A model generated the notes under the pieces. That model saw nothing but the letters and a program-made list of their open reading frames with translations, searched no databases and was not told the DNA's origin. DNA of 64,000 nucleotides, from assembly GCA_002163155.1 (NCBI GenBank), contig MAAO01000006.1:1240001-1304000 (forward strand), read 5' to 3'. Each line of letters opens with the position of its first letter. Positions within the stretch are counted from its first letter, which is position 1. The translations under genes and the position numbers were made by a program. Source of the DNA: Halobacteriovorax marinus. GTDB lineage: Bacteria > Bdellovibrionota > Bacteriovoracia > Bacteriovoracales > Bacteriovoracaceae. Positions 1-64,000 of this stretch are shown in pieces.

Positions 1-563
1 GAGCGGGGACTAGCGAGCTAGAAAACTTCTTAATTTCTGAGATGGAAGAAATTATTGAGCGCAGATCTAATCTAAAAGAACGACTGAATATAAAAGACTC
101 ACTAGATGATGATAACCAGCATATTTACTATAGCGTTTGGTACTACGCGGCCATTCATATCATGCTCTCTATTCCAGAGTTTCAAAAAGCAAAGGCCATC
201 TCAGAGCACTTACGTTTGCCTCTAACACAAGTGCAAGAAGTGATCGAGTTTCTCTGTACAACAGGTCTCGCTATTGAGCGAGCAGGCTTCTATGAGATCG
301 GTAAGACACAAATTCATTTGAGTAAGGAGAGTATTCAAATTAGAAGACATCACACCAATTGGCGTAACCAGGCGATTGCTTCAATTGATAAGAATAAGGA
401 AGAAGATATGCACTACTCAAATGTTCTCTCAATGAGTGATGAAGATGTTCCAAGAATTAAGGAAATTTTAATTAAGAGTATTGAGGAGTGTCGCAAGGTG
501 ATTAGAGTCTCTAACGAAGAGAGACTCCAGGTCTTATCTCTTGATTTCTTTGGTATAAAGTAG
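1..563 (+). CDS. TIGR02147 family protein, C-terminal part
   Basis: The frame is open from base 3 to the stop at 563, so the gene starts before the window; the ATG at 42 is internal. The visible part has the pattern of the TIGR02147 family: a Ser-Val-Trp-Tyr-Tyr stretch, then a winged-helix-like segment (residues about 45-85 counted from the ATG at 42), then a long basic and acidic tail containing an RRHHTNWRNQA motif. The family is expanded in Bdellovibrio-like bacteria and Fibrobacter; a DNA-binding or regulatory role is likely but unproven. No operon partner is visible because the next gene is on the other strand. Confidence 0.8.
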   Translation, partial: AGTSELENFLISEMEEIIERRSNLKERLNIKDSLDDDNQHIYYSVWYYAAIHIMLSIPEFQKAKAISEHLRLPLTQVQEVIEFLCTTGLAIERAGFYEIGKTQIHLSKESIQIRRHHTNWRNQAIASIDKNKEEDMHYSNVLSMSDEDVPRIKEILIKSIEECRKVIRVSNEERLQVLSLDFFGIK

Positions 564-581
564 AACTAGACTCTACTCAGT

Positions 582-1301
582 CTAGTATTCACTTCCATGA
601 CAGCTTACTTGAATCGTTTGATCGAAACTAAAATTTCTAGAAACATTCTTCTTTGTTTTTAATCTCACTGTAAAGTTAGGCTTGCTAGCAGGTTGTTCAA
701 CTAATGCGCAGGCATTGTTCTTACACACGCTAAGAATGTTCTTAGCGCCACTGTTCTTAGTCGCTTTTAGGTGCTCGAGTGAAACTTTATAATCAGTTAA
801 ATCTAACCTTGGAATCGTTGGAACTGCATATCTCTGAGTAGTGTAGAAACTATTTCCCTCGATAACATATTTCTTCCAATCTCTAGCAGCTAGTGTCTTA
901 TCAAAGTGATTCGTATCTAAAGTAAAGTTTTGCTCTAAAAGAAAACTGAGAGACTTAGCACCATCAACAATAATCTTTGCTGAACATTCTAAATCTATCG
1001 ATGATGGGAAGTTGTTAGTCATGGTTCTAGTTCCATCTCCACCAATAACCACAATTCTACCACCAGAACTTTCAGAACCTAGAACGATCCTATAGAGATC
1101 TCCAAAATCTATTCCGAGTTCTGGAATATCAAATGAACTAGTGGGTCTATGATCTTCTATACAAGCAAGTTTAGCAGGGTAGAGGCGAACTAGCGCATCA
1201 CTACAAAGTGGTAAGTTTAATAGGTCATTATCACCTAGATCTAATGCTTGAACATTAGAAAAGAGTGCTGAAAATATGAGTGGAATAAGATATTTCTTCA
1301 T
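582..1301 (-). CDS. secreted protein of unknown function (239 aa)
   Basis: I do not recognise a family. The N-terminus is a clear Sec signal peptide (MKKYLIPLIFSALFSNVQA) with probable cleavage after residue 19. The mature part has six cysteines, so periplasmic disulfides are possible. A Gly-rich stretch at about residues 75-90 (SSGGRIVVIGGDGTRT) is followed by a mostly beta-like sequence. The start is supported by CGGAG six bases before the ATG. It is convergent with the TIGR02147 gene and stands alone on its strand. Confidence 0.7.
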   Translation of the reverse strand: MKKYLIPLIFSALFSNVQALDLGDNDLLNLPLCSDALVRLYPAKLACIEDHRPTSSFDIPELGIDFGDLYRIVLGSESSGGRIVVIGGDGTRTMTNNFPSSIDLECSAKIIVDGAKSLSFLLEQNFTLDTNHFDKTLAARDWKKYVIEGNSFYTTQRYAVPTIPRLDLTDYKVSLEHLKATKNSGAKNILSVCKNNACALVEQPASKPNFTVRLKTKKNVSRNFSFDQTIQVSCHGSEY

Positions 1302-1373
1302 TTAAGTCTCCGTTTACTGGAGTATATTTAACTCATTTTGTGATGGCCTACAAGCTTTTATGAGTGAACCTAT

Positions 1374-1397
1374 AAAAAAAGCCATCTCTAGGATGGC
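1374..1397 (-). terminator. rho-independent terminator after the 113-aa gene
   Basis: GCCATC at 1381-1386 pairs with GATGGC at 1392-1397 around a five-base loop. Read on the minus strand, the hairpin is followed by seven T residues (A run at 1374-1380). It sits 17 bases after the stop of the gene ending at 1415. Confidence 0.85.
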
Positions 1398-1414
1398 CTT
1401 ATATATTTGAATTT

Positions 1415-1756
1415 TTACTTATTTCTTTTTCTCTTGGGAAGAAAATCGTCGATCTCATCGATGAGGTACTTTATTCTTAGAGTGGTATCTTCTAAGTCTT
1501 TAAGTTGTCTATGAATGAGTAGAATCCTGTCTATTTGACCAAGCTTCTTCACCGCTGGTTGGCAGTCAAGCTCTTCCTCTTCCTCATCCTCAAACCCTAA
1601 GTTGATATCATCTTCATTTGGAAGATGAGAGAACTCATTGAGCAGATCTTCAAGAGGATCGGTAGGATCGTAAGCTCCACTTGATTCAACTGAGTAATTT
1701 TTTGCTGAGGGAAAAAGTACGAGGTTGTCGGTTTTTTCCTGTAAACTTTCTTTCAT
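1415..1756 (-). CDS. acidic protein of unknown function (113 aa)
   Basis: No family recognised. The protein has no signal peptide. The middle is strongly acidic (residues 35-65 include DEEEEEELD), and the C-terminal third (about 72-106) is a likely coiled-coil helix ending in a basic PKRKRNK tail. The start is supported by GGAAAG five bases before the ATG, and a good terminator follows. It could be a cytoplasmic adaptor or structural protein; nothing in the neighbourhood narrows this down. Confidence 0.65.
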   Translation of the reverse strand: MKESLQEKTDNLVLFPSAKNYSVESSGAYDPTDPLEDLLNEFSHLPNEDDINLGFEDEEEEELDCQPAVKKLGQIDRILLIHRQLKDLEDTTLRIKYLIDEIDDFLPKRKRNK

Positions 1757-2214
1757 TTGCTTTCCAATTTAAATATTCGATTAATATATTGCTATTTCTA
1801 TGCCATTTTTGTTTCATACTTTCAGTCACTTAGATCAGGATACTTCTTACTCAAGTGTCTACTTTTCTAAGCTGTAACAATTTTGATCACTTACATTCAA
1901 TTTTATTTATGTAAGTCTCTCTCTTGTTCTTTAATAAGTGTATAGGTAATAGGAATTTGGTTAAAGATGAATGAAAGTATTACAAAAGGAAGTGATGAAT
2001 ATCTAGACACTTTTCTCTCACTCTTTGAAGTCGCAAGTATAGTGGTCGATTTGGCGACTTGAGTGAAATAGAATCCATATTAGTATTATTCATTAATTCT
2101 CTGTAACTCTTCGTTAATATGAATTTCTTAAGGGCCTTATAGAAACTTAATCTTTAGGTTCGTTTAAGTTTGAGAAAATAGAATCTCAATATTAACTTAA
2201 ACAAAGAGATCTTC
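1757..2214. other. 458-base intergenic region with two inverted repeats
   Basis: No convincing gene is present. Two inverted repeats stand out: AAGTCGC 2028-2034 with GCGACTT 2054-2060, and a longer hairpin at 2162-2202 directly before the receiver gene (listed separately). A 31-codon frame starting at 1967 has no well-placed ribosome binding site. Confidence 0.5.
2162..2202 (+). promoter_or_regulatory. 5' leader hairpin before the receiver gene
   Basis: GTTTAAGTT (2162-2170) pairs perfectly with AACTTAAAC (2194-2202). An inner TGAGA (2171-2175) pairs with TCTCA (2184-2188). The result is a 14-bp stem with a five-base bulge and an eight-base loop. It ends 12 bases before the ATG at 2215, next to the purine-rich AAAGAGA that is the only candidate ribosome binding site. 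A role in mRNA stability or translation is inferred from position. Confidence 0.5.
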
Positions 2215-2640
2215 ATGGGTGGCACGTTAGCGAAGCAAAGTCTCAAGATACTATTAGTCGATGATGATATGGGAATAGTCGATGTGATTCAAGCATCACT
2301 AGAAGATGCTGGTCATAGTGTAGTTGTGGCGAATGATGGTGTGGAAGCATCCTTAAAGTTAAAGAACCAAAACTTTGATTTTCTTATTACGGATTTAAAT
2401 CTGCCTAAGAAAGATGGAGTTAAATTGGTGAACGAATTAATGGGAGTGGTTAAAATTCCTATTCTTATGATTACTGGTGAACTCTCTAATTTTGAGATTC
2501 GCTTAAAAAATCTTAAAAATGTTATGCTCTTACCCAAACCTTTTAACCCTGTCATAGTTCCAGTACTTGTTAATAAAATCTTTAAATCTTTTTCAATTGA
2601 AAGAGAAAAAGCTCGAGTAAAGAAATTGATGACCGCCTAG
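2215..2640 (+). CDS. stand-alone response regulator receiver protein
   Basis: A CheY-like receiver domain fills almost the whole protein (residues 10-125) with no output domain. The acidic pocket is D16-D18, the expected phosphorylated residue is D60 in LITDLNLP, the switch residue is T87 in MITGEL, and the conserved lysine is K108 in LPKPF. It should take phosphate from a histidine kinase and act by protein contact. The receiver at 12576 shares the unusual Gly-Glu-Leu after the switch residue, so the two may be paralogues. No kinase gene is adjacent; the leader holds a strong hairpin. Confidence 0.9.
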   Translation: MGGTLAKQSLKILLVDDDMGIVDVIQASLEDAGHSVVVANDGVEASLKLKNQNFDFLITDLNLPKKDGVKLVNELMGVVKIPILMITGELSNFEIRLKNLKNVMLLPKPFNPVIVPVLVNKIFKSFSIEREKARVKKLMTA

Positions 2641-2753
2641 TCTCCGAGAGTTTTAGTTAGACTCTGTGTCTAAGTGACTTAATTTCAAATTCTTTACTAA
2701 TTCTACAAACATGGAATAGAATTCTTCTATATTTTAATCCATGGAGTTGAATA

Positions 2754-3584
2754 ATGAAGAAGTTACTACCTATTATTTGCGTACTACTCGCAAGTTGTGC
2801 AGGAATGAATGAAACAAAAAAGCAAACGAAACTCTACGTCTTTGAATGTGGAAAAATTACGGTAAAAGATATTTCTCTTTTCTCTCCAGGAGTAGATAAG
2901 GGCGTTGAAAAGAAGTTAACTAATAGTTGTTATTTAATTAAACACGCTTTGGGAACTCTAGTCTGGGACACAGGCCTACCTGATGGTCTAGTGAAAAATA
3001 AAAAGGGTCTCACTAAAGGAGCCTTTCACTTAAAGAAGATGAGAACACTCACTTCTCAATTAAAAGAAATTGGAGTTGAGCCCAGCTCTGTTGATTATGT
3101 GGCCTTCTCTCATTTTCACTTTGATCACACAGGAAATGCTAACCTGTTTAAGAATTCAAAACTCATTATTCAAGAAGTAGAATTTAATGCGGCCTTTGGA
3201 AAAGATGCTGCAAAGATGGGCTTTAAACCAAAGTCTTATAATAAGTTAAATCAAGCAACGGCGATAAAAGTAAATGGTGATCACGATGTCTTTGGTGACG
3301 GTCAGGTCATTATAAAGTCTGCCCCTGGTCACACTATTGGTCATCAAGTCCTCTTTATTGATCTTTATAAGAAGGGACCCATTGTTCTCTCTGGGGATCT
3401 CTATCACTTCACTAAAAATAGAAAGAATAGGAGAGTGCCTTCTTTTAATTACAACAAGAAACAAACTTTGCACACAATGGATCTCATCGAAAATTTTGTG
3501 AACAATACCGGAGCTGAATTTTGGATTCAACATGATCTAGAGTTTAACCAAACAATCAAACATTCTCCAAAGTTCTACCAATAA
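2754..3584 (+). CDS. lipoprotein metallo-beta-lactamase-fold hydrolase (AHL-lactonase-like)
   Basis: The N-terminus is a lipoprotein signal with lipobox LASC and lipidated Cys15, so the enzyme should be membrane anchored outside the cytoplasm. The zinc motif HFHFDH is at residues 120-125, followed by a later APGHT histidine, an LSGDLYH aspartate and a WIQHD histidine, the order seen in the N-acyl-homoserine-lactone lactonase branch of the superfamily. Length (276 aa, about 255 mature) fits. The true substrate cannot be read from sequence; lactone, ester or other hydrolase activity is possible. It is monocistronic, with a stem-loop directly after the stop. Confidence 0.8.
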   Translation: MKKLLPIICVLLASCAGMNETKKQTKLYVFECGKITVKDISLFSPGVDKGVEKKLTNSCYLIKHALGTLVWDTGLPDGLVKNKKGLTKGAFHLKKMRTLTSQLKEIGVEPSSVDYVAFSHFHFDHTGNANLFKNSKLIIQEVEFNAAFGKDAAKMGFKPKSYNKLNQATAIKVNGDHDVFGDGQVIIKSAPGHTIGHQVLFIDLYKKGPIVLSGDLYHFTKNRKNRRVPSFNYNKKQTLHTMDLIENFVNNTGAEFWIQHDLEFNQTIKHSPKFYQ

Positions 3585-3592
3585 AAACCATC

Positions 3593-3633
3593 TTTTCTAA
3601 TGGGGTATTCACTTTGAATAGCTCATTAGAAAA
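3593..3633 (+). other. stem-loop after the lactonase-like gene
   Basis: TTTTCTAATG (3593-3602) pairs perfectly with CATTAGAAAA (3624-3633), and an inner TATTC (3606-3610) pairs with GAATA (3616-3620). It starts nine bases after the stop at 3584. There is no clean T run behind it, so it may be a weak terminator or a 3'-end stabiliser. Confidence 0.5.
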
Positions 3634-3713
3634 TTCTTCCTCCTAGAAATTTTTAACCACTCATTAGATGATTAGGAGTATCTTAAATTTTTTTTAAGAT
3701 GTGAGGATGAGTT

Positions 3714-3929
3714 ATGAGTGAAAAACCAGCTTGCTTAAAATGTGTTCATTACAAGGCTTCATGGGACCCCAATAATCCTAGGTCTTGCCAACTCTATGGT
3801 TTCACTTCAAAATTCCTTCCTTCTCAGGTTGTTAAACGAGAAACAGGTTCAGAGTGCCAAGGTTATAAAATGAAGAAGCACTTTGAAAAAAAGAGTGAAC
3901 TTGATCTCAATGACCCCAGTCTGTGGTAA
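3714..3929 (+). CDS. small four-cysteine protein (71 aa)
   Basis: The sequence follows a widespread short-protein pattern: CxxCxHY near the N-terminus, then CQLYGFTSKFLPS, then SECQGYKMK. The cysteines (residues 8, 11, 26 and 49) suggest a bound zinc or iron-sulfur centre. I recall similar proteins carrying a uracil-DNA glycosylase label, but at 71 residues this is not a glycosylase fold. The start is the ATG after TGAGGATGAGTT. Its function is unknown and it has no obvious operon partner. Confidence 0.75.
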   Translation: MSEKPACLKCVHYKASWDPNNPRSCQLYGFTSKFLPSQVVKRETGSECQGYKMKKHFEKKSELDLNDPSLW

Positions 3930-4075
3930 TTTTAAATTAATAAAAATTAAGCTTTAACTACCTATCTATTTGAAACTATGTTGTTGACGCGTATTGTCGG
4001 ACATTTTTTCTGACTACTTACCTAACTTTAAATTTTGTAGAATAAACGTAGAGGCCCATTGCTCCAGGAGGCACT

Positions 4076-5320
4076 ATGAGTTTATTCCAATCCCTAAATA
4101 TGACAACGAATACTACTAATAATCTTAGTAAGAAGATGGAAATCGTTGGGGACAATATAAATAATGCAGGAACGACTGGTTTTAAAGGTAATAGGGCCGA
4201 GTTCTCCGAAGTGCTTGCAAATCAAAGTATGGGCGCCGACGGTGGCAATCAAATGGGTGCTGGTGCAATGTATGATAAGTCCACAAGGGACCTTGCTCAG
4301 GGGACACTTAGAAGTTCTGACAATGCCACTGATTTGGCGATTGATGGAGCTGGACACTTTGTAGTAGAGGCACCATTTGGACGTGCTTATAGCCGAGACG
4401 GATCTTTTCATTTTGATAGAGAAGGTTTTCTAGTTAATAGTGATGGACACAAGGTTCTTGGTTTTCTTGGAGAGGAAGGTAAAGAATCTAATGCTGTAGC
4501 TCCTTTGCAAATTTCAAAAGGTGATATGCCGGCGAAGGCCACGACCAACGTTAATATGAATATGAATCTCGATGCGAGAGCTGACGTTAAAGTTTTTAAT
4601 CCACTAGAGCCTGATGATACAAGTAGTTTTCACCGTTCTGTAACAGTTTTAAATAATAAGGGTGAGCAACAAAGCGTTGATGTTTACTTTACTAAAACTG
4701 CTGCCGGTGTTTGGAATTATAATGCAATGGCCGCAGGTAAAGATCTTGATCCTCAAATAGAGGGCAAGCAATTACTTGGTACTGGTGTTGTCACTTTTGA
4801 TGCTTTGGGTGTCATGGCCAATGATTCAGGCCTAGAGGCAACCGGAGTTTTTAAAGAAACTGGCGCACAAACTTTTAATATATCACTTACAAATAATGAT
4901 GAAAAAACCACTCAGTATGGAACCGATTCAGCAGTTCATAAGAACACAAGAGATGGTCATGAAGAAGGTGGTGTTGCCGGACTTGGTTTTGATCAAGGTG
5001 GTTCACTCACTCTTAGATATACGAATGGAAAATCTGTTCAACTTGGAAAAGTTGCCGTGGGAAAATTTCCTAGTGAACAAGGTCTTAGAAAAGTAGGACA
5101 AAACCTCTATGTCGGAAATGCTAGTTCTGGACAAGTCTCTCTAGGGCAAAGTGGATTAGATGGACGTGGAGATATCTTAAATAGTTCTTTAGAGGAATCA
5201 AACGTCGATATTACTGATAACTTTGTGAATCTCATGACCACTCAAAAGAGTTTCTCAGCAAATGCCCAGGCCATGACCGCCATTGATAGTCTTTTGCAAA
5301 ATGTGATTGGCCTAAGATAG
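4076..5320 (+). CDS. flgE: flagellar hook protein FlgE
   Basis: The protein is a subunit of the flagellar hook or a closely related axial protein. The N-terminal rod motif (MSLFQSLNMTTNTTNNLSKK followed by VGDNINNAGTTGFKGNRAEF) and the C-terminal LEESNVDITDNFVNLMTTQKS helix are both intact, as in FlgE/FlgF/FlgG. The length of 414 aa and the large middle domain favour FlgE over FlgF or FlgG (about 250 aa). The start is fixed by AGGAGG six bases upstream of the ATG. No other flagellar gene is next to it, so it may be an isolated or duplicate copy. Confidence 0.88.
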   Translation: MSLFQSLNMTTNTTNNLSKKMEIVGDNINNAGTTGFKGNRAEFSEVLANQSMGADGGNQMGAGAMYDKSTRDLAQGTLRSSDNATDLAIDGAGHFVVEAPFGRAYSRDGSFHFDREGFLVNSDGHKVLGFLGEEGKESNAVAPLQISKGDMPAKATTNVNMNMNLDARADVKVFNPLEPDDTSSFHRSVTVLNNKGEQQSVDVYFTKTAAGVWNYNAMAAGKDLDPQIEGKQLLGTGVVTFDALGVMANDSGLEATGVFKETGAQTFNISLTNNDEKTTQYGTDSAVHKNTRDGHEEGGVAGLGFDQGGSLTLRYTNGKSVQLGKVAVGKFPSEQGLRKVGQNLYVGNASSGQVSLGQSGLDGRGDILNSSLEESNVDITDNFVNLMTTQKSFSANAQAMTAIDSLLQNVIGLR

Positions 5321-5383
5321 TTTTAGTTTTCTTTAACAATTTATGCACATTTCTTGGTTATTATAAATTCAAGGAGAAAGTGC

Positions 5384-5674
5384 ATGGGCCTTCGGAATCT
5401 AAATATGACCTCAGTTGCCCCTCTTTTTGGCTACCCAAAAGGAGTTGTGAGAACGCGAACCTTATTTGAAAAAAGTCGGCTTGTTGAAGGTAACCTATGG
5501 GTTATGGAAGAGCAGGAATGTGCTCGAACTCTCTTTGAGAAAGCTTCGAGCATAAAGAAGGTTTTTATTATCACTTGGGATATTACCACGCTTTGCCTTT
5601 TTCTCATTCCTGAATTTATTAGAAAATGCTCTAGCTCTCTAGCGTTGAGTGATTCAAAGTCGCTAAAAAAGTGA
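5384..5674 (+). CDS. protein of unknown function with an RTLFEK repeat (96 aa)
   Basis: Not recognised. The start is chosen at 5384 because AAGGAGA lies seven bases upstream; the frame extends further 5' without a ribosome site. The protein repeats RTLFEK (before SRLVEG and again before ASSIKK) about 30 residues apart and ends with a hydrophobic stretch (VFIITWDITTLCLFLIP). Its last 44 bases overlap the 3' end of the convergent XRE gene. The good ribosome site argues for a real gene, but the composition and overlap leave doubt. Confidence 0.5.
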   Translation: MGLRNLNMTSVAPLFGYPKGVVRTRTLFEKSRLVEGNLWVMEEQECARTLFEKASSIKKVFIITWDITTLCLFLIPEFIRKCSSSLALSDSKSLKK

Positions 5675-6482
5675 TAAGCTCATCTGATTTCTCCACTGAA
5701 ATTTTTAAAGAACTTTCATTATCCATTTTAGAAAAACTTTCGAGGTAAGCTTTCTTGAAAGGGATGAGTATGTCTTCAATTTCATTGCTGTGATTTTTGC
5801 TAATATCAGACGCTTCCATCGTAAACTTGATAAAGTGAGATTCTTTTTCAACTATCTTGTACTTATAAGCATTTTGATAGAAATGAGAATTTTCAATGTA
5901 GCTCTTTAAGAGATTAATGCCTGTATTCTTCTTCTTATAATCTTCTGCGTGAACACCGTGATGTTCATCTACCTTGGCAAAACCACCGATACGTCTATAA
6001 AGCTCATCTCCTAATTGATCAGGATAGAAGTGTTTTAAAAGATCAGTGGCAAAACTAAAGTTGATTTTATTATTAAGATCAAAGAAGAAAAAATCTACGA
6101 TACCAATAGTATTAAGATAACTCCTTACTTGCTCAGCACCTTTTTCTTTACTCACAAATTCAAGAATCGGAATAATCTCTTTAACTGAAGAGTGGGCATG
6201 ATTAAAATAGTGCTTGGGTAATTTGAAAGTATTCTTTTCGTTCTCTCTAGTGGGTTTGACTCCTCGGTCAATGAGACCACTCCAGACTGATTCACTAGGA
6301 ATGTCTAAGAGTTTACTTAGGAGGAACCAGTGTTTGGCCGAAACCGAACATTGACCCGATTCAATTTTTGAGAGGGTTCCTTGAGTGATTCCCGTTTCTT
6401 TTGAAATAAAAGATTGGGTGTAGCCTTTTCTTTTTCTGGACGCAAAGATAAGCTTTGCGAGCCTTTGTTCATCAATTTTCAT
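5631..6482 (-). CDS. XRE-family transcriptional regulator with unknown C-terminal domain
   Basis: Residues 7-65 form a Cro/C1-type helix-turn-helix (LAKLIFASRKRKGYTQ, then ETGITQGTLSKIESGQ). The remaining 210 residues form a domain I cannot name; it may bind a ligand, and its KHFYPDQLGDELYRRIGGFA segment resembles helical sensory domains only loosely. The gene is divergent from sufE-hemB. A perfect palindrome at 6514-6531 lies 32 bases upstream of its start, suggesting autoregulation and possibly control of sufE. There is no clear ribosome binding site before the ATG. Confidence 0.85.
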   Translation of the reverse strand: MKIDEQRLAKLIFASRKRKGYTQSFISKETGITQGTLSKIESGQCSVSAKHWFLLSKLLDIPSESVWSGLIDRGVKPTRENEKNTFKLPKHYFNHAHSSVKEIIPILEFVSKEKGAEQVRSYLNTIGIVDFFFFDLNNKINFSFATDLLKHFYPDQLGDELYRRIGGFAKVDEHHGVHAEDYKKKNTGINLLKSYIENSHFYQNAYKYKIVEKESHFIKFTMEASDISKNHSNEIEDILIPFKKAYLESFSKMDNESSLKISVEKSDELITFLATLNHSTLES

Positions 6483-6513
6483 TTGCAGCGCTTGTTATGG
6501 GTGTTGTTATAAT

Positions 6514-6531
6514 ATAGGTCAAATGACCTAT
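6514..6531. promoter_or_regulatory. 18-bp palindromic operator candidate
   Basis: ATAGGTCA (6514-6521) and TGACCTAT (6524-6531) are perfect inverted arms separated by AA. The site overlaps the expected promoter of the XRE gene, whose start is at 6482 on the minus strand. A helix-turn-helix dimer is the natural ligand. The identity of the bound protein is inference. Confidence 0.65.
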
Positions 6532-6565
6532 TAAATTAAATATATATTAATTTCCAATAAAATCA

Positions 6566-6580
6566 ATGTCATTTAGACAT
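6566..6580. promoter_or_regulatory. second, weaker operator-like site
   Basis: ATGTC (6566-6570) and GACAT (6576-6580) are inverted around ATTTA. It shares the core GTCATTT-GAC with the minus-strand reading of the palindrome at 6514-6531, with one extra base between the halves. It lies on the sufE side of the divergent intergenic region. Confidence 0.4.
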
Positions 6581-6635
6581 ATTAGGCTCACTTTGCTAAA
6601 AGAATTTGTTAAATAAGGTATAATTAAGGACATAT

Positions 6636-7073
6636 ATGAATAATATAGAGCATAGAGTCAATTCACTGATTGAAGAATTCGCTCAGTTTTCAGACTGGGA
6701 AGACAGATATAAGAGCATTATCGACATGGGAAAGGACCTACCAGCTTTTCCTGAAGTTCATCGCTTAGAAGAAAATAAAGTCAAAGGCTGTCAGAGCCAA
6801 GTATGGATTGTGGCCGACCTTAAAGATGGGCGAGTTCACTTTGATGCGGATAGTGATGCTTCTATTGTTAAAGGAATCATTGCCTTACTTTTAAATATTT
6901 ATTCTGGTTCTACTCCAGAAGAAATCCTCTCTACGAAACCTGAATTCTTAGAGAAAATAGGTCTTAGGCAGCATTTGTCTATGAGCCGTGCCAACGGTCT
7001 TAGTTCAATGGTTAAGCAAATATCTATTTATGCCTTGGCCTATCAAGCAAAAATCAAAATGGGATTGGCGTAA
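6636..7073 (+). CDS. sufE: SufE-family cysteine desulfuration protein
   Basis: SufE accepts persulfide sulfur from the SufS desulfurase for iron-sulfur cluster assembly. The family pattern is clear: DMGKDLPAFP, then VKGCQSQVW with the sulfur-accepting Cys52, then a DADSDASIVKGIIALLL helix and a C-terminal GLSSMVKQI motif. The length of 145 aa is typical. The ATG follows AAGGA. The stop overlaps the first hemB ATG by one base, so the two genes should be cotranslated. sufS and sufBCD are not in this window. Confidence 0.92.
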   Translation: MNNIEHRVNSLIEEFAQFSDWEDRYKSIIDMGKDLPAFPEVHRLEENKVKGCQSQVWIVADLKDGRVHFDADSDASIVKGIIALLLNIYSGSTPEEILSTKPEFLEKIGLRQHLSMSRANGLSSMVKQISIYALAYQAKIKMGLA

Positions 7074-8053
7074 TGATGACCTATAGACCGCGCAGAAATC
7101 GCAAGAATGCGGCCACAAGAAATCTAGTTAGAGAGAATACTTTAACAGTGAATGATTTAATTGCTCCTCTCTTTGTCATTGAAGGGGAGAATTTAAGTAT
7201 TCCCGTGGACTCAATGCCTGGTCAGTCGAGATTTTCCATTGATCTATTAGTTAAGGAAGTTAAGGAACTTGCAGGGTTAGGAATTCCTTGTGTTTCGCTA
7301 TTTCCAGCTCTAGATGATTCGCTTAAGAACCCAACAGCTACAGAGTCTTATAATGACAATGGGTTGTTTCAAAGGGCGATTAGAGCGGTTAAAGCGGCCT
7401 GTCCCGAAGTTCTGATCATGACTGATGTAGCAATGGACCCTTACTCAAGTGATGGGCATGACGGCCTAGTGGACGCCACAACTGGTGAAATTAAAAATGA
7501 TGAGACTTTAGAAATACTAGCTCAAATGGCCATTTCTCAGGCCAAGGCCGGAAGTGATATTATCGGTCCTTCAGATATGATGGATGGGAGAATTGGTTAT
7601 ATTCGCGATGCTCTCGACGAAGAGGGATTTAGCAAGACTTCAATCATGTCTTATACAGCTAAGTACGCCTCTGCGTTCTACGGTCCTTTTAGAGACGCCC
7701 TAGATTCAGCACCAAAGAGTGGCGATAAACTCTCTTATCAAATGGATTACGCCAATAAGCGTGAAGCCATTAGAGAAACTATTTTAGACGAGCAAGAAGG
7801 GGCCGATATCTTAATGGTAAAACCTGGTCTTTGTTATCTTGATGTCATTAGTGAAATGAGAAATCAAACGACACTTCCCATTGCTGCTTATAACGTGAGT
7901 GGTGAGTACGCCATGGTTAAGGCCGCTGCTGAGAAAGGTTGGATTGATGGTGAGAAAATCATGATGGAAATGTTGATGGCCTTTAAGCGCGCCGGCTGCA
8001 ATATGATTCTGACTTACTTTGCCAAAGACGCGGCAAAATTATTGGCTAAATAG
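7073..8053 (+). CDS. hemB: delta-aminolevulinic acid dehydratase (porphobilinogen synthase)
   Basis: HemB condenses two 5-aminolevulinate molecules to porphobilinogen in heme synthesis. The Schiff-base lysines are K250 (ILMVKPG) and K197 (YTAKYASAFYGPFR). The metal loop reads DVAMDPYSSDGHDG (D118, D122, D130) instead of the three-cysteine zinc loop, which marks the magnesium-type enzyme. The start overlaps the sufE stop (TAATG); a second in-frame ATG follows three bases later. At 326 aa it is full length. Confidence 0.96.
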   Translation: MMTYRPRRNRKNAATRNLVRENTLTVNDLIAPLFVIEGENLSIPVDSMPGQSRFSIDLLVKEVKELAGLGIPCVSLFPALDDSLKNPTATESYNDNGLFQRAIRAVKAACPEVLIMTDVAMDPYSSDGHDGLVDATTGEIKNDETLEILAQMAISQAKAGSDIIGPSDMMDGRIGYIRDALDEEGFSKTSIMSYTAKYASAFYGPFRDALDSAPKSGDKLSYQMDYANKREAIRETILDEQEGADILMVKPGLCYLDVISEMRNQTTLPIAAYNVSGEYAMVKAAAEKGWIDGEKIMMEMLMAFKRAGCNMILTYFAKDAAKLLAK

Positions 8054-8061
8054 GGAAGTCC

Positions 8062-9000
8062 CTATTTAGCAAGTCTCTTATAGGAATCTTGGATAATTTG
8101 TTTAAGGTTCTCTACTTTTAAAATTCTAAAAACTTTCTCATTACGGTTCTTAGACTTGTCTAGGTACCTTTTTGAAATCATACAACCTTCAGTTGTATCT
8201 TGAAAATCAGTGGCCCCTTGAATGAGAATACCTTCAACTTCTCCTGTGTTTTGATTAAAGACAGGTGATCCACTATTACCCATATAGGTATCAGTGTTAG
8301 TGATGAAGTAGTTCTTTCTCTTTAAGTAACTAGTATAGGGCTTTAGTAATTCACCAAAACTAAAACCAGAGACTTTAGCGTGATCAGCGATCTTCATAGG
8401 TAGTCCCATGGGATGACCAATAACTACAATTGGTGTTTTTGTTTTTAGATGACCTCTTGTTCTAATAGGTAGAGGAGTTCTGTTTAAAACTGGACGATCA
8501 AGTTGAATGACAGCGTAGTCTTGAACTTTTGTTCCAGAGTCTATTAATTTTCTTTCAATGACTTTCTTACATGAATAGCTATTTGCTTTTGAAATAATTT
8601 GCGTTCCAAGCGTGTAGCCGAAAACCCAAGTATTTTCTTTGCAGCCTGTTTGACTTTTTATACAGTGACCGGCGGTCACAACGATATCTGGCGCCACAAG
8701 AAAACCTGTACAATTTGAAAGGGGAACTTGATCACTAAAACGTTCCTCTTCGCAAATATTATAGGAGAGTCTTAGCGAGAGTTTTTTAAAATTATAAGTA
8801 TCGGGATTTAAAAAATCGGAGAGGAGTTTCTTATTCCAAACCATTGCGGCCACGGCTTCTGAAGCTTGAACAAATCTCTCTTGTCCAAATTCATCAACTT
8901 CGACTCTATTGTCCTCACCATAGATGACCTTGTGGTTGTCTGCATAGGCCTTGGTAGGTGTTAGACTGAGTAGTATGATAAGTAGCGCAATTTTCTTCAT
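8062..9000 (-). CDS. secreted trypsin-like serine protease
   Basis: A signal peptide (MKKIALLIILLSLTPTKAYA) precedes an S1-family domain with the full triad: H112 in VTAGHC, D161 in DYAVIQLDRP and S244 in GNSGSP. Several cysteines, including C97 and C113, suggest disulfides. The short format and the GNSGSPVFN context resemble bacterial glutamyl-endopeptidase-like S1B enzymes. It should act in the periplasm or outside the cell, for example on prey or host protein. GGAGG four bases upstream fixes the start. It is convergent with hemB with eight bases between stops. Confidence 0.9.
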   Translation of the reverse strand: MKKIALLIILLSLTPTKAYADNHKVIYGEDNRVEVDEFGQERFVQASEAVAAMVWNKKLLSDFLNPDTYNFKKLSLRLSYNICEEERFSDQVPLSNCTGFLVAPDIVVTAGHCIKSQTGCKENTWVFGYTLGTQIISKANSYSCKKVIERKLIDSGTKVQDYAVIQLDRPVLNRTPLPIRTRGHLKTKTPIVVIGHPMGLPMKIADHAKVSGFSFGELLKPYTSYLKRKNYFITNTDTYMGNSGSPVFNQNTGEVEGILIQGATDFQDTTEGCMISKRYLDKSKNRNEKVFRILKVENLKQIIQDSYKRLAK

Positions 9001-9132
9001 TAATCCTCCGAGAACGCGATATTAGGCTCAAGTAGGACTGTATTCAATGCGTTGTGTAACATTTTCTTCGGGCTCTTTTATTGACGAAGGCCTAAGTCTT
9101 GATTTTTACTTAATCATTCACGGAGTTTGCAA

Positions 9133-9846
9133 ATGGTATTTTCAAATAATATTGGTGTCAGGCCTCTATTTGATAGAGTTTCTTGTACTTACACATATCT
9201 TGTTTATGATAGAGAGACTCTAGATGCAGTCATCATCGACCCAGTGAGGGAGACTTTTAGCAGAGACCTAAGAGTTATTAATCAGATGGGGCTTAAGCTG
9301 TCATGGTGTCTTGAGACTCATGTGCATGCGGATCACATCACTTCTGCCGCACTCTTTGTTAAAGAGTTTGGTGTGAAAATTGCTCTCGGTGAGAAAGCGG
9401 ATGTGGAGTGTCGAAACGCTGTCCAATTTTCTGATAATCAATTTTTAGAAGTCACAAAAGATCTTAAAATCAGAGTTATCACAACTCCTGGCCACACTAT
9501 TTGTTCGGTTTGTTTTCATGTAGAAGATTTCTTATTTACTGGAGACACTCTCTTTGTAAGAGGATGTGGCAGAACGGATTTTCAAATGGGTTCTCCTAGA
9601 GATCTCTATGAAAGTGTTCATAGAAAGCTCTATATTTTAAATGATGAAACTAGAGTTCTTCCTGGGCACGATTACAATGGTGAGATGTTTTCCACTATCG
9701 GTGAAGAGAAGAAGTTTAATCCTAGATTACAAGAAAGTAAGGGCCTCGAAGAGTTTACTGAAATCATGAATCACTTAAATCTACCTTACCCGGAGAAAAT
9801 AGACCAGGCGCTACCAGCGAACTTGCGTTGTGGGGAAGAGGCGTGA
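9133..9846 (+). CDS. persulfide dioxygenase-like metallo-beta-lactamase protein (ETHE1 type)
   Basis: ETHE1-type enzymes oxidise glutathione persulfide to sulfite and glutathione. The sequence has HVHADH (residues 63-68), TPGHT (H121), FTGDTL (D138), the family signature GCGRTDFQMG and LPGHDY. The length of 237 aa fits. The start is set at 9133 because CGGAG lies seven bases upstream; a TTG six bases earlier is less likely. Its stop overlaps the start of the next secreted protein (TGATG). A glyoxalase II role is less likely given the GRTDF signature. Confidence 0.88.
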   Translation: MVFSNNIGVRPLFDRVSCTYTYLVYDRETLDAVIIDPVRETFSRDLRVINQMGLKLSWCLETHVHADHITSAALFVKEFGVKIALGEKADVECRNAVQFSDNQFLEVTKDLKIRVITTPGHTICSVCFHVEDFLFTGDTLFVRGCGRTDFQMGSPRDLYESVHRKLYILNDETRVLPGHDYNGEMFSTIGEEKKFNPRLQESKGLEEFTEIMNHLNLPYPEKIDQALPANLRCGEEA

Positions 9847-10370
9847 TGAGAAAACTATTCTTCATTTTGCTAGTACTCTTTTCACAGAGTGCTATTTCAA
9901 AAATCTATTCTGTGAAAAAGAATAAGCTCGTTGTTAGAGTCAGTTTTTCTCCACCTAAGGATTTTCAAATAAAAACTAATTTTCTAAATACTCCTATGAT
10001 CATCTGGGATAAAACTCTCTTGCATCATGGTCCTAGTGTTGGAATCTATCCTGTTAGAGGAATCCAAAAGGGTTTTGCAAATAAGTTGAGTGCAAAATCT
10101 TACTTCAAAGAATTTGAAAAAGAACAAAGACAGAATTTAAAGTCATTAAAAGCAAAGAAAATTAAATTTGGAAAAACTGAAGTTTCAAATGAAATGTTAA
10201 GATTTCAAGTAAGTTATAAATTAGGTAATACAAAAATTTATCTCACAGAGACTCATAAAACTTGTTTAAAGAATTCGCTTAAAATTAGAACAATAGTGAA
10301 AAATATAGATCGTAAGAAGTTTTATCCAGTAATGGATAAGTTGGTGAAAGAAATTAGCTGCGTTAAGTAA
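9846..10370 (+). CDS. secreted basic protein of unknown function (174 aa)
   Basis: Not recognised. The start at 9846 overlaps the previous stop as TGATG and gives a good signal peptide (MRKLFFILLVLFSQSAIS). The mature protein is very lysine-rich, with about 35 lysines, and has two cysteines near the end that could pair. Translational coupling to the persulfide dioxygenase-like gene may be economy rather than shared function. Confidence 0.7.
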   Translation: MRKLFFILLVLFSQSAISKIYSVKKNKLVVRVSFSPPKDFQIKTNFLNTPMIIWDKTLLHHGPSVGIYPVRGIQKGFANKLSAKSYFKEFEKEQRQNLKSLKAKKIKFGKTEVSNEMLRFQVSYKLGNTKIYLTETHKTCLKNSLKIRTIVKNIDRKKFYPVMDKLVKEISCVK

Positions 10371-10496
10371 CTACTTTCTAGTTTGTTTTGATTTCACTCT
10401 AACAGGAACACGATTTTTTTCTAGTTCTTCTCGTCGCTTTATCTCGATAGCAATCATCGAGCCCATTAGGATTCCTGCGATAATTATGATTTCCAT
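10371..10496 (-). CDS. 41-residue single-pass membrane peptide
   Basis: A short minus-strand frame begins with MEIIIIAGILMGSMIAIEIK, one predicted membrane helix, and continues with a strongly basic and polar tail ending RVKSKQTRK. AAGGGAG lies eight bases before the ATG, which is the best evidence that it is translated. Its stop codon directly abuts the stop of the convergent gene at 10370. The function is unknown; small membrane peptides often regulate larger membrane complexes. Confidence 0.6.
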   Translation of the reverse strand: MEIIIIAGILMGSMIAIEIKRREELEKNRVPVRVKSKQTRK

Positions 10497-10606
10497 AGGA
10501 CTATCTCCCTTCTTTCTACGCTCTAATTATTATAGCGTAGATTCCTACTTATCGTATTTTAAAGCGAAAAATTGACTTTTATTCTAGATTGACATGAAAT
10601 TTCAGT

Positions 10607-10656
10607 AAGTTAAGTATCTTAAGACCCATAATTTGGGCATCATTTAGACTTAACTT
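10607..10656 (-). other. stem-loop after the ferredoxin gene
   Basis: AAGTTAAGT (10607-10615) pairs perfectly with ACTTAACTT (10648-10656). Inside it CCCA (10625-10628) can pair with TGGG (10634-10637). It begins at the ferredoxin stop codon on the minus strand and lacks a following T run. Confidence 0.45.
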
Positions 10657-10946
10657 TAAGCTTTTAAGGCCTGCTCAATGGCTGTAATGACTTCATTTGT
10701 TCCCTCATCTGTGAGCCCCGTGAGCCAGACCTGACTTGGGTAGAGGACGCAGGCGATGCCTTCATCACACTTTCCAAGACAACCACTTTTATTGATGCGT
10801 ACACTCTTTCCCCAAATTTCCTTAGACTTTTTCTTAGTGGAGTTTCTCAAGGCCTGGGCCTCACAGAGTTCTCCACCTCGTTCACGCTCTTTAGTACTTG
10901 AGCATTTAGTACAAATAAAGACATGGCATTTTAAATCATTACTCAA
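10656..10946 (-). CDS. thioredoxin-like 2Fe-2S ferredoxin
   Basis: The 96-residue protein has the short thioredoxin-like ferredoxin pattern: cysteines near the N-terminus (HVFICTKCSS, C12 and C15), then SGCLGKCDEG (C56, C60) and a VWLTGLTDE segment before a helical end. Such proteins carry a 2Fe-2S cluster and act as soluble electron carriers. The redox partner cannot be named from context. It is a single gene, divergent from the large gene at 11039. Confidence 0.85.
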   Translation of the reverse strand: MSNDLKCHVFICTKCSSTKERERGGELCEAQALRNSTKKKSKEIWGKSVRINKSGCLGKCDEGIACVLYPSQVWLTGLTDEGTNEVITAIEQALKA

Positions 10947-11038
10947 GGAAACCTCTTTTCAATTGTAAAATAAACTATGAGAGCTTTAGGACTTTTGTTA
11001 TTATTCTATTATTAAAAAACAAATTTCAAAGGTCAACA

Positions 11039-12463
11039 ATGGTATTTCATCCGACGTTAAATCCAGAGCAGAAAGCTCTCGAGATTAATATTAATAATAA
11101 AATTTATGGAACTATCGCAGAAATTGGAGCAGGCCAAGAAGTGGCAAGATTCTTTTTTAGAGCAGGTGGTGCCGCTGGAACAATTGCTAAAACTATTTCA
11201 GCTTATGACATGGTTGTTTCAGATACAATTTATGGAAAAGAGAAAAGTGGACGTTATGTTTGTGAAGATCGTTTGCATAGAATGCTCAATAGAGAGTATG
11301 ACCAATTGGAAACTCGATTGCGAGCGGAAAGAGGTCCTGAGACTCAGTTCTTTGCTTTCGCTGATACTGTTGCTGCCAAGAGTTTTGGAAGTAAGCTAGA
11401 TGGACACGGTTGGCTTGGTGTAAAATTTCAACACAAGCCCGGAGCTTCTGTTAGTGAATGTGTAATACATATTCGTCTCAAGGATAAAGAAAATTTGCAA
11501 CAGCAAGAGGCCATCGGTATTACTGGTGTAAATCTAATCTATGCTTCTCTTTTTTATCATCAAGATTCAATTTCTTTTATTAATTCACTAGAGGAAAGAC
11601 TTTCAACTCAACGAGTGGAAATCGACATGATTCGCGTCTCGGGAGAGGCCTTTAAAAATGTTGATAATAGAGTTCTATCCTTAGAGCTTGTTAAGAGAAA
11701 CTTCTGCCAGGCGATTATGTTTGACTCTGATGGATCTGCTCTTATGGCAACTGACTCACTTTATAAGAAAAATATTCTTGTTTGTCGTGGATCATTTAGA
11801 CCACCAACATTTGTAAATATGGATATGTTGGAGACAGGACTTAGAGATTTTAAAAAGAATTTACCAAAAGAAGAACAAGGTAATATCACCGTTCTTCCTG
11901 AGATAAGTATGTCAAAACTTAAAGAGAGGGGAGAGTTGGATACCAGTGATTTCCTCGCTCGCGTTGATATACTTGCGGCGATGGGACATAAAGTTCTCAT
12001 TTCTAGTTTTGAAAATTTCTTCGAACTCAATACCTATTTAGAGCGCTACTCTAAGAAGAATGTGGCCTTTGTTCTAGGTGTCTATAATTTAGAAGAGATC
12101 TTTGATTTCTCTAAATATGAAAATTACGAATTTGGCCCACTCGCGGGAATAGGCGCATTAGTTGGTAAGAAGACTAAGATTTTTGTCTATCCAGGGAAAG
12201 ACGAAAAACATCCTGATGTGACAATTAATATTGCTAAAATGCGAGTTGATGAAAGACTCACTTTTCTACTCATGTACCTAATGGAAAATGGTCACCTAAT
12301 TGATATTGTAGATTACAATGAAAGTTACAGTACTATTTGGTCAAGAACTGTTATTCGCATGATTCAAGATGGTGTAGACGGTTGGGAAGAGATGGTACCT
12401 AAATTAGTTGCTAAAACAGTTAAGAAGAAGTGCTTATTCGGAGCTTCTAAGTGTGATATTTAA
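11039..12463 (+). CDS. conserved cytosolic protein of unassigned function (474 aa)
   Basis: The N-terminal part (KIYGTIAEIGAGQEVARFFF, then AGTIAKTISAYDM and GKEKSGRYV) belongs to a protein family I recognise by pattern as conserved in several phyla. I recall homologues labelled as TonB-dependent receptor or nicotinate-nucleotide adenylyltransferase, but neither fits: there is no signal peptide, no beta-barrel and no HxGH motif. The protein looks globular and cytosolic, with a second half containing LAAMGHKVLISSFENFFEL. The receiver gene at 12576 follows after 112 bases on the same strand. Confidence 0.7.
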   Translation: MVFHPTLNPEQKALEININNKIYGTIAEIGAGQEVARFFFRAGGAAGTIAKTISAYDMVVSDTIYGKEKSGRYVCEDRLHRMLNREYDQLETRLRAERGPETQFFAFADTVAAKSFGSKLDGHGWLGVKFQHKPGASVSECVIHIRLKDKENLQQQEAIGITGVNLIYASLFYHQDSISFINSLEERLSTQRVEIDMIRVSGEAFKNVDNRVLSLELVKRNFCQAIMFDSDGSALMATDSLYKKNILVCRGSFRPPTFVNMDMLETGLRDFKKNLPKEEQGNITVLPEISMSKLKERGELDTSDFLARVDILAAMGHKVLISSFENFFELNTYLERYSKKNVAFVLGVYNLEEIFDFSKYENYEFGPLAGIGALVGKKTKIFVYPGKDEKHPDVTINIAKMRVDERLTFLLMYLMENGHLIDIVDYNESYSTIWSRTVIRMIQDGVDGWEEMVPKLVAKTVKKKCLFGASKCDI

Positions 12464-12575
12464 TCCTTTTAGAACTAAAGATAAAATCAATCTTTTGGCA
12501 ATAGACATTACCTAATTGCTCAAAAAAAAGATCGGTTTTATACTTAATCATGTTCTTAACAAGGAAGATAATTAA

Positions 12576-12983
12576 ATGAATGGCACGACTCTAATTGATT
12601 GTTTAATCATCGATGATGAAAAAGATATTTGTGAAGTTTTAAAACTCTATTGTGAAAACCTTGGAGTTTTTAGAAATATCATCGTCGCCAGAGATGGCGT
12701 AAGTGGAACAAATAAGCTACATAATCAAAAGTTTGGTCTCATTCTTCTTGATATAAATATGCCTAAGAAATCTGGAATTGATGTGCTCAAGGAATTTGAA
12801 GGAGATCACAAGAACAATATTGAAGATGTGCTTGTTGTCTCTGGAGAGTTGGATAAAACAAAATTACAAAAAATTCTCTCACGTGGTGTGAAGAGTTTTA
12901 TGATAAAACCTTTTGATGAAGGACAATTTCAAGAAAAGGTTCTACCCATTTTAAAAAGTAGTTTGGCCAAGAAGAAAGATTAA
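12576..12983 (+). CDS. stand-alone response regulator receiver protein
   Basis: A single receiver domain (residues 8-125) has acidic residues D13, D14 and E15, the phospho-acceptor D59 in ILLDINMP, switch residue S89 and K111 in MIKPF. There is no output domain. The Ser/Thr-Gly-Glu-Leu switch segment is shared with the receiver at 2215. It may receive phosphate from an unlinked kinase. Its stop overlaps the stop of the convergent MscS gene by four bases. Confidence 0.9.
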   Translation: MNGTTLIDCLIIDDEKDICEVLKLYCENLGVFRNIIVARDGVSGTNKLHNQKFGLILLDINMPKKSGIDVLKEFEGDHKNNIEDVLVVSGELDKTKLQKILSRGVKSFMIKPFDEGQFQEKVLPILKSSLAKKKD

Positions 12984-14701
12984 AGAGATATCTCATCGTC
13001 AGAAAAATTCTTCCCTTGTATACCACTTCTATGATTTTTAGTACTAATCGGAGCTTCTACAATTCTCTTAGCTAGCTCTTTTCCTTTAACTAAACTTTCA
13101 AAATCACATCTCTCACTGCTCTTTTGTTCTTCGTTGTACATGTGAAGAGTTTGTGTTGGAAAGGCAAATTCTACACCCAGCTCATTTGCAAGTCTTAAAA
13201 TATCAATAAGTAGTCTGTGTCTCTCTTGTAATTCAGCTGACCAGTCAGGAACTTTCCAAAAGAGATAAACCATGATGTCTAAACTTGAATCACTCATAGA
13301 ATTGAAATAAACGTGGAAGTAATCCTTCCTTGTCCACTTATGAGAAATAATTAATTGGCGAATACCCTCACAGAGAGCTTCAATTTTTTCTACAGGAGTG
13401 TCGTATTGTACTCCCAGTTTTGTGGAGTATCTTCTGTAAGTTCTCTTACCAAGGTTATCTATAGTGGCATTTATAAGTGTTCCATTTGGCACAGAAATAA
13501 TTGAGTCATAGAAAGTTTTAATACGCGTGGATCTAAGGCCAACTTCTACGACAGTTCCTTCCGTTTTTGAATCGATCACGACCCAGTCGCCGATAGTAAA
13601 AGGTCTATCTAGTAAGACTGTAAGGGATCCAAAAATATTTGAAATAGTGTCTTTAGCTGCTAGAGCAAAAGCGATACCACCGATACCAAGACCAGCTAAG
13701 ATATTTTTCATATCAAGGGTTAGGGAGTCTCCTATGAAAATCAATCCAATACAGAAGATGATAAATTTTGCAGATTTTCGAACTAGGGGAATGAGTACAT
13801 CATCAAATTTATTTTCCGATTCAAGTGCTTTCTTTTCAAGAAATTGGCAAATGACATCGGCCATTTGCGAGGTCGTAAATACAGCTGCAACCGTGAAGGC
13901 CACATAACCTACGCGTAGAAGAAGACTTAGGATATTGTCTGGTAGATCTAGTATGGGTAGTGAGAAAATCCAAAAGGCTGAGAAGAAGAAAATTCCTTGA
14001 GGAGAGAAGAGTCTATCTGTCTTTTGTTTAAAGGCAATATTTTGTTTTGCAAAAACTTTCTTAACTCGCTTTAAAAGAAGAGTTCTTATAAGTCTTTCAA
14101 ATATATGTCCAAGGAACACGACTAAGATTAGAGCAATCCACTGTCCATTTAGTAGAATAAATGAGCGGTGAGCTGTCCAGGCCGGCAAAAGAGCGGTGAG
14201 ACTCTTCTTCCAATTCGTTAATTCAACTACGCCTTTTACGACATCTTTATGGAGCACAGACTTTTCAAAGTCTTGTATAGTGGCAATAGTCTTTGGTGTG
14301 AATCTCCACTTCTTATCATTATCTTGTCCTATAGAAATTTCTAACACTAGGTTTTCTTTACTAGAGACGACTCTCTCTTGCTTGTAAACCCAAATAGTTT
14401 CACTACCCATTCGACTTGGTATTTTTGCAATATTAATATATTCAAGTCTATCTAGCGTATTGATGAGTCGCTTGGCAGCTAACTTCCCTGAGGAGTCTCT
14501 CGAAGTGGCATCTAGCTCAGTTAAATTTAAGGCCTTAAGCCCCAACTCTAGCCCTAGTGGGTCGCCTTGTTTAAAGCCCTTCATAGTCTTTAGAAAATAT
14601 CTCATTGTATCCTGAGGAGATTCTAAGCTCGCAAAGGGATAATTAGCACCATATGTATTGAGGCTGAAAAGAAGTAGGGCAAGTGAGATAATCTTAAACA
14701 T
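12980..14701 (-). CDS. MscS-family mechanosensitive channel
   Basis: A signal peptide and a roughly 160-residue extracytoplasmic domain precede several membrane helices (about residues 185-330). These are followed by the MscS core: pore-helix sequence LAGLGIGGIAFALAAKDTI, then FGSLTVLLDRPFTIGDWV and the beta-domain segment GTVVEVGLRSTRIKT. Length (573 aa) is well above the 286 aa of E. coli MscS, matching the larger MscS-like channels. It should act in the inner membrane as a safety valve under osmotic downshock, useful during growth inside prey. AAAGG supports the start. Confidence 0.93.
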   Translation of the reverse strand: MFKIISLALLLFSLNTYGANYPFASLESPQDTMRYFLKTMKGFKQGDPLGLELGLKALNLTELDATSRDSSGKLAAKRLINTLDRLEYINIAKIPSRMGSETIWVYKQERVVSSKENLVLEISIGQDNDKKWRFTPKTIATIQDFEKSVLHKDVVKGVVELTNWKKSLTALLPAWTAHRSFILLNGQWIALILVVFLGHIFERLIRTLLLKRVKKVFAKQNIAFKQKTDRLFSPQGIFFFSAFWIFSLPILDLPDNILSLLLRVGYVAFTVAAVFTTSQMADVICQFLEKKALESENKFDDVLIPLVRKSAKFIIFCIGLIFIGDSLTLDMKNILAGLGIGGIAFALAAKDTISNIFGSLTVLLDRPFTIGDWVVIDSKTEGTVVEVGLRSTRIKTFYDSIISVPNGTLINATIDNLGKRTYRRYSTKLGVQYDTPVEKIEALCEGIRQLIISHKWTRKDYFHVYFNSMSDSSLDIMVYLFWKVPDWSAELQERHRLLIDILRLANELGVEFAFPTQTLHMYNEEQKSSERCDFESLVKGKELAKRIVEAPISTKNHRSGIQGKNFSDDEISL

Positions 14702-14862
14702 GTTTGGACCTTTAATTGAGTTCTTAAGTATTTTAAATTGTGTCTAGCTAAAAGCAAACAAAAAAAGATTTAATGTGGAAAAAGCAAAAGAGTCAGGCTT
14801 TCAGAGTCTTTACTTAAATTTAGTATTTGTTAGAATAGAATGAACTAATAGATGGAGTAAAT

Positions 14863-15213
14863 GTGAGTAGTGATGTTTTAGAACTTAAGGCCGGTGAATA
14901 TTTGATGAGAGAGTCGGAAGAGAGCTCACAGATGTTCTACTTACAGAGTGGATCTCTTGCGGTATATAAAGTTAAAGGCGGTGCCGAACAACAGATTGGA
15001 ACCATTTATTCCGGAGAACTTGTAGGCGAGATGTCTTTTCTCGATAAACAACCTAGGAGTGCTTCAGTTAGGGCCATCAGTGATGTAAAAGTTCTCATTA
15101 TTCCAAGTGAGAAATTTGAAAAATACTTCGATGATCAACCTGCTTGGTATAAGGCCTTGATTAATACTTTGCTAGATAGACTCAGAAAGGCCAACTCTAG
15201 GGTTCGAATTTAG
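14863..15213 (+). CDS. cyclic nucleotide-binding domain protein
   Basis: A single cNMP-binding beta-roll fills the 116 residues: LKAGEYLMRESEES, LQSGSLAVY, GELVGEMSFLDKQPRSASVRA, then a short helix. The GEMSFLDxxPRSASV stretch is the phosphate-binding cassette with its Glu and Arg. No DNA-binding domain follows, so it is not a CRP-type regulator and probably works by protein contact. The start is the GTG at 14863, with GGAG five bases upstream; the ATG two bases earlier runs into a stop. Confidence 0.88.
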   Translation: MSSDVLELKAGEYLMRESEESSQMFYLQSGSLAVYKVKGGAEQQIGTIYSGELVGEMSFLDKQPRSASVRAISDVKVLIIPSEKFEKYFDDQPAWYKALINTLLDRLRKANSRVRI

Positions 15214-15782
15214 TTAAACCAAATCTTATAGACTTTAAAGAGGCGATTTTTCTCCTCTTCTGAAAAGTTATTTAAATCTACAGAAAGATGATTCAACTTC
15301 ACTAGAGTTTCTAATCCCTTAGGAAGAGAAGTTAACTGATTCCTGTCAAAGTTCACACGTTTGAGTTGTTTTAAATGTGTTATAGATTCACTTAATTCAC
15401 TTATCTTATTATTTGAAATATTTAAAACTTCTAGACTTGTTAGTTCATAGAACCAATTAGGAAGAGTTTCTAATTTATTGGAGCTTAAGTCTAGCGACTT
15501 TAAATTCTTAAAGAGGATCTCACCTTCTGAAATGTTTGAAATGTGAGAATTTTTTACTTTTAAAACTTCTAAATTTTTAAGTTCTAAAATGAATTTTGGG
15601 AAAACTCTCAATTCTGGACAATTGATAGATAGAGATTTTAAACCACTTAATCTTTCTAACTCTTGTGGTAATTCCTCGAGCATACCTCCCATGATCTCTA
15701 AACAATCAAGGGAAGTTTCTTGTAATATTTCTAAAGGAAAAGAGGACTGATTTTTTCTAAGCTTTAAGAGCTTTGAATTCAT
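15210..15782 (-). CDS. leucine-rich-repeat protein
   Basis: About six leucine-rich repeats run from residue 25 to 175 with the pattern LxxLxxLxLxxNxLxxLP, for example LKSLDLSSNKLETLPNWFYE. There is no signal peptide, so it should be cytoplasmic. The ATG overlaps the stop of the 1107-residue gene upstream (TAATG), and AGAGGG inside that gene serves as ribosome site, so the two proteins are translationally coupled. It probably serves protein recognition. Confidence 0.88.
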   Translation of the reverse strand: MNSKLLKLRKNQSSFPLEILQETSLDCLEIMGGMLEELPQELERLSGLKSLSINCPELRVFPKFILELKNLEVLKVKNSHISNISEGEILFKNLKSLDLSSNKLETLPNWFYELTSLEVLNISNNKISELSESITHLKQLKRVNFDRNQLTSLPKGLETLVKLNHLSVDLNNFSEEEKNRLFKVYKIWFN

Positions 15783-18700
15783 TAAAGGCCCTCTTTCTTT
15801 TTCTTCTTATTAAGAAAAACGGGCATGGCCGATCTTCTATAACGTTTGGAGAGTAGTTTAAATATACTAATATTGGAATTTTTGGAAATACCTCTCATAT
15901 TACGATAAACTTTTCCGTCTTTTCCTGTGTAGTAACCACCACTCATTCCGCCACCAGAGTTTTGATTAAACTGTAGAGAACCTTCTCCTGAGTTGGACTT
16001 ATTCTCACCCTTAAGGAGAGTTAAATCTATATCTGCAGCACTTACATCGTCTGAATCTAGACCGTCTAGATCCAAGTTTAAATTGAAAGCATCTTTTTTC
16101 TTACTTGCTCCTTTTTTGGCAAGTTTTCCATTCTTTAAACCTGCTTGAGCACCTTTAGCAGAATTCTTTTTATCGTTAGCAAGCTTGTCCAAGTCTTTTT
16201 GATTATCTTTAGCATCGCCTATGGCCGAAGAAGAGCTTGCGGATTTTAAGTCAAGATCACTCTTAGAACCTTTGGAACGAGATGTCCTTGAATTTGAAAC
16301 TCTCGCGAAATTGGAGCCAGAATTCTTATTGAAAGCTGAGTTTCCTCCACCATTTTTAGGCTTCAATTTGAAACTACTAAATCTTCTTTTAAATTCTTTA
16401 GTAGCGCTACTAGAGTCACTCATTTTTCCAAATGAATTTGAACCAGCTTTTGAATTACCATTTGCAAAACTATTAGCTCCATCTACTAAAAACTGGGAGT
16501 CTGTTTTTAAGTCCCCAGCTGCAAAGGAGCCAAATTTTGGCATTTCAAAGCGGGCACAGTTCCCAGATCCTTTACAAGAACAGTTTTCATCAACACTGAT
16601 TTCACCACTGGCGTTTCCAGCTAGACAAACATTTTGTTTTCCAGTTTCATCGACTTCAGCATCGGTGACTCCTTTATCAACGTTCATGGCAGTTCGCGCG
16701 GCATCTAAGAGGGCGGCATATTTATTATTAATAGCTTGAATACTTGCCATACCTAAGCTCATATTATCAACATTCCCCTTAAGCATTGCTAAGACAGAAG
16801 CTAAATAAGCAAGTCTAGTCTCTGGAAGTGGGAACCCTGATTGTTCAATAACTTTTCCGTAAACTTCTGGTGAGTTCTTTTGCATGTATTCTCTAAAACC
16901 TAACATCATTGGTTGATTAGGGTAGAGGTGTTCTATAGTTACTGGACTCTTTCTAAGGTCTACTTTTAGTGAGGCATTGTGAGTTTGTAATCTCCACGCT
17001 CCAACTTTCATACTTAAGTATTGAGCAAATGAACCGGCTTGATCATGTAGACCAATTCCGCTCTCTAAACCAACCGCATGTACTCGTGGAAAAAGTACAT
17101 CACTTATTCTGTCTCCAATATTATCAGAACCATTTCTTAAAAAGAGACCAACTTTTTGTAGTAGTCCTTCCATTTCAATTTTTGAAGGAATTCTTTGATC
17201 AAAAGGTAATGAAGTCACGGCTCCTTGCATAGATCTAATCCATTCAATTGTACTCGCCACTTTTTGCGGGTTTTTGAATTGTTCGTGAGTAACTTGCGCA
17301 GTTACTTGTTGCATAATTCTTGATTTTGGATATATCAAAGGAATATTTCCTGGATTCTTTAACATTTCAAAGTTAGCGTTCTCTCCAGGATAGTTACACA
17401 TCATATGAGTGTGAATTCTTGCTTCTTGTAATTCTTTCTTCCACTTAGCGATATCTCTATTAGCTTGAGCCAAATCACTTCTGTACATGGCAAGGGCCGC
17501 TACTGCGACTACAATGGCCGCTATCATACAACCGCAACAACCTGGACAAACTGTGTTTGTAGCATAGTAAATTGCCAAGATTGCAACGATAATAAGGATA
17601 GAGTTACCGGCCTTCTTTTTTTCAGCTTCAGCTTTTGCTAATTGAGCCTCTGCTGCGGCAATTAATGAGGCCTTTGAAGTCACTTCCATTAAAGCTGCAG
17701 CATGCGCTGCTGAAAATAATCTAATGGCCTGTTCCTGGGAAGAGAGTTTCTTCTCAGTAAAATCAGCAAGCTTTTTATAAAGGTTTGCCATTCTCTCAAT
17801 GGAAGCATATTGCTCATCTTCATCATCTGAAGCTACATTATCATTTTCAAACATTCCTTCTTTACCATCATCTGTTTGACAGTTTGAAGTCACGCCTTCC
17901 ATATTTAAATTTTGAAATTGAGGGTATTTCTTTTCTGTGCTGGGGAGCTTTTGATCAAGTTCTATGGCCTCAAGAGAGACACACTTTAAAATACAATCTT
18001 TAGCAACTCTCGTATAATCACTTGTGTTATTTAAGTGATTGGCAATATAGGTTGCAGTAGCTGCTTTAAAAAGCGGGTAGGCCCTAGACTTTACTCTTGA
18101 GAAGTCACGGCAAGTTAAATTAGTCATACCAGCTGAGGCCATTGAGAGCATTTCTAAATTTGCTATTGTATGTCTTCCTTTTTCTGTTTGTTCATCAGGA
18201 GCGGATTTTGCCCTTTCAAAAATTAGGTAATCTGCATTATGTTCAGATTCTCTCTGAACTTCTCTTATTCTCTGTTCAGCAATTTTTAAATTTTGATCCG
18301 CCTTATCTTCTTGCGCCTTTATAGTGTTTAAAAGATCTCTATAGTTCTGCTCTTGTGAACCACCGGCCACTCTGGCAACTCCTACTGCTTGATCAGCATT
18401 TGCAAGAGCAGCATTTCCATCGGTCACTCCATTTTGCTTAAGTTCAGCACTTATTCTATATTTTCTTGTGGTTAATTTTTGTAAAATGATTCTTTCTTTA
18501 AAACGCTCAGCTCTTAGTTGATTGAGTTTAGCTTGATCTGCACTAGAGAGAGAACCTGAATGATTAGAAGAATTATTTTCTATTTGTGATATCTGTTGCT
18601 CAATACCCTGGACGACTCCTTTTTGTGCATTGATCTTTCCATCAATTTCACTCTTTTCTTTTTTCAGTGCATTCTGTTTGGCAACATTTGTCGCCTGTGC

Positions 18701-19105
18701 TGGATCTGCTCCATTTACCCCATCCGTGGCAGAATTTAGAACATTTGTTCTTCCATCTAGTTGCGCTCGCTTCGCTTCAACATCGACAAAAACTTGATCT
18801 ATTTCACTGAAGCCTTGGTCCATTAAATTAGTTAGATTATCTCTCTGAGCTTGTCTGTTGCTCTCATCCGCAGAGGTGGGATTGTCACACTTTGTAGTAT
18901 TAGTGGTTAAGGCATCACCATGTTCCTGGTCTTGTGCTTCATGAGCGGCCTTATTAGACTCAGCTTGCTGCTCTTGCACCTGATCAACAGTCACTTGTTC
19001 TGCTTGAGCATAAATAACACTAATATCTACAAAGAATAGAGACCAACACAATAGGAGTGTGGACCAATCTTTTATTCTACTAGGTTTACGCTTTTGATAG
19101 TTCAT
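15782..19105 (-). CDS. large exported protein with coiled coil and paired membrane helices (1107 aa)
   Basis: Not recognised. Residues 14-34 are a signal peptide or anchor after a basic N-terminus. Residues about 35-310 are Gln/Ala/Glu-rich coiled coil. Two adjacent hydrophobic helices at about 500-541 are separated by a short CPGCCGC cysteine cluster. A globular region follows (about 560-850). Residues about 850-1060 are low-complexity Ser, Asn, Lys and Gly. The C-terminus is basic (KKKKKEGL). The layout suggests an envelope-spanning or surface machine component. It is coupled to the leucine-rich-repeat gene. Confidence 0.75.
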   Translation of the reverse strand: MNYQKRKPSRIKDWSTLLLCWSLFFVDISVIYAQAEQVTVDQVQEQQAESNKAAHEAQDQEHGDALTTNTTKCDNPTSADESNRQAQRDNLTNLMDQGFSEIDQVFVDVEAKRAQLDGRTNVLNSATDGVNGADPAQATNVAKQNALKKEKSEIDGKINAQKGVVQGIEQQISQIENNSSNHSGSLSSADQAKLNQLRAERFKERIILQKLTTRKYRISAELKQNGVTDGNAALANADQAVGVARVAGGSQEQNYRDLLNTIKAQEDKADQNLKIAEQRIREVQRESEHNADYLIFERAKSAPDEQTEKGRHTIANLEMLSMASAGMTNLTCRDFSRVKSRAYPLFKAATATYIANHLNNTSDYTRVAKDCILKCVSLEAIELDQKLPSTEKKYPQFQNLNMEGVTSNCQTDDGKEGMFENDNVASDDEDEQYASIERMANLYKKLADFTEKKLSSQEQAIRLFSAAHAAALMEVTSKASLIAAAEAQLAKAEAEKKKAGNSILIIVAILAIYYATNTVCPGCCGCMIAAIVVAVAALAMYRSDLAQANRDIAKWKKELQEARIHTHMMCNYPGENANFEMLKNPGNIPLIYPKSRIMQQVTAQVTHEQFKNPQKVASTIEWIRSMQGAVTSLPFDQRIPSKIEMEGLLQKVGLFLRNGSDNIGDRISDVLFPRVHAVGLESGIGLHDQAGSFAQYLSMKVGAWRLQTHNASLKVDLRKSPVTIEHLYPNQPMMLGFREYMQKNSPEVYGKVIEQSGFPLPETRLAYLASVLAMLKGNVDNMSLGMASIQAINNKYAALLDAARTAMNVDKGVTDAEVDETGKQNVCLAGNASGEISVDENCSCKGSGNCARFEMPKFGSFAAGDLKTDSQFLVDGANSFANGNSKAGSNSFGKMSDSSSATKEFKRRFSSFKLKPKNGGGNSAFNKNSGSNFARVSNSRTSRSKGSKSDLDLKSASSSSAIGDAKDNQKDLDKLANDKKNSAKGAQAGLKNGKLAKKGASKKKDAFNLNLDLDGLDSDDVSAADIDLTLLKGENKSNSGEGSLQFNQNSGGGMSGGYYTGKDGKVYRNMRGISKNSNISIFKLLSKRYRRSAMPVFLNKKKKKEGL

Positions 19106-19386
19106 AACTTACTTCCAGAAAAAATTTACTACTAAGCTCTATTTTACGGATATTAGAGTTTTTATCCAATAGGAAAGAATGGGATATAGGGTAGTTACAG
19201 GACTAGCGCATTAATATTTAGGAGGTTAGTGGACATTTTAAAGGCAAAAGTTTTTAAATATCCAAAAATGGGGCGCCACTAAATATAGGCAGTGAAGTCT
19301 TCACTTTTGACCATATTTTTTAAATCTTTTCGTTTTTCACGGTTTAGGGATAAAATAGAGATAGTTTTAAATTATTGGAGATACTT

Positions 19387-19794
19387 ATGTTTTACAAATT
19401 ACTCATTACTCTTTTCTTTTTAACTTCAACTGCGAGTTTCGCTGCTATTGATTGTGAAGAGGAAATTCACAAACTCTGTCAAAATGCGAAATCTGGATCT
19501 GGTAAATGTTTAAAAGAAAAGCAACATTTACTGCCTCTTAGTTGTCAGAGTGAATTGAATACTCTTAATAATGTTGCAGCTGATGTGACTGCGAATTGTA
19601 TGCAAGACCTTATGAAGTTTTGCCCAGTAAATATGAAAGTGTTAGAAAAATCAGTTGAGACGGCCATGCTTAGACAATCTGAGTGTATTAAGAAAATGAA
19701 GTCTCAATTCTCACCTAAATGTAGTTCTCTAATTGAAAATATGACCAAAGCATTTACTGGAAAAGGTGGACCAGGGGCGAAGACGATTCGTTAG
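19387..19794 (+). CDS. secreted GLG1-type cysteine-rich repeat protein
   Basis: After a signal peptide (MFYKLLITLFFLTSTASFA) the 115-residue mature protein has two copies of a cysteine repeat: DCEEEIHKLC...KCLKEKQHLLPLSC, then NCMQDLMKFC...ECIKKMKSQFSPKC. This spacing matches the cysteine-rich repeat of GLG1 (PF00839), found in small bacterial periplasmic proteins. The start is taken at 19387 because GGAG lies six bases before it. Its function is unknown; the repeats are expected to form disulfides. Confidence 0.78.
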   Translation: MFYKLLITLFFLTSTASFAAIDCEEEIHKLCQNAKSGSGKCLKEKQHLLPLSCQSELNTLNNVAADVTANCMQDLMKFCPVNMKVLEKSVETAMLRQSECIKKMKSQFSPKCSSLIENMTKAFTGKGGPGAKTIR

Positions 19795-19797
19795 TGC

Positions 19798-20139
19798 TTA
19801 AAGATCACGAACAAATTTATTATTCTTATCTACTAAGATGCACTTTGGCTCTATTGGTTTGTCACTGAATTGAAAACCAATGATGATCACTTCTTCACCT
19901 TCTTTGATGAGGTGAGCGGCGGCTCCGTTGATACAGATTTCACCAGTTCCACTCTCTCCTCTAATCACATAAGTTTCAAGACGAGAACCAGAAGTGTTTG
20001 AGACAATGAGAACTTTTTGTCCAGGCCATAGATCAATACGATCTAATAGGTCTGAATCAATTGTTACGCTACCAACATAAGAAACATCAGCTTCTGTGAT
20101 AATGGCCTTATGAATTTTACATTGTAATAGTTCGCGCAT
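19798..20139 (-). CDS. panD: aspartate 1-decarboxylase proenzyme
   Basis: PanD makes beta-alanine for pantothenate and coenzyme A. The self-cleavage site YVGSVTID (Gly23-Ser24) gives the pyruvoyl group, and CKIHKA and INGAAAHL are family hallmarks. The start is moved to 20139 because GGAG lies eight bases upstream and the family begins with MxRxLLxCKIH; the longer frame adds six residues. At 113 aa it is slightly short of the usual 126. No other pan gene is nearby. The stop is three bases from the convergent GLG1-type gene. Confidence 0.94.
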   Translation of the reverse strand: MRELLQCKIHKAIITEADVSYVGSVTIDSDLLDRIDLWPGQKVLIVSNTSGSRLETYVIRGESGTGEICINGAAAHLIKEGEEVIIIGFQFSDKPIEPKCILVDKNNKFVRDL

Positions 20140-20220
20140 AATTTTGTCTCCGTACAAAGAGTGTTTTTAATACTTTTGGTACAATCTTCCAAGAATTATT
20201 TATCAATTTGTCGAAAATTT

Positions 20221-20247
20221 CAGGGTCTCTTAGATAACAAGACCCTG
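20221..20247 (-). terminator. terminator-like hairpin after serB
   Basis: CAGGGTCT (20221-20228) pairs perfectly with AGACCCTG (20240-20247) around an 11-base loop. It sits 21 bases beyond the serB stop on the minus strand, followed by AAATTTT. The T run is short, so termination strength is uncertain. Confidence 0.55.
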
Positions 20248-20267
20248 ATTTTGTTAAGAGTATTTAT

Positions 20268-21467
20268 TTATACCACGTCTTCGTGGCCAGGAATTCCAAG
20301 GAAGTAGAGGATACTAGTCATGGGTCCATGACTCATATGCTGCTGCGCTTCTTTTTTCACAATTTCTTTTGCGTGAAAGGCAATTCCAAGACCTGCTATG
20401 GCCAGCATAGGAAGATCATTGGCCCCATCACCAATGGCAACAACTTGTTCTAGAGAAATATTCTCTTGCTGAGAAATCAAATTCACAAGCATCGCTTTTT
20501 GCTCAGCATTGATGATCGTTCCCACAACTTTACCCGTGAGTTCTCCGTCAATTATTTCTAACTCGTTAGCAAAGGAGTAATCGAGTCCTAGTTTTTCTTT
20601 TAGGGCATTGGCAAAGAAAGTAAATCCACCGGAGATGACGGCCACTTTATAACCTAATGACTTTATCGTTTTCATAAAGTCCTCAACACCAGGAGTGAGA
20701 GGAAGGTTATCTAGAATGTGTTGCATCTTTTCAGCTTTTAGACCTTTGAGTTTAGAAACTCTCTTAATGAGACTTTCATCAAAATCAATCTCTCCATTCA
20801 TGGCCTGTTCTGTGATCGCCTTAACTTCTTCACCAACTCCGCAAGCGTCAGCTAACTCATCGATAACTTCAGTTTGAATAAGTGTAGAGTCCATATCAAA
20901 AACAATGAGTCGTTTACTTCTTCTATAAACGTTGTCTTTTAAGAAGGCCACGTCAACTCTATGACCGTTAGAAGTTGTGATCAACTCTGACTTAACCTTG
21001 TGCCAATCTAGACCCACAGGAACTTCAGTAGAAATTTCTAAAGAGCGAAATGCCCTAGGAGAAACTTTATCAATTCTCTTAATATTGATCCCGTGTTCAG
21101 CTAATACCGTAGCGATATCACAGACAAAGTCTGCTTGAATCTCTTCAACACTGACACAGTTTAGAATGAACTTTTCAGTTTTATCATTGCAAATTTCTTG
21201 CGCCTCAACAATTTTATAATCAAGTTTGAGGTCCATATTATTAGCAGCAAAGAGTAGATCTTTTAATACGTGATCATTTTCATTATTCTCTTCACTGACT
21301 CTAATTACAAAACTTAGAGAGAGTAGCCCGTGAGTTACAGACTGACCCATATCTAGTAGGGGATTATTTGTTTTCTTAATTATGCCCATGAGTTCTTTAG
21401 TGATCCCCGGATGATCGGGTCCGCTCACTTTTATGAGAACTTCTCTTCCATTAAGCTTTTTCGGCAT
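20268..21467 (-). CDS. serB: phosphoserine phosphatase with N-terminal ACT domains
   Basis: SerB hydrolyses phosphoserine in the last step of serine synthesis. Two ACT-like domains (about residues 8-85 and 100-175) precede a HAD phosphatase with DMDSTLI (D191 nucleophile, D193), the VISGGFTFF serine motif and the GDGANDLPML metal site. At 399 aa it matches the long ACT-containing form. The ATG overlaps the pgsA stop by one base, so the two genes form an operon. The ACT domains suggest feedback by an amino acid, probably serine. Confidence 0.95.
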   Translation of the reverse strand: MPKKLNGREVLIKVSGPDHPGITKELMGIIKKTNNPLLDMGQSVTHGLLSLSFVIRVSEENNENDHVLKDLLFAANNMDLKLDYKIVEAQEICNDKTEKFILNCVSVEEIQADFVCDIATVLAEHGINIKRIDKVSPRAFRSLEISTEVPVGLDWHKVKSELITTSNGHRVDVAFLKDNVYRRSKRLIVFDMDSTLIQTEVIDELADACGVGEEVKAITEQAMNGEIDFDESLIKRVSKLKGLKAEKMQHILDNLPLTPGVEDFMKTIKSLGYKVAVISGGFTFFANALKEKLGLDYSFANELEIIDGELTGKVVGTIINAEQKAMLVNLISQQENISLEQVVAIGDGANDLPMLAIAGLGIAFHAKEIVKKEAQQHMSHGPMTSILYFLGIPGHEDVV

Positions 21468-22168
21468 TAGTCTTCCTTTTTAACTTCTTTACTTGGTTTG
21501 TCTGGGTTTGCTTTCTTTGCTTTTGCACTGGCCTTGGCCTCAACTCTAGCAACTTTAAATTTCTTTATAGTTCCGTAGGAATAGAAGAAGGCTGAATAGA
21601 GGGATAAACAGGCAGCGATGTAAATAAACGCAGTTCCCATTTCTGGAAATGGGATTCCATAAGGAGAGTCATTACACAGCAACATGGGTATCGCCATCAT
21701 CTGTAGAGCTGTTTTCCACTTTCCTGAACTATCAACGGGAACGGTGAAGCCTTTTTCCATGGCGAGTAGTCTAAGGGCAGTAATATAAATTTCTCGTAGT
21801 ACTAAGATAATCACTAGCAGTGGCGGGATTCTATTTAAACTTTGCAGGAGAATGAGCGAACTCACTACTAGGAACTTATCAGCAATTGGATCTAGAAAAG
21901 AGCCAAAAACAGTAACAATTCCGCGTTTTCTTGCAATGTAACCATCAAAGAAGTCTGTTATTGATGCCGCTACAAAGGTCCATGCTGCCAAGTAACTTAA
22001 GTGAAAGTGGTAGGGTCTAAAGAATTCCCAATCATAAATGATGAGTAGAATAGAGGAGACAATTACTGGAATGAGGAGAACTCTAAAGATAGTGAGTCTG
22101 TTGGGAAGGTTATCAATTTCCCACTCATGATCTAGAGTATTCTGCTCAGAATTTTCTTGTGAGCTCAT
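21467..22168 (-). CDS. pgsA: CDP-diacylglycerol-glycerol-3-phosphate 3-phosphatidyltransferase
   Basis: PgsA makes phosphatidylglycerol phosphate in the inner membrane. The CDP-alcohol phosphotransferase motif DGYIARKRG followed by GSFLDPIADK is complete. Membrane helices are visible at about 28-48, 63-80, 105-140 and near 185-215. The C-terminus is an unusual Lys/Ala-rich tail (KASAKAKKANPDKPSKEVKK). The start at 22168 has GGAAG upstream and removes seven residues from the longest frame. It is cotranscribed with serB. Confidence 0.92.
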   Translation of the reverse strand: MSSQENSEQNTLDHEWEIDNLPNRLTIFRVLLIPVIVSSILLIIYDWEFFRPYHFHLSYLAAWTFVAASITDFFDGYIARKRGIVTVFGSFLDPIADKFLVVSSLILLQSLNRIPPLLVIILVLREIYITALRLLAMEKGFTVPVDSSGKWKTALQMMAIPMLLCNDSPYGIPFPEMGTAFIYIAACLSLYSAFFYSYGTIKKFKVARVEAKASAKAKKANPDKPSKEVKKED

Positions 22169-22345
22169 AATGACTTCCTTAGTCAATTAAATTCATTTTT
22201 TAACCGATATTTGAATAGTTATACCAGAATTCTCCTAATTAATAAATGTATTCATTTAGTCAGTTTCTTACATACGGCGATGTTTTCCACCTAATAAAAT
22301 TGAGCGCAAGAGGCTAAACTAGGGGAAGTTTATTAAGGAGAGTTC

Positions 22346-23074
22346 ATGGACCGACATTTAAATTTAATTAAGACAGATTTTGAGCAAACAGAGAAGAGAA
22401 TCTTCCCAAGATTTCCCTTCAGTTACTTAACGTTTAAAAATTCCGGAAAGTCCGTTGATCAACATGTTTTTGAAATTAAAGATATTTCCTATACTGGTAT
22501 GCAGCTTTGTTTAAAGGACGGAGGACATGAGTTCACTCCTGGACTTGACATTAATGGCACCGTTCATTGGCAAAAAGCATCACTAGATACTATAGGAAAG
22601 GTTAAATGGGTGAATGGTAGTCGAATTGGCGTGGAGTTTTCTTCCGAAAATGGTTTTGACCAAGAGGTTAAGGACTTTTTATCGATTGAGAATATGGTTT
22701 CAAGCCTAAGACCTATTCATGACTTTTCTCTTGGTTTAGAAGTGCCGGCCAATTTAAAATATTGGTTACGGGCAGATGGACCCTTTGAAGTTTTTGTGTG
22801 GCGTCATAATGACGGGGAACTTTCTCGTTTTCAAATTCTCATGATGGAAAAATACGTCGAATGGGAAGATGGAGTTGGTGTTAAGACAGGAAGAATTCTT
22901 AGTAAGAGAGATCTGGATACACCCTTAATTACCGAAGATGAATTAGTTTTCGCAGTGGACGAAGGAGTTAATGCTGAAAATATTAGCTTATCTCTAGAAA
23001 TCCTAAGAAATATTGGTCCAGAATTTTTGCCTACTGAGGCCAACGAATTTTTGCAAAGAAAACTTCATTCTTAA
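22346..23074 (+). CDS. PilZ-domain protein
   Basis: An N-terminal PilZ domain (residues about 15-115) has the c-di-GMP-binding elements RIFPRFPF (the RxxxR-like part) and DISYTGMQL (the D/NxSxxG motif), ending with RIGVEFSS. The C-terminal 110 residues are an uncharacterised domain with a WLRADGPFEVFVWRHN segment. It is a likely c-di-GMP effector; c-di-GMP signalling controls predation in related bacteria. AAGGAG supports the start and a strong terminator follows. Confidence 0.85.
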   Translation: MDRHLNLIKTDFEQTEKRIFPRFPFSYLTFKNSGKSVDQHVFEIKDISYTGMQLCLKDGGHEFTPGLDINGTVHWQKASLDTIGKVKWVNGSRIGVEFSSENGFDQEVKDFLSIENMVSSLRPIHDFSLGLEVPANLKYWLRADGPFEVFVWRHNDGELSRFQILMMEKYVEWEDGVGVKTGRILSKRDLDTPLITEDELVFAVDEGVNAENISLSLEILRNIGPEFLPTEANEFLQRKLHS

Positions 23075-23084
23075 AAAAAAAATC

Positions 23085-23109
23085 AGGGTCCTTAATAGGA
23101 CCCTTTTTT
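23085..23109 (+). terminator. rho-independent terminator after the PilZ gene
   Basis: AGGGTCC (23085-23091) pairs with GGACCCT (23098-23104) around a six-base loop, followed by six T residues and preceded by an A run. It lies ten bases after the stop. Confidence 0.92.
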
Positions 23110-23178
23110 ATAGCTGATCAAATTTTCAATTAGCAAAAACTAGACAATGCTCAAGTTTTTTTCTACTAATTGAAATCT

Positions 23179-24228
23179 ATGTTAAATAAACTTGAACTCA
23201 ATCGTTATCTTCGTCATCTCAATCTCAAAGAAATTGGAGAGCAGGGACAGTTAAAACTCAAGGCCTCAAAAATTGTGGTTATTGGAGCTGGTGGGCTTGG
23301 TTCGCCGGTACTCTTATATCTAGCTGCCGCTGGAGTTGGACATATTACTATCGTTGATGGTGATGTGGTTGATGAAACAAATCTACAAAGACAAGTTCTC
23401 TTTAATTCCTTAGATATTGATAAGAGCAAGGCCTTGATTGCGAAAGATAAAATACTTAAACTTAATCCTTATATTAATGTTCAAGTATTCAGTGAACATT
23501 TAAGCAAGAGTAATGCAAAAATAATTGTAGAAGGTTGTGATTATCTCATAGACTGCAGTGATAATTTTCAAACGAGATTTCTCTGTAATGACTTAGCTTT
23601 CTTTTTTAAACTCAAACTTGTTCATGGTTCTGTCTCGGAGTTCACTGGCATGGTGGCCATGTTTAAACCTGGTTTTGAGTCTTGTTATCGATGTCTCTTT
23701 CCGGCGCCTCCAACTATTGAAGTTCAAAATTGTTCTGAAGCAGGAGTTCTGGGTGTGACTCCGGGGATTGTTGGGTTGTGGCAGGCGCTAGAGACGATTA
23801 AATCCATACTAAATATAGGTAGTGAACTTGTCTCTCAGTCTCTTCAAATTGACCTACTAAATTCCAGTGTTAAGAAAATAAAAATTCCAAGAAATGATCA
23901 TTGTCCACTCTGTGGAAAGACTCCCAGTATTAAAGAATTGTATGAAGAAAGTCCCATCATTTGTGCCACTAAATTTCTTGTTGCAACTATAGCAACGTCT
24001 ACCATTGTGGTAGATATAAGAGAGAAGGAAGAAGTTTTAAAGAACGACTTAGGACTTATTTCAATTCCATTAAGTAAAATTAAAGAGAGTCCAGATTTAA
24101 TTGATCCTAAGAAAAGTTATACCTTTGTCTGTGTCAGCGGACAGAGAAGTTTAAAACTTTGCTCTTATCTAAGTGATTTGGGTTATGTAAATATTTATAG
24201 CTTAAAAAATGGTATGGCCTCTTTGTGA
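23179..24228 (+). CDS. ThiF/MoeB-type adenylyltransferase fused to a rhodanese-like domain
   Basis: The E1-like domain (residues about 1-245) has the ATP loop VIGAGGLGSP, the DGDVVDETNLQRQ motif and two zinc CxxC pairs (CYRC and CPLC). The C-terminal rhodanese-like domain (about 265-349) has a FVCVSGQRS active-site loop with Cys. Such proteins adenylate the Gly-Gly tail of ThiS or MoaD and pass sulfur to it. Position before thiC and thiS favours a ThiF role. The gene lies upstream of the riboswitch, so it is outside the TPP-controlled transcript. No strong ribosome site is seen before the ATG. Confidence 0.88.
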   Translation: MLNKLELNRYLRHLNLKEIGEQGQLKLKASKIVVIGAGGLGSPVLLYLAAAGVGHITIVDGDVVDETNLQRQVLFNSLDIDKSKALIAKDKILKLNPYINVQVFSEHLSKSNAKIIVEGCDYLIDCSDNFQTRFLCNDLAFFFKLKLVHGSVSEFTGMVAMFKPGFESCYRCLFPAPPTIEVQNCSEAGVLGVTPGIVGLWQALETIKSILNIGSELVSQSLQIDLLNSSVKKIKIPRNDHCPLCGKTPSIKELYEESPIICATKFLVATIATSTIVVDIREKEEVLKNDLGLISIPLSKIKESPDLIDPKKSYTFVCVSGQRSLKLCSYLSDLGYVNIYSLKNGMASL

Positions 24229-24249
24229 AAAACTATAATTTAAATAAAT

Positions 24250-24278
24250 TTGACAGAGTATTTTAAAAATAGGATATT
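24250..24278 (+). promoter_or_regulatory. sigma-70-type promoter of the thiamine operon
   Basis: A perfect -35 TTGACA (24250-24255) and a GATATT -10 (24273-24278) are 17 bases apart. The expected transcript start, near 24284, coincides with the first bases of the TPP aptamer or lies just before them. Confidence 0.65.
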
Positions 24279-24281
24279 TCG

Positions 24282-26311
<2,030 letters not shown>

Positions 26312-26313
26312 TC

Positions 26314-27753
26314 ATGCATCCAAATTTAAATCAGGAGAGAGATTTCTTAATTGTTCTCATTGGTGGCATGGACTCTAGTGGAGGTGCTGGCCTTTCAAGA
26401 GATATTGAATTTCAAAGAAATGATGAAAACCTAAGAGTCCTTCCAACATTTCTAAGCTTCCAAGGTGATGAGCTAAAATTAGTGAATGTGGAGAAGGAGT
26501 ATTTTAAGGCCTGTCTTAGAGATATTCTTGAGCTCTCAAAGATTCGTCCATTACTCATTAAAGTGGGCGCCCTTAGTGAAATTTGGCAAGTTGAAGAACT
26601 TATTTACTTGAAAACTAAAACTACCGGTAGTGTGCTTGTCTACGATCCGGTAATAAGCTCCAGTAGTGGTCATGTCTTCATGCAGCCTGAACTTCTGGAT
26701 TATATAAAAACTCACTTTTTAAAAATCGTTGATCTCTTCACGCCTAACTTAGATGAAGTTCAGAAGTTTTCAAAAATTGAAATTAAAGACCTCATAGACT
26801 TTAAAAGAGCAGCAAATAAAATCTCTACTAAATCCATATTAATTAAAGGTGGACATCATCATTCGCACTTAGATTTCTTTGCAAGTCACGAAACTTCTTT
26901 CTTTATGAAATCTCCCTTTTATAAAAAGAACTTTAGAGGAACCGGTTGTTCTCTAGCGTCTCTGATTATTAGAGGTCTCTCGGAAGGACAATTCCTATGT
27001 GATGCAGTGGTTTGGGCGAAGGGTGTACTTGCTAGTAATTTAAAGCTCTCAAATAACTACTTAGAGCTTAAGACGTTGACCCCTGAACTTCCTAAGCTCT
27101 CTTTTGATGGAGAATTTGAAAGTTATCAATTTCCAAAGCTTGAAGTGAAAGAGACAACTTTCTACGCTATCATTTCGAACTCGCAGGAATTGGAAGAAAT
27201 ACTCTATGCAGGGGTTAAGATTGTTCAACTGCGCATAAAAGATAAGAGCGAAGACTATATAAGAAGTGAAGTGAGAAAGTGTGTGGAGCTTTGTCAAAAG
27301 CGAAATATTCAACTCTATATAAATGACTTTTGGCAAGTCGCCATCAGTGAAAAGGCCCATGGTGTTCATCTTGGCTTTGAAGACCTACAAACTGTGGATC
27401 TTAAAATCATTGAAAAATCAGGACTCCTCTTGGGTGTGAGTAGCCATTCCTATTTAGAGGGAGCTTATGTCTCTGCGCTAAATCCCAGTTACTTAGCACT
27501 CGGTCCAATTTTTAAGACGACTTTGAAATCCATGAACTTTAAACCTCAGGGTAAAATCTCACTACGTACATGGATTGAAATATTTCAATGTCCTGTGGTG
27601 GCTATTGGAGGTATCACTCTTGAAAATAGTGATCCAATTTTAAAAGAGAAACCAGCATATATTTGTGCTGTTCAAGATATAAGCAAGAACTCTAACCCAG
27701 GCTTAAGAGTAAGAAATTGGCTTAAGAAAATAGATCTCTTATGTGTGCCATAG
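26314..27753 (+). CDS. ThiD-ThiE fusion: HMP-phosphate kinase and thiamine phosphate synthase
   Basis: The N-terminal half (about residues 1-245) is a ThiD-type kinase with GGMDSSGGAGLSRD, TPNLDEVQ and a GTGCSLASL anion hole. The C-terminal half (about 280-475) is ThiE with VQLRIKDKS, INDFWQVA, HGVHLGFEDL, ALGPIFKTTLKS and VVAIGGI. The first would make HMP pyrophosphate and the second join it to thiazole phosphate. In ThiE the usual IND-Arg reads IND-Phe here. The start uses GGAGGG inside thiS. The last 13 bases overlap the next gene. Confidence 0.94.
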   Translation: MHPNLNQERDFLIVLIGGMDSSGGAGLSRDIEFQRNDENLRVLPTFLSFQGDELKLVNVEKEYFKACLRDILELSKIRPLLIKVGALSEIWQVEELIYLKTKTTGSVLVYDPVISSSSGHVFMQPELLDYIKTHFLKIVDLFTPNLDEVQKFSKIEIKDLIDFKRAANKISTKSILIKGGHHHSHLDFFASHETSFFMKSPFYKKNFRGTGCSLASLIIRGLSEGQFLCDAVVWAKGVLASNLKLSNNYLELKTLTPELPKLSFDGEFESYQFPKLEVKETTFYAIISNSQELEEILYAGVKIVQLRIKDKSEDYIRSEVRKCVELCQKRNIQLYINDFWQVAISEKAHGVHLGFEDLQTVDLKIIEKSGLLLGVSSHSYLEGAYVSALNPSYLALGPIFKTTLKSMNFKPQGKISLRTWIEIFQCPVVAIGGITLENSDPILKEKPAYICAVQDISKNSNPGLRVRNWLKKIDLLCVP

Positions 27754-28859
27754 TATGGCTCCCTTTCTCTATTAGTGACGGCGAAGATTTTCATATCATA
27801 AAAGAGAAAATGAAGGCGAGAGGAACATCTTCTTTTCATCATCTAGAGAGTTTTGGATCCACTCTCTTACACGCCAGGTTTTCTACCAATGGAATGAGTG
27901 ATCAACTCCAGCCAAAGTCAGTGGGTGAGATGTCTTTTTGTTTCAATGGGCAATTAAATAACTGGCAAGCAGGTGAAGTCGATACTTTAGCAGAAGTTTT
28001 TTGTGAGACAACGCTAGCTAAGATTGAAACTCTGCCTTTTAAGAACATTGGAACCTTCTCCCTCATTGTTAGATTTAAAGATGGAATTTTTGCTATGAGA
28101 GATCCCTTTGGGCGAAGACCTCTCTATCTCTTAGAGAAAGAAGAGCACTCTCTTATTACTAGTGAACCCTTCATGGTAAATCATTTTGGCGAGGGCCGTG
28201 TTTCTGAACTTAGGCCCGGAGAGTGGGTAAAGTTAAGTTCAATGGGTGTGGTCACAAAACGCGGGCGAATAGAAAGTGAAGTAAAAACTTGTTTCTTAGA
28301 GAATGCTTACTTTATGAACAAAGAGACAAGAGTCTTGGGAGTAGAACTCGCTAGTTCAAGAGAGCTTTTAGGAGAATTGCTTGGTCAAAAACTTAGAGGA
28401 ATTTCAGGTGAGGTTGTTCCTATTCCTGACGGGGCCTTTGATTTTGCTAATGGTTTGGCGCAAGTCATAGGTAGAGCAGTCTTACCAATTATTAAGAAAA
28501 ACCAATTTAGAACTTTCATTGAACGCACAAATAGAGCAGAGAAAATAAAAGCGAAGTACGAAGTTGTGGGAAAAGTACCAAGAGAGATTATTCTCGTTGA
28601 TGACTCTCTGGTGAGTGGATCAACCGTTGCGTATCTAACGAAGCTATTAAAACAACATGGAGCAGAGAGAGTGACTATCGCTATAGGAAGTCCCAGAATT
28701 ATCTCTCCTTGTGTTCAAGGAATGGGATTTATTAATCCCAATGATATCTATCACTCAAGTCAAAACGTTCAGAGGAATTGGGACGATGAATTCTTTCTGG
28801 AAGTGAGTGATTATCAAGATGTATTTCAAACTAGGTTTTGCGCGGATTGTATAACCTAG
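27741..28859 (+). CDS. PurF-type amidophosphoribosyltransferase homologue, short form
   Basis: PurF makes phosphoribosylamine from PRPP and glutamine. The start gives Met-Cys, so Cys2 would be the N-terminal nucleophile after Met removal. Glutaminase landmarks are HARFSTNG, FNGQLNN and MRDPFGRRPLYL. The phosphoribosyltransferase half has PIPDGAFDFANGLA, FIERTNRAEKI and the PRPP loop ILVDDSLVSGST, where PurF usually reads DDSIVRGTT. At 372 aa it is about 100 residues shorter than typical PurF. It overlaps thiDE by 13 bases in the riboswitch operon, so feeding AIR to ThiC is the likely job. It could also be the main purF. Confidence 0.85.
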   Translation: MCAIVWLPFSISDGEDFHIIKEKMKARGTSSFHHLESFGSTLLHARFSTNGMSDQLQPKSVGEMSFCFNGQLNNWQAGEVDTLAEVFCETTLAKIETLPFKNIGTFSLIVRFKDGIFAMRDPFGRRPLYLLEKEEHSLITSEPFMVNHFGEGRVSELRPGEWVKLSSMGVVTKRGRIESEVKTCFLENAYFMNKETRVLGVELASSRELLGELLGQKLRGISGEVVPIPDGAFDFANGLAQVIGRAVLPIIKKNQFRTFIERTNRAEKIKAKYEVVGKVPREIILVDDSLVSGSTVAYLTKLLKQHGAERVTIAIGSPRIISPCVQGMGFINPNDIYHSSQNVQRNWDDEFFLEVSDYQDVFQTRFCADCIT

Positions 28860-28865
28860 AGAATA

Positions 28866-30041
28866 TTACATAACATTGTTTTGAATTTTTGGAAGCGTGA
28901 CAATAAACTTTGTGTGTTCTGAATGTTCATCGAGTTTAAGAGAGCCATTGTGCTCTTTTAAAATTCTTAAACAAATACTCAAACCTAGACCACATCCTCC
29001 CTTTCCTTTCTTAGTATAGGAAGTGTCAAAGATTCTGTCTCTTGCATCCTGAGGGATTAGTGGACCACTATTTGTGACAAAAATTTTGACCGTCTCTTCA
29101 TCAGTTGTTGCGGAAATATCAATCCATTGTTCATCTAAATCTTCAGTGGCGGTTATAGCATTGTTTAGAAGATTTATAATGACTTGGCCTAGTTGTACGG
29201 ATCTTGCTTGTACTGTTAAGTCATTTGCAATGTTTTCAGTGGTCATTTTTAATGTTGAATGAGTTTTAATTTTATATTCACCAATTTCAACAGCGTTTTT
29301 AACAATTTCTAAAATACTATTTTCTATGAACGGCTCATTCTCTGATTCACCTATAAAAGCTTCCATTCCTTTTATGATTTTAAAAATTCTATTGATGTAA
29401 CTTAGTGCAACTTCTGAGTGTTCAAAAATAGGATCTAATGAGGGATCACTTTTAACAGAGAGATTATTTATTTTTTCTAATAAAACTTGCGCCACAATGA
29501 GTGGAGCTTTAATTTCATGAGTCACTCCAGCGGTCATTTGGCCTATGTTTGAAAAATTACTAGAAGAGACAAGATCTGTGCTTAAATTAGATATTTGATT
29601 ATTGAGTTTTAAAATATCTACTGCATTTGTTTTAAGTGAAATATGAAAAGCGCTTCTCTCTATTCTGGTAGTACAAACTTCTTCCGCCCTCGCCACTGAA
29701 AAAAGTAGGTCTTCTGCTTCAAAGGGTTTTTCTATGAAGTCAAAGGCATTGGCCTTAATCGCCTGAATCGCTGAGGATTTTCTTCCATAACCTGTTATGA
29801 AGATGAGAGGGATATAGGAGTAACAACTTTGTAATTTCTTAGCTAAGGTGATTCCATCAATTTCGGGCATTTCAATATCAGTTATAATCACATGGATTTC
29901 ATTTTCATCCAAGGCCTGTAGGGCGACTAGGGCAGAGTTTGCCACGATGACATTGTAACTCGAACCGAGTATTTTTTTGACTAAAATGAGAATATCTTCG
30001 TCATCATCCACAACTAAAATGGAAACCATTTCTTTGTTCAT
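28866..30041 (-). CDS. receiver-histidine kinase fusion protein
   Basis: The domain order is reversed relative to common hybrid kinases: receiver first (residues 6-125; D55 phospho-acceptor, T83, K105), then a linker helix, then a HisKA-like helix with H175 in VTHEIKAPL, then an ATPase domain with N-box INLLNNAITATED and G-box GGCGLGLSI. It has no membrane segment, so it is a soluble relay that could be set by an upstream kinase and in turn phosphorylate a receiver. Three stand-alone receivers lie in this window. It is convergent with the PurF homologue, seven bases apart. Confidence 0.92.
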   Translation of the reverse strand: MNKEMVSILVVDDDEDILILVKKILGSSYNVIVANSALVALQALDENEIHVIITDIEMPEIDGITLAKKLQSCYSYIPLIFITGYGRKSSAIQAIKANAFDFIEKPFEAEDLLFSVARAEEVCTTRIERSAFHISLKTNAVDILKLNNQISNLSTDLVSSSNFSNIGQMTAGVTHEIKAPLIVAQVLLEKINNLSVKSDPSLDPIFEHSEVALSYINRIFKIIKGMEAFIGESENEPFIENSILEIVKNAVEIGEYKIKTHSTLKMTTENIANDLTVQARSVQLGQVIINLLNNAITATEDLDEQWIDISATTDEETVKIFVTNSGPLIPQDARDRIFDTSYTKKGKGGCGLGLSICLRILKEHNGSLKLDEHSEHTKFIVTLPKIQNNVM

Positions 30042-30131
30042 TATTACATCCAGTAAACAAGATATCTCTATATTTCTTAGAAATTGTAATTCTAAAGTAT
30101 GGGGGAAGTGACAAGATTTGAAAATTATTTA

Positions 30132-30157
30132 GCGGTTGAAGGTGATTTTTCAACCGC
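30132..30157 (-). terminator. hairpin terminator after the 150-aa secreted protein gene
   Basis: GCGGTTGAA (30132-30140) pairs perfectly with TTCAACCGC (30149-30157) around an eight-base loop. Read on the minus strand, it lies 13 bases after the stop and is followed by an A/T-rich tail ending in TTTT. Confidence 0.7.
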
Positions 30158-30170
30158 AAGAGTAACTAAA

Positions 30171-30623
30171 TTAGTTAACTAAACTCATTGTACAATCAGT
30201 AGAGATTGTTCCTCCCCAATGATCTTCAACCCAACTTAAGATAAAGTGTGCTGTGAAATTCTTCTTACCTTCTAAGAGAGCACTGTGTGGAATAATTAAG
30301 TCGGCCATTCCAAAGAAAGCGGGGGCAAAATTTGCGAATTTCGCATGTCCTTTATAAGACCTTGGTCTATAAGTTGAGTAGTTGTGAACTTCCTCAAGTA
30401 AAAAATCTTGGTCGGTCCAAGCATCTTCTATAGAGAACTTGAAGAAACCATTATCTATCGTATAGTCGTTCTCACCATTAACTGCAATGATAGTTTCAAG
30501 TTCAATTTTGGCGCTTCCTAGGTCAGTGTAAGCGTCTAAATCAGAACATTTAAGTAGATAGGTACTTGTCGCAAGAGTTGAAAAACTAAGCGTAAAAATA
30601 AGTAGTGTAAATAATGATTTCAT
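30171..30623 (-). CDS. secreted protein of unknown function (150 aa)
   Basis: Not recognised. A signal peptide (MKSLFTLLIFTLSFSTLA) precedes a mature domain with two cysteines, near its start (LKCSDL) and end (STDCTM), a layout shared in outline with the other small exported proteins at 31373, 36537 and 37015. AAGGAG six bases before the ATG fixes the start, and its own terminator follows. Confidence 0.7.
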   Translation of the reverse strand: MKSLFTLLIFTLSFSTLATSTYLLKCSDLDAYTDLGSAKIELETIIAVNGENDYTIDNGFFKFSIEDAWTDQDFLLEEVHNYSTYRPRSYKGHAKFANFAPAFFGMADLIIPHSALLEGKKNFTAHFILSWVEDHWGGTISTDCTMSLVN

Positions 30624-30889
30624 TGAAAGCTCCTTGAGTTTGAATTGATTTTTTTTAGCGTGTGTGAGCTCATAGGTAAAATAGATTAAAGACCTAGTCT
30701 CTATCTTAAAATTGGATACTGTTGAGGTCTTCTAGATTACTTAATATTTCTAAGAACTTAGAGTATTTAGATTAAAAGGAACTTGTTTTCGAGGAGTTAT
30801 AAGACAGTTTCGTATTCTATTGAATTTTAATTCATATTCTCTTCTTATACTGAACGTGAATAGTAGAAACTTTTAAAAGGGAATTTATT

Positions 30890-31282
30890 ATGAGAATACA
30901 CACTTTAATTGTCGATGATGAAGTTGATGTGGAGACTCTTTTTCGTTTAAGTTTCAAGAAATGGGTTAAGGCCAACTTAGTCAAAATCTCTTTCGCTACT
31001 AGTGGAATAGATGCACTTGGTATTTTGCGAATGGATAGTAATGAAGATATTATTCTCATTTTAACAGATATTAATATGCCCGAGATGGATGGGATTGAAT
31101 TATTAAAAATTGTAAGAGGTGAATTTCCTGATATTGATGTCTTTATGATTAGTGCCTACAACGATGAGAATCATATTAATGAAGCCACGGACTTAGGAAT
31201 TAAGGGTTATTTCACTAAACCCATTGAGTTTGATAAATTGAAACATGAAATTAGTATTCTCTATCCAATGCTCGCTAGTTAG
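30890..31282 (+). CDS. stand-alone response regulator receiver protein
   Basis: A single receiver domain fills the 130 residues: D9, D10 and E11 in the pocket, D60 in ILTDINMPEMDG as phospho-acceptor, S88 as switch residue and K110 in FTKPIEF. It has no output domain. The receiver-kinase gene about 850 bases away is a possible partner, although it is on the opposite strand and separated by a secreted-protein gene. Confidence 0.9.
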   Translation: MRIHTLIVDDEVDVETLFRLSFKKWVKANLVKISFATSGIDALGILRMDSNEDIILILTDINMPEMDGIELLKIVRGEFPDIDVFMISAYNDENHINEATDLGIKGYFTKPIEFDKLKHEISILYPMLAS

Positions 31283-31372
31283 AAAAGTTCTAACATTTAC
31301 CTGCATTCCTTTTAAATTCTTCTAAGAAGGTCTAGACTAAAGAATCTCATAATTCTTTCGTTTGGAGCTTCA

Positions 31373-31708
31373 ATGAAGAAAATCTCACTACTTTTCGCTT
31401 TCGTCATCTGTTCATCTACTATGGCCACTGACCTGATTTGTAAGATCAATTTAAACACAACAAATGTATTCACGACAAAAGTCTCTGTGGAAGCGGGAGA
31501 GAAGGTTACTATTGCCGCTGGAGAACAGTATAGCTTCTTTCTTAAAAACTTAGTGGGGGATGATTATGAATTGGAAGTCTTGAATGTACAGGCCCCTTCT
31601 AGATCATATGCTTTAGCTAGTTTAAGTACTAGTTCTGATAAATTGCAATATTCGCTTTGGAGCCGTGATATTTTACTTGAGGCGAGTTGTCGCATAGTTA
31701 CCAAATAG
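31373..31708 (+). CDS. small secreted protein of unknown function (111 aa)
   Basis: Not recognised. The signal peptide is MKKISLLFAFVICSSTMA. The mature domain of about 93 residues starts TDLICKI and ends EASCRIV, so its two cysteines near the ends could form one disulfide around a beta-rich fold. GGAG lies five bases before the ATG. A shared terminator follows. Confidence 0.7.
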   Translation: MKKISLLFAFVICSSTMATDLICKINLNTTNVFTTKVSVEAGEKVTIAAGEQYSFFLKNLVGDDYELEVLNVQAPSRSYALASLSTSSDKLQYSLWSRDILLEASCRIVTK

Positions 31709-31717
31709 TCGATAAAA

Positions 31718-31741
31718 AAGGGAGATATTAATATCTCCCTT
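31718..31741. terminator. bidirectional terminator
   Basis: The 24 bases form a perfect palindrome (AAGGGAGATATT and its complement). On the plus strand it follows the stop at 31708 by nine bases; on the minus strand it follows the transglutaminase stop at 31765 and is followed by TTTTTTATC. Confidence 0.8.
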
Positions 31742-31764
31742 CATTTGCTTACTTATTTAACTTC

Positions 31765-33345
31765 TTAAAATCTACCAATGATTCCTAGTTGGTTTAAAAG
31801 GGTAGAGATAGTTTTAAATTTCACTTTCTCTGTGAATGTTAACTTTACCTTCGCTTTTCTTCCATTTAAGGTCACATCTTCTTCTTCAATTTTCACTGAG
31901 TAGCCTTCTTGAGTTAGGGCATTTGTTATCATATAAGCGATGTACTTCTTCTTTAAAGAATCGTTACCGTTCCCTAGGGGCTTGAGTTGTTTGAAGGCCC
32001 TTAGGTAATTCTTTAGCTTATAGACTCTTGAACGTTGCTCGTACCTTAGTTCACTAGAATCTGTACTTGTACTTGTTTGAGACACTTTATTGTCAAAAAT
32101 ATAGCGTACATACTTATCTTGAACTAGCGGATTTCTATTGCCAGCGTTTCCTGAAATTTTAGTTGGTAACCAAATGAAATCAGGATGAGTGTTATCCATA
32201 TTTTCAATTCTCTTTCTACCAGCTTCAGTTTGATGATACCAAAGCCCTTCTCCAACAATTCTACCTGCAGAGACTACTTTCTTGCCATCTTCAGACATAA
32301 CCATTGGAGCATCAAAGAACATCATGAATTCAACAAGTCTACCTGAGTAGTGCTTCCCAAATTTCTCTTCTTCTAAGATTCCTCTATAAGTAGTGCGAAT
32401 TTCATCATCTGTAGTTTCAATATTAAACTTGTCAGAAATCTCTCCTTCAGCAACACCATCTTCGGCCCAAAACATTTTCATTCTCATTAGAACTGGGTAA
32501 CGTTTTTGACCATCACTTGAAACTTCTACATCTTTAATATCATCAGTCTTTATAGGAAGAATTCTATAACCTACAATAGGTTGGTTCCAAACTTGATCAC
32601 CAGTAAAACGATCGATGACCACACCTGTTTGTTGTACTCCTACGTAGTTTGTAAAAATAAGAAAGAAAGTACGAGGGGAGACGTCCCAAAAGGCGTCATA
32701 AGCTGTATCTCCACTTCTAGTGAGTGCTTGACCTTCACTATCTGTCTTATCAAATACCCACTTCTTTGTTCCGTCTAAGTAGTTATTTTTTAAATTATTT
32801 GTCGTCACTCCTTTATGAGTATTTCCCGCAAAGAGAGATCCTGAAGACATCCACAACTCAGTGATCAGCCCTTTTTGATCGGCCACTGTCATTTCAAATT
32901 CAACACCTTTTGGATTCTTAGCGGTGAAGCTCTTTCTTGGTTCTTCTTCTTTTATCGCCGCTGCTGACCAGGCATTACAATGACCCCACCAACCTTCGCA
33001 ACTCTTCTTAGTTTCTGGATCATCTTCAAACTTGGAACACGAGTGCGACTTCAATTCAAAGTAGGTCGTATTTTGTTCTCTTTCAGTGATTCCCCAAAAA
33101 GCATCGTACTTCTTTGCTGGCGGGTTATCTTCTTGACCTTTTATATTCTTATGGGAAAGTCCATCTCTTCCATAGGCCCAGTAGCTTCCGGCCCAAGGAA
33201 TATTCTTCGGACTCGCATATCTATAGTTATTAAATATTTCTTTAAAATCTGTATTTTGAATGGCAAAACTTCCAGTTCCTGCACCTTGCACAGTGAGACT
33301 AAGAGCAATCGCCATGGGAGCAATTAATTTCTTTAAATTATTCAT
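31765..33345 (-). CDS. exported GP42-type transglutaminase-like protein
   Basis: The pattern matches the transglutaminase elicitor family (GP42 of Phytophthora, also reported in marine Vibrio). A cysteine motif WWGHCNAWSAAA (Cys123) is followed by a TVADQKGLITELW helix, then SPRTFFLIFTNYVGV, VIDRFTGDQVWNQP and VGYRI. The N-terminus is a signal peptide (MNNLKKLIAPMAIALSLTVQ). Such enzymes crosslink Gln to Lys in proteins. The third and fourth motif residues differ from the usual CHGW. The start is one of two adjacent ATG codons after AAGGA. A lipoprotein gene lies 36 bases upstream. Confidence 0.75.
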   Translation of the reverse strand: MNNLKKLIAPMAIALSLTVQGAGTGSFAIQNTDFKEIFNNYRYASPKNIPWAGSYWAYGRDGLSHKNIKGQEDNPPAKKYDAFWGITEREQNTTYFELKSHSCSKFEDDPETKKSCEGWWGHCNAWSAAAIKEEEPRKSFTAKNPKGVEFEMTVADQKGLITELWMSSGSLFAGNTHKGVTTNNLKNNYLDGTKKWVFDKTDSEGQALTRSGDTAYDAFWDVSPRTFFLIFTNYVGVQQTGVVIDRFTGDQVWNQPIVGYRILPIKTDDIKDVEVSSDGQKRYPVLMRMKMFWAEDGVAEGEISDKFNIETTDDEIRTTYRGILEEEKFGKHYSGRLVEFMMFFDAPMVMSEDGKKVVSAGRIVGEGLWYHQTEAGRKRIENMDNTHPDFIWLPTKISGNAGNRNPLVQDKYVRYIFDNKVSQTSTSTDSSELRYEQRSRVYKLKNYLRAFKQLKPLGNGNDSLKKKYIAYMITNALTQEGYSVKIEEEDVTLNGRKAKVKLTFTEKVKFKTISTLLNQLGIIGRF

Positions 33346-33381
33346 CATATATTCCTTATAGGTCATTTATTTTAGTTCTTA

Positions 33382-34335
33382 TTACTTAATTCTTTTTACA
33401 ATAGAGAAGAATCTATTCGTGTGAATAGTAGTAGGCCAAGAATGTCCTTTGCACCATCCAACTCTTACTTTGTTACCAAAGATATCTTTATAATTTGTTT
33501 GATATCCAGAGTTACATTTCTTGACTCGCACAAGTTTAGTAATTTTTGATTGAACATATTTTTGATCAGGAATATTTAGAGTCGCGCTACTAGACTTCTT
33601 CCAACTTCTAAGAACTCTCGTCGCTGAAAAGTTTGGAAAATCCACAGGAAATTCTGAAAGCTCTGAAGACATAGATGATCTTTGATCTATTCTATAATCT
33701 ACAGTTCTTGTGTTCTTACTCTCATTCTTGTCATGGTAGTCGACACTCTTTCCAAAAGGTCTAAGTTCATCGTCAAAGTAAAGTCTAAGAGCAATTAGAT
33801 CATCTTTTCTTAGTCTTGATCTCTTAGTGAGGGGACGTTTCTTAACTTCAAGTACGAGACATTTCTTTGTTTTATTAGACTTGTATAGATCAGCACTTCC
33901 AAAGAACTTTTCTGGTCTGTGCTTTGGGCGATTTACAATCATCTTATAACAGCTTTGAAGTTCCACTGCGTGAAATTCATAGGTCACAGGTTTTCCAAAA
34001 CTCTGTAATGAATCTAGGTATTGAGTCTTTTCTGATAAGGTCATTCCCTTAACAGAACTTAAATCAAAAACACTGTCTAAATTTTTATTTTCAATACCTG
34101 TGATTTTTGGAAAAGAAAGTACTTGAAAAGATCTTAACTTTTCAATATTAAAACCTATGGAGGCAAGTTGAGTTCCCGCACTGGCCAATTCTCTTGAGTG
34201 AAACTTATGGTCTTCCTTGAAGGAGTTTTGTAAGGCCTGTTGATAGGCGCTTTCTTCTTTGTAGTTCTTGGTTGTCGAACAACTCGTGGCCGCCACTGCA
34301 AATAGTAATAATAAAAGATTCTTTTTACTCTTCAT
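33382..34335 (-). CDS. lipoprotein of unknown function (317 aa)
   Basis: The signal MKSKKNLLLLLFAVAATSC has a clear lipobox ending at Cys19. The mature domain is basic with several cysteines and is not recognised; it contains a VELQSCYKMIVNRPKHRPEKF segment around residues 122-142. GGAG before the ATG fixes the start. The gene lies 36 bases upstream of the transglutaminase-like gene on the same strand, so the two are probably cotranscribed, and the lipoprotein may anchor, inhibit or serve as substrate for it. Confidence 0.75.
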   Translation of the reverse strand: MKSKKNLLLLLFAVAATSCSTTKNYKEESAYQQALQNSFKEDHKFHSRELASAGTQLASIGFNIEKLRSFQVLSFPKITGIENKNLDSVFDLSSVKGMTLSEKTQYLDSLQSFGKPVTYEFHAVELQSCYKMIVNRPKHRPEKFFGSADLYKSNKTKKCLVLEVKKRPLTKRSRLRKDDLIALRLYFDDELRPFGKSVDYHDKNESKNTRTVDYRIDQRSSMSSELSEFPVDFPNFSATRVLRSWKKSSSATLNIPDQKYVQSKITKLVRVKKCNSGYQTNYKDIFGNKVRVGWCKGHSWPTTIHTNRFFSIVKRIK

Positions 34336-34486
34336 CTACTTCTCCATGAGTGGTTAGAATAACCACCTATTTTAATTTGAATATTTAGGAATATTGTAGA
34401 CGTTTTTTATTTGTTTTGATGCGAGGCAAGATGCTCCGCTATCATCTAATGTATTGATTTTATTATAATTTTTCTGGTTTTAGCGG

Positions 34487-34732
34487 TTATTTTTCTTTCA
34501 ACAACTTGTGGCCACCATCACAGAAAGGGGCCTTGGAAGATTGGCAACAACCACATATAAAAATGGTCTTATCCTCTTCAATAGTGATGAAGTAAGGTTG
34601 TTTTCCTGTGCCCTCACGGGAGTGAGCGCCGTCGCAGAAAGGACCTTTCTTAGAGAGGCCACAAGAGCATAAGACTAATCTGTCTCCCTCTTTAACTTCC
34701 ATCTTAAAAGGTTTATTCTGCCAACCGCTCAT
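34487..34732 (-). CDS. double CDGSH iron-sulfur domain protein
   Basis: Two CDGSH motifs are present in 81 residues: LCSCGLSKKGPFCDGAH and FICGCCQSSKAPFCDGGH. Each supplies three Cys and one His for a 2Fe-2S cluster, as in mitoNEET-type and Miner2-type proteins. It has no membrane anchor. GGGAG six bases upstream supports the start. It follows the DoxX-like gene after 27 bases and is probably in the same operon, pointing to a redox role. Confidence 0.92.
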   Translation of the reverse strand: MSGWQNKPFKMEVKEGDRLVLCSCGLSKKGPFCDGAHSREGTGKQPYFITIEEDKTIFICGCCQSSKAPFCDGGHKLLKEK

Positions 34733-34759
34733 CTTACACTCCCATGTCTGTTATATGTT

Positions 34760-35170
34760 CTAACCTTTCTTCATGGACTCTAACTTTGGGCACCTGAATA
34801 TATTTCTAATAATTTCCTTATACGGGCTGGCAAAGAAAGCTAGGTAGCACTCTAGCAATACGAGAACGATTGCTAGCACCATTCCACCGGGTGCTAAGAA
34901 AATATGGAAGAGAAATATATTTAAGATGATGGGCGCTAGTATAACTAGTGCCATGGGAACAAATGCTCCCGCTAGTAACAATAGGCCTGAGAGAATTTCG
35001 CAAACTTTTAAAAACGGAAAGAAGTAGCCAGAACCTGCGAGACCGCCCATGAATTTTCCCGCTTCTTCTGGCAGAGGAGGCATGGAAATAAAGTTAAAGA
35101 ATCCGTTAAGACCAAATACAAAGAAAATAGTTCCAAGTAGCAGTCGTGCTACAAGTGGTGCATATTTCAT
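34760..35170 (-). CDS. DoxX-like membrane protein
   Basis: Four membrane helices are visible in 136 residues (about 5-27, 48-68, 73-93 and 98-118). The first carries the LLLGTIFFVFGLNGF pattern of DoxX-type proteins, followed by a loop GKFMGGLAGSGYFF and the helix KVCEILSGLLLLAG. The family is linked to thiol and sulfur redox chemistry. AGGAG precedes the ATG. Cotranscription with the CDGSH gene supports a redox context. Confidence 0.82.
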   Translation of the reverse strand: MKYAPLVARLLLGTIFFVFGLNGFFNFISMPPLPEEAGKFMGGLAGSGYFFPFLKVCEILSGLLLLAGAFVPMALVILAPIILNIFLFHIFLAPGGMVLAIVLVLLECYLAFFASPYKEIIRNIFRCPKLESMKKG

Positions 35171-35342
35171 AATGACTCCTAGATTAAAAATTATTTCTCC
35201 TATGATAACTCTTTATTAAAAGGCAATGGTTTTGAAATCTTCACAATTTCCTTCATATTGCATGGAAGTTTTCTAATTAGAAGATTTTACTTACAGACTC
35301 TTAAGAAATATTTATCTCATATTTCTTAGTTATAATTTCCCC

Positions 35343-35537
35343 ATGAATAAGGAAAAGAAATCTAATCTTAAGGACTATGCAGATGTGAGGGAGCGCAGTG
35401 ATTCTACTGTGAATCTCGTACGCACTCTTTGCGCGGAACATGTGAAAATTTATATCTATGATGTAACTAAAGACTCAGAGTGGGAAGATGACTCTTACGC
35501 TGAAGAGTCACAATATCCTCTAGGTGATTTCGAATAA
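35343..35537 (+). CDS. small acidic protein of unknown function (64 aa)
   Basis: Not recognised. It has a basic N-terminus, one cysteine (LCAEH) and a very acidic C-terminal third. No ribosome binding site precedes the ATG; instead TATAAT at 35333-35338 lies only four bases upstream, so a leaderless transcript is conceivable. Its stop is one base from the stop of the convergent lipoprotein gene. Confidence 0.5.
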   Translation: MNKEKKSNLKDYADVRERSDSTVNLVRTLCAEHVKIYIYDVTKDSEWEDDSYAEESQYPLGDFE

Positions 35538-35538
35538 T

Positions 35539-36372
35539 TTATTTAATGTAGTGAATATTCTCTATATGAGAAAGTACTCCTGGGTGATTGATCACTTTCA
35601 CTAGGGGAGCTCCTGTTAAGTTCAAGAGACCACCATTGGAAAAGTAAGTCCAGTTAAGAGCAAATTCAAACTTCTGTTCATAGACTTGTCCACCTGCTTC
35701 AATTTCTAATTCAAACTTGTAAACAGCATCGTTCTTGAGTCTAGATTGATTGGGGATAATCTCTTGGAGTTTAACGCTTAGTCTTTGGCACTTTCCTACA
35801 ACTAAATCTGCACCGTTTGCACAAAGAGAAAATAGATTGAGTAATTCCATACGCATTTTTGCTCTAAAATTCTTTGCCTGTAATAACACATCAATGGGAG
35901 TAATGAGAATGCTGGTGAGTTCTTCAGAGCTGGCCGCTACGCAATCTTTAGCAAGATCTCCTAGACCTGTTCCCGTATAAATAGGATCTGTGGGGACAGT
36001 TGTGACTTCTAAATAGAGAGTGTCGGTATTTACTTGAGCTATGATTTTCTCTGTCACTTCAATATTTTGATAAGAGAATTTACAGATATCACCTTCGTTT
36101 TTCGATAGGAGAAAAGTTACTGTTTTACTCGTTCTTAGAGTGAGGTTGCTTTTAAGCTCTTCACCTAGCATGGGTAGTTTTAAATTTTCAAGTTTCACTT
36201 CTGCATGTAAATTTGTTTTTAGAACTTTAAAATCAGCTGCTGTTAAACCATCAATAAAACCTTTTGGATTAGTGCCACCACTTCCAGTTCTTCGGCCACT
36301 TCCGTCTCCACACGAAAAAAGTAATAGGGAAAGAGAAAGGATAATGATTTTCTTAAGCTGTAAATTATTCAT
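35539..36372 (-). CDS. lipoprotein of unknown function (277 aa)
   Basis: The signal ends in the lipobox LFSC (Cys21), followed by a Gly/Ser/Arg-rich linker (GDGSGRRTGSGGTNP). The mature domain is a beta-rich sequence of about 240 residues with several cysteines and is not recognised. Its lysine-poor linker and Gly-rich tether suggest surface or periplasmic display. It stands alone and is convergent with the small acidic gene. Confidence 0.72.
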   Translation of the reverse strand: MNNLQLKKIIILSLSLLLFSCGDGSGRRTGSGGTNPKGFIDGLTAADFKVLKTNLHAEVKLENLKLPMLGEELKSNLTLRTSKTVTFLLSKNEGDICKFSYQNIEVTEKIIAQVNTDTLYLEVTTVPTDPIYTGTGLGDLAKDCVAASSEELTSILITPIDVLLQAKNFRAKMRMELLNLFSLCANGADLVVGKCQRLSVKLQEIIPNQSRLKNDAVYKFELEIEAGGQVYEQKFEFALNWTYFSNGGLLNLTGAPLVKVINHPGVLSHIENIHYIK

Positions 36373-36473
36373 GATTATAGGGTTCCCTAAAAGGTAAAAT
36401 TCACAAAAAGTTTTGGGTCTTCAAGTCGAAATCTTATCTATGAATAAAGGTTTTCACAAGGCATTTGATCAGA

Positions 36474-36502
36474 TTGACACAACTAAGGGCCAAGCGTATT
36501 TT
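36474..36502 (+). promoter_or_regulatory. sigma-70-type promoter
   Basis: A perfect TTGACA (36474-36479) and a TATTTT -10 (36497-36502) are separated by 17 bases. The promoter lies 34 bases before the ATG of the 107-residue secreted protein. Confidence 0.65.
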
Positions 36503-36536
36503 CCACCCAAATTAACCATTCTTACTGGAGTAAAGT

Positions 36537-36860
36537 ATGAAATCACTTACCGTTTTTCTTTTAGTGTCACTATCCATCTCTTCTAACGCTTCTTTTGTCA
36601 GCTGTTTTGATCAAGTTGAAAAAGATTATTACGAAAATGCGCGTAACGCTCGTTACACACAATTAAAGTCTGATTATGATTTCATTGCTACTGGCGAAGT
36701 TGTTGAATTTGGACGTAATGTAAGTTTTGGTCCTTATGAAGCTGATAAATTAGCTTTTCATGCCACAGGAAGTATCCACAGTGGTTGGTTTCACAAAGTT
36801 GTTATTGTAGACAGAATAACTTGTGAGATTAATGAAATCCAAATGGTAGAATCTGAATAG
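36537..36860 (+). CDS. small secreted protein of unknown function (107 aa)
   Basis: Not recognised. The signal peptide is MKSLTVFLLVSLSISSNA. The mature domain of about 89 residues has two cysteines (VSCFDQ and RITCEI), likely one disulfide. GGAG precedes the ATG, and the gene has its own promoter and terminator, so it is a clean single-gene unit. Confidence 0.72.
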   Translation: MKSLTVFLLVSLSISSNASFVSCFDQVEKDYYENARNARYTQLKSDYDFIATGEVVEFGRNVSFGPYEADKLAFHATGSIHSGWFHKVVIVDRITCEINEIQMVESE

Positions 36861-36867
36861 TAATACT

Positions 36868-36893
36868 AAGGCCACTTGTTGGTGGCCTTTTTT
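36868..36893 (+). terminator. rho-independent terminator
   Basis: AAGGCCAC (36868-36875) pairs with GTGGCCTT (36882-36889) around a six-base loop, followed by a T run to 36893. It follows the stop at 36860 by seven bases. Confidence 0.92.
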
Positions 36894-37014
36894 CACTTAA
36901 GCCATCCTAATTTCTAATAGTTACCCCTTAAATTCAAGAGTAAATGTTACGCAATGCGTTATCCTTCTTCCTAATCTATGCTATAAATCAGCTAATAACA
37001 TTTAAGGAGATTCC

Positions 37015-37533
37015 ATGAAACAATTCGCCATTGTGCTTATCGCACTTCTAAGTCTAAGTTCTAAGGCTTCTGTTGAAATCAACTGTAAGGCCCAGTCCAT
37101 TATGTCAGGCTCAGAACTGACAGTAAATATCACTCCAAAGGGTGATGAATTACTCTTAACTGTAATCGGTGGAGAGACTCCTGTGGCTGAATATATAAAT
37201 GCCATTGTTGAAGAAGATATGAGCAATATTAAAACTCTTCTTGCCTGTGGTGAGTTGGATGAATATGAGCAAGAGATGTGTGCTTATAAGTACGCCACAG
37301 ATAATGGTGTTCTTGAAACGAGAGTTTTCTTAGATGTGCAAATGATGCAAGTTTATGAAAGTGAAGGAATGGGGACTTTCTCCATTGATAAAGAGAAAAT
37401 TGCTAGTGCAGTGAGATATAATATCGGTGAGGCCTCTAAATTTGGTCAGGGCGGAGTGACTGTCTTCTTTGATAAAGAAGGAAGAGTCATTGGAAAGCTT
37501 CTAAACATGTTAGAAGTGATGGATTGTAAATAA
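37015..37533 (+). CDS. secreted protein of unknown function (172 aa)
   Basis: Not recognised. The signal peptide is MKQFAIVLIALLSLSSKA. The mature part is acidic with four cysteines (INCKA, LLACGE, EMCAY and the C-terminal MDCK). AAGGAG six bases before the ATG fixes the start. A small perfect palindrome, ACGCAATGCGT, lies at 36949-36959 in the upstream region. Confidence 0.72.
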   Translation: MKQFAIVLIALLSLSSKASVEINCKAQSIMSGSELTVNITPKGDELLLTVIGGETPVAEYINAIVEEDMSNIKTLLACGELDEYEQEMCAYKYATDNGVLETRVFLDVQMMQVYESEGMGTFSIDKEKIASAVRYNIGEASKFGQGGVTVFFDKEGRVIGKLLNMLEVMDCK

Positions 37534-37614
37534 GTTTCAACTGCTTAGGGGGCAACCTCTAAGCTTATTCAATAAATTTGCTGAAATAGCGAATCTTACC
37601 TTATAATACTCCTA

Positions 37615-38850
37615 GTGAAGAAAATTAAGAAAACAAACTACCAAGAATCTAAGACCTTTTGTATCATTCCGTGGATATCCATGGAGATTCAACACGACGG
37701 AAATATCTTTCCCTGTGGCCGTGGTCAATTCAATACACCCCTTGGAAATAGTAAAATCCAAACACCTGAAGATGTTTGGAATTCCAAAGGCCTTAAGGAA
37801 TTGCGCTTAGGAATGCTTGCGGGAAAGAAATCAGACTACTGTTCTGATTGCTACCGTATTGAGAGCTGCAACGGTGTGAGTCCTAGGAAGCAACATTTAA
37901 AATCTCATCAGAGTGAGCTAGCGCTAGTTGATGAAACTTTTGAGGATGGCTCTCTAGAAGTTTTCTCCCTAAAACATCTTGGTCTGCGCTTTTCTAATAC
38001 TTGTAATATTAAATGTAATTACTGTGATCATAACTTTTCTACTTCTTGGTTTAAGGATCAAAGAGCGTTAGGAATTGATCCCAAGCTCTTAGTTCATCAT
38101 CAACCCTTTGAAACCAAAGATGGTCTCATTGATTTTATCACGCGCAATCTTGCGGGACTTGAAAGTGTTTACATCGCAGGAGGGGAGCCTTTACTAGAGA
38201 AAGCTCACCTAGATTTTCTAGACCTTCTGATTAAAGAAGATAGATGTGATATCCAAATTACCTACAATACTAATCTCACTAAAATAACTTCTTTTGGAGC
38301 TTCTCTGTGTGAGCGCTGGAAGCACTTTGATCAGATTGTAATCGATGCCAGTATTGATTCCCATGGAGAGAGAAACGACTACATTAGATACGGCTCTAAG
38401 TTTAAAGATTTAGAAAATAATCTAAGAGAGCTCTCCAAGTATTCTAATATCCAAACTAGAATCTACTGTACGGTTTCCAAGTTTAATATTCTCACACTAG
38501 GAGAGTCGATTCTCTACTGGTTAGAGAATAAACTCATTAAAGAGAATTGCATTATCTTCAATGTTTTAGAATCTCCTAGAATGTATAATATTCAAACCCT
38601 CTCTAGTTCGCAGAAACTGCAAGTGAGCGAGAACTTTAAGGCCCTATCCAAACATCTCTTTCAGCACTATGAAATGGGGGGCGCCCTACAATTGAGCGCC
38701 AAATTAAAAGAGCTTTTAACCTTTCTGGGTGTGGCCGACTTATCTCACCTAGAAGAAGAGTTCGTTAAAAGGTGTACTACCTTGGATTCACTACGTGGAT
38801 GTGACTGGGTTAGTGTCTTTCCTGAACTAAATTCAATAGCTCTTGATTAA
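37615..38850 (+). CDS. radical SAM protein with N-terminal cysteine cluster domain
   Basis: The radical SAM motif is CNIKCNYC (C130, C134, C137). Before it, residues 14-90 form a SPASM/twitch-like unit: FCIIPW, DGNIFPCG, then CSDCYRIESC, giving cysteines 16, 34, 76, 79 and 85 for an auxiliary cluster. Having this unit N-terminal to the radical core fits the twitch-type arrangement often found in glycan or peptide maturation enzymes. The start is the GTG at 37615; a later ATG would cut off FCIIPW. The substrate is unknown, and no precursor-peptide gene is obvious. Confidence 0.85.
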   Translation: MKKIKKTNYQESKTFCIIPWISMEIQHDGNIFPCGRGQFNTPLGNSKIQTPEDVWNSKGLKELRLGMLAGKKSDYCSDCYRIESCNGVSPRKQHLKSHQSELALVDETFEDGSLEVFSLKHLGLRFSNTCNIKCNYCDHNFSTSWFKDQRALGIDPKLLVHHQPFETKDGLIDFITRNLAGLESVYIAGGEPLLEKAHLDFLDLLIKEDRCDIQITYNTNLTKITSFGASLCERWKHFDQIVIDASIDSHGERNDYIRYGSKFKDLENNLRELSKYSNIQTRIYCTVSKFNILTLGESILYWLENKLIKENCIIFNVLESPRMYNIQTLSSSQKLQVSENFKALSKHLFQHYEMGGALQLSAKLKELLTFLGVADLSHLEEEFVKRCTTLDSLRGCDWVSVFPELNSIALD

Positions 38851-38898
38851 GCGTCAAAAATCTGGGAAAACAGCCTATAATTTAAACCAAGAGTGAAT

Positions 38899-39105
38899 AT
38901 GTCTGATTTAGAAGTAAGAATCGTATCCCTAGAAGAGAAGTTTTCCCATCAAGATGAGCTTGTCTTTGAACTCAATAAAATTGTAGCTAATCAACAAGAA
39001 GTCATAGTGGAGCTTATTAAAGAAGTGAGATCTCTTGGACAGTTGAGCAATCAAGATGGATCTTCCATGTCTGGCCTTAAAGACGACGTTCCTCCGCACT
39101 ACTAA
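38899..39105 (+). CDS. slyX: SlyX-family protein
   Basis: The 68-residue protein is a coiled coil (LEVRIVSLEEKFSHQDELV, then LNKIVANQQEVIVEL) ending in the SlyX hallmark PPHY. SlyX is a small conserved protein of unknown biochemical function. The start is taken at the ATG at 38899 rather than the GTG six bases earlier. It follows the radical SAM gene by 48 bases and may be cotranscribed. Confidence 0.85.
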   Translation: MSDLEVRIVSLEEKFSHQDELVFELNKIVANQQEVIVELIKEVRSLGQLSNQDGSSMSGLKDDVPPHY

Positions 39106-39266
39106 ATTAAAGATTTCATTGGCAGTGCTACAAAGTTGGTGGCACTAAATATTTGCACAGCTCTGCTAATTCACTAATAACTCATCTCTCTATTTTCCCT
39201 TTTTACTCAAATTGATTTCATTTCTCAAATATGTAAACTCATTCTGGGTAGGACATGGAGTTAATT

Positions 39267-39620
39267 ATGAAAATGATTTTCAGCTCAATTCTCTTCGTCT
39301 GTTCATTAACAACTCTAAGCTTTGAATGTTCAAATGTCTTAGAGGCCACTATTAAGAGAAAACTCTCAAGCGAGCAAACTCTTGTGCAGGTTCTCTTTAA
39401 GAAAATTCTTGCCCCGAGTGAGAAGTATCAAGATCACTGGGGCATGAGAAAAGTGGTCATTAACCGCGAAAAATTTCCCGTTTACTATTTTAGATCAGTT
39501 GTTGAGTTACGCTTAAAGTGTGAAAAATCTCAGTGTTCTCCGCAATTTTTTCACAACGCCTACCTTCTATCGCCCAATACCTGTCGAATATTGAAGAAAG
39601 CGCTGCTTTTTGTGCACTAA
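39267..39620 (+). CDS. small secreted protein of unknown function (117 aa)
   Basis: Not recognised. The signal peptide is MKMIFSSILFVCSLTTLSF. The mature domain is basic with several cysteines (FECSN, KCEKSQC, NTCR). The start is set at 39267 because GGAG lies six bases upstream; the longer frame adds four residues without a site. No partner is evident. Confidence 0.65.
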   Translation: MKMIFSSILFVCSLTTLSFECSNVLEATIKRKLSSEQTLVQVLFKKILAPSEKYQDHWGMRKVVINREKFPVYYFRSVVELRLKCEKSQCSPQFFHNAYLLSPNTCRILKKALLFVH

Positions 39621-39656
39621 GTTGTTAAAAGCTGATTTATTTTGATTAGTTAAGCT

Positions 39657-39684
39657 TTGCACTTGGTGTTTTCACTTCTATAAT
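39657..39684 (+). promoter_or_regulatory. sigma-70-type promoter of glpX
   Basis: TTGCAC (39657-39662) and a perfect TATAAT (39679-39684) are 16 bases apart, about 50 bases before the glpX start. Confidence 0.6.
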
Positions 39685-39739
39685 TTCTTATAATATCTAT
39701 CATTTTAACTAATATTAAATATTACAGGAGTGCATGGGC

Positions 39740-40693
39740 ATGAACAGAAATTTGGCCTTAGAATTTGTAAGAGTAACTGAAATGGCAGCGATAGCTTCTG
39801 CTCGTCTCATGGGACGTGGGGATGAAAAAGCAGCTGACCAAGCAGCAGTAGACGCAATGAGAACAATGCTTGATTCCGTAGAATGTAAAGCGACAGTTGT
39901 TATTGGTGAAGGTGAGAGAGATGAAGCTCCTATGCTTTACATCGGTGAGAAAGTTGGATCTGGAAACGGACCTGAACTAGAAATCGCTCTTGATCCACTT
40001 GAGGGAACTACAGTTTGTGCCCACGGTGGTTACAACTCGATTTCCGTTATGGCGATTGCTGAAAAAGGAAAACTACTTCACGCTCCTGATACTTACATGA
40101 AGAAGATTGCTGTAGGTAGAATTGGAAAAGGAATTATCGACATTAATGAAAGTGCTACTGAGAATCTTAAGAGATTAGCAGAAGCTAAGAAATGTCGCCT
40201 GCAAGATTTAACTGTTGCGGTTTTAGATAGAGAACGTCATACCGATCTTATTGAAGAAATCAGATCTATTGGTGCGAGAATTCAACTCATCGGTGACGGT
40301 GATGTTTCAGCGGCGATTGCTTGTTGTGAGCCTGACGCTGGAATTGATATGTTACTTGGAACTGGTGGAGCGCCTGAGGGTGTTATTGCTGCTGCAGCTC
40401 TAAGATGTATGGGTGGAGACTTTCAAGGAATTCTTCAACCAAGAAATGAAGAAGAAATTGTAAGAGCTAAGGCCATGGGCGTAGATGACATTACAAAAGT
40501 ATTTACTATAGAAGAACTGGCAAGTGGGCACGTAATGTTCTGTGCAACTGGTGTGACTTCTGGAAACTTCCTAGATGGTGTACAATTTACTCCTTGGGGT
40601 GCAAAGACTCACAGTATCGTTATGAGAAGTAAGTCGGGAACAGTGAGAAAAATTACTGCTGAACACCACTTTGATACAAAACCACGCTATTAA
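39740..40693 (+). CDS. glpX: class II fructose-1,6-bisphosphatase
   Basis: GlpX removes the 1-phosphate from fructose 1,6-bisphosphate in gluconeogenesis. The Li-sensitive phosphatase motifs are present: IGEGERDEAPMLYIGE and ALDPLEGTT, plus GTGGAPEGV. The family starts MNRNLALEFVRVTE, so the second ATG at 39740 is preferred (AGGAG nine bases upstream); the ATG at 39734 has only three bases to the same site. At 317 aa it is full length. A START-domain gene follows after 13 bases. Confidence 0.95.
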   Translation: MNRNLALEFVRVTEMAAIASARLMGRGDEKAADQAAVDAMRTMLDSVECKATVVIGEGERDEAPMLYIGEKVGSGNGPELEIALDPLEGTTVCAHGGYNSISVMAIAEKGKLLHAPDTYMKKIAVGRIGKGIIDINESATENLKRLAEAKKCRLQDLTVAVLDRERHTDLIEEIRSIGARIQLIGDGDVSAAIACCEPDAGIDMLLGTGGAPEGVIAAAALRCMGGDFQGILQPRNEEEIVRAKAMGVDDITKVFTIEELASGHVMFCATGVTSGNFLDGVQFTPWGAKTHSIVMRSKSGTVRKITAEHHFDTKPRY

Positions 40694-40706
40694 TAAAGGA
40701 TGATCA

Positions 40707-41132
40707 ATGGCCAGTGTAAGTAAAACAGAAATTTTTGATGTAGAGATTGAGAAAATTTATAGTGTTATTGAAAACTATGAATCTTATCCTGATTTTGTTG
40801 AAGGTGTGAGCTCTATTAATGTTCTTGAACAAGACGATAATGGTGCACGTGTTGAATACGGATTGAACTTCATTAAGAAATTTAAGTATATACTGGCCCT
40901 GACTCACAATAAACCAACATCTGTGAGCTGGGAGTTTGAAAAAGGTGATCTCTTTAAAAAGAACACTGGCTCTTGGCAATTAAAAGATCTTGGTGATGGA
41001 ACAACTGAAGTGACTTACTCACTTGATATTGAAGTGAAAGGTTTTGTTCCAAAGAAAATTATTACTAAGTTAACGGATACGTCTCTACCTTCAATGATGA
41101 AGTCGTACCGTGAACGTGCTAAGAACTTATAG
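40707..41132 (+). CDS. COQ10/RatA-type START-domain protein
   Basis: The 141-residue SRPBCC fold begins ASVSKTEIFDVEIEKIYSVI, continues NYESYPDFVEGVSS and ends in a long helix (LTDTSLPSMMKSYRERAK). These match the polyketide-cyclase-like branch that includes COQ10 and RatA, which bind hydrophobic ligands such as quinones. Ligand identity cannot be read. AAGGAT upstream supports the start. It probably forms an operon with glpX, the 108-aa gene and yggS. Confidence 0.82.
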   Translation: MASVSKTEIFDVEIEKIYSVIENYESYPDFVEGVSSINVLEQDDNGARVEYGLNFIKKFKYILALTHNKPTSVSWEFEKGDLFKKNTGSWQLKDLGDGTTEVTYSLDIEVKGFVPKKIITKLTDTSLPSMMKSYRERAKNL

Positions 41133-41140
41133 GAGAAGAT

Positions 41141-41467
41141 ATGACTTCAAAGAAAGATAAAGATTCTCCTTTAAGTGAAGTGATTAAGAAAGTTGTCTCA
41201 ATTGGTGTTGGTGCAGCTTTCATGACTGAAGATACAGTTAAGAATTTACTCCACGATCTACCGCTACCAAAAGATATTGTTAATGGTCTCATTAATAATG
41301 CTAAGTCAGCTAAGGAAGACTTTTCAAACTCTGTAAGAGAAGAGATTAGGCAGCACCTTAGTAAGGTAGATCCTAAGCGACTCATAGAAGATGTTATTGA
41401 AGATTATGACATTGAAGTGAGTGCTAAAATTTCTTTTAAGAAGAAAAATAAATCAGAGAATGAATAG
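41141..41467 (+). CDS. conserved small protein of unknown function (108 aa)
   Basis: The protein is mostly helical with a glycine-rich start (KKVVSIGVGAAFMTEDTVKN), then PLPKDIVNGLINNAKSAKEDF, resembling phasin-like or polyhydroxyalkanoate-associated helical proteins in texture only. The basic C-terminus is KKKNKSENE. AGGAGAAGAT fixes the start, eight bases after the START-domain gene. Its last eight bases overlap the yggS start. Confidence 0.7.
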   Translation: MTSKKDKDSPLSEVIKKVVSIGVGAAFMTEDTVKNLLHDLPLPKDIVNGLINNAKSAKEDFSNSVREEIRQHLSKVDPKRLIEDVIEDYDIEVSAKISFKKKNKSENE

Positions 41468-42179
41468 AAGAGATCTTTTAAATTTTCGTTTTAAAAACTT
41501 AAAGAAGAAGATTGTTCAAATCAATTCTCCCCATAAGAAGAGTGACCTCACTGTCGTTGCGGTCACTAAATATTCTCCCATTGAAGATATCGAAATTTCC
41601 TATGACATAGGTCATAGGCACTTTGGTGAGAACCGCGTGCTTGATCTGCAAGAAAAAGCAGAACATATGCTGGATTTAGGGTTTGATGATATCTCTTGGC
41701 ATTTCATTGGGAATCTTCAATCTAAGAAAGTGAACCGCTTACTCAAAATTCCTGGTCTTGGTTTTATTCACTCCATTGATTCATTGTCTCTGCTTGAAAC
41801 GATTTTAAAAAAGTCGGACCAATTTCGCGGCGAGAGGTTGGGATTATTCTTACAGGTGAACACATCAGATGAAGCAGAGAAACAAGGTTTTGACTCCTAC
41901 GATAAACTAGCTGGTGCTGTTAATCTCTTCTTAGAAGCAACTGATTCAAAGTTCTATTTCGCGGGTCTAATGACTATGGGAAAATTAAGAACTGATAACT
42001 TTGAAAAAGATGCACGCCACTGTTTTCAGAAATTAAAAGAACATCGCTCACACTTGTCTGATGACTTTGGGCTTAATAAACTCGCCCTTTCCATGGGAAT
42101 GAGTAGTGACTTTGAAATTGCCATCGATGAAAGTACAGATTTCATTCGTGTGGGCTCTTCTCTCTACGCAGAAGAGTAA
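41460..42179 (+). CDS. YggS-family pyridoxal phosphate homeostasis protein
   Basis: The protein is a PLP-binding TIM-barrel protein that buffers free PLP. The PLP lysine is K37 in VVAVTKYSP. Other signatures are FGENRVLDLQEK, WHFIGNLQSKKV, FLQVNTSDEAEKQGF, LMTMG and LSMGMSSDFEIAI. The start at 41460 (ATGA overlap region with the previous gene) matches the usual length of about 230-240 aa. Confidence 0.95.
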   Translation: MNRRDLLNFRFKNLKKKIVQINSPHKKSDLTVVAVTKYSPIEDIEISYDIGHRHFGENRVLDLQEKAEHMLDLGFDDISWHFIGNLQSKKVNRLLKIPGLGFIHSIDSLSLLETILKKSDQFRGERLGLFLQVNTSDEAEKQGFDSYDKLAGAVNLFLEATDSKFYFAGLMTMGKLRTDNFEKDARHCFQKLKEHRSHLSDDFGLNKLALSMGMSSDFEIAIDESTDFIRVGSSLYAEE

Positions 42180-42385
42180 ATCCAATTAATCTAATTTCTC
42201 CATGCTCACCATCTAATTTTTAACAAAATACTGAGTAAGTTACTGTAATTAAATGATTTTTTGCTCTATAATAATGATCTAATCACATTTATAAGTTTGA
42301 CTTCTAACGTCATAATTGGATAAATCATACTTGTAAAACTAATAAGAAAACCGATTTACCCATACCTACATATAGGAGTAGAGAG

Positions 42386-43333
42386 ATGACACAAGAAACT
42401 AAGAGAGAAGTACCAAGGTTAAGCCTACTAAGTTACATCAATGGTTCTAGTGCTGATCAAGCTACTTTTGTAAGTGAGTTGATGAAGGGTTTAAAAGAAT
42501 ACGGGTTTATCATTTTAAAAGATCACACTGTTGATCAAGGTAAAGTTGATAAGGCCTATGAGTACTTAAGTGAGTTCTATGCACTTCCTACTGATGTTAA
42601 AGTTAAATATAGCGGTGACAATGGTGGGCAACGAGGTTACACGCCTTTTAAAGTTGAACACGCCAAGAATAACGACAATCCAGATTTAAAAGAATTCTGG
42701 CATGTGGGAAGAGATTTAAGTGCCACTTCTCAGTACAAGGGAATCTACCCTGATAATGTTTGGCCTAGTGAAATCCCAGAGTTTGAGCAAACTTTTAAAG
42801 AGCTCTATAGTTCAATGGATACCTCTGCCAATATCCTTTTAGAAGCAATTGGTCGTGGCCTTGATGTTCCACAAGACTTCTTCCAAGGAATGATTGACGA
42901 TGGAAACTCAATTCTAAGAGCGATTCATTATCCACCAACTAAAGGTGAAGATACCATGAATTCTATAAGAGCTGCTGCTCACGAAGATATTAACCTTATT
43001 ACAATGTTAGTAGGGGCCACTGAGAGTGGTTTAGAGTTACTAGATAAAGATGGAACTTGGTTACCAGTTGTTTCTTCTCCTGGAGAAATCGTTGTTGATA
43101 CGGGAGATATGATGAGTCGTCTAACTAACGAAATTCTTCCGGCAACTACTCATAGAGTTGTTAATCCTACGAATGATGGTTCAAGAAGATTCTCCATGCC
43201 TTACTTTGTTCATCCTCATTCAAATGCTTCACTTGCTTGTTTAGAGAGTTGTGTAGGGGAGAAGAAGTTACATGAAGATATTACTGCAGGTGATTTTCTA
43301 ACTCAGAGATTAAAAGAGATTGGTCTTTACTAA
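42386..43333 (+). CDS. isopenicillin-N-synthase-family 2-oxoglutarate/Fe(II) oxygenase
   Basis: The enzyme has the DIOX_N-type N-terminal domain (GFIILKDHTVDQG, residues 40-52) and a double-stranded beta-helix core with iron ligands H199 and D201 (AHEDINLIT) and H256 (THRVV), and the co-substrate arginine R268 in RRFS. Its length of 315 aa is typical. The substrate is unknown. AGGAG is followed by the ATG after seven bases, and a bidirectional terminator follows the gene. Confidence 0.92.
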   Translation: MTQETKREVPRLSLLSYINGSSADQATFVSELMKGLKEYGFIILKDHTVDQGKVDKAYEYLSEFYALPTDVKVKYSGDNGGQRGYTPFKVEHAKNNDNPDLKEFWHVGRDLSATSQYKGIYPDNVWPSEIPEFEQTFKELYSSMDTSANILLEAIGRGLDVPQDFFQGMIDDGNSILRAIHYPPTKGEDTMNSIRAAAHEDINLITMLVGATESGLELLDKDGTWLPVVSSPGEIVVDTGDMMSRLTNEILPATTHRVVNPTNDGSRRFSMPYFVHPHSNASLACLESCVGEKKLHEDITAGDFLTQRLKEIGLY

Positions 43334-43364
43334 GTAATTCAATTTTAAATTATTATAAAAAAAG

Positions 43365-43389
43365 AACCTCCGTAATGGAGGTTTTTTTT
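43365..43389. terminator. bidirectional rho-independent terminator
   Basis: AACCTCC (43365-43371) pairs with GGAGGTT (43377-43383) around five bases, flanked by an A run on the left and eight T residues on the right. It serves the oxygenase gene and, on the minus strand, the gene ending at 43397. Confidence 0.92.
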
Positions 43390-43396
43390 GGCGTTT

Positions 43397-43813
43397 TTAA
43401 ATTTCTATAACGATAACATCTTCAGATTCTTCTGCTGGAGCTTTTGAAATGACTCCAATTCCTTCTGGATGATTCTTAATATATTCTATTATCAAATCAT
43501 CCTTCGCTAATTGTTTCGGGGGATGGGCCCTACCTGAAAATAATCTTCTTCTCCAGTAAGAAAGAAATTGATTGGCGTCCATGTCGATAACTTCTTCCAA
43601 GAAAAATCTAAAAGACTTATTGTTCACAGGTAGATGAACGGGGAGAATTCTCTTTCCTGATTCCCAGTAGAGTTTATTTCCAAGAAAGATACTCTTCACA
43701 ACTTCTTTATTCACACTTTCAGTATTTAAATTCTTTGAACTTAAAACAAAGAACTCTGCCCCAAGTGAGGAGAGAGAGAAAGCTAAAGAGAATACGAGAA
43801 ACATTATTTTCAT
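43397..43813 (-). CDS. small phosphate-binding-protein-like exported protein
   Basis: A signal peptide (MKIMFLVFSLAFSLSSLG) is followed by a single half-size substrate-binding domain: VVKSIFLGNKLYWESGKRI, then LSYWRRRLFSGRA and HPEGIGVIS. This is the pattern of short PstS-like proteins of about 140 aa. It probably binds a small anion in the periplasm. It is divergent from the porin-like and kinase genes, an arrangement that suggests a ligand sensor module. Confidence 0.8.
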   Translation of the reverse strand: MKIMFLVFSLAFSLSSLGAEFFVLSSKNLNTESVNKEVVKSIFLGNKLYWESGKRILPVHLPVNNKSFRFFLEEVIDMDANQFLSYWRRRLFSGRAHPPKQLAKDDLIIEYIKNHPEGIGVISKAPAEESEDVIVIEI

Positions 43814-43904
43814 AATTTGATCTTAATTTGGAAGTTGATATTGAATAATATAATTTTATAGGTAAAATCAAATTATACAACATAAAATTATTGGAAATAA
43901 ACTA

Positions 43905-45017
43905 ATGAAATTCTTAAGCGCTGCCTTTATCTTGTTCTATTCTCTTAACTGTCTTTCTTACTCAGGTATGGATGAGATTTCAATCCACGGCTTTGCTCAA
44001 TTTGGCTATGCTAGAAGTGATTCTAGTACATTGTTTGTAGACAATATAAAGAGCCAAAATAATTTTGTAGATAATTCAAAAGTAGGTATTAGTTTTCAAA
44101 GACAATTCACCCAGCAGTGGGACGTGCTCTTTCAATTTCTTTCGGAACCTGAAGAGGGTGAGATGAAATTAAAAGTTGATTTGGCCCAGGCCACTTGGCG
44201 CCCTAACTCTTCAGTTGCTGTAAAAGTAGGAAGAGTGAGACTGCCTATTTGGATGATTTCAGATTACTTTGATGTGGGAGTGCTCTATCCGTGGGTGAGA
44301 CCTCCGTCTGAAGTTTATGACACGCAACCAGGAACCTCAATTTACGGAGGAGATATTGGTTATTCTTTTGCTATGGGTAGCACCGCCTTTGATTTAAACG
44401 TCTACGGTGGGGGAGCAAAGTTTGTGGCCAAGGGAAATACCGAAGTTATTGGTGATATTAATAATATTCTGGGAGTTAGTTTAAGTGGGAGATATAAGTT
44501 TCTCACTGTGCGTGGTTCCTACGCGCAAGGATCTTTCACATCTACTATTACTAGTGACGCCACTGATTCTCTTGGGACAAAAATTCCTAACGTAGGTACA
44601 GTGGAAACAAAAGTGCGCACAGATTTTAACCTAGGAAATGCTAAATTCATCTCTCTTGGTTTTAAATCTGAATGGCGAAATACACTTCTAATGGGAGAGT
44701 ATGCTAGTGAGAGTTCCGATAGTGAACTCTTGCGTGATCTCGATGCCTACTATTTGACAGCGGGTTACTACTTCTTCGATAAAAAATATTTACTGCATCT
44801 CACTCATTCTGAAATCACCAAGCGTGATTCTACTCAGACAATCTTAACTGGAACTCAAGAAAGCCTCATCGTTGGGGCTAATCATGCGGTTAATGATTTC
44901 ATCGTGTTAAAACTAGAGTGGCAGAGAATTAAGCCAGACGGGGTTGGAACTTTCCAAGTTGACCCAGGAACTAGACCTGTTAAGGTTTGGGGTGGCTCTA
45001 TTAGTATGGCCTTCTAG
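43905..45017 (+). CDS. porin-like outer membrane beta-barrel protein
   Basis: A signal peptide (MKFLSAAFILFYSLNCLS) precedes alternating amphipathic strands: ISIHGFAQFGYA, VGISFQRQF, WDVLFQFL, KVGRVRLP and a final strand GGSISMAF ending in Phe, as in outer-membrane barrels. VGRVRLPIWMISDYFDVG resembles the porin family linked to phosphate-like or sugar channels. GGAAA upstream supports the start. It lies upstream of the kinase gene on the same strand, 80 bases apart. Confidence 0.82.
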   Translation: MKFLSAAFILFYSLNCLSYSGMDEISIHGFAQFGYARSDSSTLFVDNIKSQNNFVDNSKVGISFQRQFTQQWDVLFQFLSEPEEGEMKLKVDLAQATWRPNSSVAVKVGRVRLPIWMISDYFDVGVLYPWVRPPSEVYDTQPGTSIYGGDIGYSFAMGSTAFDLNVYGGGAKFVAKGNTEVIGDINNILGVSLSGRYKFLTVRGSYAQGSFTSTITSDATDSLGTKIPNVGTVETKVRTDFNLGNAKFISLGFKSEWRNTLLMGEYASESSDSELLRDLDAYYLTAGYYFFDKKYLLHLTHSEITKRDSTQTILTGTQESLIVGANHAVNDFIVLKLEWQRIKPDGVGTFQVDPGTRPVKVWGGSISMAF

Positions 45018-45097
45018 TTCCATAGACTTATCTATTTCTTTAGACTTCTTTGATAATTCCCATCAACTATTATTCTATTATTCCGATATAGTAGACT

Positions 45098-46507
45098 ATG
45101 ATGGGTTTCTCTATGAAGGACACTTTATTTCCCAGGAAGACATCGGTTTTCGCAATTGCGCTGACGCTCTTTTACTTAGCGGGAAATTTGACATTATTCT
45201 ATAAGCTTTCAGAGCAATTTGAGATTGTTTATAGACACCACTTTCCCATTCACGAGATGAATGCCATCAATATTCGTCTTGGACAATCTCTTTCAAGTAT
45301 CACTAAGAATTTAGTTTTTGAATATAACGAAGAAGATTTTCTAGAGTATAGACTGGAGCGAGATTCTCTTTCCTTTAATATTTCTAGCTATAAGCAATTA
45401 TTAAAAGAATCTAAGAAAGATTACCTATTAACAAATGACTTTGGTCGTGAAAAATTGGGTGAGTTTGAAGTGCGAGTGATTGCACTGGCAAAACTTGGTA
45501 AGACCAAAGAAGCTAGGTCATTATTTAAGAGTAAAGAGTATGAGAATTTAAAGAATAATTACTTCTACTCAAGCCAATCCATTGCAGAACATCTCTCTAC
45601 AGAGAGAGATTCATTTTTAAAAAATAAAGTTAATCTATTCAATTTTGGAGTCATCCTTTCCATGGGGTTCTTTACTCTTTTGGCCTTTATTTGGTTACGA
45701 GTCATCTTTGCCTATAAGACGAACACTGAAGTTAAACGCAAGGCCTTAGCTGATCTAGAACTTGAGAGGGCCAAGTCTTCACACAATGCAAAGATGGCCT
45801 CGCTAGGAGAGATGGCGGCGGGTCTCGCTCATGAAATCAATAACCCTCTAACTATCATCAATGGTTATGCCTCACAGCTAGGTCGCATGGTGGATAGAGG
45901 AAAGTTAGATAGTGAGAAACTCACTCATATCTCTACCAAGTTAAGTTTTACTTGTAAGCGAATTGCGACAATTATCAAGGGACTTAAAACATTTTCTAGA
46001 GACTCCGAAGGTGAGGATGTTTCTGATGTGACAGTTATAGATGTGATTGAAGACACTTTGAGTTTCTGCCAAGAAAAGTTTAAAAATCATGGAATTAATT
46101 TTGAAATTAACCACCTACCACATGATATTTATATTTCAGTTAGACCTGTTGAAATTTCGCAAGTGATTTTAAATCTCTTAAACAACGCCTTTGATGCAGT
46201 TGAAGAATTGGATATGGAAGATAAGTGGTTAAAGATTGAAATTGAAGACTTAGATCACTTGGTGAAAATTTCCATTATTGATTGCGGTCCTGGTATCTCT
46301 GAGGAATTGGCACATAAAATTCTAGAGCCCTTTTTTACGACCAAAGAAATTGGTAAGGGGACGGGTTTAGGACTTAGTATTTCTAAGAATATTATTGAAA
46401 AGCATGAAGGTTTATTTTCGATTGATATAAAGTCGCCCAATACCAAGTTTGATATTATTCTTCCAAAAACAGATACACCAGTAGTCAAAAATGAAGAAGC
46501 TGCTTAG
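45098..46507 (+). CDS. membrane sensor histidine kinase
   Basis: Two membrane helices (about residues 17-37 and 181-203) flank a helical periplasmic sensor of about 143 residues. The cytoplasmic part has the H-box AAGLAHEINNPLT with H245, the N-box LNLLNNAFDAVEEL and the G2 box GTGLGLSISKN. It has no receiver, so one of the stand-alone receivers could be its partner. The helical sensor resembles four-helix-bundle domains. The start is uncertain, with a second ATG at 45113 equally possible. Confidence 0.92.
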   Translation: MMGFSMKDTLFPRKTSVFAIALTLFYLAGNLTLFYKLSEQFEIVYRHHFPIHEMNAINIRLGQSLSSITKNLVFEYNEEDFLEYRLERDSLSFNISSYKQLLKESKKDYLLTNDFGREKLGEFEVRVIALAKLGKTKEARSLFKSKEYENLKNNYFYSSQSIAEHLSTERDSFLKNKVNLFNFGVILSMGFFTLLAFIWLRVIFAYKTNTEVKRKALADLELERAKSSHNAKMASLGEMAAGLAHEINNPLTIINGYASQLGRMVDRGKLDSEKLTHISTKLSFTCKRIATIIKGLKTFSRDSEGEDVSDVTVIDVIEDTLSFCQEKFKNHGINFEINHLPHDIYISVRPVEISQVILNLLNNAFDAVEELDMEDKWLKIEIEDLDHLVKISIIDCGPGISEELAHKILEPFFTTKEIGKGTGLGLSISKNIIEKHEGLFSIDIKSPNTKFDIILPKTDTPVVKNEEAA

Positions 46508-46526
46508 AAAATATTCTGAAAATTAT

Positions 46527-47429
46527 CTAGAAACGAATCCCCATAGAAACTTTTGAATTTACCATACTAGTGGACTGCTCTTCACCTTCTGTGAAGGTTT
46601 CTTTAGCTACCACACTTTCAATCTGTAACTCAACGAGAAGAGCAAAAGAAGAGCCCCTAGGAGATGTTTCATAACCAAAGCGGAAGTAGGGTAAGATTGT
46701 GGCGTTACCAGTCTTTGTACTCTCTCCAACAGTGGTTGAAGATTGTCCAATTCCACCACCTATGGCGGCGTAGAGATGGCTGCGTGAGTCTTTTAATTGA
46801 TTGAAGTGATAAGTCACATCAGCAATGAGAAAAGTTCTCGTAGAGGGAATCGTTCTCTCTGGGTTCACACCTCTGGCAGAATCTTTGTCGTAGCGAATTC
46901 CTCCGCCAAACTCTAAGTGACGATTCACTCGCGTAGAGTAAGTTCCTTCAATATGTAACCCTGATCTTGATTCAAGAGATTCCGCTTGAACTTCTGAAGT
47001 TGACTGAGTAATGGCAAATCCCCATGCGGCCCTTGCTGTTAGGTAACTTCTAGTGATATCTCTTAAGAAGTTTTCTTCTTTTTGCACTTCTACTTCTTTT
47101 AGTTTTGTGAGAATCACTTCGTTCCATACTCTCTCTAAAGAAGAGGTGTATGAGACCACTTCATCTCTAACAAAGGGAACATTGGCCTCTTTATCAATAA
47201 CAACCCATAGAGAGTAGTGACGAGTCACTTCCTTGGCCCTAGCGGTGAAGGAGATATCTGTCGTGGAGAAGAGGGAGAGTTGTCCTTTGGACACTCCAGC
47301 GTCGCGACCTTTTCTGATGACAAATGTCTTCTTAGTATTTGAAACCGATTGCACGATGACGAGATTTTCAGAAGCTAAGAGCTTAAAAAAAGGAGTGAAG
47401 ATGAAGAAGAGAATAATTAATTTTTTCAT
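46527..47429 (-). CDS. outer membrane barrel-like protein of unknown function
   Basis: A signal peptide (MKKLIILFFIFTPFFKLLAS) is followed by a periplasmic beta domain with KTFVIRKGRDAGVSKGQ and then a C-terminal barrel-like half (about residues 140-300) of alternating strands ending SMGIRF with terminal Phe. The first domain resembles the short OB-like or flagellar-type sequences found in some envelope proteins, but no family is named. The start is placed at 47429 after TGGAT. It is convergent with the histidine kinase. Confidence 0.7.
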   Translation of the reverse strand: MKKLIILFFIFTPFFKLLASENLVIVQSVSNTKKTFVIRKGRDAGVSKGQLSLFSTTDISFTARAKEVTRHYSLWVVIDKEANVPFVRDEVVSYTSSLERVWNEVILTKLKEVEVQKEENFLRDITRSYLTARAAWGFAITQSTSEVQAESLESRSGLHIEGTYSTRVNRHLEFGGGIRYDKDSARGVNPERTIPSTRTFLIADVTYHFNQLKDSRSHLYAAIGGGIGQSSTTVGESTKTGNATILPYFRFGYETSPRGSSFALLVELQIESVVAKETFTEGEEQSTSMVNSKVSMGIRF

Positions 47430-47731
47430 TAAATCCATTTTAAGTGCTGCTTGCTAATTACTCAAATAGGTAAGAGGTACCGTCGTGTAATTAAGTTGAG
47501 CAAAACACTTTTGTTTTGATAGTTGATAAAATGCCCAGAAATTGAGTCGCTTTAGTAAAAAAATGCCTCTCTAAAAAGGCCTTCAAAAGTACCTAAGTAA
47601 CTGTTGTTAAAGCCTTTATATACCATTTATTTCTCTTGATATTAAATTCATTCAAAATTAGAGAAACTTAATCTTTTACTTAAAGGTTGTCCTCTAAGTT
47701 TTCGATAAGTTAGGTAGAGTATTGGGAAATT
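47430..47731. other. 302-base intergenic region, no gene seen
   Basis: Only one local structure stands out: CAAAACA (47501-47507) pairs with TGTTTTG (47512-47518) around CTTT. The region separates two divergent genes and should hold both promoters, but no clear -35/-10 pair was found. Confidence 0.5.
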
Positions 47732-50700
47732 ATGACGAAAAAATTGACAAAAATTCTATTCACACTTATTGCGGGACTAGTTTTAGTTTCCTGTGTTGGT
47801 GAGAAAAAGGGAAAGACTCCAAAATGTGGAGTCGGTGAAGAGTTCAATAAAGTTTCTCAAAAATGTTTCAACGTACAACAAGCTCCAACTTCAACACTCG
47901 AATCAATGGAAGTGTATGAGGATTCAGGTGCTACATCTTTTCTTTTAAAATATACAGATGTAAATAATGATCAAGCGATTGATTGTCAGGTTTTTGATAC
48001 TGAGTTAAATATCGAAATGAGATCTCCTCTATATTCTACTGCGCAAACTGAAGCACAGGCGATTATTACTCAGGGAACTCAGTGTGTAACGAGTATAAGT
48101 ACAGCGACTCATCCTACGGAGAGAACAAATGCTGCAAATTTCTTAGCTATAGCGCAATTAGCTTTTGAAGGAATTCTATCGACTGATACAACAGTTGGTA
48201 TGACATCAGCTTTAAGTGGATTTAGTTCAGCGATTAGTAACCTCGCTACTTACTGTAGTGGTTTAACGGGAGTTCCCCTAGGCCAGTACTACGGTGGAGT
48301 GACAGCTGCTTTAAATACAAATATCGGAATGACAGCTTCTTGGATTAATAAGAGATGTTCTTGTGCGGCTGGTTTTTGTCATACGGAATTAGTTCCTGGC
48401 AAGAATGTAACTGGATCTTTTGGAGTTTCTTATAATATTACAGAAGGTGTGGATGGGACGAGTGTAACGAAGCCTGTGTCTGTACAAGTTCTTGCTATTA
48501 ATGATTTACCAGTGGCGGTTGATAGTCACTCAGCAGGTCTTGAAGCTACAACAGCTTTTTCTCCTTTAATGACTTTCACAATTCCTTTTGGACAAGATAT
48601 TGAAACTAGTCCTCTAGCTCTTAGTTATAAAATTGCCACAGGACCTGTTAATGGTCTGATCCTTGGTTGTTCGCTAGATGCGGGACTTCCAAATTATTCA
48701 ACAGGAAGAAGTTGTGTCTATCTTCCAGCTTCAAGTGATGCGGGAGTTGTGAGTCCATTAGTTAATAAGCTTGCGACTCTATCAGTTCTTGGAGACAACG
48801 CTGCTGATGGTATTTTATATACTGCTAGATCTGGTGGTGTGAGTGGACACGGAATTTCTGTGATTTACTCGGTTCATAGTTTATTAAATTCTGCTAATAA
48901 TGTAGAGGTGAGTGTCACCGGAAAAAATATTGTAGTTGGAATCGAAAGTGGAACTACTACTGTTAAAGCGATTGTTGATGCTATCAATACTGATCTCTTC
49001 GCTTCGGCCATTATCACGGCAACTTCTACAAATGTTGTAACTGAAAATACAAATACTCAAACAATACTAGGTTCTGCTCAAAACTTTGCAGGAAGTAATA
49101 CTCCCTTTGATTCATTCACATATACTGTGAGTGATGGAACAGGAGTGAGTGTCACTGAAGGTCGCATCACCTTAGATGTGGAGCTGCAAGACGATCCGCC
49201 TGTTGCGGGAACTCTTGTGGGGATTACTTTTACGGAAGATCAAGATGAACTTATAACTCTTGTTTATACAGATGCTGAAAGTGATCTTGGGACTGCTTGT
49301 TCTATTACCCTTCCAGCAATAACTAATCTTATTGTAAAGACAGCTTGTTCATGTACTGTTGGTGGTCTTTGTACCGCGACTATTAGGCCTAAACAAGATT
49401 TTAAAGATACTGTAGGAGTCACTCCATTTTATTGGACAGTGACTGCTGGAGGATTAACTTCTAGTCTTGCAACGGAAACTCATACAGTAGCGTCGGTTAA
49501 TGATGCTCCTTTTGCAAAACATCTCTCAGCAACAATGACTGAGTCTGCAACGGCAACAGCTGCTCCTTTCTCTTTCGCTTTCCATGACGGTGTATTACCT
49601 CCTGGTGTAGATATTGAAGGTAGTGTTCTAAAATATGAACTTGAAGGCTTGAATGGTGGAATGGGGACTGGAACTTTAACTGGTTGTGTTGATGGTCTTG
49701 GTGTGATCACTCCATCGAGTGCAGCAACTTGTGTCTTTACTCCTCAAGATGGAAATATCAATGGAGAGTCTACGACGAATGCGACATTTACAGTCGGTAC
49801 TTATGCCAATCCAATAACTTTTACCGCTCTACATTTAGGAGAGGAACACAATAGCGTTGTTGTTAACATTGTTGATAATGGTGTTGCTCCGGCCAATATG
49901 GCCCTTGTAGAAGTGAGTAGTACATCTACTTTTGTGACCACTGTAACTGTAGAGGTAAATTTCACTACAACCACTACTGATGACGTAAGAACAGCAATTT
50001 TAACTCATCCGTATGCAAAGGAATTAATTACTATTCCAGCAGTAGTTCCTGCAGTAATTGGTGCAACAAGTACAGCACCTCTAGCAACGGCAGAAGCAAA
50101 TGGACATAGAATTAACTATAAGGTCACTGATGTCGACGGTGCGATAGGTTATGGAGTTTTTCATATTAGTATTAAGATCGAAGATGATACTCCAATAGCT
50201 TGTCCTTATTCACCATTTACTGAAGCGAAAGAATGTGGGCTCGCTGGTTGTATTGGAACTGTAACTCCAACGGCTGCAAACATAACTCCAAAGACTGTAG
50301 GTATTATTTACTACGATCAAAATTCAGCGGTTTGTTATACAAGTTCTGGCATTTCTTCTAGTGCTGATTGGACTATTGTTACAAACTTCTCAACAATTAT
50401 TACTAAGAAAGTAGTGAGCCAAAATGGTTCTGTTGAAATCAAAAATATTAGACTTGATGAAGGTGGTGCGGATGCTACAGAAGATGCTCAGCAAATGAGG
50501 ATCATTGATGTGGTAGTCTCCGATGATATTCTCCTTCCTAGAAAGGCAGCAAATATTGAATTTTTCTATAATGGTTCAGCGGTCTCATTAACTCCTGCAA
50601 TTCCAGCAGTGGGTGTTGCTATGGTTACAGCACCTGGAGCTATTGATGCAGGAGCAAGTGCAGACTTACAAAATTTTTCTATAAAAATTACTCCGTCTGA

Positions 50701-53188
50701 TCTTATTATTGGTTCTGGAACGGTGACAGTTACTATTGGAGATGGGGGCAAACAAATTGATCTCATTATCCCCATTGAAGTGACTGATAGTGCAGTTATC
50801 CATAATGGTTGGACCAAGATTATGGCCCAGGGACCAAAAGTTGATAAGTACGGTATTGTACAGGATCAAAACTTTGTTTGTAACTATAGTGAAACCAAGT
50901 GTAATACTGGTGACTCTTGTACCGGTTCAGCCACTCCTGTAACTGGTGTCTTTGACGCTGATGAATTGAATGCTATTTTCTATGATAGTACCAATCAGAA
51001 GTGTTATAGAGCGACTACTGCTGGAGCGGGAACTACGGTTTGGGAAGCATTTAATACTTATTGTAATGTGACGGCGAGTTTCTATGATACGGCCGCTTGT
51101 CCAGCGGGTGCTAGTTGTATTTCTGCTACTGGTCTTACTCCCGGAAATGTAGCCTCTGTTTTAAATACTTCAATTCTTGATTACATTAGTGATACTAATT
51201 ATAAATGTTATAGATCGTCTGGAAGAGATAGTATCTCTTGGCAAGAATACGATGCCACAGGTTCTGTGACTATGAGCTGGGCACCAATGGTAATTACTGG
51301 AAGTGGTTCTTTAAGTGGATTTAATATCTTTAGAAGAATGGCCGGTGAAGATTTTGATTACACCGATCCAATCAATAAGATTTTACTAACTTCTATATCT
51401 ACGACTTATATAGATAATTCTGATAATTCTAAATTTGGACCAATTCCTAATACTGTTTACTATTATGAAGTGGTTCCAGTTGTGGCCACAGGTTCTCCTG
51501 TTGCAAACATTCAAATTAGAACGGATCAATTTGAAAAGAGAGTGATTAGAGTCATTGTTCCTGGAAGGAATAAGACTTTTGTTTCACGTGATATTGTAAA
51601 CACTACAATGTGTGACAAGATGGCGAACACCGCTCAAAACAGTGGTGTTAATTATGCTTTTAATGCTGGTCTTGGAACTTATACTTGTAACTACGAGGGA
51701 CCAGGAGATACGGGTTCTGTAGCAGGTGCAGGGATTTACGATTTTGGAAAAGACCTAATTGTTGATCGTTATGAAGCGGGTTGTCCTTATACAAAAGCTT
51801 CTGATCCAATTGAGGGTTGTTCTAATAATACGGGAAATATGGCAACTTCAGGAAGTTGTATTGGTACAATTGATCCAGTTGCTGGAACAAACGTTACGAT
51901 TGGAACTGCTGCTAATCAAGTTTATTACAATAGAGCGAATGGAAAATGTTTTCAATATAATGGTGCTTGGACTGAAATGAATAGCTTACTTTGGAATGAT
52001 GCAACTAATCTCGCAGCAGGTGTTTCTGTTGCAGGTTTAGCAGCTCTTACGAGTAATTATTCTTATTCAGCACTTCCTCCTGTGACAAATGTAAGTCAAT
52101 CGGATTCTAAAGTGTTTTGTGATGGAACTTCTACGGCTACAACTTTAGGGCTTTGTGATGGAGCAACAAATGCTGCAGTACCAGCAGTTGGAGCAACAGG
52201 AACATTCTATTATAACTCAACTAGTAAGAAGTGTTTTGTAAGTAATGGAGTAGCCTGGCTTGAAGGTTATTCAGGTCTTTCTGGAAGATTGCCTTCTCGA
52301 AAAGAACAAGTGGCCTATTCAGAATGGGACTTTACAACTATTACAAACTCTACGGCCAACACTCGAGAGGGTGGGCTTTCTATGAATTCAAATTCAAAAT
52401 GTAACTCTGCTTCGGCGAATGGACTTGAAGCTTTCTATACTGATAGTGTGATTCCTAACGTGAGTAATGTTTATACTTTACCGGGGACATCTTCAAGTGG
52501 AATTCGTTCCATGATGACTGGGTCTTCTGAGACTGCTCTTTGTTCTTCTAAGTATGGAGTTCAGGATTCAATTGGAAATGTGACGGAGTGGACGAGTGAT
52601 CGTATGTTCTGTGGTGCTTTTAGTTGTGGTGGGACATTGGCTGTGGATAATTTTGGTTTAGATTATATTGGACACGGTGACGATGACTTTGCCCCTGTTT
52701 CGAGTGCGAATGGAACATTTTTAAGATACATGTTTAATAGTGATACAGGTCCATGTTCAGAATCATTAGGAGAAGGAACTGGTTGTGATGGTTATTTGAC
52801 GAGTTGGATATACGCCAATAAGCCTGACGATGCAAAAAAGTTTTTTATTCCAATGGGGCTACCTGCGGTTGAATCTTCTGCTCCAATATCTGTTGGTAAT
52901 TATCTTTATAACTTTTTTGAGGCTATTGGGTCTTCTGCGGGAATTACTTCTACGCAATTACATAACGATACAATTATTGTTAATAATGAACAAATTGATG
53001 TCGTTGGAAATCCTGCCAATACCGATGGACTCGGTGGAATTACTACAGGCGGTAGTTACTTACACACTAACGGTGCGGGAACTTATCACTTAGAATTAGT
53101 TCCAAATTCTGATACTACTCAAAATACGCGAGTTGATATTGGATTTAGATGTGTGGCCCCTGCGGCGAATGCTGTTTTTATTGAATAA
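47732..53188 (+). CDS. giant lipoprotein with Ig-like, Fn3 and SUMF1-like parts (1818 aa)
   Basis: The lipobox VSC gives lipid Cys21. Cadherin/Ig-like repeats run to about residue 820 (for example TFTEDQDELITLVYTDAES). A short cysteine repeat occurs five times at about 823-886, 1049-1108, 1110-1173, 1363-1417 and 1463-1512, each with paired Cys, a Tyr-rich middle, K/V-C-F/Y and a late Trp. An Fn3-like domain lies near 1180-1270. The C-terminal part has formylglycine-generating-enzyme features: VDRYEAGCP, RLPSRKEQVAYSEWD, DSIGNVTEWTSD and GFRCV. It is probably a surface adhesin or enzyme. Confidence 0.85.
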   Translation: MTKKLTKILFTLIAGLVLVSCVGEKKGKTPKCGVGEEFNKVSQKCFNVQQAPTSTLESMEVYEDSGATSFLLKYTDVNNDQAIDCQVFDTELNIEMRSPLYSTAQTEAQAIITQGTQCVTSISTATHPTERTNAANFLAIAQLAFEGILSTDTTVGMTSALSGFSSAISNLATYCSGLTGVPLGQYYGGVTAALNTNIGMTASWINKRCSCAAGFCHTELVPGKNVTGSFGVSYNITEGVDGTSVTKPVSVQVLAINDLPVAVDSHSAGLEATTAFSPLMTFTIPFGQDIETSPLALSYKIATGPVNGLILGCSLDAGLPNYSTGRSCVYLPASSDAGVVSPLVNKLATLSVLGDNAADGILYTARSGGVSGHGISVIYSVHSLLNSANNVEVSVTGKNIVVGIESGTTTVKAIVDAINTDLFASAIITATSTNVVTENTNTQTILGSAQNFAGSNTPFDSFTYTVSDGTGVSVTEGRITLDVELQDDPPVAGTLVGITFTEDQDELITLVYTDAESDLGTACSITLPAITNLIVKTACSCTVGGLCTATIRPKQDFKDTVGVTPFYWTVTAGGLTSSLATETHTVASVNDAPFAKHLSATMTESATATAAPFSFAFHDGVLPPGVDIEGSVLKYELEGLNGGMGTGTLTGCVDGLGVITPSSAATCVFTPQDGNINGESTTNATFTVGTYANPITFTALHLGEEHNSVVVNIVDNGVAPANMALVEVSSTSTFVTTVTVEVNFTTTTTDDVRTAILTHPYAKELITIPAVVPAVIGATSTAPLATAEANGHRINYKVTDVDGAIGYGVFHISIKIEDDTPIACPYSPFTEAKECGLAGCIGTVTPTAANITPKTVGIIYYDQNSAVCYTSSGISSSADWTIVTNFSTIITKKVVSQNGSVEIKNIRLDEGGADATEDAQQMRIIDVVVSDDILLPRKAANIEFFYNGSAVSLTPAIPAVGVAMVTAPGAIDAGASADLQNFSIKITPSDLIIGSGTVTVTIGDGGKQIDLIIPIEVTDSAVIHNGWTKIMAQGPKVDKYGIVQDQNFVCNYSETKCNTGDSCTGSATPVTGVFDADELNAIFYDSTNQKCYRATTAGAGTTVWEAFNTYCNVTASFYDTAACPAGASCISATGLTPGNVASVLNTSILDYISDTNYKCYRSSGRDSISWQEYDATGSVTMSWAPMVITGSGSLSGFNIFRRMAGEDFDYTDPINKILLTSISTTYIDNSDNSKFGPIPNTVYYYEVVPVVATGSPVANIQIRTDQFEKRVIRVIVPGRNKTFVSRDIVNTTMCDKMANTAQNSGVNYAFNAGLGTYTCNYEGPGDTGSVAGAGIYDFGKDLIVDRYEAGCPYTKASDPIEGCSNNTGNMATSGSCIGTIDPVAGTNVTIGTAANQVYYNRANGKCFQYNGAWTEMNSLLWNDATNLAAGVSVAGLAALTSNYSYSALPPVTNVSQSDSKVFCDGTSTATTLGLCDGATNAAVPAVGATGTFYYNSTSKKCFVSNGVAWLEGYSGLSGRLPSRKEQVAYSEWDFTTITNSTANTREGGLSMNSNSKCNSASANGLEAFYTDSVIPNVSNVYTLPGTSSSGIRSMMTGSSETALCSSKYGVQDSIGNVTEWTSDRMFCGAFSCGGTLAVDNFGLDYIGHGDDDFAPVSSANGTFLRYMFNSDTGPCSESLGEGTGCDGYLTSWIYANKPDDAKKFFIPMGLPAVESSAPISVGNYLYNFFEAIGSSAGITSTQLHNDTIIVNNEQIDVVGNPANTDGLGGITTGGSYLHTNGAGTYHLELVPNSDTTQNTRVDIGFRCVAPAANAVFIE

Positions 53189-53488
53189 TTCTTAAACGTC
53201 TTCAAAAAAAAATAAAAGCGCGATGGAAGTTTCTTAACTTTAAGACTTGATGCAAAACCGCTAGGGAGAGTCACTCCTACATGTAAGACTTTTATTTTTT
53301 ATCTTTTCATTCATCTCTCAACTCATACTAAAATCAATCTCCTGCCTTTATCAGTTCAGCTATGAGACGCGCAAAAGTTTTTTTTGAATTCGTTCTACAC
53401 TTCTTTAATAGCTCCTTGCTAGAGCGCTCTAGTGAGCTTTCATCTGAGTGCAAGTTGATCTTTTTTCTCACTATGCTATAAACTTTCT
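53189..53488. other. 300-base intergenic region with small hairpins
   Basis: No gene was seen. A hairpin runs from 53227 to 53248 (AAGT...ACTT with an inner TCTTA/TAAGA), followed by a GGGAG...CTCCTA repeat at about 53262-53278 and a T-rich stretch from 53289. It could hold a small RNA, but no known RNA class is recognised. Confidence 0.4.
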
Positions 53489-54292
53489 ATGAATGAGACC
53501 CACCGAAAACTTTTAAAATTAGTCAGGCAAGAAAGAGAAATTCTCTGTGAAGTGTTAGCACACTTGCAAGTTATTCAAGATGAAAAAATCTTCTTAAAAC
53601 TTGGATACTCCTCTCTTTTAAAATATTGTACGCAAGAACTTAAATACTCTGAGTCCGCCGCCTATAGAAGAATTAAAACCTTAAAACTCTGCAAAGAAGT
53701 TCCCAGTGTTAAAGATAAAATTAAAACTGGCGCCATCAATCTCACTAACGCCTCCGTGGCACAATCTCTCTTTGAAAGAGCGCGGTGCCGTAATGTCTCG
53801 CAAAAAGAAGTCATTTTAAAATCTATAGAAAATTCAACCACTGTCATTTCTGAAAATACAGTACGAGAAACTCTCTCGCTGCCTAAGAGAAAGTATCACC
53901 TAACTCTCATCACAGAAGAGAAGACCATAAACAAGTGGACTGAAGTTAAAAAGCGCATGGCGCACTTTGGACTGAATGAGGCGGAGTTGTTTGAAAAACT
54001 CTTGGATGAAAAGCTAAACGCCATGAAAGCTTGCAGTGCGAAACCGCTACGACGAAAAACTTCTAAAAATCAGCGCTATGTTTCGGCCAATGAGAGAGCA
54101 CATGTTTTTAAAAGGGCCAAGCACTGCTGCGAATATAGAGACAAAGTGCAGAGAAAAACTTGTGGCAGTGTCTACGCCCTAGAGATCGATCACATTAGAC
54201 CCATTGCCCTTGGAGGCAAGAGTGAGCTCTCTAATTTGCGATTACTGTGTCGAGCGCACAATCAGCGGGATGTGAGGTTGGAAAAAATCTAA
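53489..54292 (+). CDS. HNH endonuclease domain protein
   Basis: The first 180 residues are helical (LGYSSLLKYCTQELKYSESAAYRRI, typical of the DUF222-like partner region of Bdellovibrio HNH proteins). The C-terminus has the HNH nuclease: EIDHIRPIALGG, then SNLRLLCRAHNQ, with CCEY and KTC cysteines for a zinc site. It is likely a DNA nickase or nuclease of uncertain purpose; related genes are multicopy in these genomes and may be mobile. No good ribosome site precedes the ATG. Confidence 0.9.
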   Translation: MNETHRKLLKLVRQEREILCEVLAHLQVIQDEKIFLKLGYSSLLKYCTQELKYSESAAYRRIKTLKLCKEVPSVKDKIKTGAINLTNASVAQSLFERARCRNVSQKEVILKSIENSTTVISENTVRETLSLPKRKYHLTLITEEKTINKWTEVKKRMAHFGLNEAELFEKLLDEKLNAMKACSAKPLRRKTSKNQRYVSANERAHVFKRAKHCCEYRDKVQRKTCGSVYALEIDHIRPIALGGKSELSNLRLLCRAHNQRDVRLEKI

Positions 54293-54398
54293 TTGCCGCG
54301 CCGCTCTTAAGGTTGAGAGAGTGATTCCCTCTTCCTTTCAACCCGGCATCCGTGTATGATTTCCCTAAATAAAATACCAAATACCACTGGAGGGTAAC

Positions 54399-55274
54399 AT
54401 GGGGATCTTTTTTAATAAAAATAAAGAAAAAAGACCTGTTGGAAAAGGTAAAGTCGTAAGTTTTCTAAACCAGAAAGGTGGTGTTGGAAAAACGACTATG
54501 GCCTTTAATACCGCTCACGCATTGGCCCAAGATGGATCGAGGGTTCTTTGCATTGATATGGATCCGCAGGCAAATTTAAGTTACCTCTTTGACATCGATG
54601 TTTCAGAGACCGGAGCACCTTCAATTTTTCAATTGCTAGTCAACTCAGTACGTGAACTGAAAGCTCTTCACAGACCAGCTCTTTGGACAGATGTTGTATG
54701 CAAAGTTGGAAACATTGATATCATTCCAGCAGGGCAAGAGCTCTCAGGGTTTGAACTTACAGTTTCTGCTATTTCAGCACCAAGACCACTACTTCTAAAG
54801 AAATTCATTGAAATCAACGCGCTTAAAACAGTCTACGATTACATCGTCATCGATGGGCCACCTACGCTTGGTCTCATCGTTGTAAATATTCTCTGCGCCT
54901 CTGACGGAGCTATGGTTCCCTTTAGACCGGATGAATTCTCTCATAAAGGACTTAAGCACTTCTACCAAGTGCTAGAAGATATTGATGACATGGGGATTGT
55001 TGAGATTCCAGAAATTCTCGCCCATGTGCCAAACCTTGTGGACAGTCGTAGAAAACAAGAGGGGACAGACCTCGAGAGAATATCCACGACTCTTGGAGAA
55101 GAGGCAACGATTGTTGATCCTTTCTTAAATAGGGCGCAACTGGTAAAATCTCAAGCGCAGAAGAAGTCTGTTTTTGATTACTCATCAAAAGAGTTCTTAC
55201 CGCTGCAGTCAAAATTTTCAGAAATGGCGACTATTATAACTGATTGGTCAAAGGAGCATCGTAGTGAATGCTAA
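54399..55274 (+). CDS. orphan ParA-family ATPase
   Basis: ParA-type ATPase with deviant Walker A QKGGVGKTT (K26 and K31), Walker A' CIDMDPQAN and Walker B IVIDGPPTLG. It lacks an N-terminal helix-turn-helix. Such ATPases form gradients on DNA or membranes to place chromosomes or protein complexes. No ParB follows; instead a 92-residue gene overlaps its last 11 bases. CTGGAGGGTAAC precedes the ATG. It may position a cellular structure rather than segregate DNA. Confidence 0.9.
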   Translation: MGIFFNKNKEKRPVGKGKVVSFLNQKGGVGKTTMAFNTAHALAQDGSRVLCIDMDPQANLSYLFDIDVSETGAPSIFQLLVNSVRELKALHRPALWTDVVCKVGNIDIIPAGQELSGFELTVSAISAPRPLLLKKFIEINALKTVYDYIVIDGPPTLGLIVVNILCASDGAMVPFRPDEFSHKGLKHFYQVLEDIDDMGIVEIPEILAHVPNLVDSRRKQEGTDLERISTTLGEEATIVDPFLNRAQLVKSQAQKKSVFDYSSKEFLPLQSKFSEMATIITDWSKEHRSEC

Positions 55275-55542
55275 AGATAATACAAAGAAGAAAAATCCTC
55301 TCTATCATGTCTCTAGCGACGGAAAAGATGTGGAATCTGTTGATGGTGTTCTAGAACTTCTCATTAAGAAGTTAGGCCTTGATCCTGTCATTGCTATGCT
55401 TGAGGGTGTGCTTAACTTTCTCTCTGAGCAAGTTAAGTCCTACGCCATGTTCAGTGCCATTAAAGATCTCTATGATCAACTGCTAGAGAAGCTGATGAAT
55501 CTCTACGCTAGAGTAAGACCACTTTTAGAATTTGTAAGTTAA
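55264..55542 (+). CDS. small helical protein coupled to ParA (92 aa)
   Basis: Not recognised. The GTG start at 55264 lies inside the ParA gene after AAAGGAGCATC, giving tight coupling. After a basic and disordered N-terminus (NAKDNTKKKNP) come amphipathic helices (VLELLIKKLGLDPVIAMLEG, then FLSEQVKSYAMFSAI and LYDQLLEKLMNLYARV). It may be the partner that recruits or stimulates the ATPase, taking the place of ParB. Confidence 0.72.
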   Translation: MNAKDNTKKKNPLYHVSSDGKDVESVDGVLELLIKKLGLDPVIAMLEGVLNFLSEQVKSYAMFSAIKDLYDQLLEKLMNLYARVRPLLEFVS

Positions 55543-55553
55543 TTCAATAGACG

Positions 55554-55585
55554 AGACCTGCTTTTCATTGGCAGGTCTTTAATAT
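55554..55585 (+). terminator. terminator after the ParA operon
   Basis: AGACCTGC (55554-55561) pairs perfectly with GCAGGTCT (55571-55578) around nine bases, followed by an A/T-rich tail TTAATATTTC. Confidence 0.8.
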
Positions 55586-55590
55586 TTCTT

Positions 55591-57285
55591 TTAGAAACTC
55601 TTCTTTAGATATTTTATAGATTTTAAATGTTCAATCACTTCAGGTCTCTTCTTTAGTCCTGAATAGATAATCCTATTATTTCCAGAACGATTCACTAACT
55701 TTTTAACCGCTTTGATGCTCTTCTTAGTCCAGATACTTTTAACAAGCTCTAATCTTTTCTTCCCGCAGGTTCTATTAGAACATAGTGTATATAGCTCTCT
55801 ATTGAGATTCTTTAGTCCATGCATGGAGTTGTAATTAGGGGCCTCTTGTCCTTCAATTTCTAAACGAACAAGTGCGGCGTATTCATCGGTAATGACATCG
55901 ATGAAAATATCAAAGAAGAGAAATTTCTCTTCAAGCGTGAGTAGAGGAGACATAATCTTCCACTGCTTAAGAGGAAATTTATAAGTTTCAAAGTCCTTTC
56001 TAGTCATTCCAAGAATTCTAGAGAGCTCAATTTTTAGTATTTCAGCTCTATCAATTTTTATTGGAGGATAAGGCACTAGAAACGAGCGGCTCATCCACTT
56101 ATTAAGTTTTGAGGGGATACGCCCTTGCATTCCCATGCCTCTCTTATGGGGAAAGTTGGCTTCTTTAAAGAAGTTAATAGCAGCACCGGCACAGTTATTA
56201 GAAAAGAAAGTGTATCTTCCCATGTGCTCACTGATGACCCCTTTCACTTTTAAATTCTTTAGAGTCAGAGTGATCTTTTCTTTTTCAAAAACATTTAAAT
56301 ACTCAAGAGGTTTAATTTCGTCTTCAAAGGCCACGGCATTGAAACCTAATTTTTCCATGTCTTGGCCAAAGTTAACAAATAATTTAAATGGGACTTCCTT
56401 AAAATATTTAAGGGCTAGAGCTTTTGCACTTTCTTCATCATTTTCTGAAATATAGAGTGTCTTTTTACTCTTCTCTAAAAGCCACAGTTGTTGTCCAAAA
56501 TTAATCTTGAAGCTATTTTCTTTTTTGAGTGCTTCAAGCTTTTTGAAACTTCTCTTATAGGCCTGTTTGTAGAGGGCCTCATTTCTTTGTTTGTCTGTAG
56601 TGAAGGGAGTGACTTCTTTTTCTACAATCCCAATAGAGTAGGTGAACTCTTTCTTTTGAATATCATCGTAGAAAGTAATATCAAAAGTTTCAAAATTATC
56701 TTTTCCAAAAAGCTCAATTCCTTTCTTCTTTGCTTTCTTAGTCGCTTTAACTAATGACTTATTATAAACAACTTCTTCACCTTCGAGAATTTCATCCCAC
56801 CAAGTCATCAGTGTATTTATGAGATCTTCTCGCATCTTTTCTGATGAGGGAATTATATGTCGCTCTAGAGGTCTTTCATCTTGTTTAATATATTGTCTGA
56901 TGAAGAGGCGCATAGTTTTGACTAGGGGATAGATGCTATATCTTCCAACTAGACCTGCAACATTAGAAGTCTCTGGTGCGTCCACGTCGGCCACAAAACT
57001 CACGGCAATATCATTTCCAGGATCTTGGTCATTATCCACAAAGTGAATCAGCGCGTGGCCAAATTTACTCTCAATACGTATATCAGATTTTGCTGCAATG
57101 ATGAGCTCAAGGCCTATGATCTCGCCACGCTCTGCTCGCTTTGCAAGGCGCGCTATAAATTTCTTATTACGCTGGTACATTTCTCGGTGTGAGCTGGACC
57201 ATTGAAGAAATTCAATTGAGTCGTCGCTAGCGGCAAAGAGGTTTAAGCTTAAAAATATAAGTGTCAGTGCGAGTGTTATTTTCAT
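55591..57285 (-). CDS. exported DUF4105-like protein (564 aa)
   Basis: A signal peptide (MKITLALTLIFLSLNLFA) is present. The SKFGHALIHFVD segment (about residues 74-86) and a later RYTFFSNNCAGAAINFF (about 358-374) resemble the His and Asn-Cys motifs of DUF4105/Lnb N-terminal-domain proteins, which look like periplasmic cysteine-type hydrolases. This assignment is by eye and tentative. The remaining sequence is basic, with no membrane helices. No ribosome site is evident before the ATG. Confidence 0.65.
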   Translation of the reverse strand: MKITLALTLIFLSLNLFAASDDSIEFLQWSSSHREMYQRNKKFIARLAKRAERGEIIGLELIIAAKSDIRIESKFGHALIHFVDNDQDPGNDIAVSFVADVDAPETSNVAGLVGRYSIYPLVKTMRLFIRQYIKQDERPLERHIIPSSEKMREDLINTLMTWWDEILEGEEVVYNKSLVKATKKAKKKGIELFGKDNFETFDITFYDDIQKKEFTYSIGIVEKEVTPFTTDKQRNEALYKQAYKRSFKKLEALKKENSFKINFGQQLWLLEKSKKTLYISENDEESAKALALKYFKEVPFKLFVNFGQDMEKLGFNAVAFEDEIKPLEYLNVFEKEKITLTLKNLKVKGVISEHMGRYTFFSNNCAGAAINFFKEANFPHKRGMGMQGRIPSKLNKWMSRSFLVPYPPIKIDRAEILKIELSRILGMTRKDFETYKFPLKQWKIMSPLLTLEEKFLFFDIFIDVITDEYAALVRLEIEGQEAPNYNSMHGLKNLNRELYTLCSNRTCGKKRLELVKSIWTKKSIKAVKKLVNRSGNNRIIYSGLKKRPEVIEHLKSIKYLKKSF

Positions 57286-57377
57286 GTGAAATACATATTA
57301 TATGTTGAATGGAATAGCGAATTTAGAAATTTAGTGTGTGGTTCTAACGTACTGTAATTAGATGATGATTGTAATAA

Positions 57378-57668
57378 TTAGCGGGATCTCTTTCTAGTTT
57401 TCTTAATTTCAAATATCTCTGGTAGCTCTTCAAGCATTTGTTGGTCTTTTTTAAGGATCGCAGGCTTTCTTAACGCGCTGCTCGTAAGTGAAATAGAGTC
57501 ACTACCTGTCTCAACTTGTTTAGCCACTTTGGTTTGCGCCGAATCCCAAGCATGGAGCTCAATATTTGCTGCTGAATTCTGAAGCATTTCCAGCTCTGAT
57601 TGCAGACTAGCAAAGGCCACAAGGTTAACTAGGAATAGGAAAAATATAATAGATGTCTTGCCTAGCAT
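57378..57668 (-). CDS. small secreted protein of unknown function (96 aa)
   Basis: Not recognised. The start at 57668 follows GAGGAATCA and gives a signal peptide (MLGKTSIIFFLFLVNLVAFA). The short mature part is helical and ends in a basic KKTRKRSR. The upstream gene queA is divergent. Confidence 0.62.
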   Translation of the reverse strand: MLGKTSIIFFLFLVNLVAFASLQSELEMLQNSAANIELHAWDSAQTKVAKQVETGSDSISLTSSALRKPAILKKDQQMLEELPEIFEIKKTRKRSR

Positions 57669-57733
57669 TGATTCCTCATATAAAAACAAAATCTTATATT
57701 TATTATGACTAATTTCAGGAACTCTAGCAAGCC

Positions 57734-58780
57734 ATGAATGAACAAGATTTACTCCTTAGTAAATACGATTTTGATCTCCCAAAGGAACTTATCGCCACAA
57801 GGCCAGTTGCCGGACGTCACCATTCAAAGCTGTTGGTCTACAAAGTTAAATCCAATGAAGTTATTCACGATGAATTTAGAAATATCTCTAACTATATTCC
57901 CAAGTCTTCTCTTTTAGTTGTTAATCAAAGTAAAGTTTTCCCCTGCCGCCTCATGGGGACTAAGTCCACTGGTGGCAAGTGCGAAATCTTTATTTTAGAC
58001 ATTGAAAAAAATGCAGAAGGATTAAGAGAAGTCTTAATTAAGACAACTTCTAAGAAACGCCTTGAACAAGAGTTCTTCTTTGAAGATGGGCTAGTGGCAA
58101 AACTTAAGAAAATAGAAGAAGGTCAGTTCTTTGTAGAATTTAACCTAGATGATCTTGGGAGCTACCTAGAGAGTCATGGAAAAATTCCTATTCCCCCTTA
58201 TATTAGAAATGGGCAAAGTGACGAGCAAGATAAATCAGATTATCAAACTGTCTTCGCCAAAGATACGGGAAGTGTAGCCGCTCCTACTGCTGGACTACAT
58301 TTTACTGAAGACGTTTTCGCAGATCTTAGAGCAAAAGAAATAGAACGAGCAGAAGTGACTCTACACGTAGGACTTGGAACTTTTGCTCCAGTGAAAACAG
58401 ACAATTTAAAAGATCACAACATGCACACAGAGAGATACTTTGTAGATGTTGAAAATCTTAAAAAATTAAAATCACACAAGAGCATTTTTGCTGTGGGAAC
58501 AACTAGCCTTAGAGTGCTTGAGAGTTGTCATGACGGAAGTGACTTTGTGATTGAACCAAACGTTATAAAAGAGACCAATATATTCTTACACCCTGGAGTT
58601 GAAGTGAAATCAATTTCAGGTTTACTGACAAATTTTCATCTCCCAAAGTCGACGTTACTCATGCTTGTGAGTTCGCTGATAGGAAGAGAGAAAACACTAG
58701 AGCTCTACAAAACCGCCATTGAAAATGAGTACCGCTTCTTTTCATACGGGGATGCCATGCTCATCTTGAGGGACCAATGA
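57734..58780 (+). CDS. queA: S-adenosylmethionine:tRNA ribosyltransferase-isomerase
   Basis: QueA adds the cyclopentenediol ring to preQ1-modified tRNA to make epoxyqueuosine. Signatures include YDFDLPKELIATRPV, GSVAAPTAGLHFT, HVGLGTFAPVKTDN and the C-terminal NFHLPKSTLLMLVSSL. At 348 aa it is full length. It overlaps tgt by four bases (ATGA), so the queuosine genes are coupled. The ribosome site is weak. Confidence 0.96.
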   Translation: MNEQDLLLSKYDFDLPKELIATRPVAGRHHSKLLVYKVKSNEVIHDEFRNISNYIPKSSLLVVNQSKVFPCRLMGTKSTGGKCEIFILDIEKNAEGLREVLIKTTSKKRLEQEFFFEDGLVAKLKKIEEGQFFVEFNLDDLGSYLESHGKIPIPPYIRNGQSDEQDKSDYQTVFAKDTGSVAAPTAGLHFTEDVFADLRAKEIERAEVTLHVGLGTFAPVKTDNLKDHNMHTERYFVDVENLKKLKSHKSIFAVGTTSLRVLESCHDGSDFVIEPNVIKETNIFLHPGVEVKSISGLLTNFHLPKSTLLMLVSSLIGREKTLELYKTAIENEYRFFSYGDAMLILRDQ

Positions 58781-59895
58781 CTTCAATTTATACTAACGTT
58801 GCCTACGATGGTAAGGCGCGAGCAGGTGTTATAAAAACTGCTCACGGTGATATTGAAACACCGATTTTCATGCCGGTAGGAACTAGGGCCACTGTGAAAT
58901 GCATGTGGCAAGATCAATTGGACGAGATTGGTTCTCAGATCATTCTTGGAAATACTTATCACCTCTACTTACGTCCAGGCCACGAGCTCATTGAACGCGT
59001 GGGTGGTGGACTGCATGGATTTATGAATTGGCAAAAACCAATTCTTACTGACAGTGGGGGATTTCAAGTCTTCTCACTTTCAGATATGAATAAACTAACT
59101 GAAGAAGGGGTGCGTTTTCAATCCCATATTGATGGCTCTTACCACATGATTTCTCCAGAGAAATCCATGGAGATTCAACGAGCTCTGGGCAGTGATATCG
59201 TCATGAATTTTGATGAGTGTCCCGCTCTTCCGGCCACTAAAGAAAGACTGCGCGAAAGTATGGAGCTGACTGTTCGTTGGGCCAAGCGTTGTCGTGACTT
59301 TGAATTAAAAGAACACCAAAACCTCTTTGGAATTATCCAAGGTGGATTACATCTTGATCTTCGTACGGAATGTATGGAGCGTTTAGTTGAGATGGACTTT
59401 GAAGGTTTCGCCATTGGTGGACTCAGTGTTGGTGAGAAGAACGATGAAATGGTGCAGTTTTGTTCTGACTTTGTGCACACTATGCCTAAGGACAAGCCAC
59501 GCTATCTGATGGGTGTGGGAAAACCGCTAGATATCCTTACGGGAATTAAAAATGGGTTAGACATGTTTGACTGTGTTCTCCCCACTAGAAATGCTCGTAA
59601 TGGCCAATTTCTGACACACGATGGACCACTTAATATAAAGAAAGAACGTTTTAAAGAAGATCCATTGCCACCAGATCCAGATTGTAGCTGTAAAGTGTGC
59701 AAGACCTATTCTAGATCTTACGTGAGACATCTCTATAATACCGGTGAATATCTTGCGGGGCAGCTAATTAGTTATCACAACTTACACTTCTTTATCGAGA
59801 TGACGAAGAACGCAAGGCGACATATTATTGCGGGTACGTTTGACGAATATTACAAGACCTTCTATAACAAATACACTTCAAAACAATGGGTTTAA
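58777..59895 (+). CDS. tgt: queuine tRNA-ribosyltransferase
   Basis: Tgt exchanges guanine 34 of tRNA for preQ1. The active-site aspartates lie in LTDSGGFQVFSLS and FDCVLPTRNAR. The zinc site is CSCKVC with a later His (HNLHF). IQGG and GGLSVGE are also conserved. At 372 aa it is normal. Like queA, it stands before yajC, a common order in Proteobacteria. Confidence 0.97.
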   Translation: MTSIYTNVAYDGKARAGVIKTAHGDIETPIFMPVGTRATVKCMWQDQLDEIGSQIILGNTYHLYLRPGHELIERVGGGLHGFMNWQKPILTDSGGFQVFSLSDMNKLTEEGVRFQSHIDGSYHMISPEKSMEIQRALGSDIVMNFDECPALPATKERLRESMELTVRWAKRCRDFELKEHQNLFGIIQGGLHLDLRTECMERLVEMDFEGFAIGGLSVGEKNDEMVQFCSDFVHTMPKDKPRYLMGVGKPLDILTGIKNGLDMFDCVLPTRNARNGQFLTHDGPLNIKKERFKEDPLPPDPDCSCKVCKTYSRSYVRHLYNTGEYLAGQLISYHNLHFFIEMTKNARRHIIAGTFDEYYKTFYNKYTSKQWV

Positions 59896-59919
59896 CCACA
59901 ATTATTTAAGGATATGAAT

Positions 59920-60270
59920 ATGTTAGATTTTTTATTTACTCCAGTTTTCGCAGAAGAAGCTTCAGCAGCTACAGCAGCTACAGGCGGACTACAATCATTT
60001 CTTCCAATGATTCTTATCTTTGGGATTTTCTACTTCCTAATGATCAGACCACAAGCAAAGAAAGCTAAAGACGAACAAGCAATGATTAGTACTCTTGGTA
60101 AAGGTGAAGAGATCTTCACTAAGTCTGGTCTTTTTGGAACGATTAGAGGAATGACTGATAAAGTGATCACACTTGAAATCGCTGAAGGAACAAAAATAAA
60201 AATTCTTAGAAGCCAAATTGGTGGAAAAGCTTCAACTATTTTTGAAAAGAAGACAGAAGAAAAGAAATAA
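59920..60270 (+). CDS. yajC: preprotein translocase accessory protein YajC
   Basis: YajC is an inner-membrane partner of SecDF. One membrane helix (PMILIFGIFYFLMIRPQAKKAKDE) is followed by the family beta domain ISTLGKGEEIFTKSGLFGTI. The ATG at 59920 is chosen because AAGGA lies seven bases before it; the ATG at 59914 leaves only one base. Its place between tgt and the tat/sec genes is conserved. Confidence 0.95.
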   Translation: MLDFLFTPVFAEEASAATAATGGLQSFLPMILIFGIFYFLMIRPQAKKAKDEQAMISTLGKGEEIFTKSGLFGTIRGMTDKVITLEIAEGTKIKILRSQIGGKASTIFEKKTEEKK

Positions 60271-60302
60271 TTTTTCACAACTCTTAGAGTTTCGAGGTTT
60301 AG

Positions 60303-60656
60303 ATGTTTGGTTTAGGAATGGGCGAGTTATTAGTTATTGCTCTATTTGCTCTACTTTTTATTGGACCTAAGAAATTACCTGAACTGGCAAAAGGTTTAGG
60401 AAAAGGTCTTAGGGAATTTCAAAAAGCAAAAGACGAGATTTTTGATCAAGTAAAGAACCCAACGCCAGAAGAAAAGACTTCTGAAACTCTAGCAGAACAA
60501 GAAAAAGAAAAAGAAAATCAAAAAGAAGATGAAACAGTGGCGAAAACTTCGCAAGACGCCACTGACATTGAGGATGTGGAGTCGATAAAAATTACTGACT
60601 CCGATTCAGAATCCTCAACGAATAAAAATACCGATCACAAAAATTCTGACGCATAA
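60303..60656 (+). CDS. tatA: TatA-type twin-arginine translocase subunit
   Basis: An N-terminal membrane helix (MGELLVIALFALLFIGPKKLP) with the FIGPKKLP hinge and amphipathic helix ELAKGLGKGLREFQKAKDE is diagnostic of TatA/B. The C-terminal tail of about 65 residues is acidic and Ser/Glu-rich. It is placed with TatA because the hinge and helix are TatA-like. tatC is not in this window. GAGG precedes the ATG. Confidence 0.9.
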   Translation: MFGLGMGELLVIALFALLFIGPKKLPELAKGLGKGLREFQKAKDEIFDQVKNPTPEEKTSETLAEQEKEKENQKEDETVAKTSQDATDIEDVESIKITDSDSESSTNKNTDHKNSDA

Positions 60657-60682
60657 CCACCAATCCAATTATTTTGGTGGTT
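60655..60682 (+). other. stem-loop after tatA
   Basis: AACCACCAA (60655-60663) pairs perfectly with TTGGTGGTT (60674-60682) around ten bases, overlapping the tatA stop. No T run follows, so it may be an RNA-processing or stabilising element rather than a strong terminator. Confidence 0.5.
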
Positions 60683-60696
60683 TGCCCATCTGCCCA

Positions 60697-60726
60697 TTGC
60701 TTTTTTACTGACTTATCCACTATACT
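60697..60726 (+). promoter_or_regulatory. possible promoter of secD
   Basis: TTGCTT (60697-60702) and TATACT (60721-60726) are 18 bases apart, after the tatA stem-loop and 69 bases before secD. A separate transcript for secDF is plausible. Confidence 0.4.
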
Positions 60727-60794
60727 TTTATGAGTTTTAAAATCTAATGACTTTTTGAGGGCCTTCGCCCTTATCAATCCTATGAGGAGTAAGA

Positions 60795-62507
60795 ATGAAA
60801 AGAAGCTGGTGGTATCGCTTTATTTTCCTAATTTTGGTTACTGTAATTTCTGCAGTGGTAATTTTACCGACGGCCATGAATTTTCAAGAGGAAGGTAACT
60901 ACCCTGTAAAATCTAAAATTAACTTAGGACTAGACCTTCAAGGTGGTCTCTACATGATTCTTGGAATCGACTTTAAGAAAGTCTATAAAGAAGAAGTGAA
61001 GGGATACGGAAGAAAGCTTGAGAGCCTTTTAGTAGATAACGGGATGAGTTCAACAACAGGTGAGATGGACCTTTCTGATGAAATGGATCCAAAAATCAAC
61101 ATTGTACTTACTAACCCTAGTGACATGGACAATGCGAAAGCAAAAATCCACGAATTCTATCAAGGTTATATAAGAATTACTGGTGACTCTGGAGCGAACC
61201 TTCAGGTGGCGCTAACGAAAGTTTTAAAAACTCAAATCGAAGAACAATCAGTTTCTAAATCGATTGAAGTTATTAGAAATAGAATTGATGAGTTTGGTGT
61301 AACTGAGCCTGAGATTATTTCTCAAGGTAATGACAGAATCATCATTCAACTTCCTGGTGTAAAAGATATCGAAAGAGCGAAAGATCTTATTGGTAAGACA
61401 GCGAAGTTAACTTTCAACCTAGTAAACAATGAAGTTAGTCCTGTGACTATTCAAGGTTGGATCAATAAAGCTGAAGCAACTGGAATTGTTTTCAAAAAAG
61501 GTGAGAGATTCTCTACTTACCTTAATGGAATGAATGATTACTTAAGAGCACAGAAACTTCTTCCTAAAGGATGGGTTCTAGCTTTTGAAAAGAAAGTATC
61601 TAAGTTAACAAATGAACTTGAGTCTAAGATTCCTTACCTTGTAGAAGAAAATACAACTCTTACAGGTGACGCTTTACAAGACGCTAGAGTTCAAATTGAT
61701 CAACAAAAAAATGAGCCATATGTTTCACTTGAGTTTAAATCTGCAGGAGCTAAGCTCTTTGAAGAAATCACAGGTGCAAATATCGGAAGACAACTTGCTA
61801 TCATCTTAGATGGTAACGTTTATTCTGCTCCAAATATCCAATCAAGAATTGGTGGTGGTCGTGCTCAAATTACACTAGGTTCTGGTGGCTTTAATAGAGT
61901 TATGAAAGAGTCTAGAGATTTAGCACTAGTTCTAAGAGCAGGGGCGCTTCCAGTGCAACTTGATTTCTTAGAGCAAAGAACTGTTGGACCTTCTCTTGGA
62001 CAAGATTCTATTGAGAAAGCAAGATTTGCTTCTTTCATCGCTTGTGTGGTTGTTTTTGCTTTCATTCTTTTCTACTACAAAGTAAGTGGAATGGTTGCCA
62101 TCTTTACATTAACTTTAAACGTTCTCATTGTTCTTGCTTGTCTAGTAGGTCTTGAAGCCACTCTTACGCTTCCAGGTATTGCTGGTATTGCTCTTACAAT
62201 TGGTATGGCGGTTGATGCGAATATTATTATCTACGAGAGAATTCGAGAAGAAGTTCGAAAGGGTGTAGGTTTTTACAAAGCTGTTGAAAGTGGATTTGAA
62301 TCTGCCTTTTGGACAATTGTTGATGCCAACATTACAACGGCCCTTGCTGGTTTCTGTCTATTAAACTTTGGTACAGGTCCAATTAGAGGATTTGCGGTAA
62401 CACTTATTATCGGAATTTTCGCTACAGTTTACACTTCGTACTTTGTAGGGAAGCTAATTTTTGAATTTTACATGGACAAAGTCGAAGGAAAAGACCTTAG
62501 CATTTAA
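60795..62507 (+). CDS. secD: protein translocase subunit SecD
   Basis: SecD is the large RND-type subunit that uses the proton gradient to aid export. It has an N-terminal helix, the LGLDLQGGLYMILG P1 motif, the periplasmic P1 and P4 domains and five further helices after about residue 400 with GIALTIGMAVDANIIIYERIREE. The 570-residue length is near the usual size. GAGGAGTAAG precedes the ATG, and secF follows after 16 bases. Confidence 0.96.
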   Translation: MKRSWWYRFIFLILVTVISAVVILPTAMNFQEEGNYPVKSKINLGLDLQGGLYMILGIDFKKVYKEEVKGYGRKLESLLVDNGMSSTTGEMDLSDEMDPKINIVLTNPSDMDNAKAKIHEFYQGYIRITGDSGANLQVALTKVLKTQIEEQSVSKSIEVIRNRIDEFGVTEPEIISQGNDRIIIQLPGVKDIERAKDLIGKTAKLTFNLVNNEVSPVTIQGWINKAEATGIVFKKGERFSTYLNGMNDYLRAQKLLPKGWVLAFEKKVSKLTNELESKIPYLVEENTTLTGDALQDARVQIDQQKNEPYVSLEFKSAGAKLFEEITGANIGRQLAIILDGNVYSAPNIQSRIGGGRAQITLGSGGFNRVMKESRDLALVLRAGALPVQLDFLEQRTVGPSLGQDSIEKARFASFIACVVVFAFILFYYKVSGMVAIFTLTLNVLIVLACLVGLEATLTLPGIAGIALTIGMAVDANIIIYERIREEVRKGVGFYKAVESGFESAFWTIVDANITTALAGFCLLNFGTGPIRGFAVTLIIGIFATVYTSYFVGKLIFEFYMDKVEGKDLSI

Positions 62508-62523
62508 GGTCTAGGAGTTAATA

Positions 62524-63447
62524 ATGTTAGAAATAATTAAAAGTAATACAAGTATAAATTTTGTCAGTAAGTTTTCTAAAACTGCTATTATTTCTTTAAT
62601 TCTTGTTGCTGTTTCAGTTTTTGGAATCGTGACGAAATTGAATTATGGAGTAGATTTTAGAGGTGGAGCTGAAATTCAAATTAAGTTTCAAGAAGCTGTG
62701 AACTTAAATGATGTGAGAAAAACTTTGAAGGCCGCTGGTTTCAAAGGAATCGCAGCACAAAGTATCGGTGAATTATCTGAGAACGAATTTATTGTAAAAG
62801 TTCAAGGTGATGAAACGAATCTTAACGAAATCACTGAGCAAGTTTCTACTTCTCTTAAGAATTCGTTTTCTGCTCAAGGAGTAGAAGTTCGTAAGGTTGA
62901 TATCGTTGGTCCAAAGGCCGGTGCACAACTGAGAATTTCTGGTTTCCAAGCAATGCTTTGGGCGCTAATTGCCATTATGATTTATATCGGACTTCGTTTC
63001 GATTTTAAATATTCACCAGGCGCTATCTTTGCACTCTTTCATGATGTGACGATTATTCTTGGTGTCTTTTCATTCTGTAATATTGAATTCACACTGCAGA
63101 CAGTAGCAGCGCTTCTAGCGGTTATTGGTTACTCTGTGAATGATACGGTTATTGTTTACGATAGAGTGAGAGAGCATGAAGAGAAGTATGCTGATCTACC
63201 TCTTTCTACTCACATTAACCAAGCTGTAAACGAGACGCTTTCAAGAACAATCATGACTTCTTTAACAACTTTGTTTGTTTCTGTTGTTATGTACTCATTT
63301 GGTGGACTAGCTATTAGAGATTTCTTCTTAGCTATTACTCTAGGTGTTGTGATCGGGACATACTCTTCAATTTTTGTTGCAGCTCCAATCACACTTCTTT
63401 TTGATAAATTCTCCAAAGGTGATGTTGAAGCTCCGGCCGAGGCATAG
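62524..63447 (+). CDS. secF: protein translocase subunit SecF
   Basis: SecF pairs with SecD. The signatures LNYGVDFRGGAEIQIKF near the start and GYSVNDTVIVYDRVREH in the membrane half are both present, with six predicted helices. The 307-residue length is typical. AGGAG precedes the ATG. The stop is in the same frame as the exported gene that follows. Confidence 0.96.
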   Translation: MLEIIKSNTSINFVSKFSKTAIISLILVAVSVFGIVTKLNYGVDFRGGAEIQIKFQEAVNLNDVRKTLKAAGFKGIAAQSIGELSENEFIVKVQGDETNLNEITEQVSTSLKNSFSAQGVEVRKVDIVGPKAGAQLRISGFQAMLWALIAIMIYIGLRFDFKYSPGAIFALFHDVTIILGVFSFCNIEFTLQTVAALLAVIGYSVNDTVIVYDRVREHEEKYADLPLSTHINQAVNETLSRTIMTSLTTLFVSVVMYSFGGLAIRDFFLAITLGVVIGTYSSIFVAAPITLLFDKFSKGDVEAPAEA

Positions 63448-63450
63448 TCT

Positions 63451-64000
63451 TTGACAACAAATAGAATTTTTAACACTTTTATAATGGGCCTAGGGATTTT
63501 ATCTCTGGGCCTTTTTATTTCTTCTCACGATATTCTTGCTCAAAACAATGCACATCAAGAAACTGAATATGTTGATGATGGGGAAGAGCATGATGTTGAA
63601 GAACTAGAAGGTGTCATCAATCAGTACCGAAATCAGAATAAAGAAGTCACCGAAGCGCTACAGGATTTTACTAAAGACGGTAGTCTTTCAGAAGGTGATA
63701 GGAAGAAAATTTTAGAAATGTACTCCAGTGCCACTGGCAAGACTGGAGCTCCTGGACCAAATGGTATGGGTGCCGGTGGAAAATTGGATATGGAGAAGTT
63801 CCGTCCAGTGATTAAACAACTCAATGGTCAGTACGGTAGAATGACTTATTCGAGCGCTAAGGGCCAAATTCAAAGCAATATCGAGCAAACTCCAGCGAAG
63901 GGATTCTTTAGGGCCTTTCCAAAAATGGTTGATTTCGTGACCCACTTAATTCGCGACAATTCGGCCATGTTAAGTCTACTTGATATGTTTAAAGATAGAA
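63451..64000 (+). CDS. exported protein, 5' part (cut by the window edge)
   Basis: The frame is open from the secF stop to the end of the window, so the gene is partial. A TTG start at 63451 has GAGG eight bases upstream and gives a signal peptide with an N-terminal arginine (MTTNRIFNTF, then IMGLGILSLGLFISSHDILA). The ATG at 63484 has no ribosome site. The mature part is acidic, then Gly/Pro-rich (TGAPGPNGMGAGGK), with a helical segment at the end. It is not recognised. A hairpin with a T run lies inside the signal-peptide region. Confidence 0.65.
   Translation, partial: MTTNRIFNTFIMGLGILSLGLFISSHDILAQNNAHQETEYVDDGEEHDVEELEGVINQYRNQNKEVTEALQDFTKDGSLSEGDRKKILEMYSSATGKTGAPGPNGMGAGGKLDMEKFRPVIKQLNGQYGRMTYSSAKGQIQSNIEQTPAKGFFRAFPKMVDFVTHLIRDNSAMLSLLDMFKDR
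63487..63520 (+). terminator. terminator-like hairpin inside the signal-peptide codons
   Basis: GGCCTAGGGAT (63487-63497) pairs with ATCTCTGGGCC (63501-63511), 11 bp with two G-U pairs and a three-base loop, followed by TTTTTATTT. By structure it is a textbook rho-independent terminator for secDF, but it lies within the coding region predicted from 63451 or 63484. Confidence 0.7.

Follow-up and report, generated by a model that had tools for sequence, protein, structure and literature searches.

In the 64,000-nucleotide stretch of Halobacteriovorax marinus DNA analysed here (the window; contig MAAO01000006.1, positions 1,240,001 to 1,304,000), a TPP riboswitch precedes four thiamine-operon genes in the order thiC-thiS-thiDE-purF*, where purF* is the name we give to the final gene, the open reading frame at 27741-28859. 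The features of the locus are the following:

23075..39733, no strand: segment carrying the thi operon and absent from four congeners (synteny comparison of G043-G046)
23170..24228, + strand: thiF-type adenylyltransferase with a rhodanese domain, upstream of the riboswitch (Pfam ThiF 252 bits, Rhodanese 26 bits)
24250..24278, + strand: sigma-70-like promoter, TTGACA-17-GATATT, just 5′ of the aptamer (consensus scan only, 10/12 matches)
24280..24379, + strand: TPP riboswitch aptamer (RF00059; cmscan 73.8 bits, gathering 54.3)
24450..26117, + strand: thiC, HMP-P synthase, with AIR as substrate (NF006763 962.7 bits, cut-off 650)
26114..26311, + strand: thiS, 65-aa sulfur carrier with a C-terminal Gly-Gly (translation; weak similarity to thiS of relatives' operons)
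26314..27753, + strand: thiDE fusion, HMP(-P) kinase and thiamine phosphate synthase (Pfam Phos_pyr_kin 116 bits, TMP-TENI 140 bits)
27741..28859, + strand: purF*, divergent, shortened PurF-type glutamine amidotransferase/phosphoribosyltransferase, 372 aa

The genes are closely packed, each of the junctions from thiC to purF* being an overlap or gap of at most 13 bases: thiS overlaps thiC by 4 bases, and thiDE, which stops at 27753, shares 13 bases with the start of purF*. The next gene (28866-30041) is convergent. From thiC to the stop of purF*, the + strand has a single terminator-like site, which is weak, lies inside thiS and is at about chance level. The consensus scan returns promoter-like sites in numbers no higher than in shuffles, and the site at 24250-24278 is to be read as a consensus match only. 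Judged by this layout, purF* is probably transcribed together with thiC-thiS-thiDE. An earlier note on this DNA had recorded the 13-base overlap (27741 against 27753), the Met-Cys start (ATG TGT) and a position at the end of a TPP-controlled thiamine operon, all of which hold, the last by virtue of the 73.8-bit aptamer and the convergent downstream gene. Absent from that note were the 65-aa thiS, the four Fe-S cysteines of purF* and the location of its missing length, which we describe below.

The operon with purF* sits in a 16.6 kb segment whose flanks, a PilZ gene (22346-23074) followed by a glpX-type gene (39734-40693), are syntenic in four congeners; two of the four have one or more unrelated genes between these flanks, and all four also lack ThiC. 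Contamination is unlikely, the surrounding contig being 1.45 Mb long and the synteny around the segment conserved. The same segment encodes a hybrid response regulator-histidine kinase, a protein of the transglutaminase-elicitor family (31765-33366; PF16683, 79 bits) and a radical SAM protein (37615-38850) with a SPASM domain (16-80) N-terminal to its radical SAM domain (126-277), just upstream of which is a 172-aa gene (37015-37533) assigned to no family. As for purine synthesis in the congeners, no PurF was found in the near-complete G044, G045 and G046, nor was PurM found in G044, where it was sought, and G043 retains a pur operon; purine auxotrophy is likely in the PurF-less congeners.

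The H. marinus genome itself encodes one PurF above the TIGR01134 cut-off (393 bits; C1:1328305-1329708), at the head of purF-E-C-D-N-L-Q-H with purM directly after at C1:1338760, that is, a complete purFECDNLQHM operon 61 kb from purF*. Hence purF* is a true second copy, a paralogue; the idea that it might be the sole purF, which the earlier note had proposed to settle by searching the genome for another, is rejected. The thiamine pathway is likewise complete, with ThiC, ThiDE, ThiS, ThiF, ThiG and ThiH all encoded, thiG and thiH being located on contig C12, where a TPP aptamer of their own precedes them. This thiG-thiH operon (L077 6753-8873) stands separate, whereas relatives keep thiG and thiO in the thiC operon.

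By family profiles, purF* is PurF-like yet divergent. It matches TIGR01134 (purF) over residues 41-372 with E 4.2e-35 and 122 bits, below the curated cut-off of 350, and so fails equivalog membership; the genome's canonical PurF passes. The Pfam phosphoribosyltransferase domain (Pribosyltran) is found at residues 225-314, above its cut-off, and the glutamine amidotransferase domain at 39-142, slightly below it. The nearest solved structure by sequence is the B. subtilis PurF (1ao0/1gph; 1ao0 E 2.8e-23). On these sequence comparisons, homology to PurF is beyond chance, although we do not class the protein as a PurF equivalog. Its overall identity to PurFs is 24-29%, and at 372 residues it is 122 shorter than the canonical copy (494 aa), in agreement with the shortfall of about 100 residues claimed earlier. 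The reading frame is intact over its 372 codons, with codon usage resembling that of the neighbouring genes. The tree of PurF homologues that the earlier note had called for was built with 46 PurFs, and the terminal branch of purF*, of about 10 changes per column, is too long for its position to be decided.

The catalytic residues are mostly retained. At 80 positions near-invariant in 45 PurFs, the alignment gives 51 kept, 23 changed and 6 gapped. The putative N-terminal nucleophile Cys2 (start MCAIVW) aligns with Cys1 of the E. coli PurF, and the glutamine-site residues R26, R73, T76, N101 and G102 of the latter correspond to R27, R46, T49, N69 and G70, all kept. In the same half, E. coli Y74 is replaced by F47, the H of the HNG motif is F68, and D127, which binds the glutamine amino group, aligns with E79 beside a deletion, D81 being the alternative. 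In the phosphoribosyltransferase half, a supposed loss of the pyrophosphate-binding tyrosine was rejected, with E. coli Y258, to which this role is ascribed (PMC7056826), corresponding to Y190. The flexible loop keeps K326, N327 and R332 as K253, N254 and R257; it reads KNQF instead of KNRY, with Y329 changed to F, and its region is shortened. The PRPP loop is DDSLVSGST as against DDSIVRGTT, so that both Asp, the Ser, the Gly and the last Thr remain (E. coli D366-D367-S368 and G372), while the Arg of DDSIVRGT, invariant in all 45 PurFs, is S292. Thus, the PurF motifs in both halves and the altered PRPP loop reported in the earlier note are both upheld. In addition, all four cluster cysteines of the B. 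subtilis enzyme (C236, C382, C437 and C440) have counterparts (C184, C324, C367 and C370); the aligned E. coli-type PurF has Asn at the second of these positions and is unaligned at the last two. This conservation of ligands makes purF* a candidate [4Fe-4S] protein of the B. subtilis type.

Most of the missing length falls in the glutaminase domain and at the C-terminus: about 33 residues are missing after the RG motif and about 18 after the NG motif, together with a C-terminal tail. Owing to a shorter hairpin, the spacing from the Cys to the Asn-Gly is 67 residues, against 69 in the genome's own asparagine synthetase B (AsnB), and the local alignment of the two proteins over this stretch is nearly gap-free (Z 7.6 over shuffles). 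The ATP-pyrophosphatase synthetase domain that forms the C-terminal part of AsnB-type proteins is absent by Pfam. The compact layout is a known working form of such glutaminase domains and, by analogy, may function in purF*.

A first AlphaFold2 model, from an 8-sequence alignment, was poor (pLDDT 48.6); a second, whose input alignment contained 14 PurFs from phages and bacteria, reached pLDDT 66.5 and is matched best by PurF structures (1ao0, Foldseek E 7.7e-24; 6lbp, Z 29.7), a match that is not independent evidence because the input alignment consisted of PurFs. Model quality is poor in the glutaminase (Ntn) half, with pLDDT <50 for the first 9 residues, and because the structural alignment begins only at about PurF residue 28, the placement of the catalytic Cys is left unconfirmed.

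Among the genomes searched, the arrangement is confined to this one. No orthologue was found among the 129 genomes of the class or among the top matches in 369 genomes of the phylum, where the other high matches are longer frames like ordinary PurF or are cut by a contig end. ThiC has a match in 20 of 358 phylum genomes, and in none of the 18 other ThiC neighbourhoods (of 19), several of which are cut by contig ends, is there a PurF-like gene near ThiC, such that the purF-thi association does not recur in them. The divergent PurFs of two genomes with thi operons (G120 and G121) were rejected as counterparts, for they head ordinary pur operons. A scan of the GTDB collection with six exact 8-residue peptides, which reaches close relatives only, likewise gave no orthologue; its sole match, an Aliidiomarina gene, is a canonical PurF beside accD and folC and was discarded. 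A viral scan with the purF* protein alone gave no match, and tblastn against plasmids and phages gave only matches of 24-29% identity resembling ordinary PurFs. Two observations stand apart from this question. Two viral contigs (IMG/VR; L100 2515-5033 and L106 2860-5354) carry a full canonical PurF with an apparent glutamine synthetase directly after it, which would produce the nitrogen donor of PurF. In four genomes with ThiC (G107, G108, G122 and G299), whose assemblies are 68-93% complete, PurF was not found, which may reflect an assembly gap or another source of phosphoribosylamine (PRA).

We propose, with a probability of roughly 0.58, that purF* encodes a second amidophosphoribosyltransferase-type enzyme that supplies PRA for thiamine synthesis under TPP control. 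When TPP is low, purF* would be transcribed with thiC-thiS-thiDE behind the riboswitch; its N-terminal Cys would free ammonia from glutamine for addition to PRPP, yielding PRA; the PurD, PurN, PurL/Q and PurM of the ordinary purine operon would convert this to AIR, and AIR would then serve as the substrate of ThiC. In Salmonella, purine and thiamine synthesis share PRA as an intermediate (PMC3485032), and with the other pathway genes present the normal enzymes can take it on to AIR. The likely benefit would be that thiamine synthesis still receives AIR when plentiful purine nucleotides switch off the canonical PurF. Catalytic activity with PRA as product is a prediction that the kept catalytic residues support, and purF* may be dedicated to thiamine. 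Of the earlier proposal of a dedicated thiamine paralogue, the existence of a second purF and the location inside a riboswitch-led thi operon stand; what does not help it is the change of the PRPP-loop Arg to S292, the missing glutaminase segments, the score of 122 against 350 bits and the occurrence in a single genome. Against our reading, besides that Arg, the score and the single genome, stand the replacement of Y74 and Y329 by F, F68, the uncertain D127 equivalent and the weakness of the structure model towards its N-terminus.

As for regulation by purines, the B. subtilis substitutions S283A and R307Q are among those relieving nucleotide inhibition of PurF, and the E. coli K326Q/P410W is also among those lessening it (PMC4223553). 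In the alignment, purF* has G231, Q255 and I331 at S283, R307 and P410, and keeps K326. These residues are suggestive of relaxed purine feedback in purF*; since the feedback sites also touch PRPP, the replacements may just as well signify reduced catalysis. The fuller proposal, namely a TPP-controlled, purine-insensitive PRA synthase with a compact, AsnB-like glutaminase domain that uncouples the vitamin B1 precursor from purine feedback, is less likely than not as a whole.

The main rival is that purF* is a degenerate or re-tasked paralogue. Its better-surviving form, which we nevertheless consider improbable, has purF* degenerating or already non-catalytic and simply carried at the operon end, with AIR for thiamine coming from the canonical PurF alone. 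The very long branch in the tree, the loss of some 33 and 18 residues from the glutaminase domain and of an invariant PRPP-loop Arg, and the restriction to one genome would all fit such decay; however, the frame is intact over 372 codons with neighbour-like codon usage, random decay would not favour the joint retention of the Cys, the Arg, the Asn-Gly, the DDS and the four Fe-S cysteines, and the spacing in the shortened glutaminase region is that of asparagine synthetase B, whose compact form works. Somewhat less probable still is that purF* works as a glutamine-dependent phosphoribosyltransferase but with its acceptor, regulator or product altered; it might, for instance, donate ammonia or a phosphoribosyl group to some other step of thiamine or nucleotide metabolism. 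We know of no step in bacterial thiamine synthesis that requires another glutamine amidotransferase or phosphoribosyl transfer, and ThiC, ThiDE, ThiS, ThiF, ThiG and ThiH are already present; moreover, the PRPP and glutamine residues of purF* are mostly kept, even if the substitutions in the PRPP and flexible loops (KNQF for KNRY), the shortening of the flexible-loop region and the score below the curated PurF cut-off could be read as signs of such an alteration. Least likely, by a little, is a mere second purine PurF brought next to the thi genes by shuffling in a mobile or variable segment, a view to which the lack of 23075-39733 in four congeners and of purF* in every other phylum thi operon examined lends something, but which has to contend with the complete purine operon and canonical purF already present and with the place of the gene downstream of a TPP aptamer, overlapping thiDE by 13 bases, which would tie its response to thiamine rather than purines.

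The route from PRPP to AIR is common to thiamine and purines, and, as far as our searches reached, the one dedicated entry enzyme described is PurF, which is inhibited by purines. If the thiamine-PRA reading is true, the clash between plentiful purines and the need for thiamine would be met directly in the genes, by another entry enzyme that TPP controls, and purF* would offer a small natural PurF variant for the study of feedback and of a minimal glutaminase domain.

PurF, TPP-controlled operons and the PRA link are each already known. We found no thi-linked PurF in the literature, in a search mostly confined to non-subscription journals, and a PurF-type gene in a TPP-controlled thi operon beside an intact canonical purF is thus new within the literature and genomes searched, as seen in one genome. 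Among known systems, the TPP-riboswitch thi operons of the class (genera g34, g39 and g45) have the form thiF-thiC-thiO-thiS-thiG-thiDE, with thiF not adjacent in g45; the H. marinus operon shares with them the order thiC...thiS...thiDE, a ThiC 65-73% identical to theirs and, as in g34 and g39, a thiF in front. Unlike these operons, which hold thiO and thiG and nothing PurF-like, it has no thiO, has thiG-thiH elsewhere (C12) and ends in purF*. With the glutaminase domain of asparagine synthetase B, a class II amidotransferase, purF* shares a similarly compact first part; it differs in carrying a type I phosphoribosyltransferase (Pribosyltran) as its C-terminal half instead of an ATP-dependent synthetase, and overall it is most similar to PurF. 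With the B. subtilis-type PurF (1ao0, 1gph; TIGR01134) it has in common the domain order, the Cys after the Met, the Arg, Thr and Asn-Gly of the glutamine site, the DDS of the PRPP loop, the pyrophosphate Tyr and the four [4Fe-4S] cysteines; in contrast to that enzyme, it is about 100 residues shorter, has no propeptide, carries Ser for the PRPP-loop Arg and sits in a thi operon rather than at the head of a pur operon.
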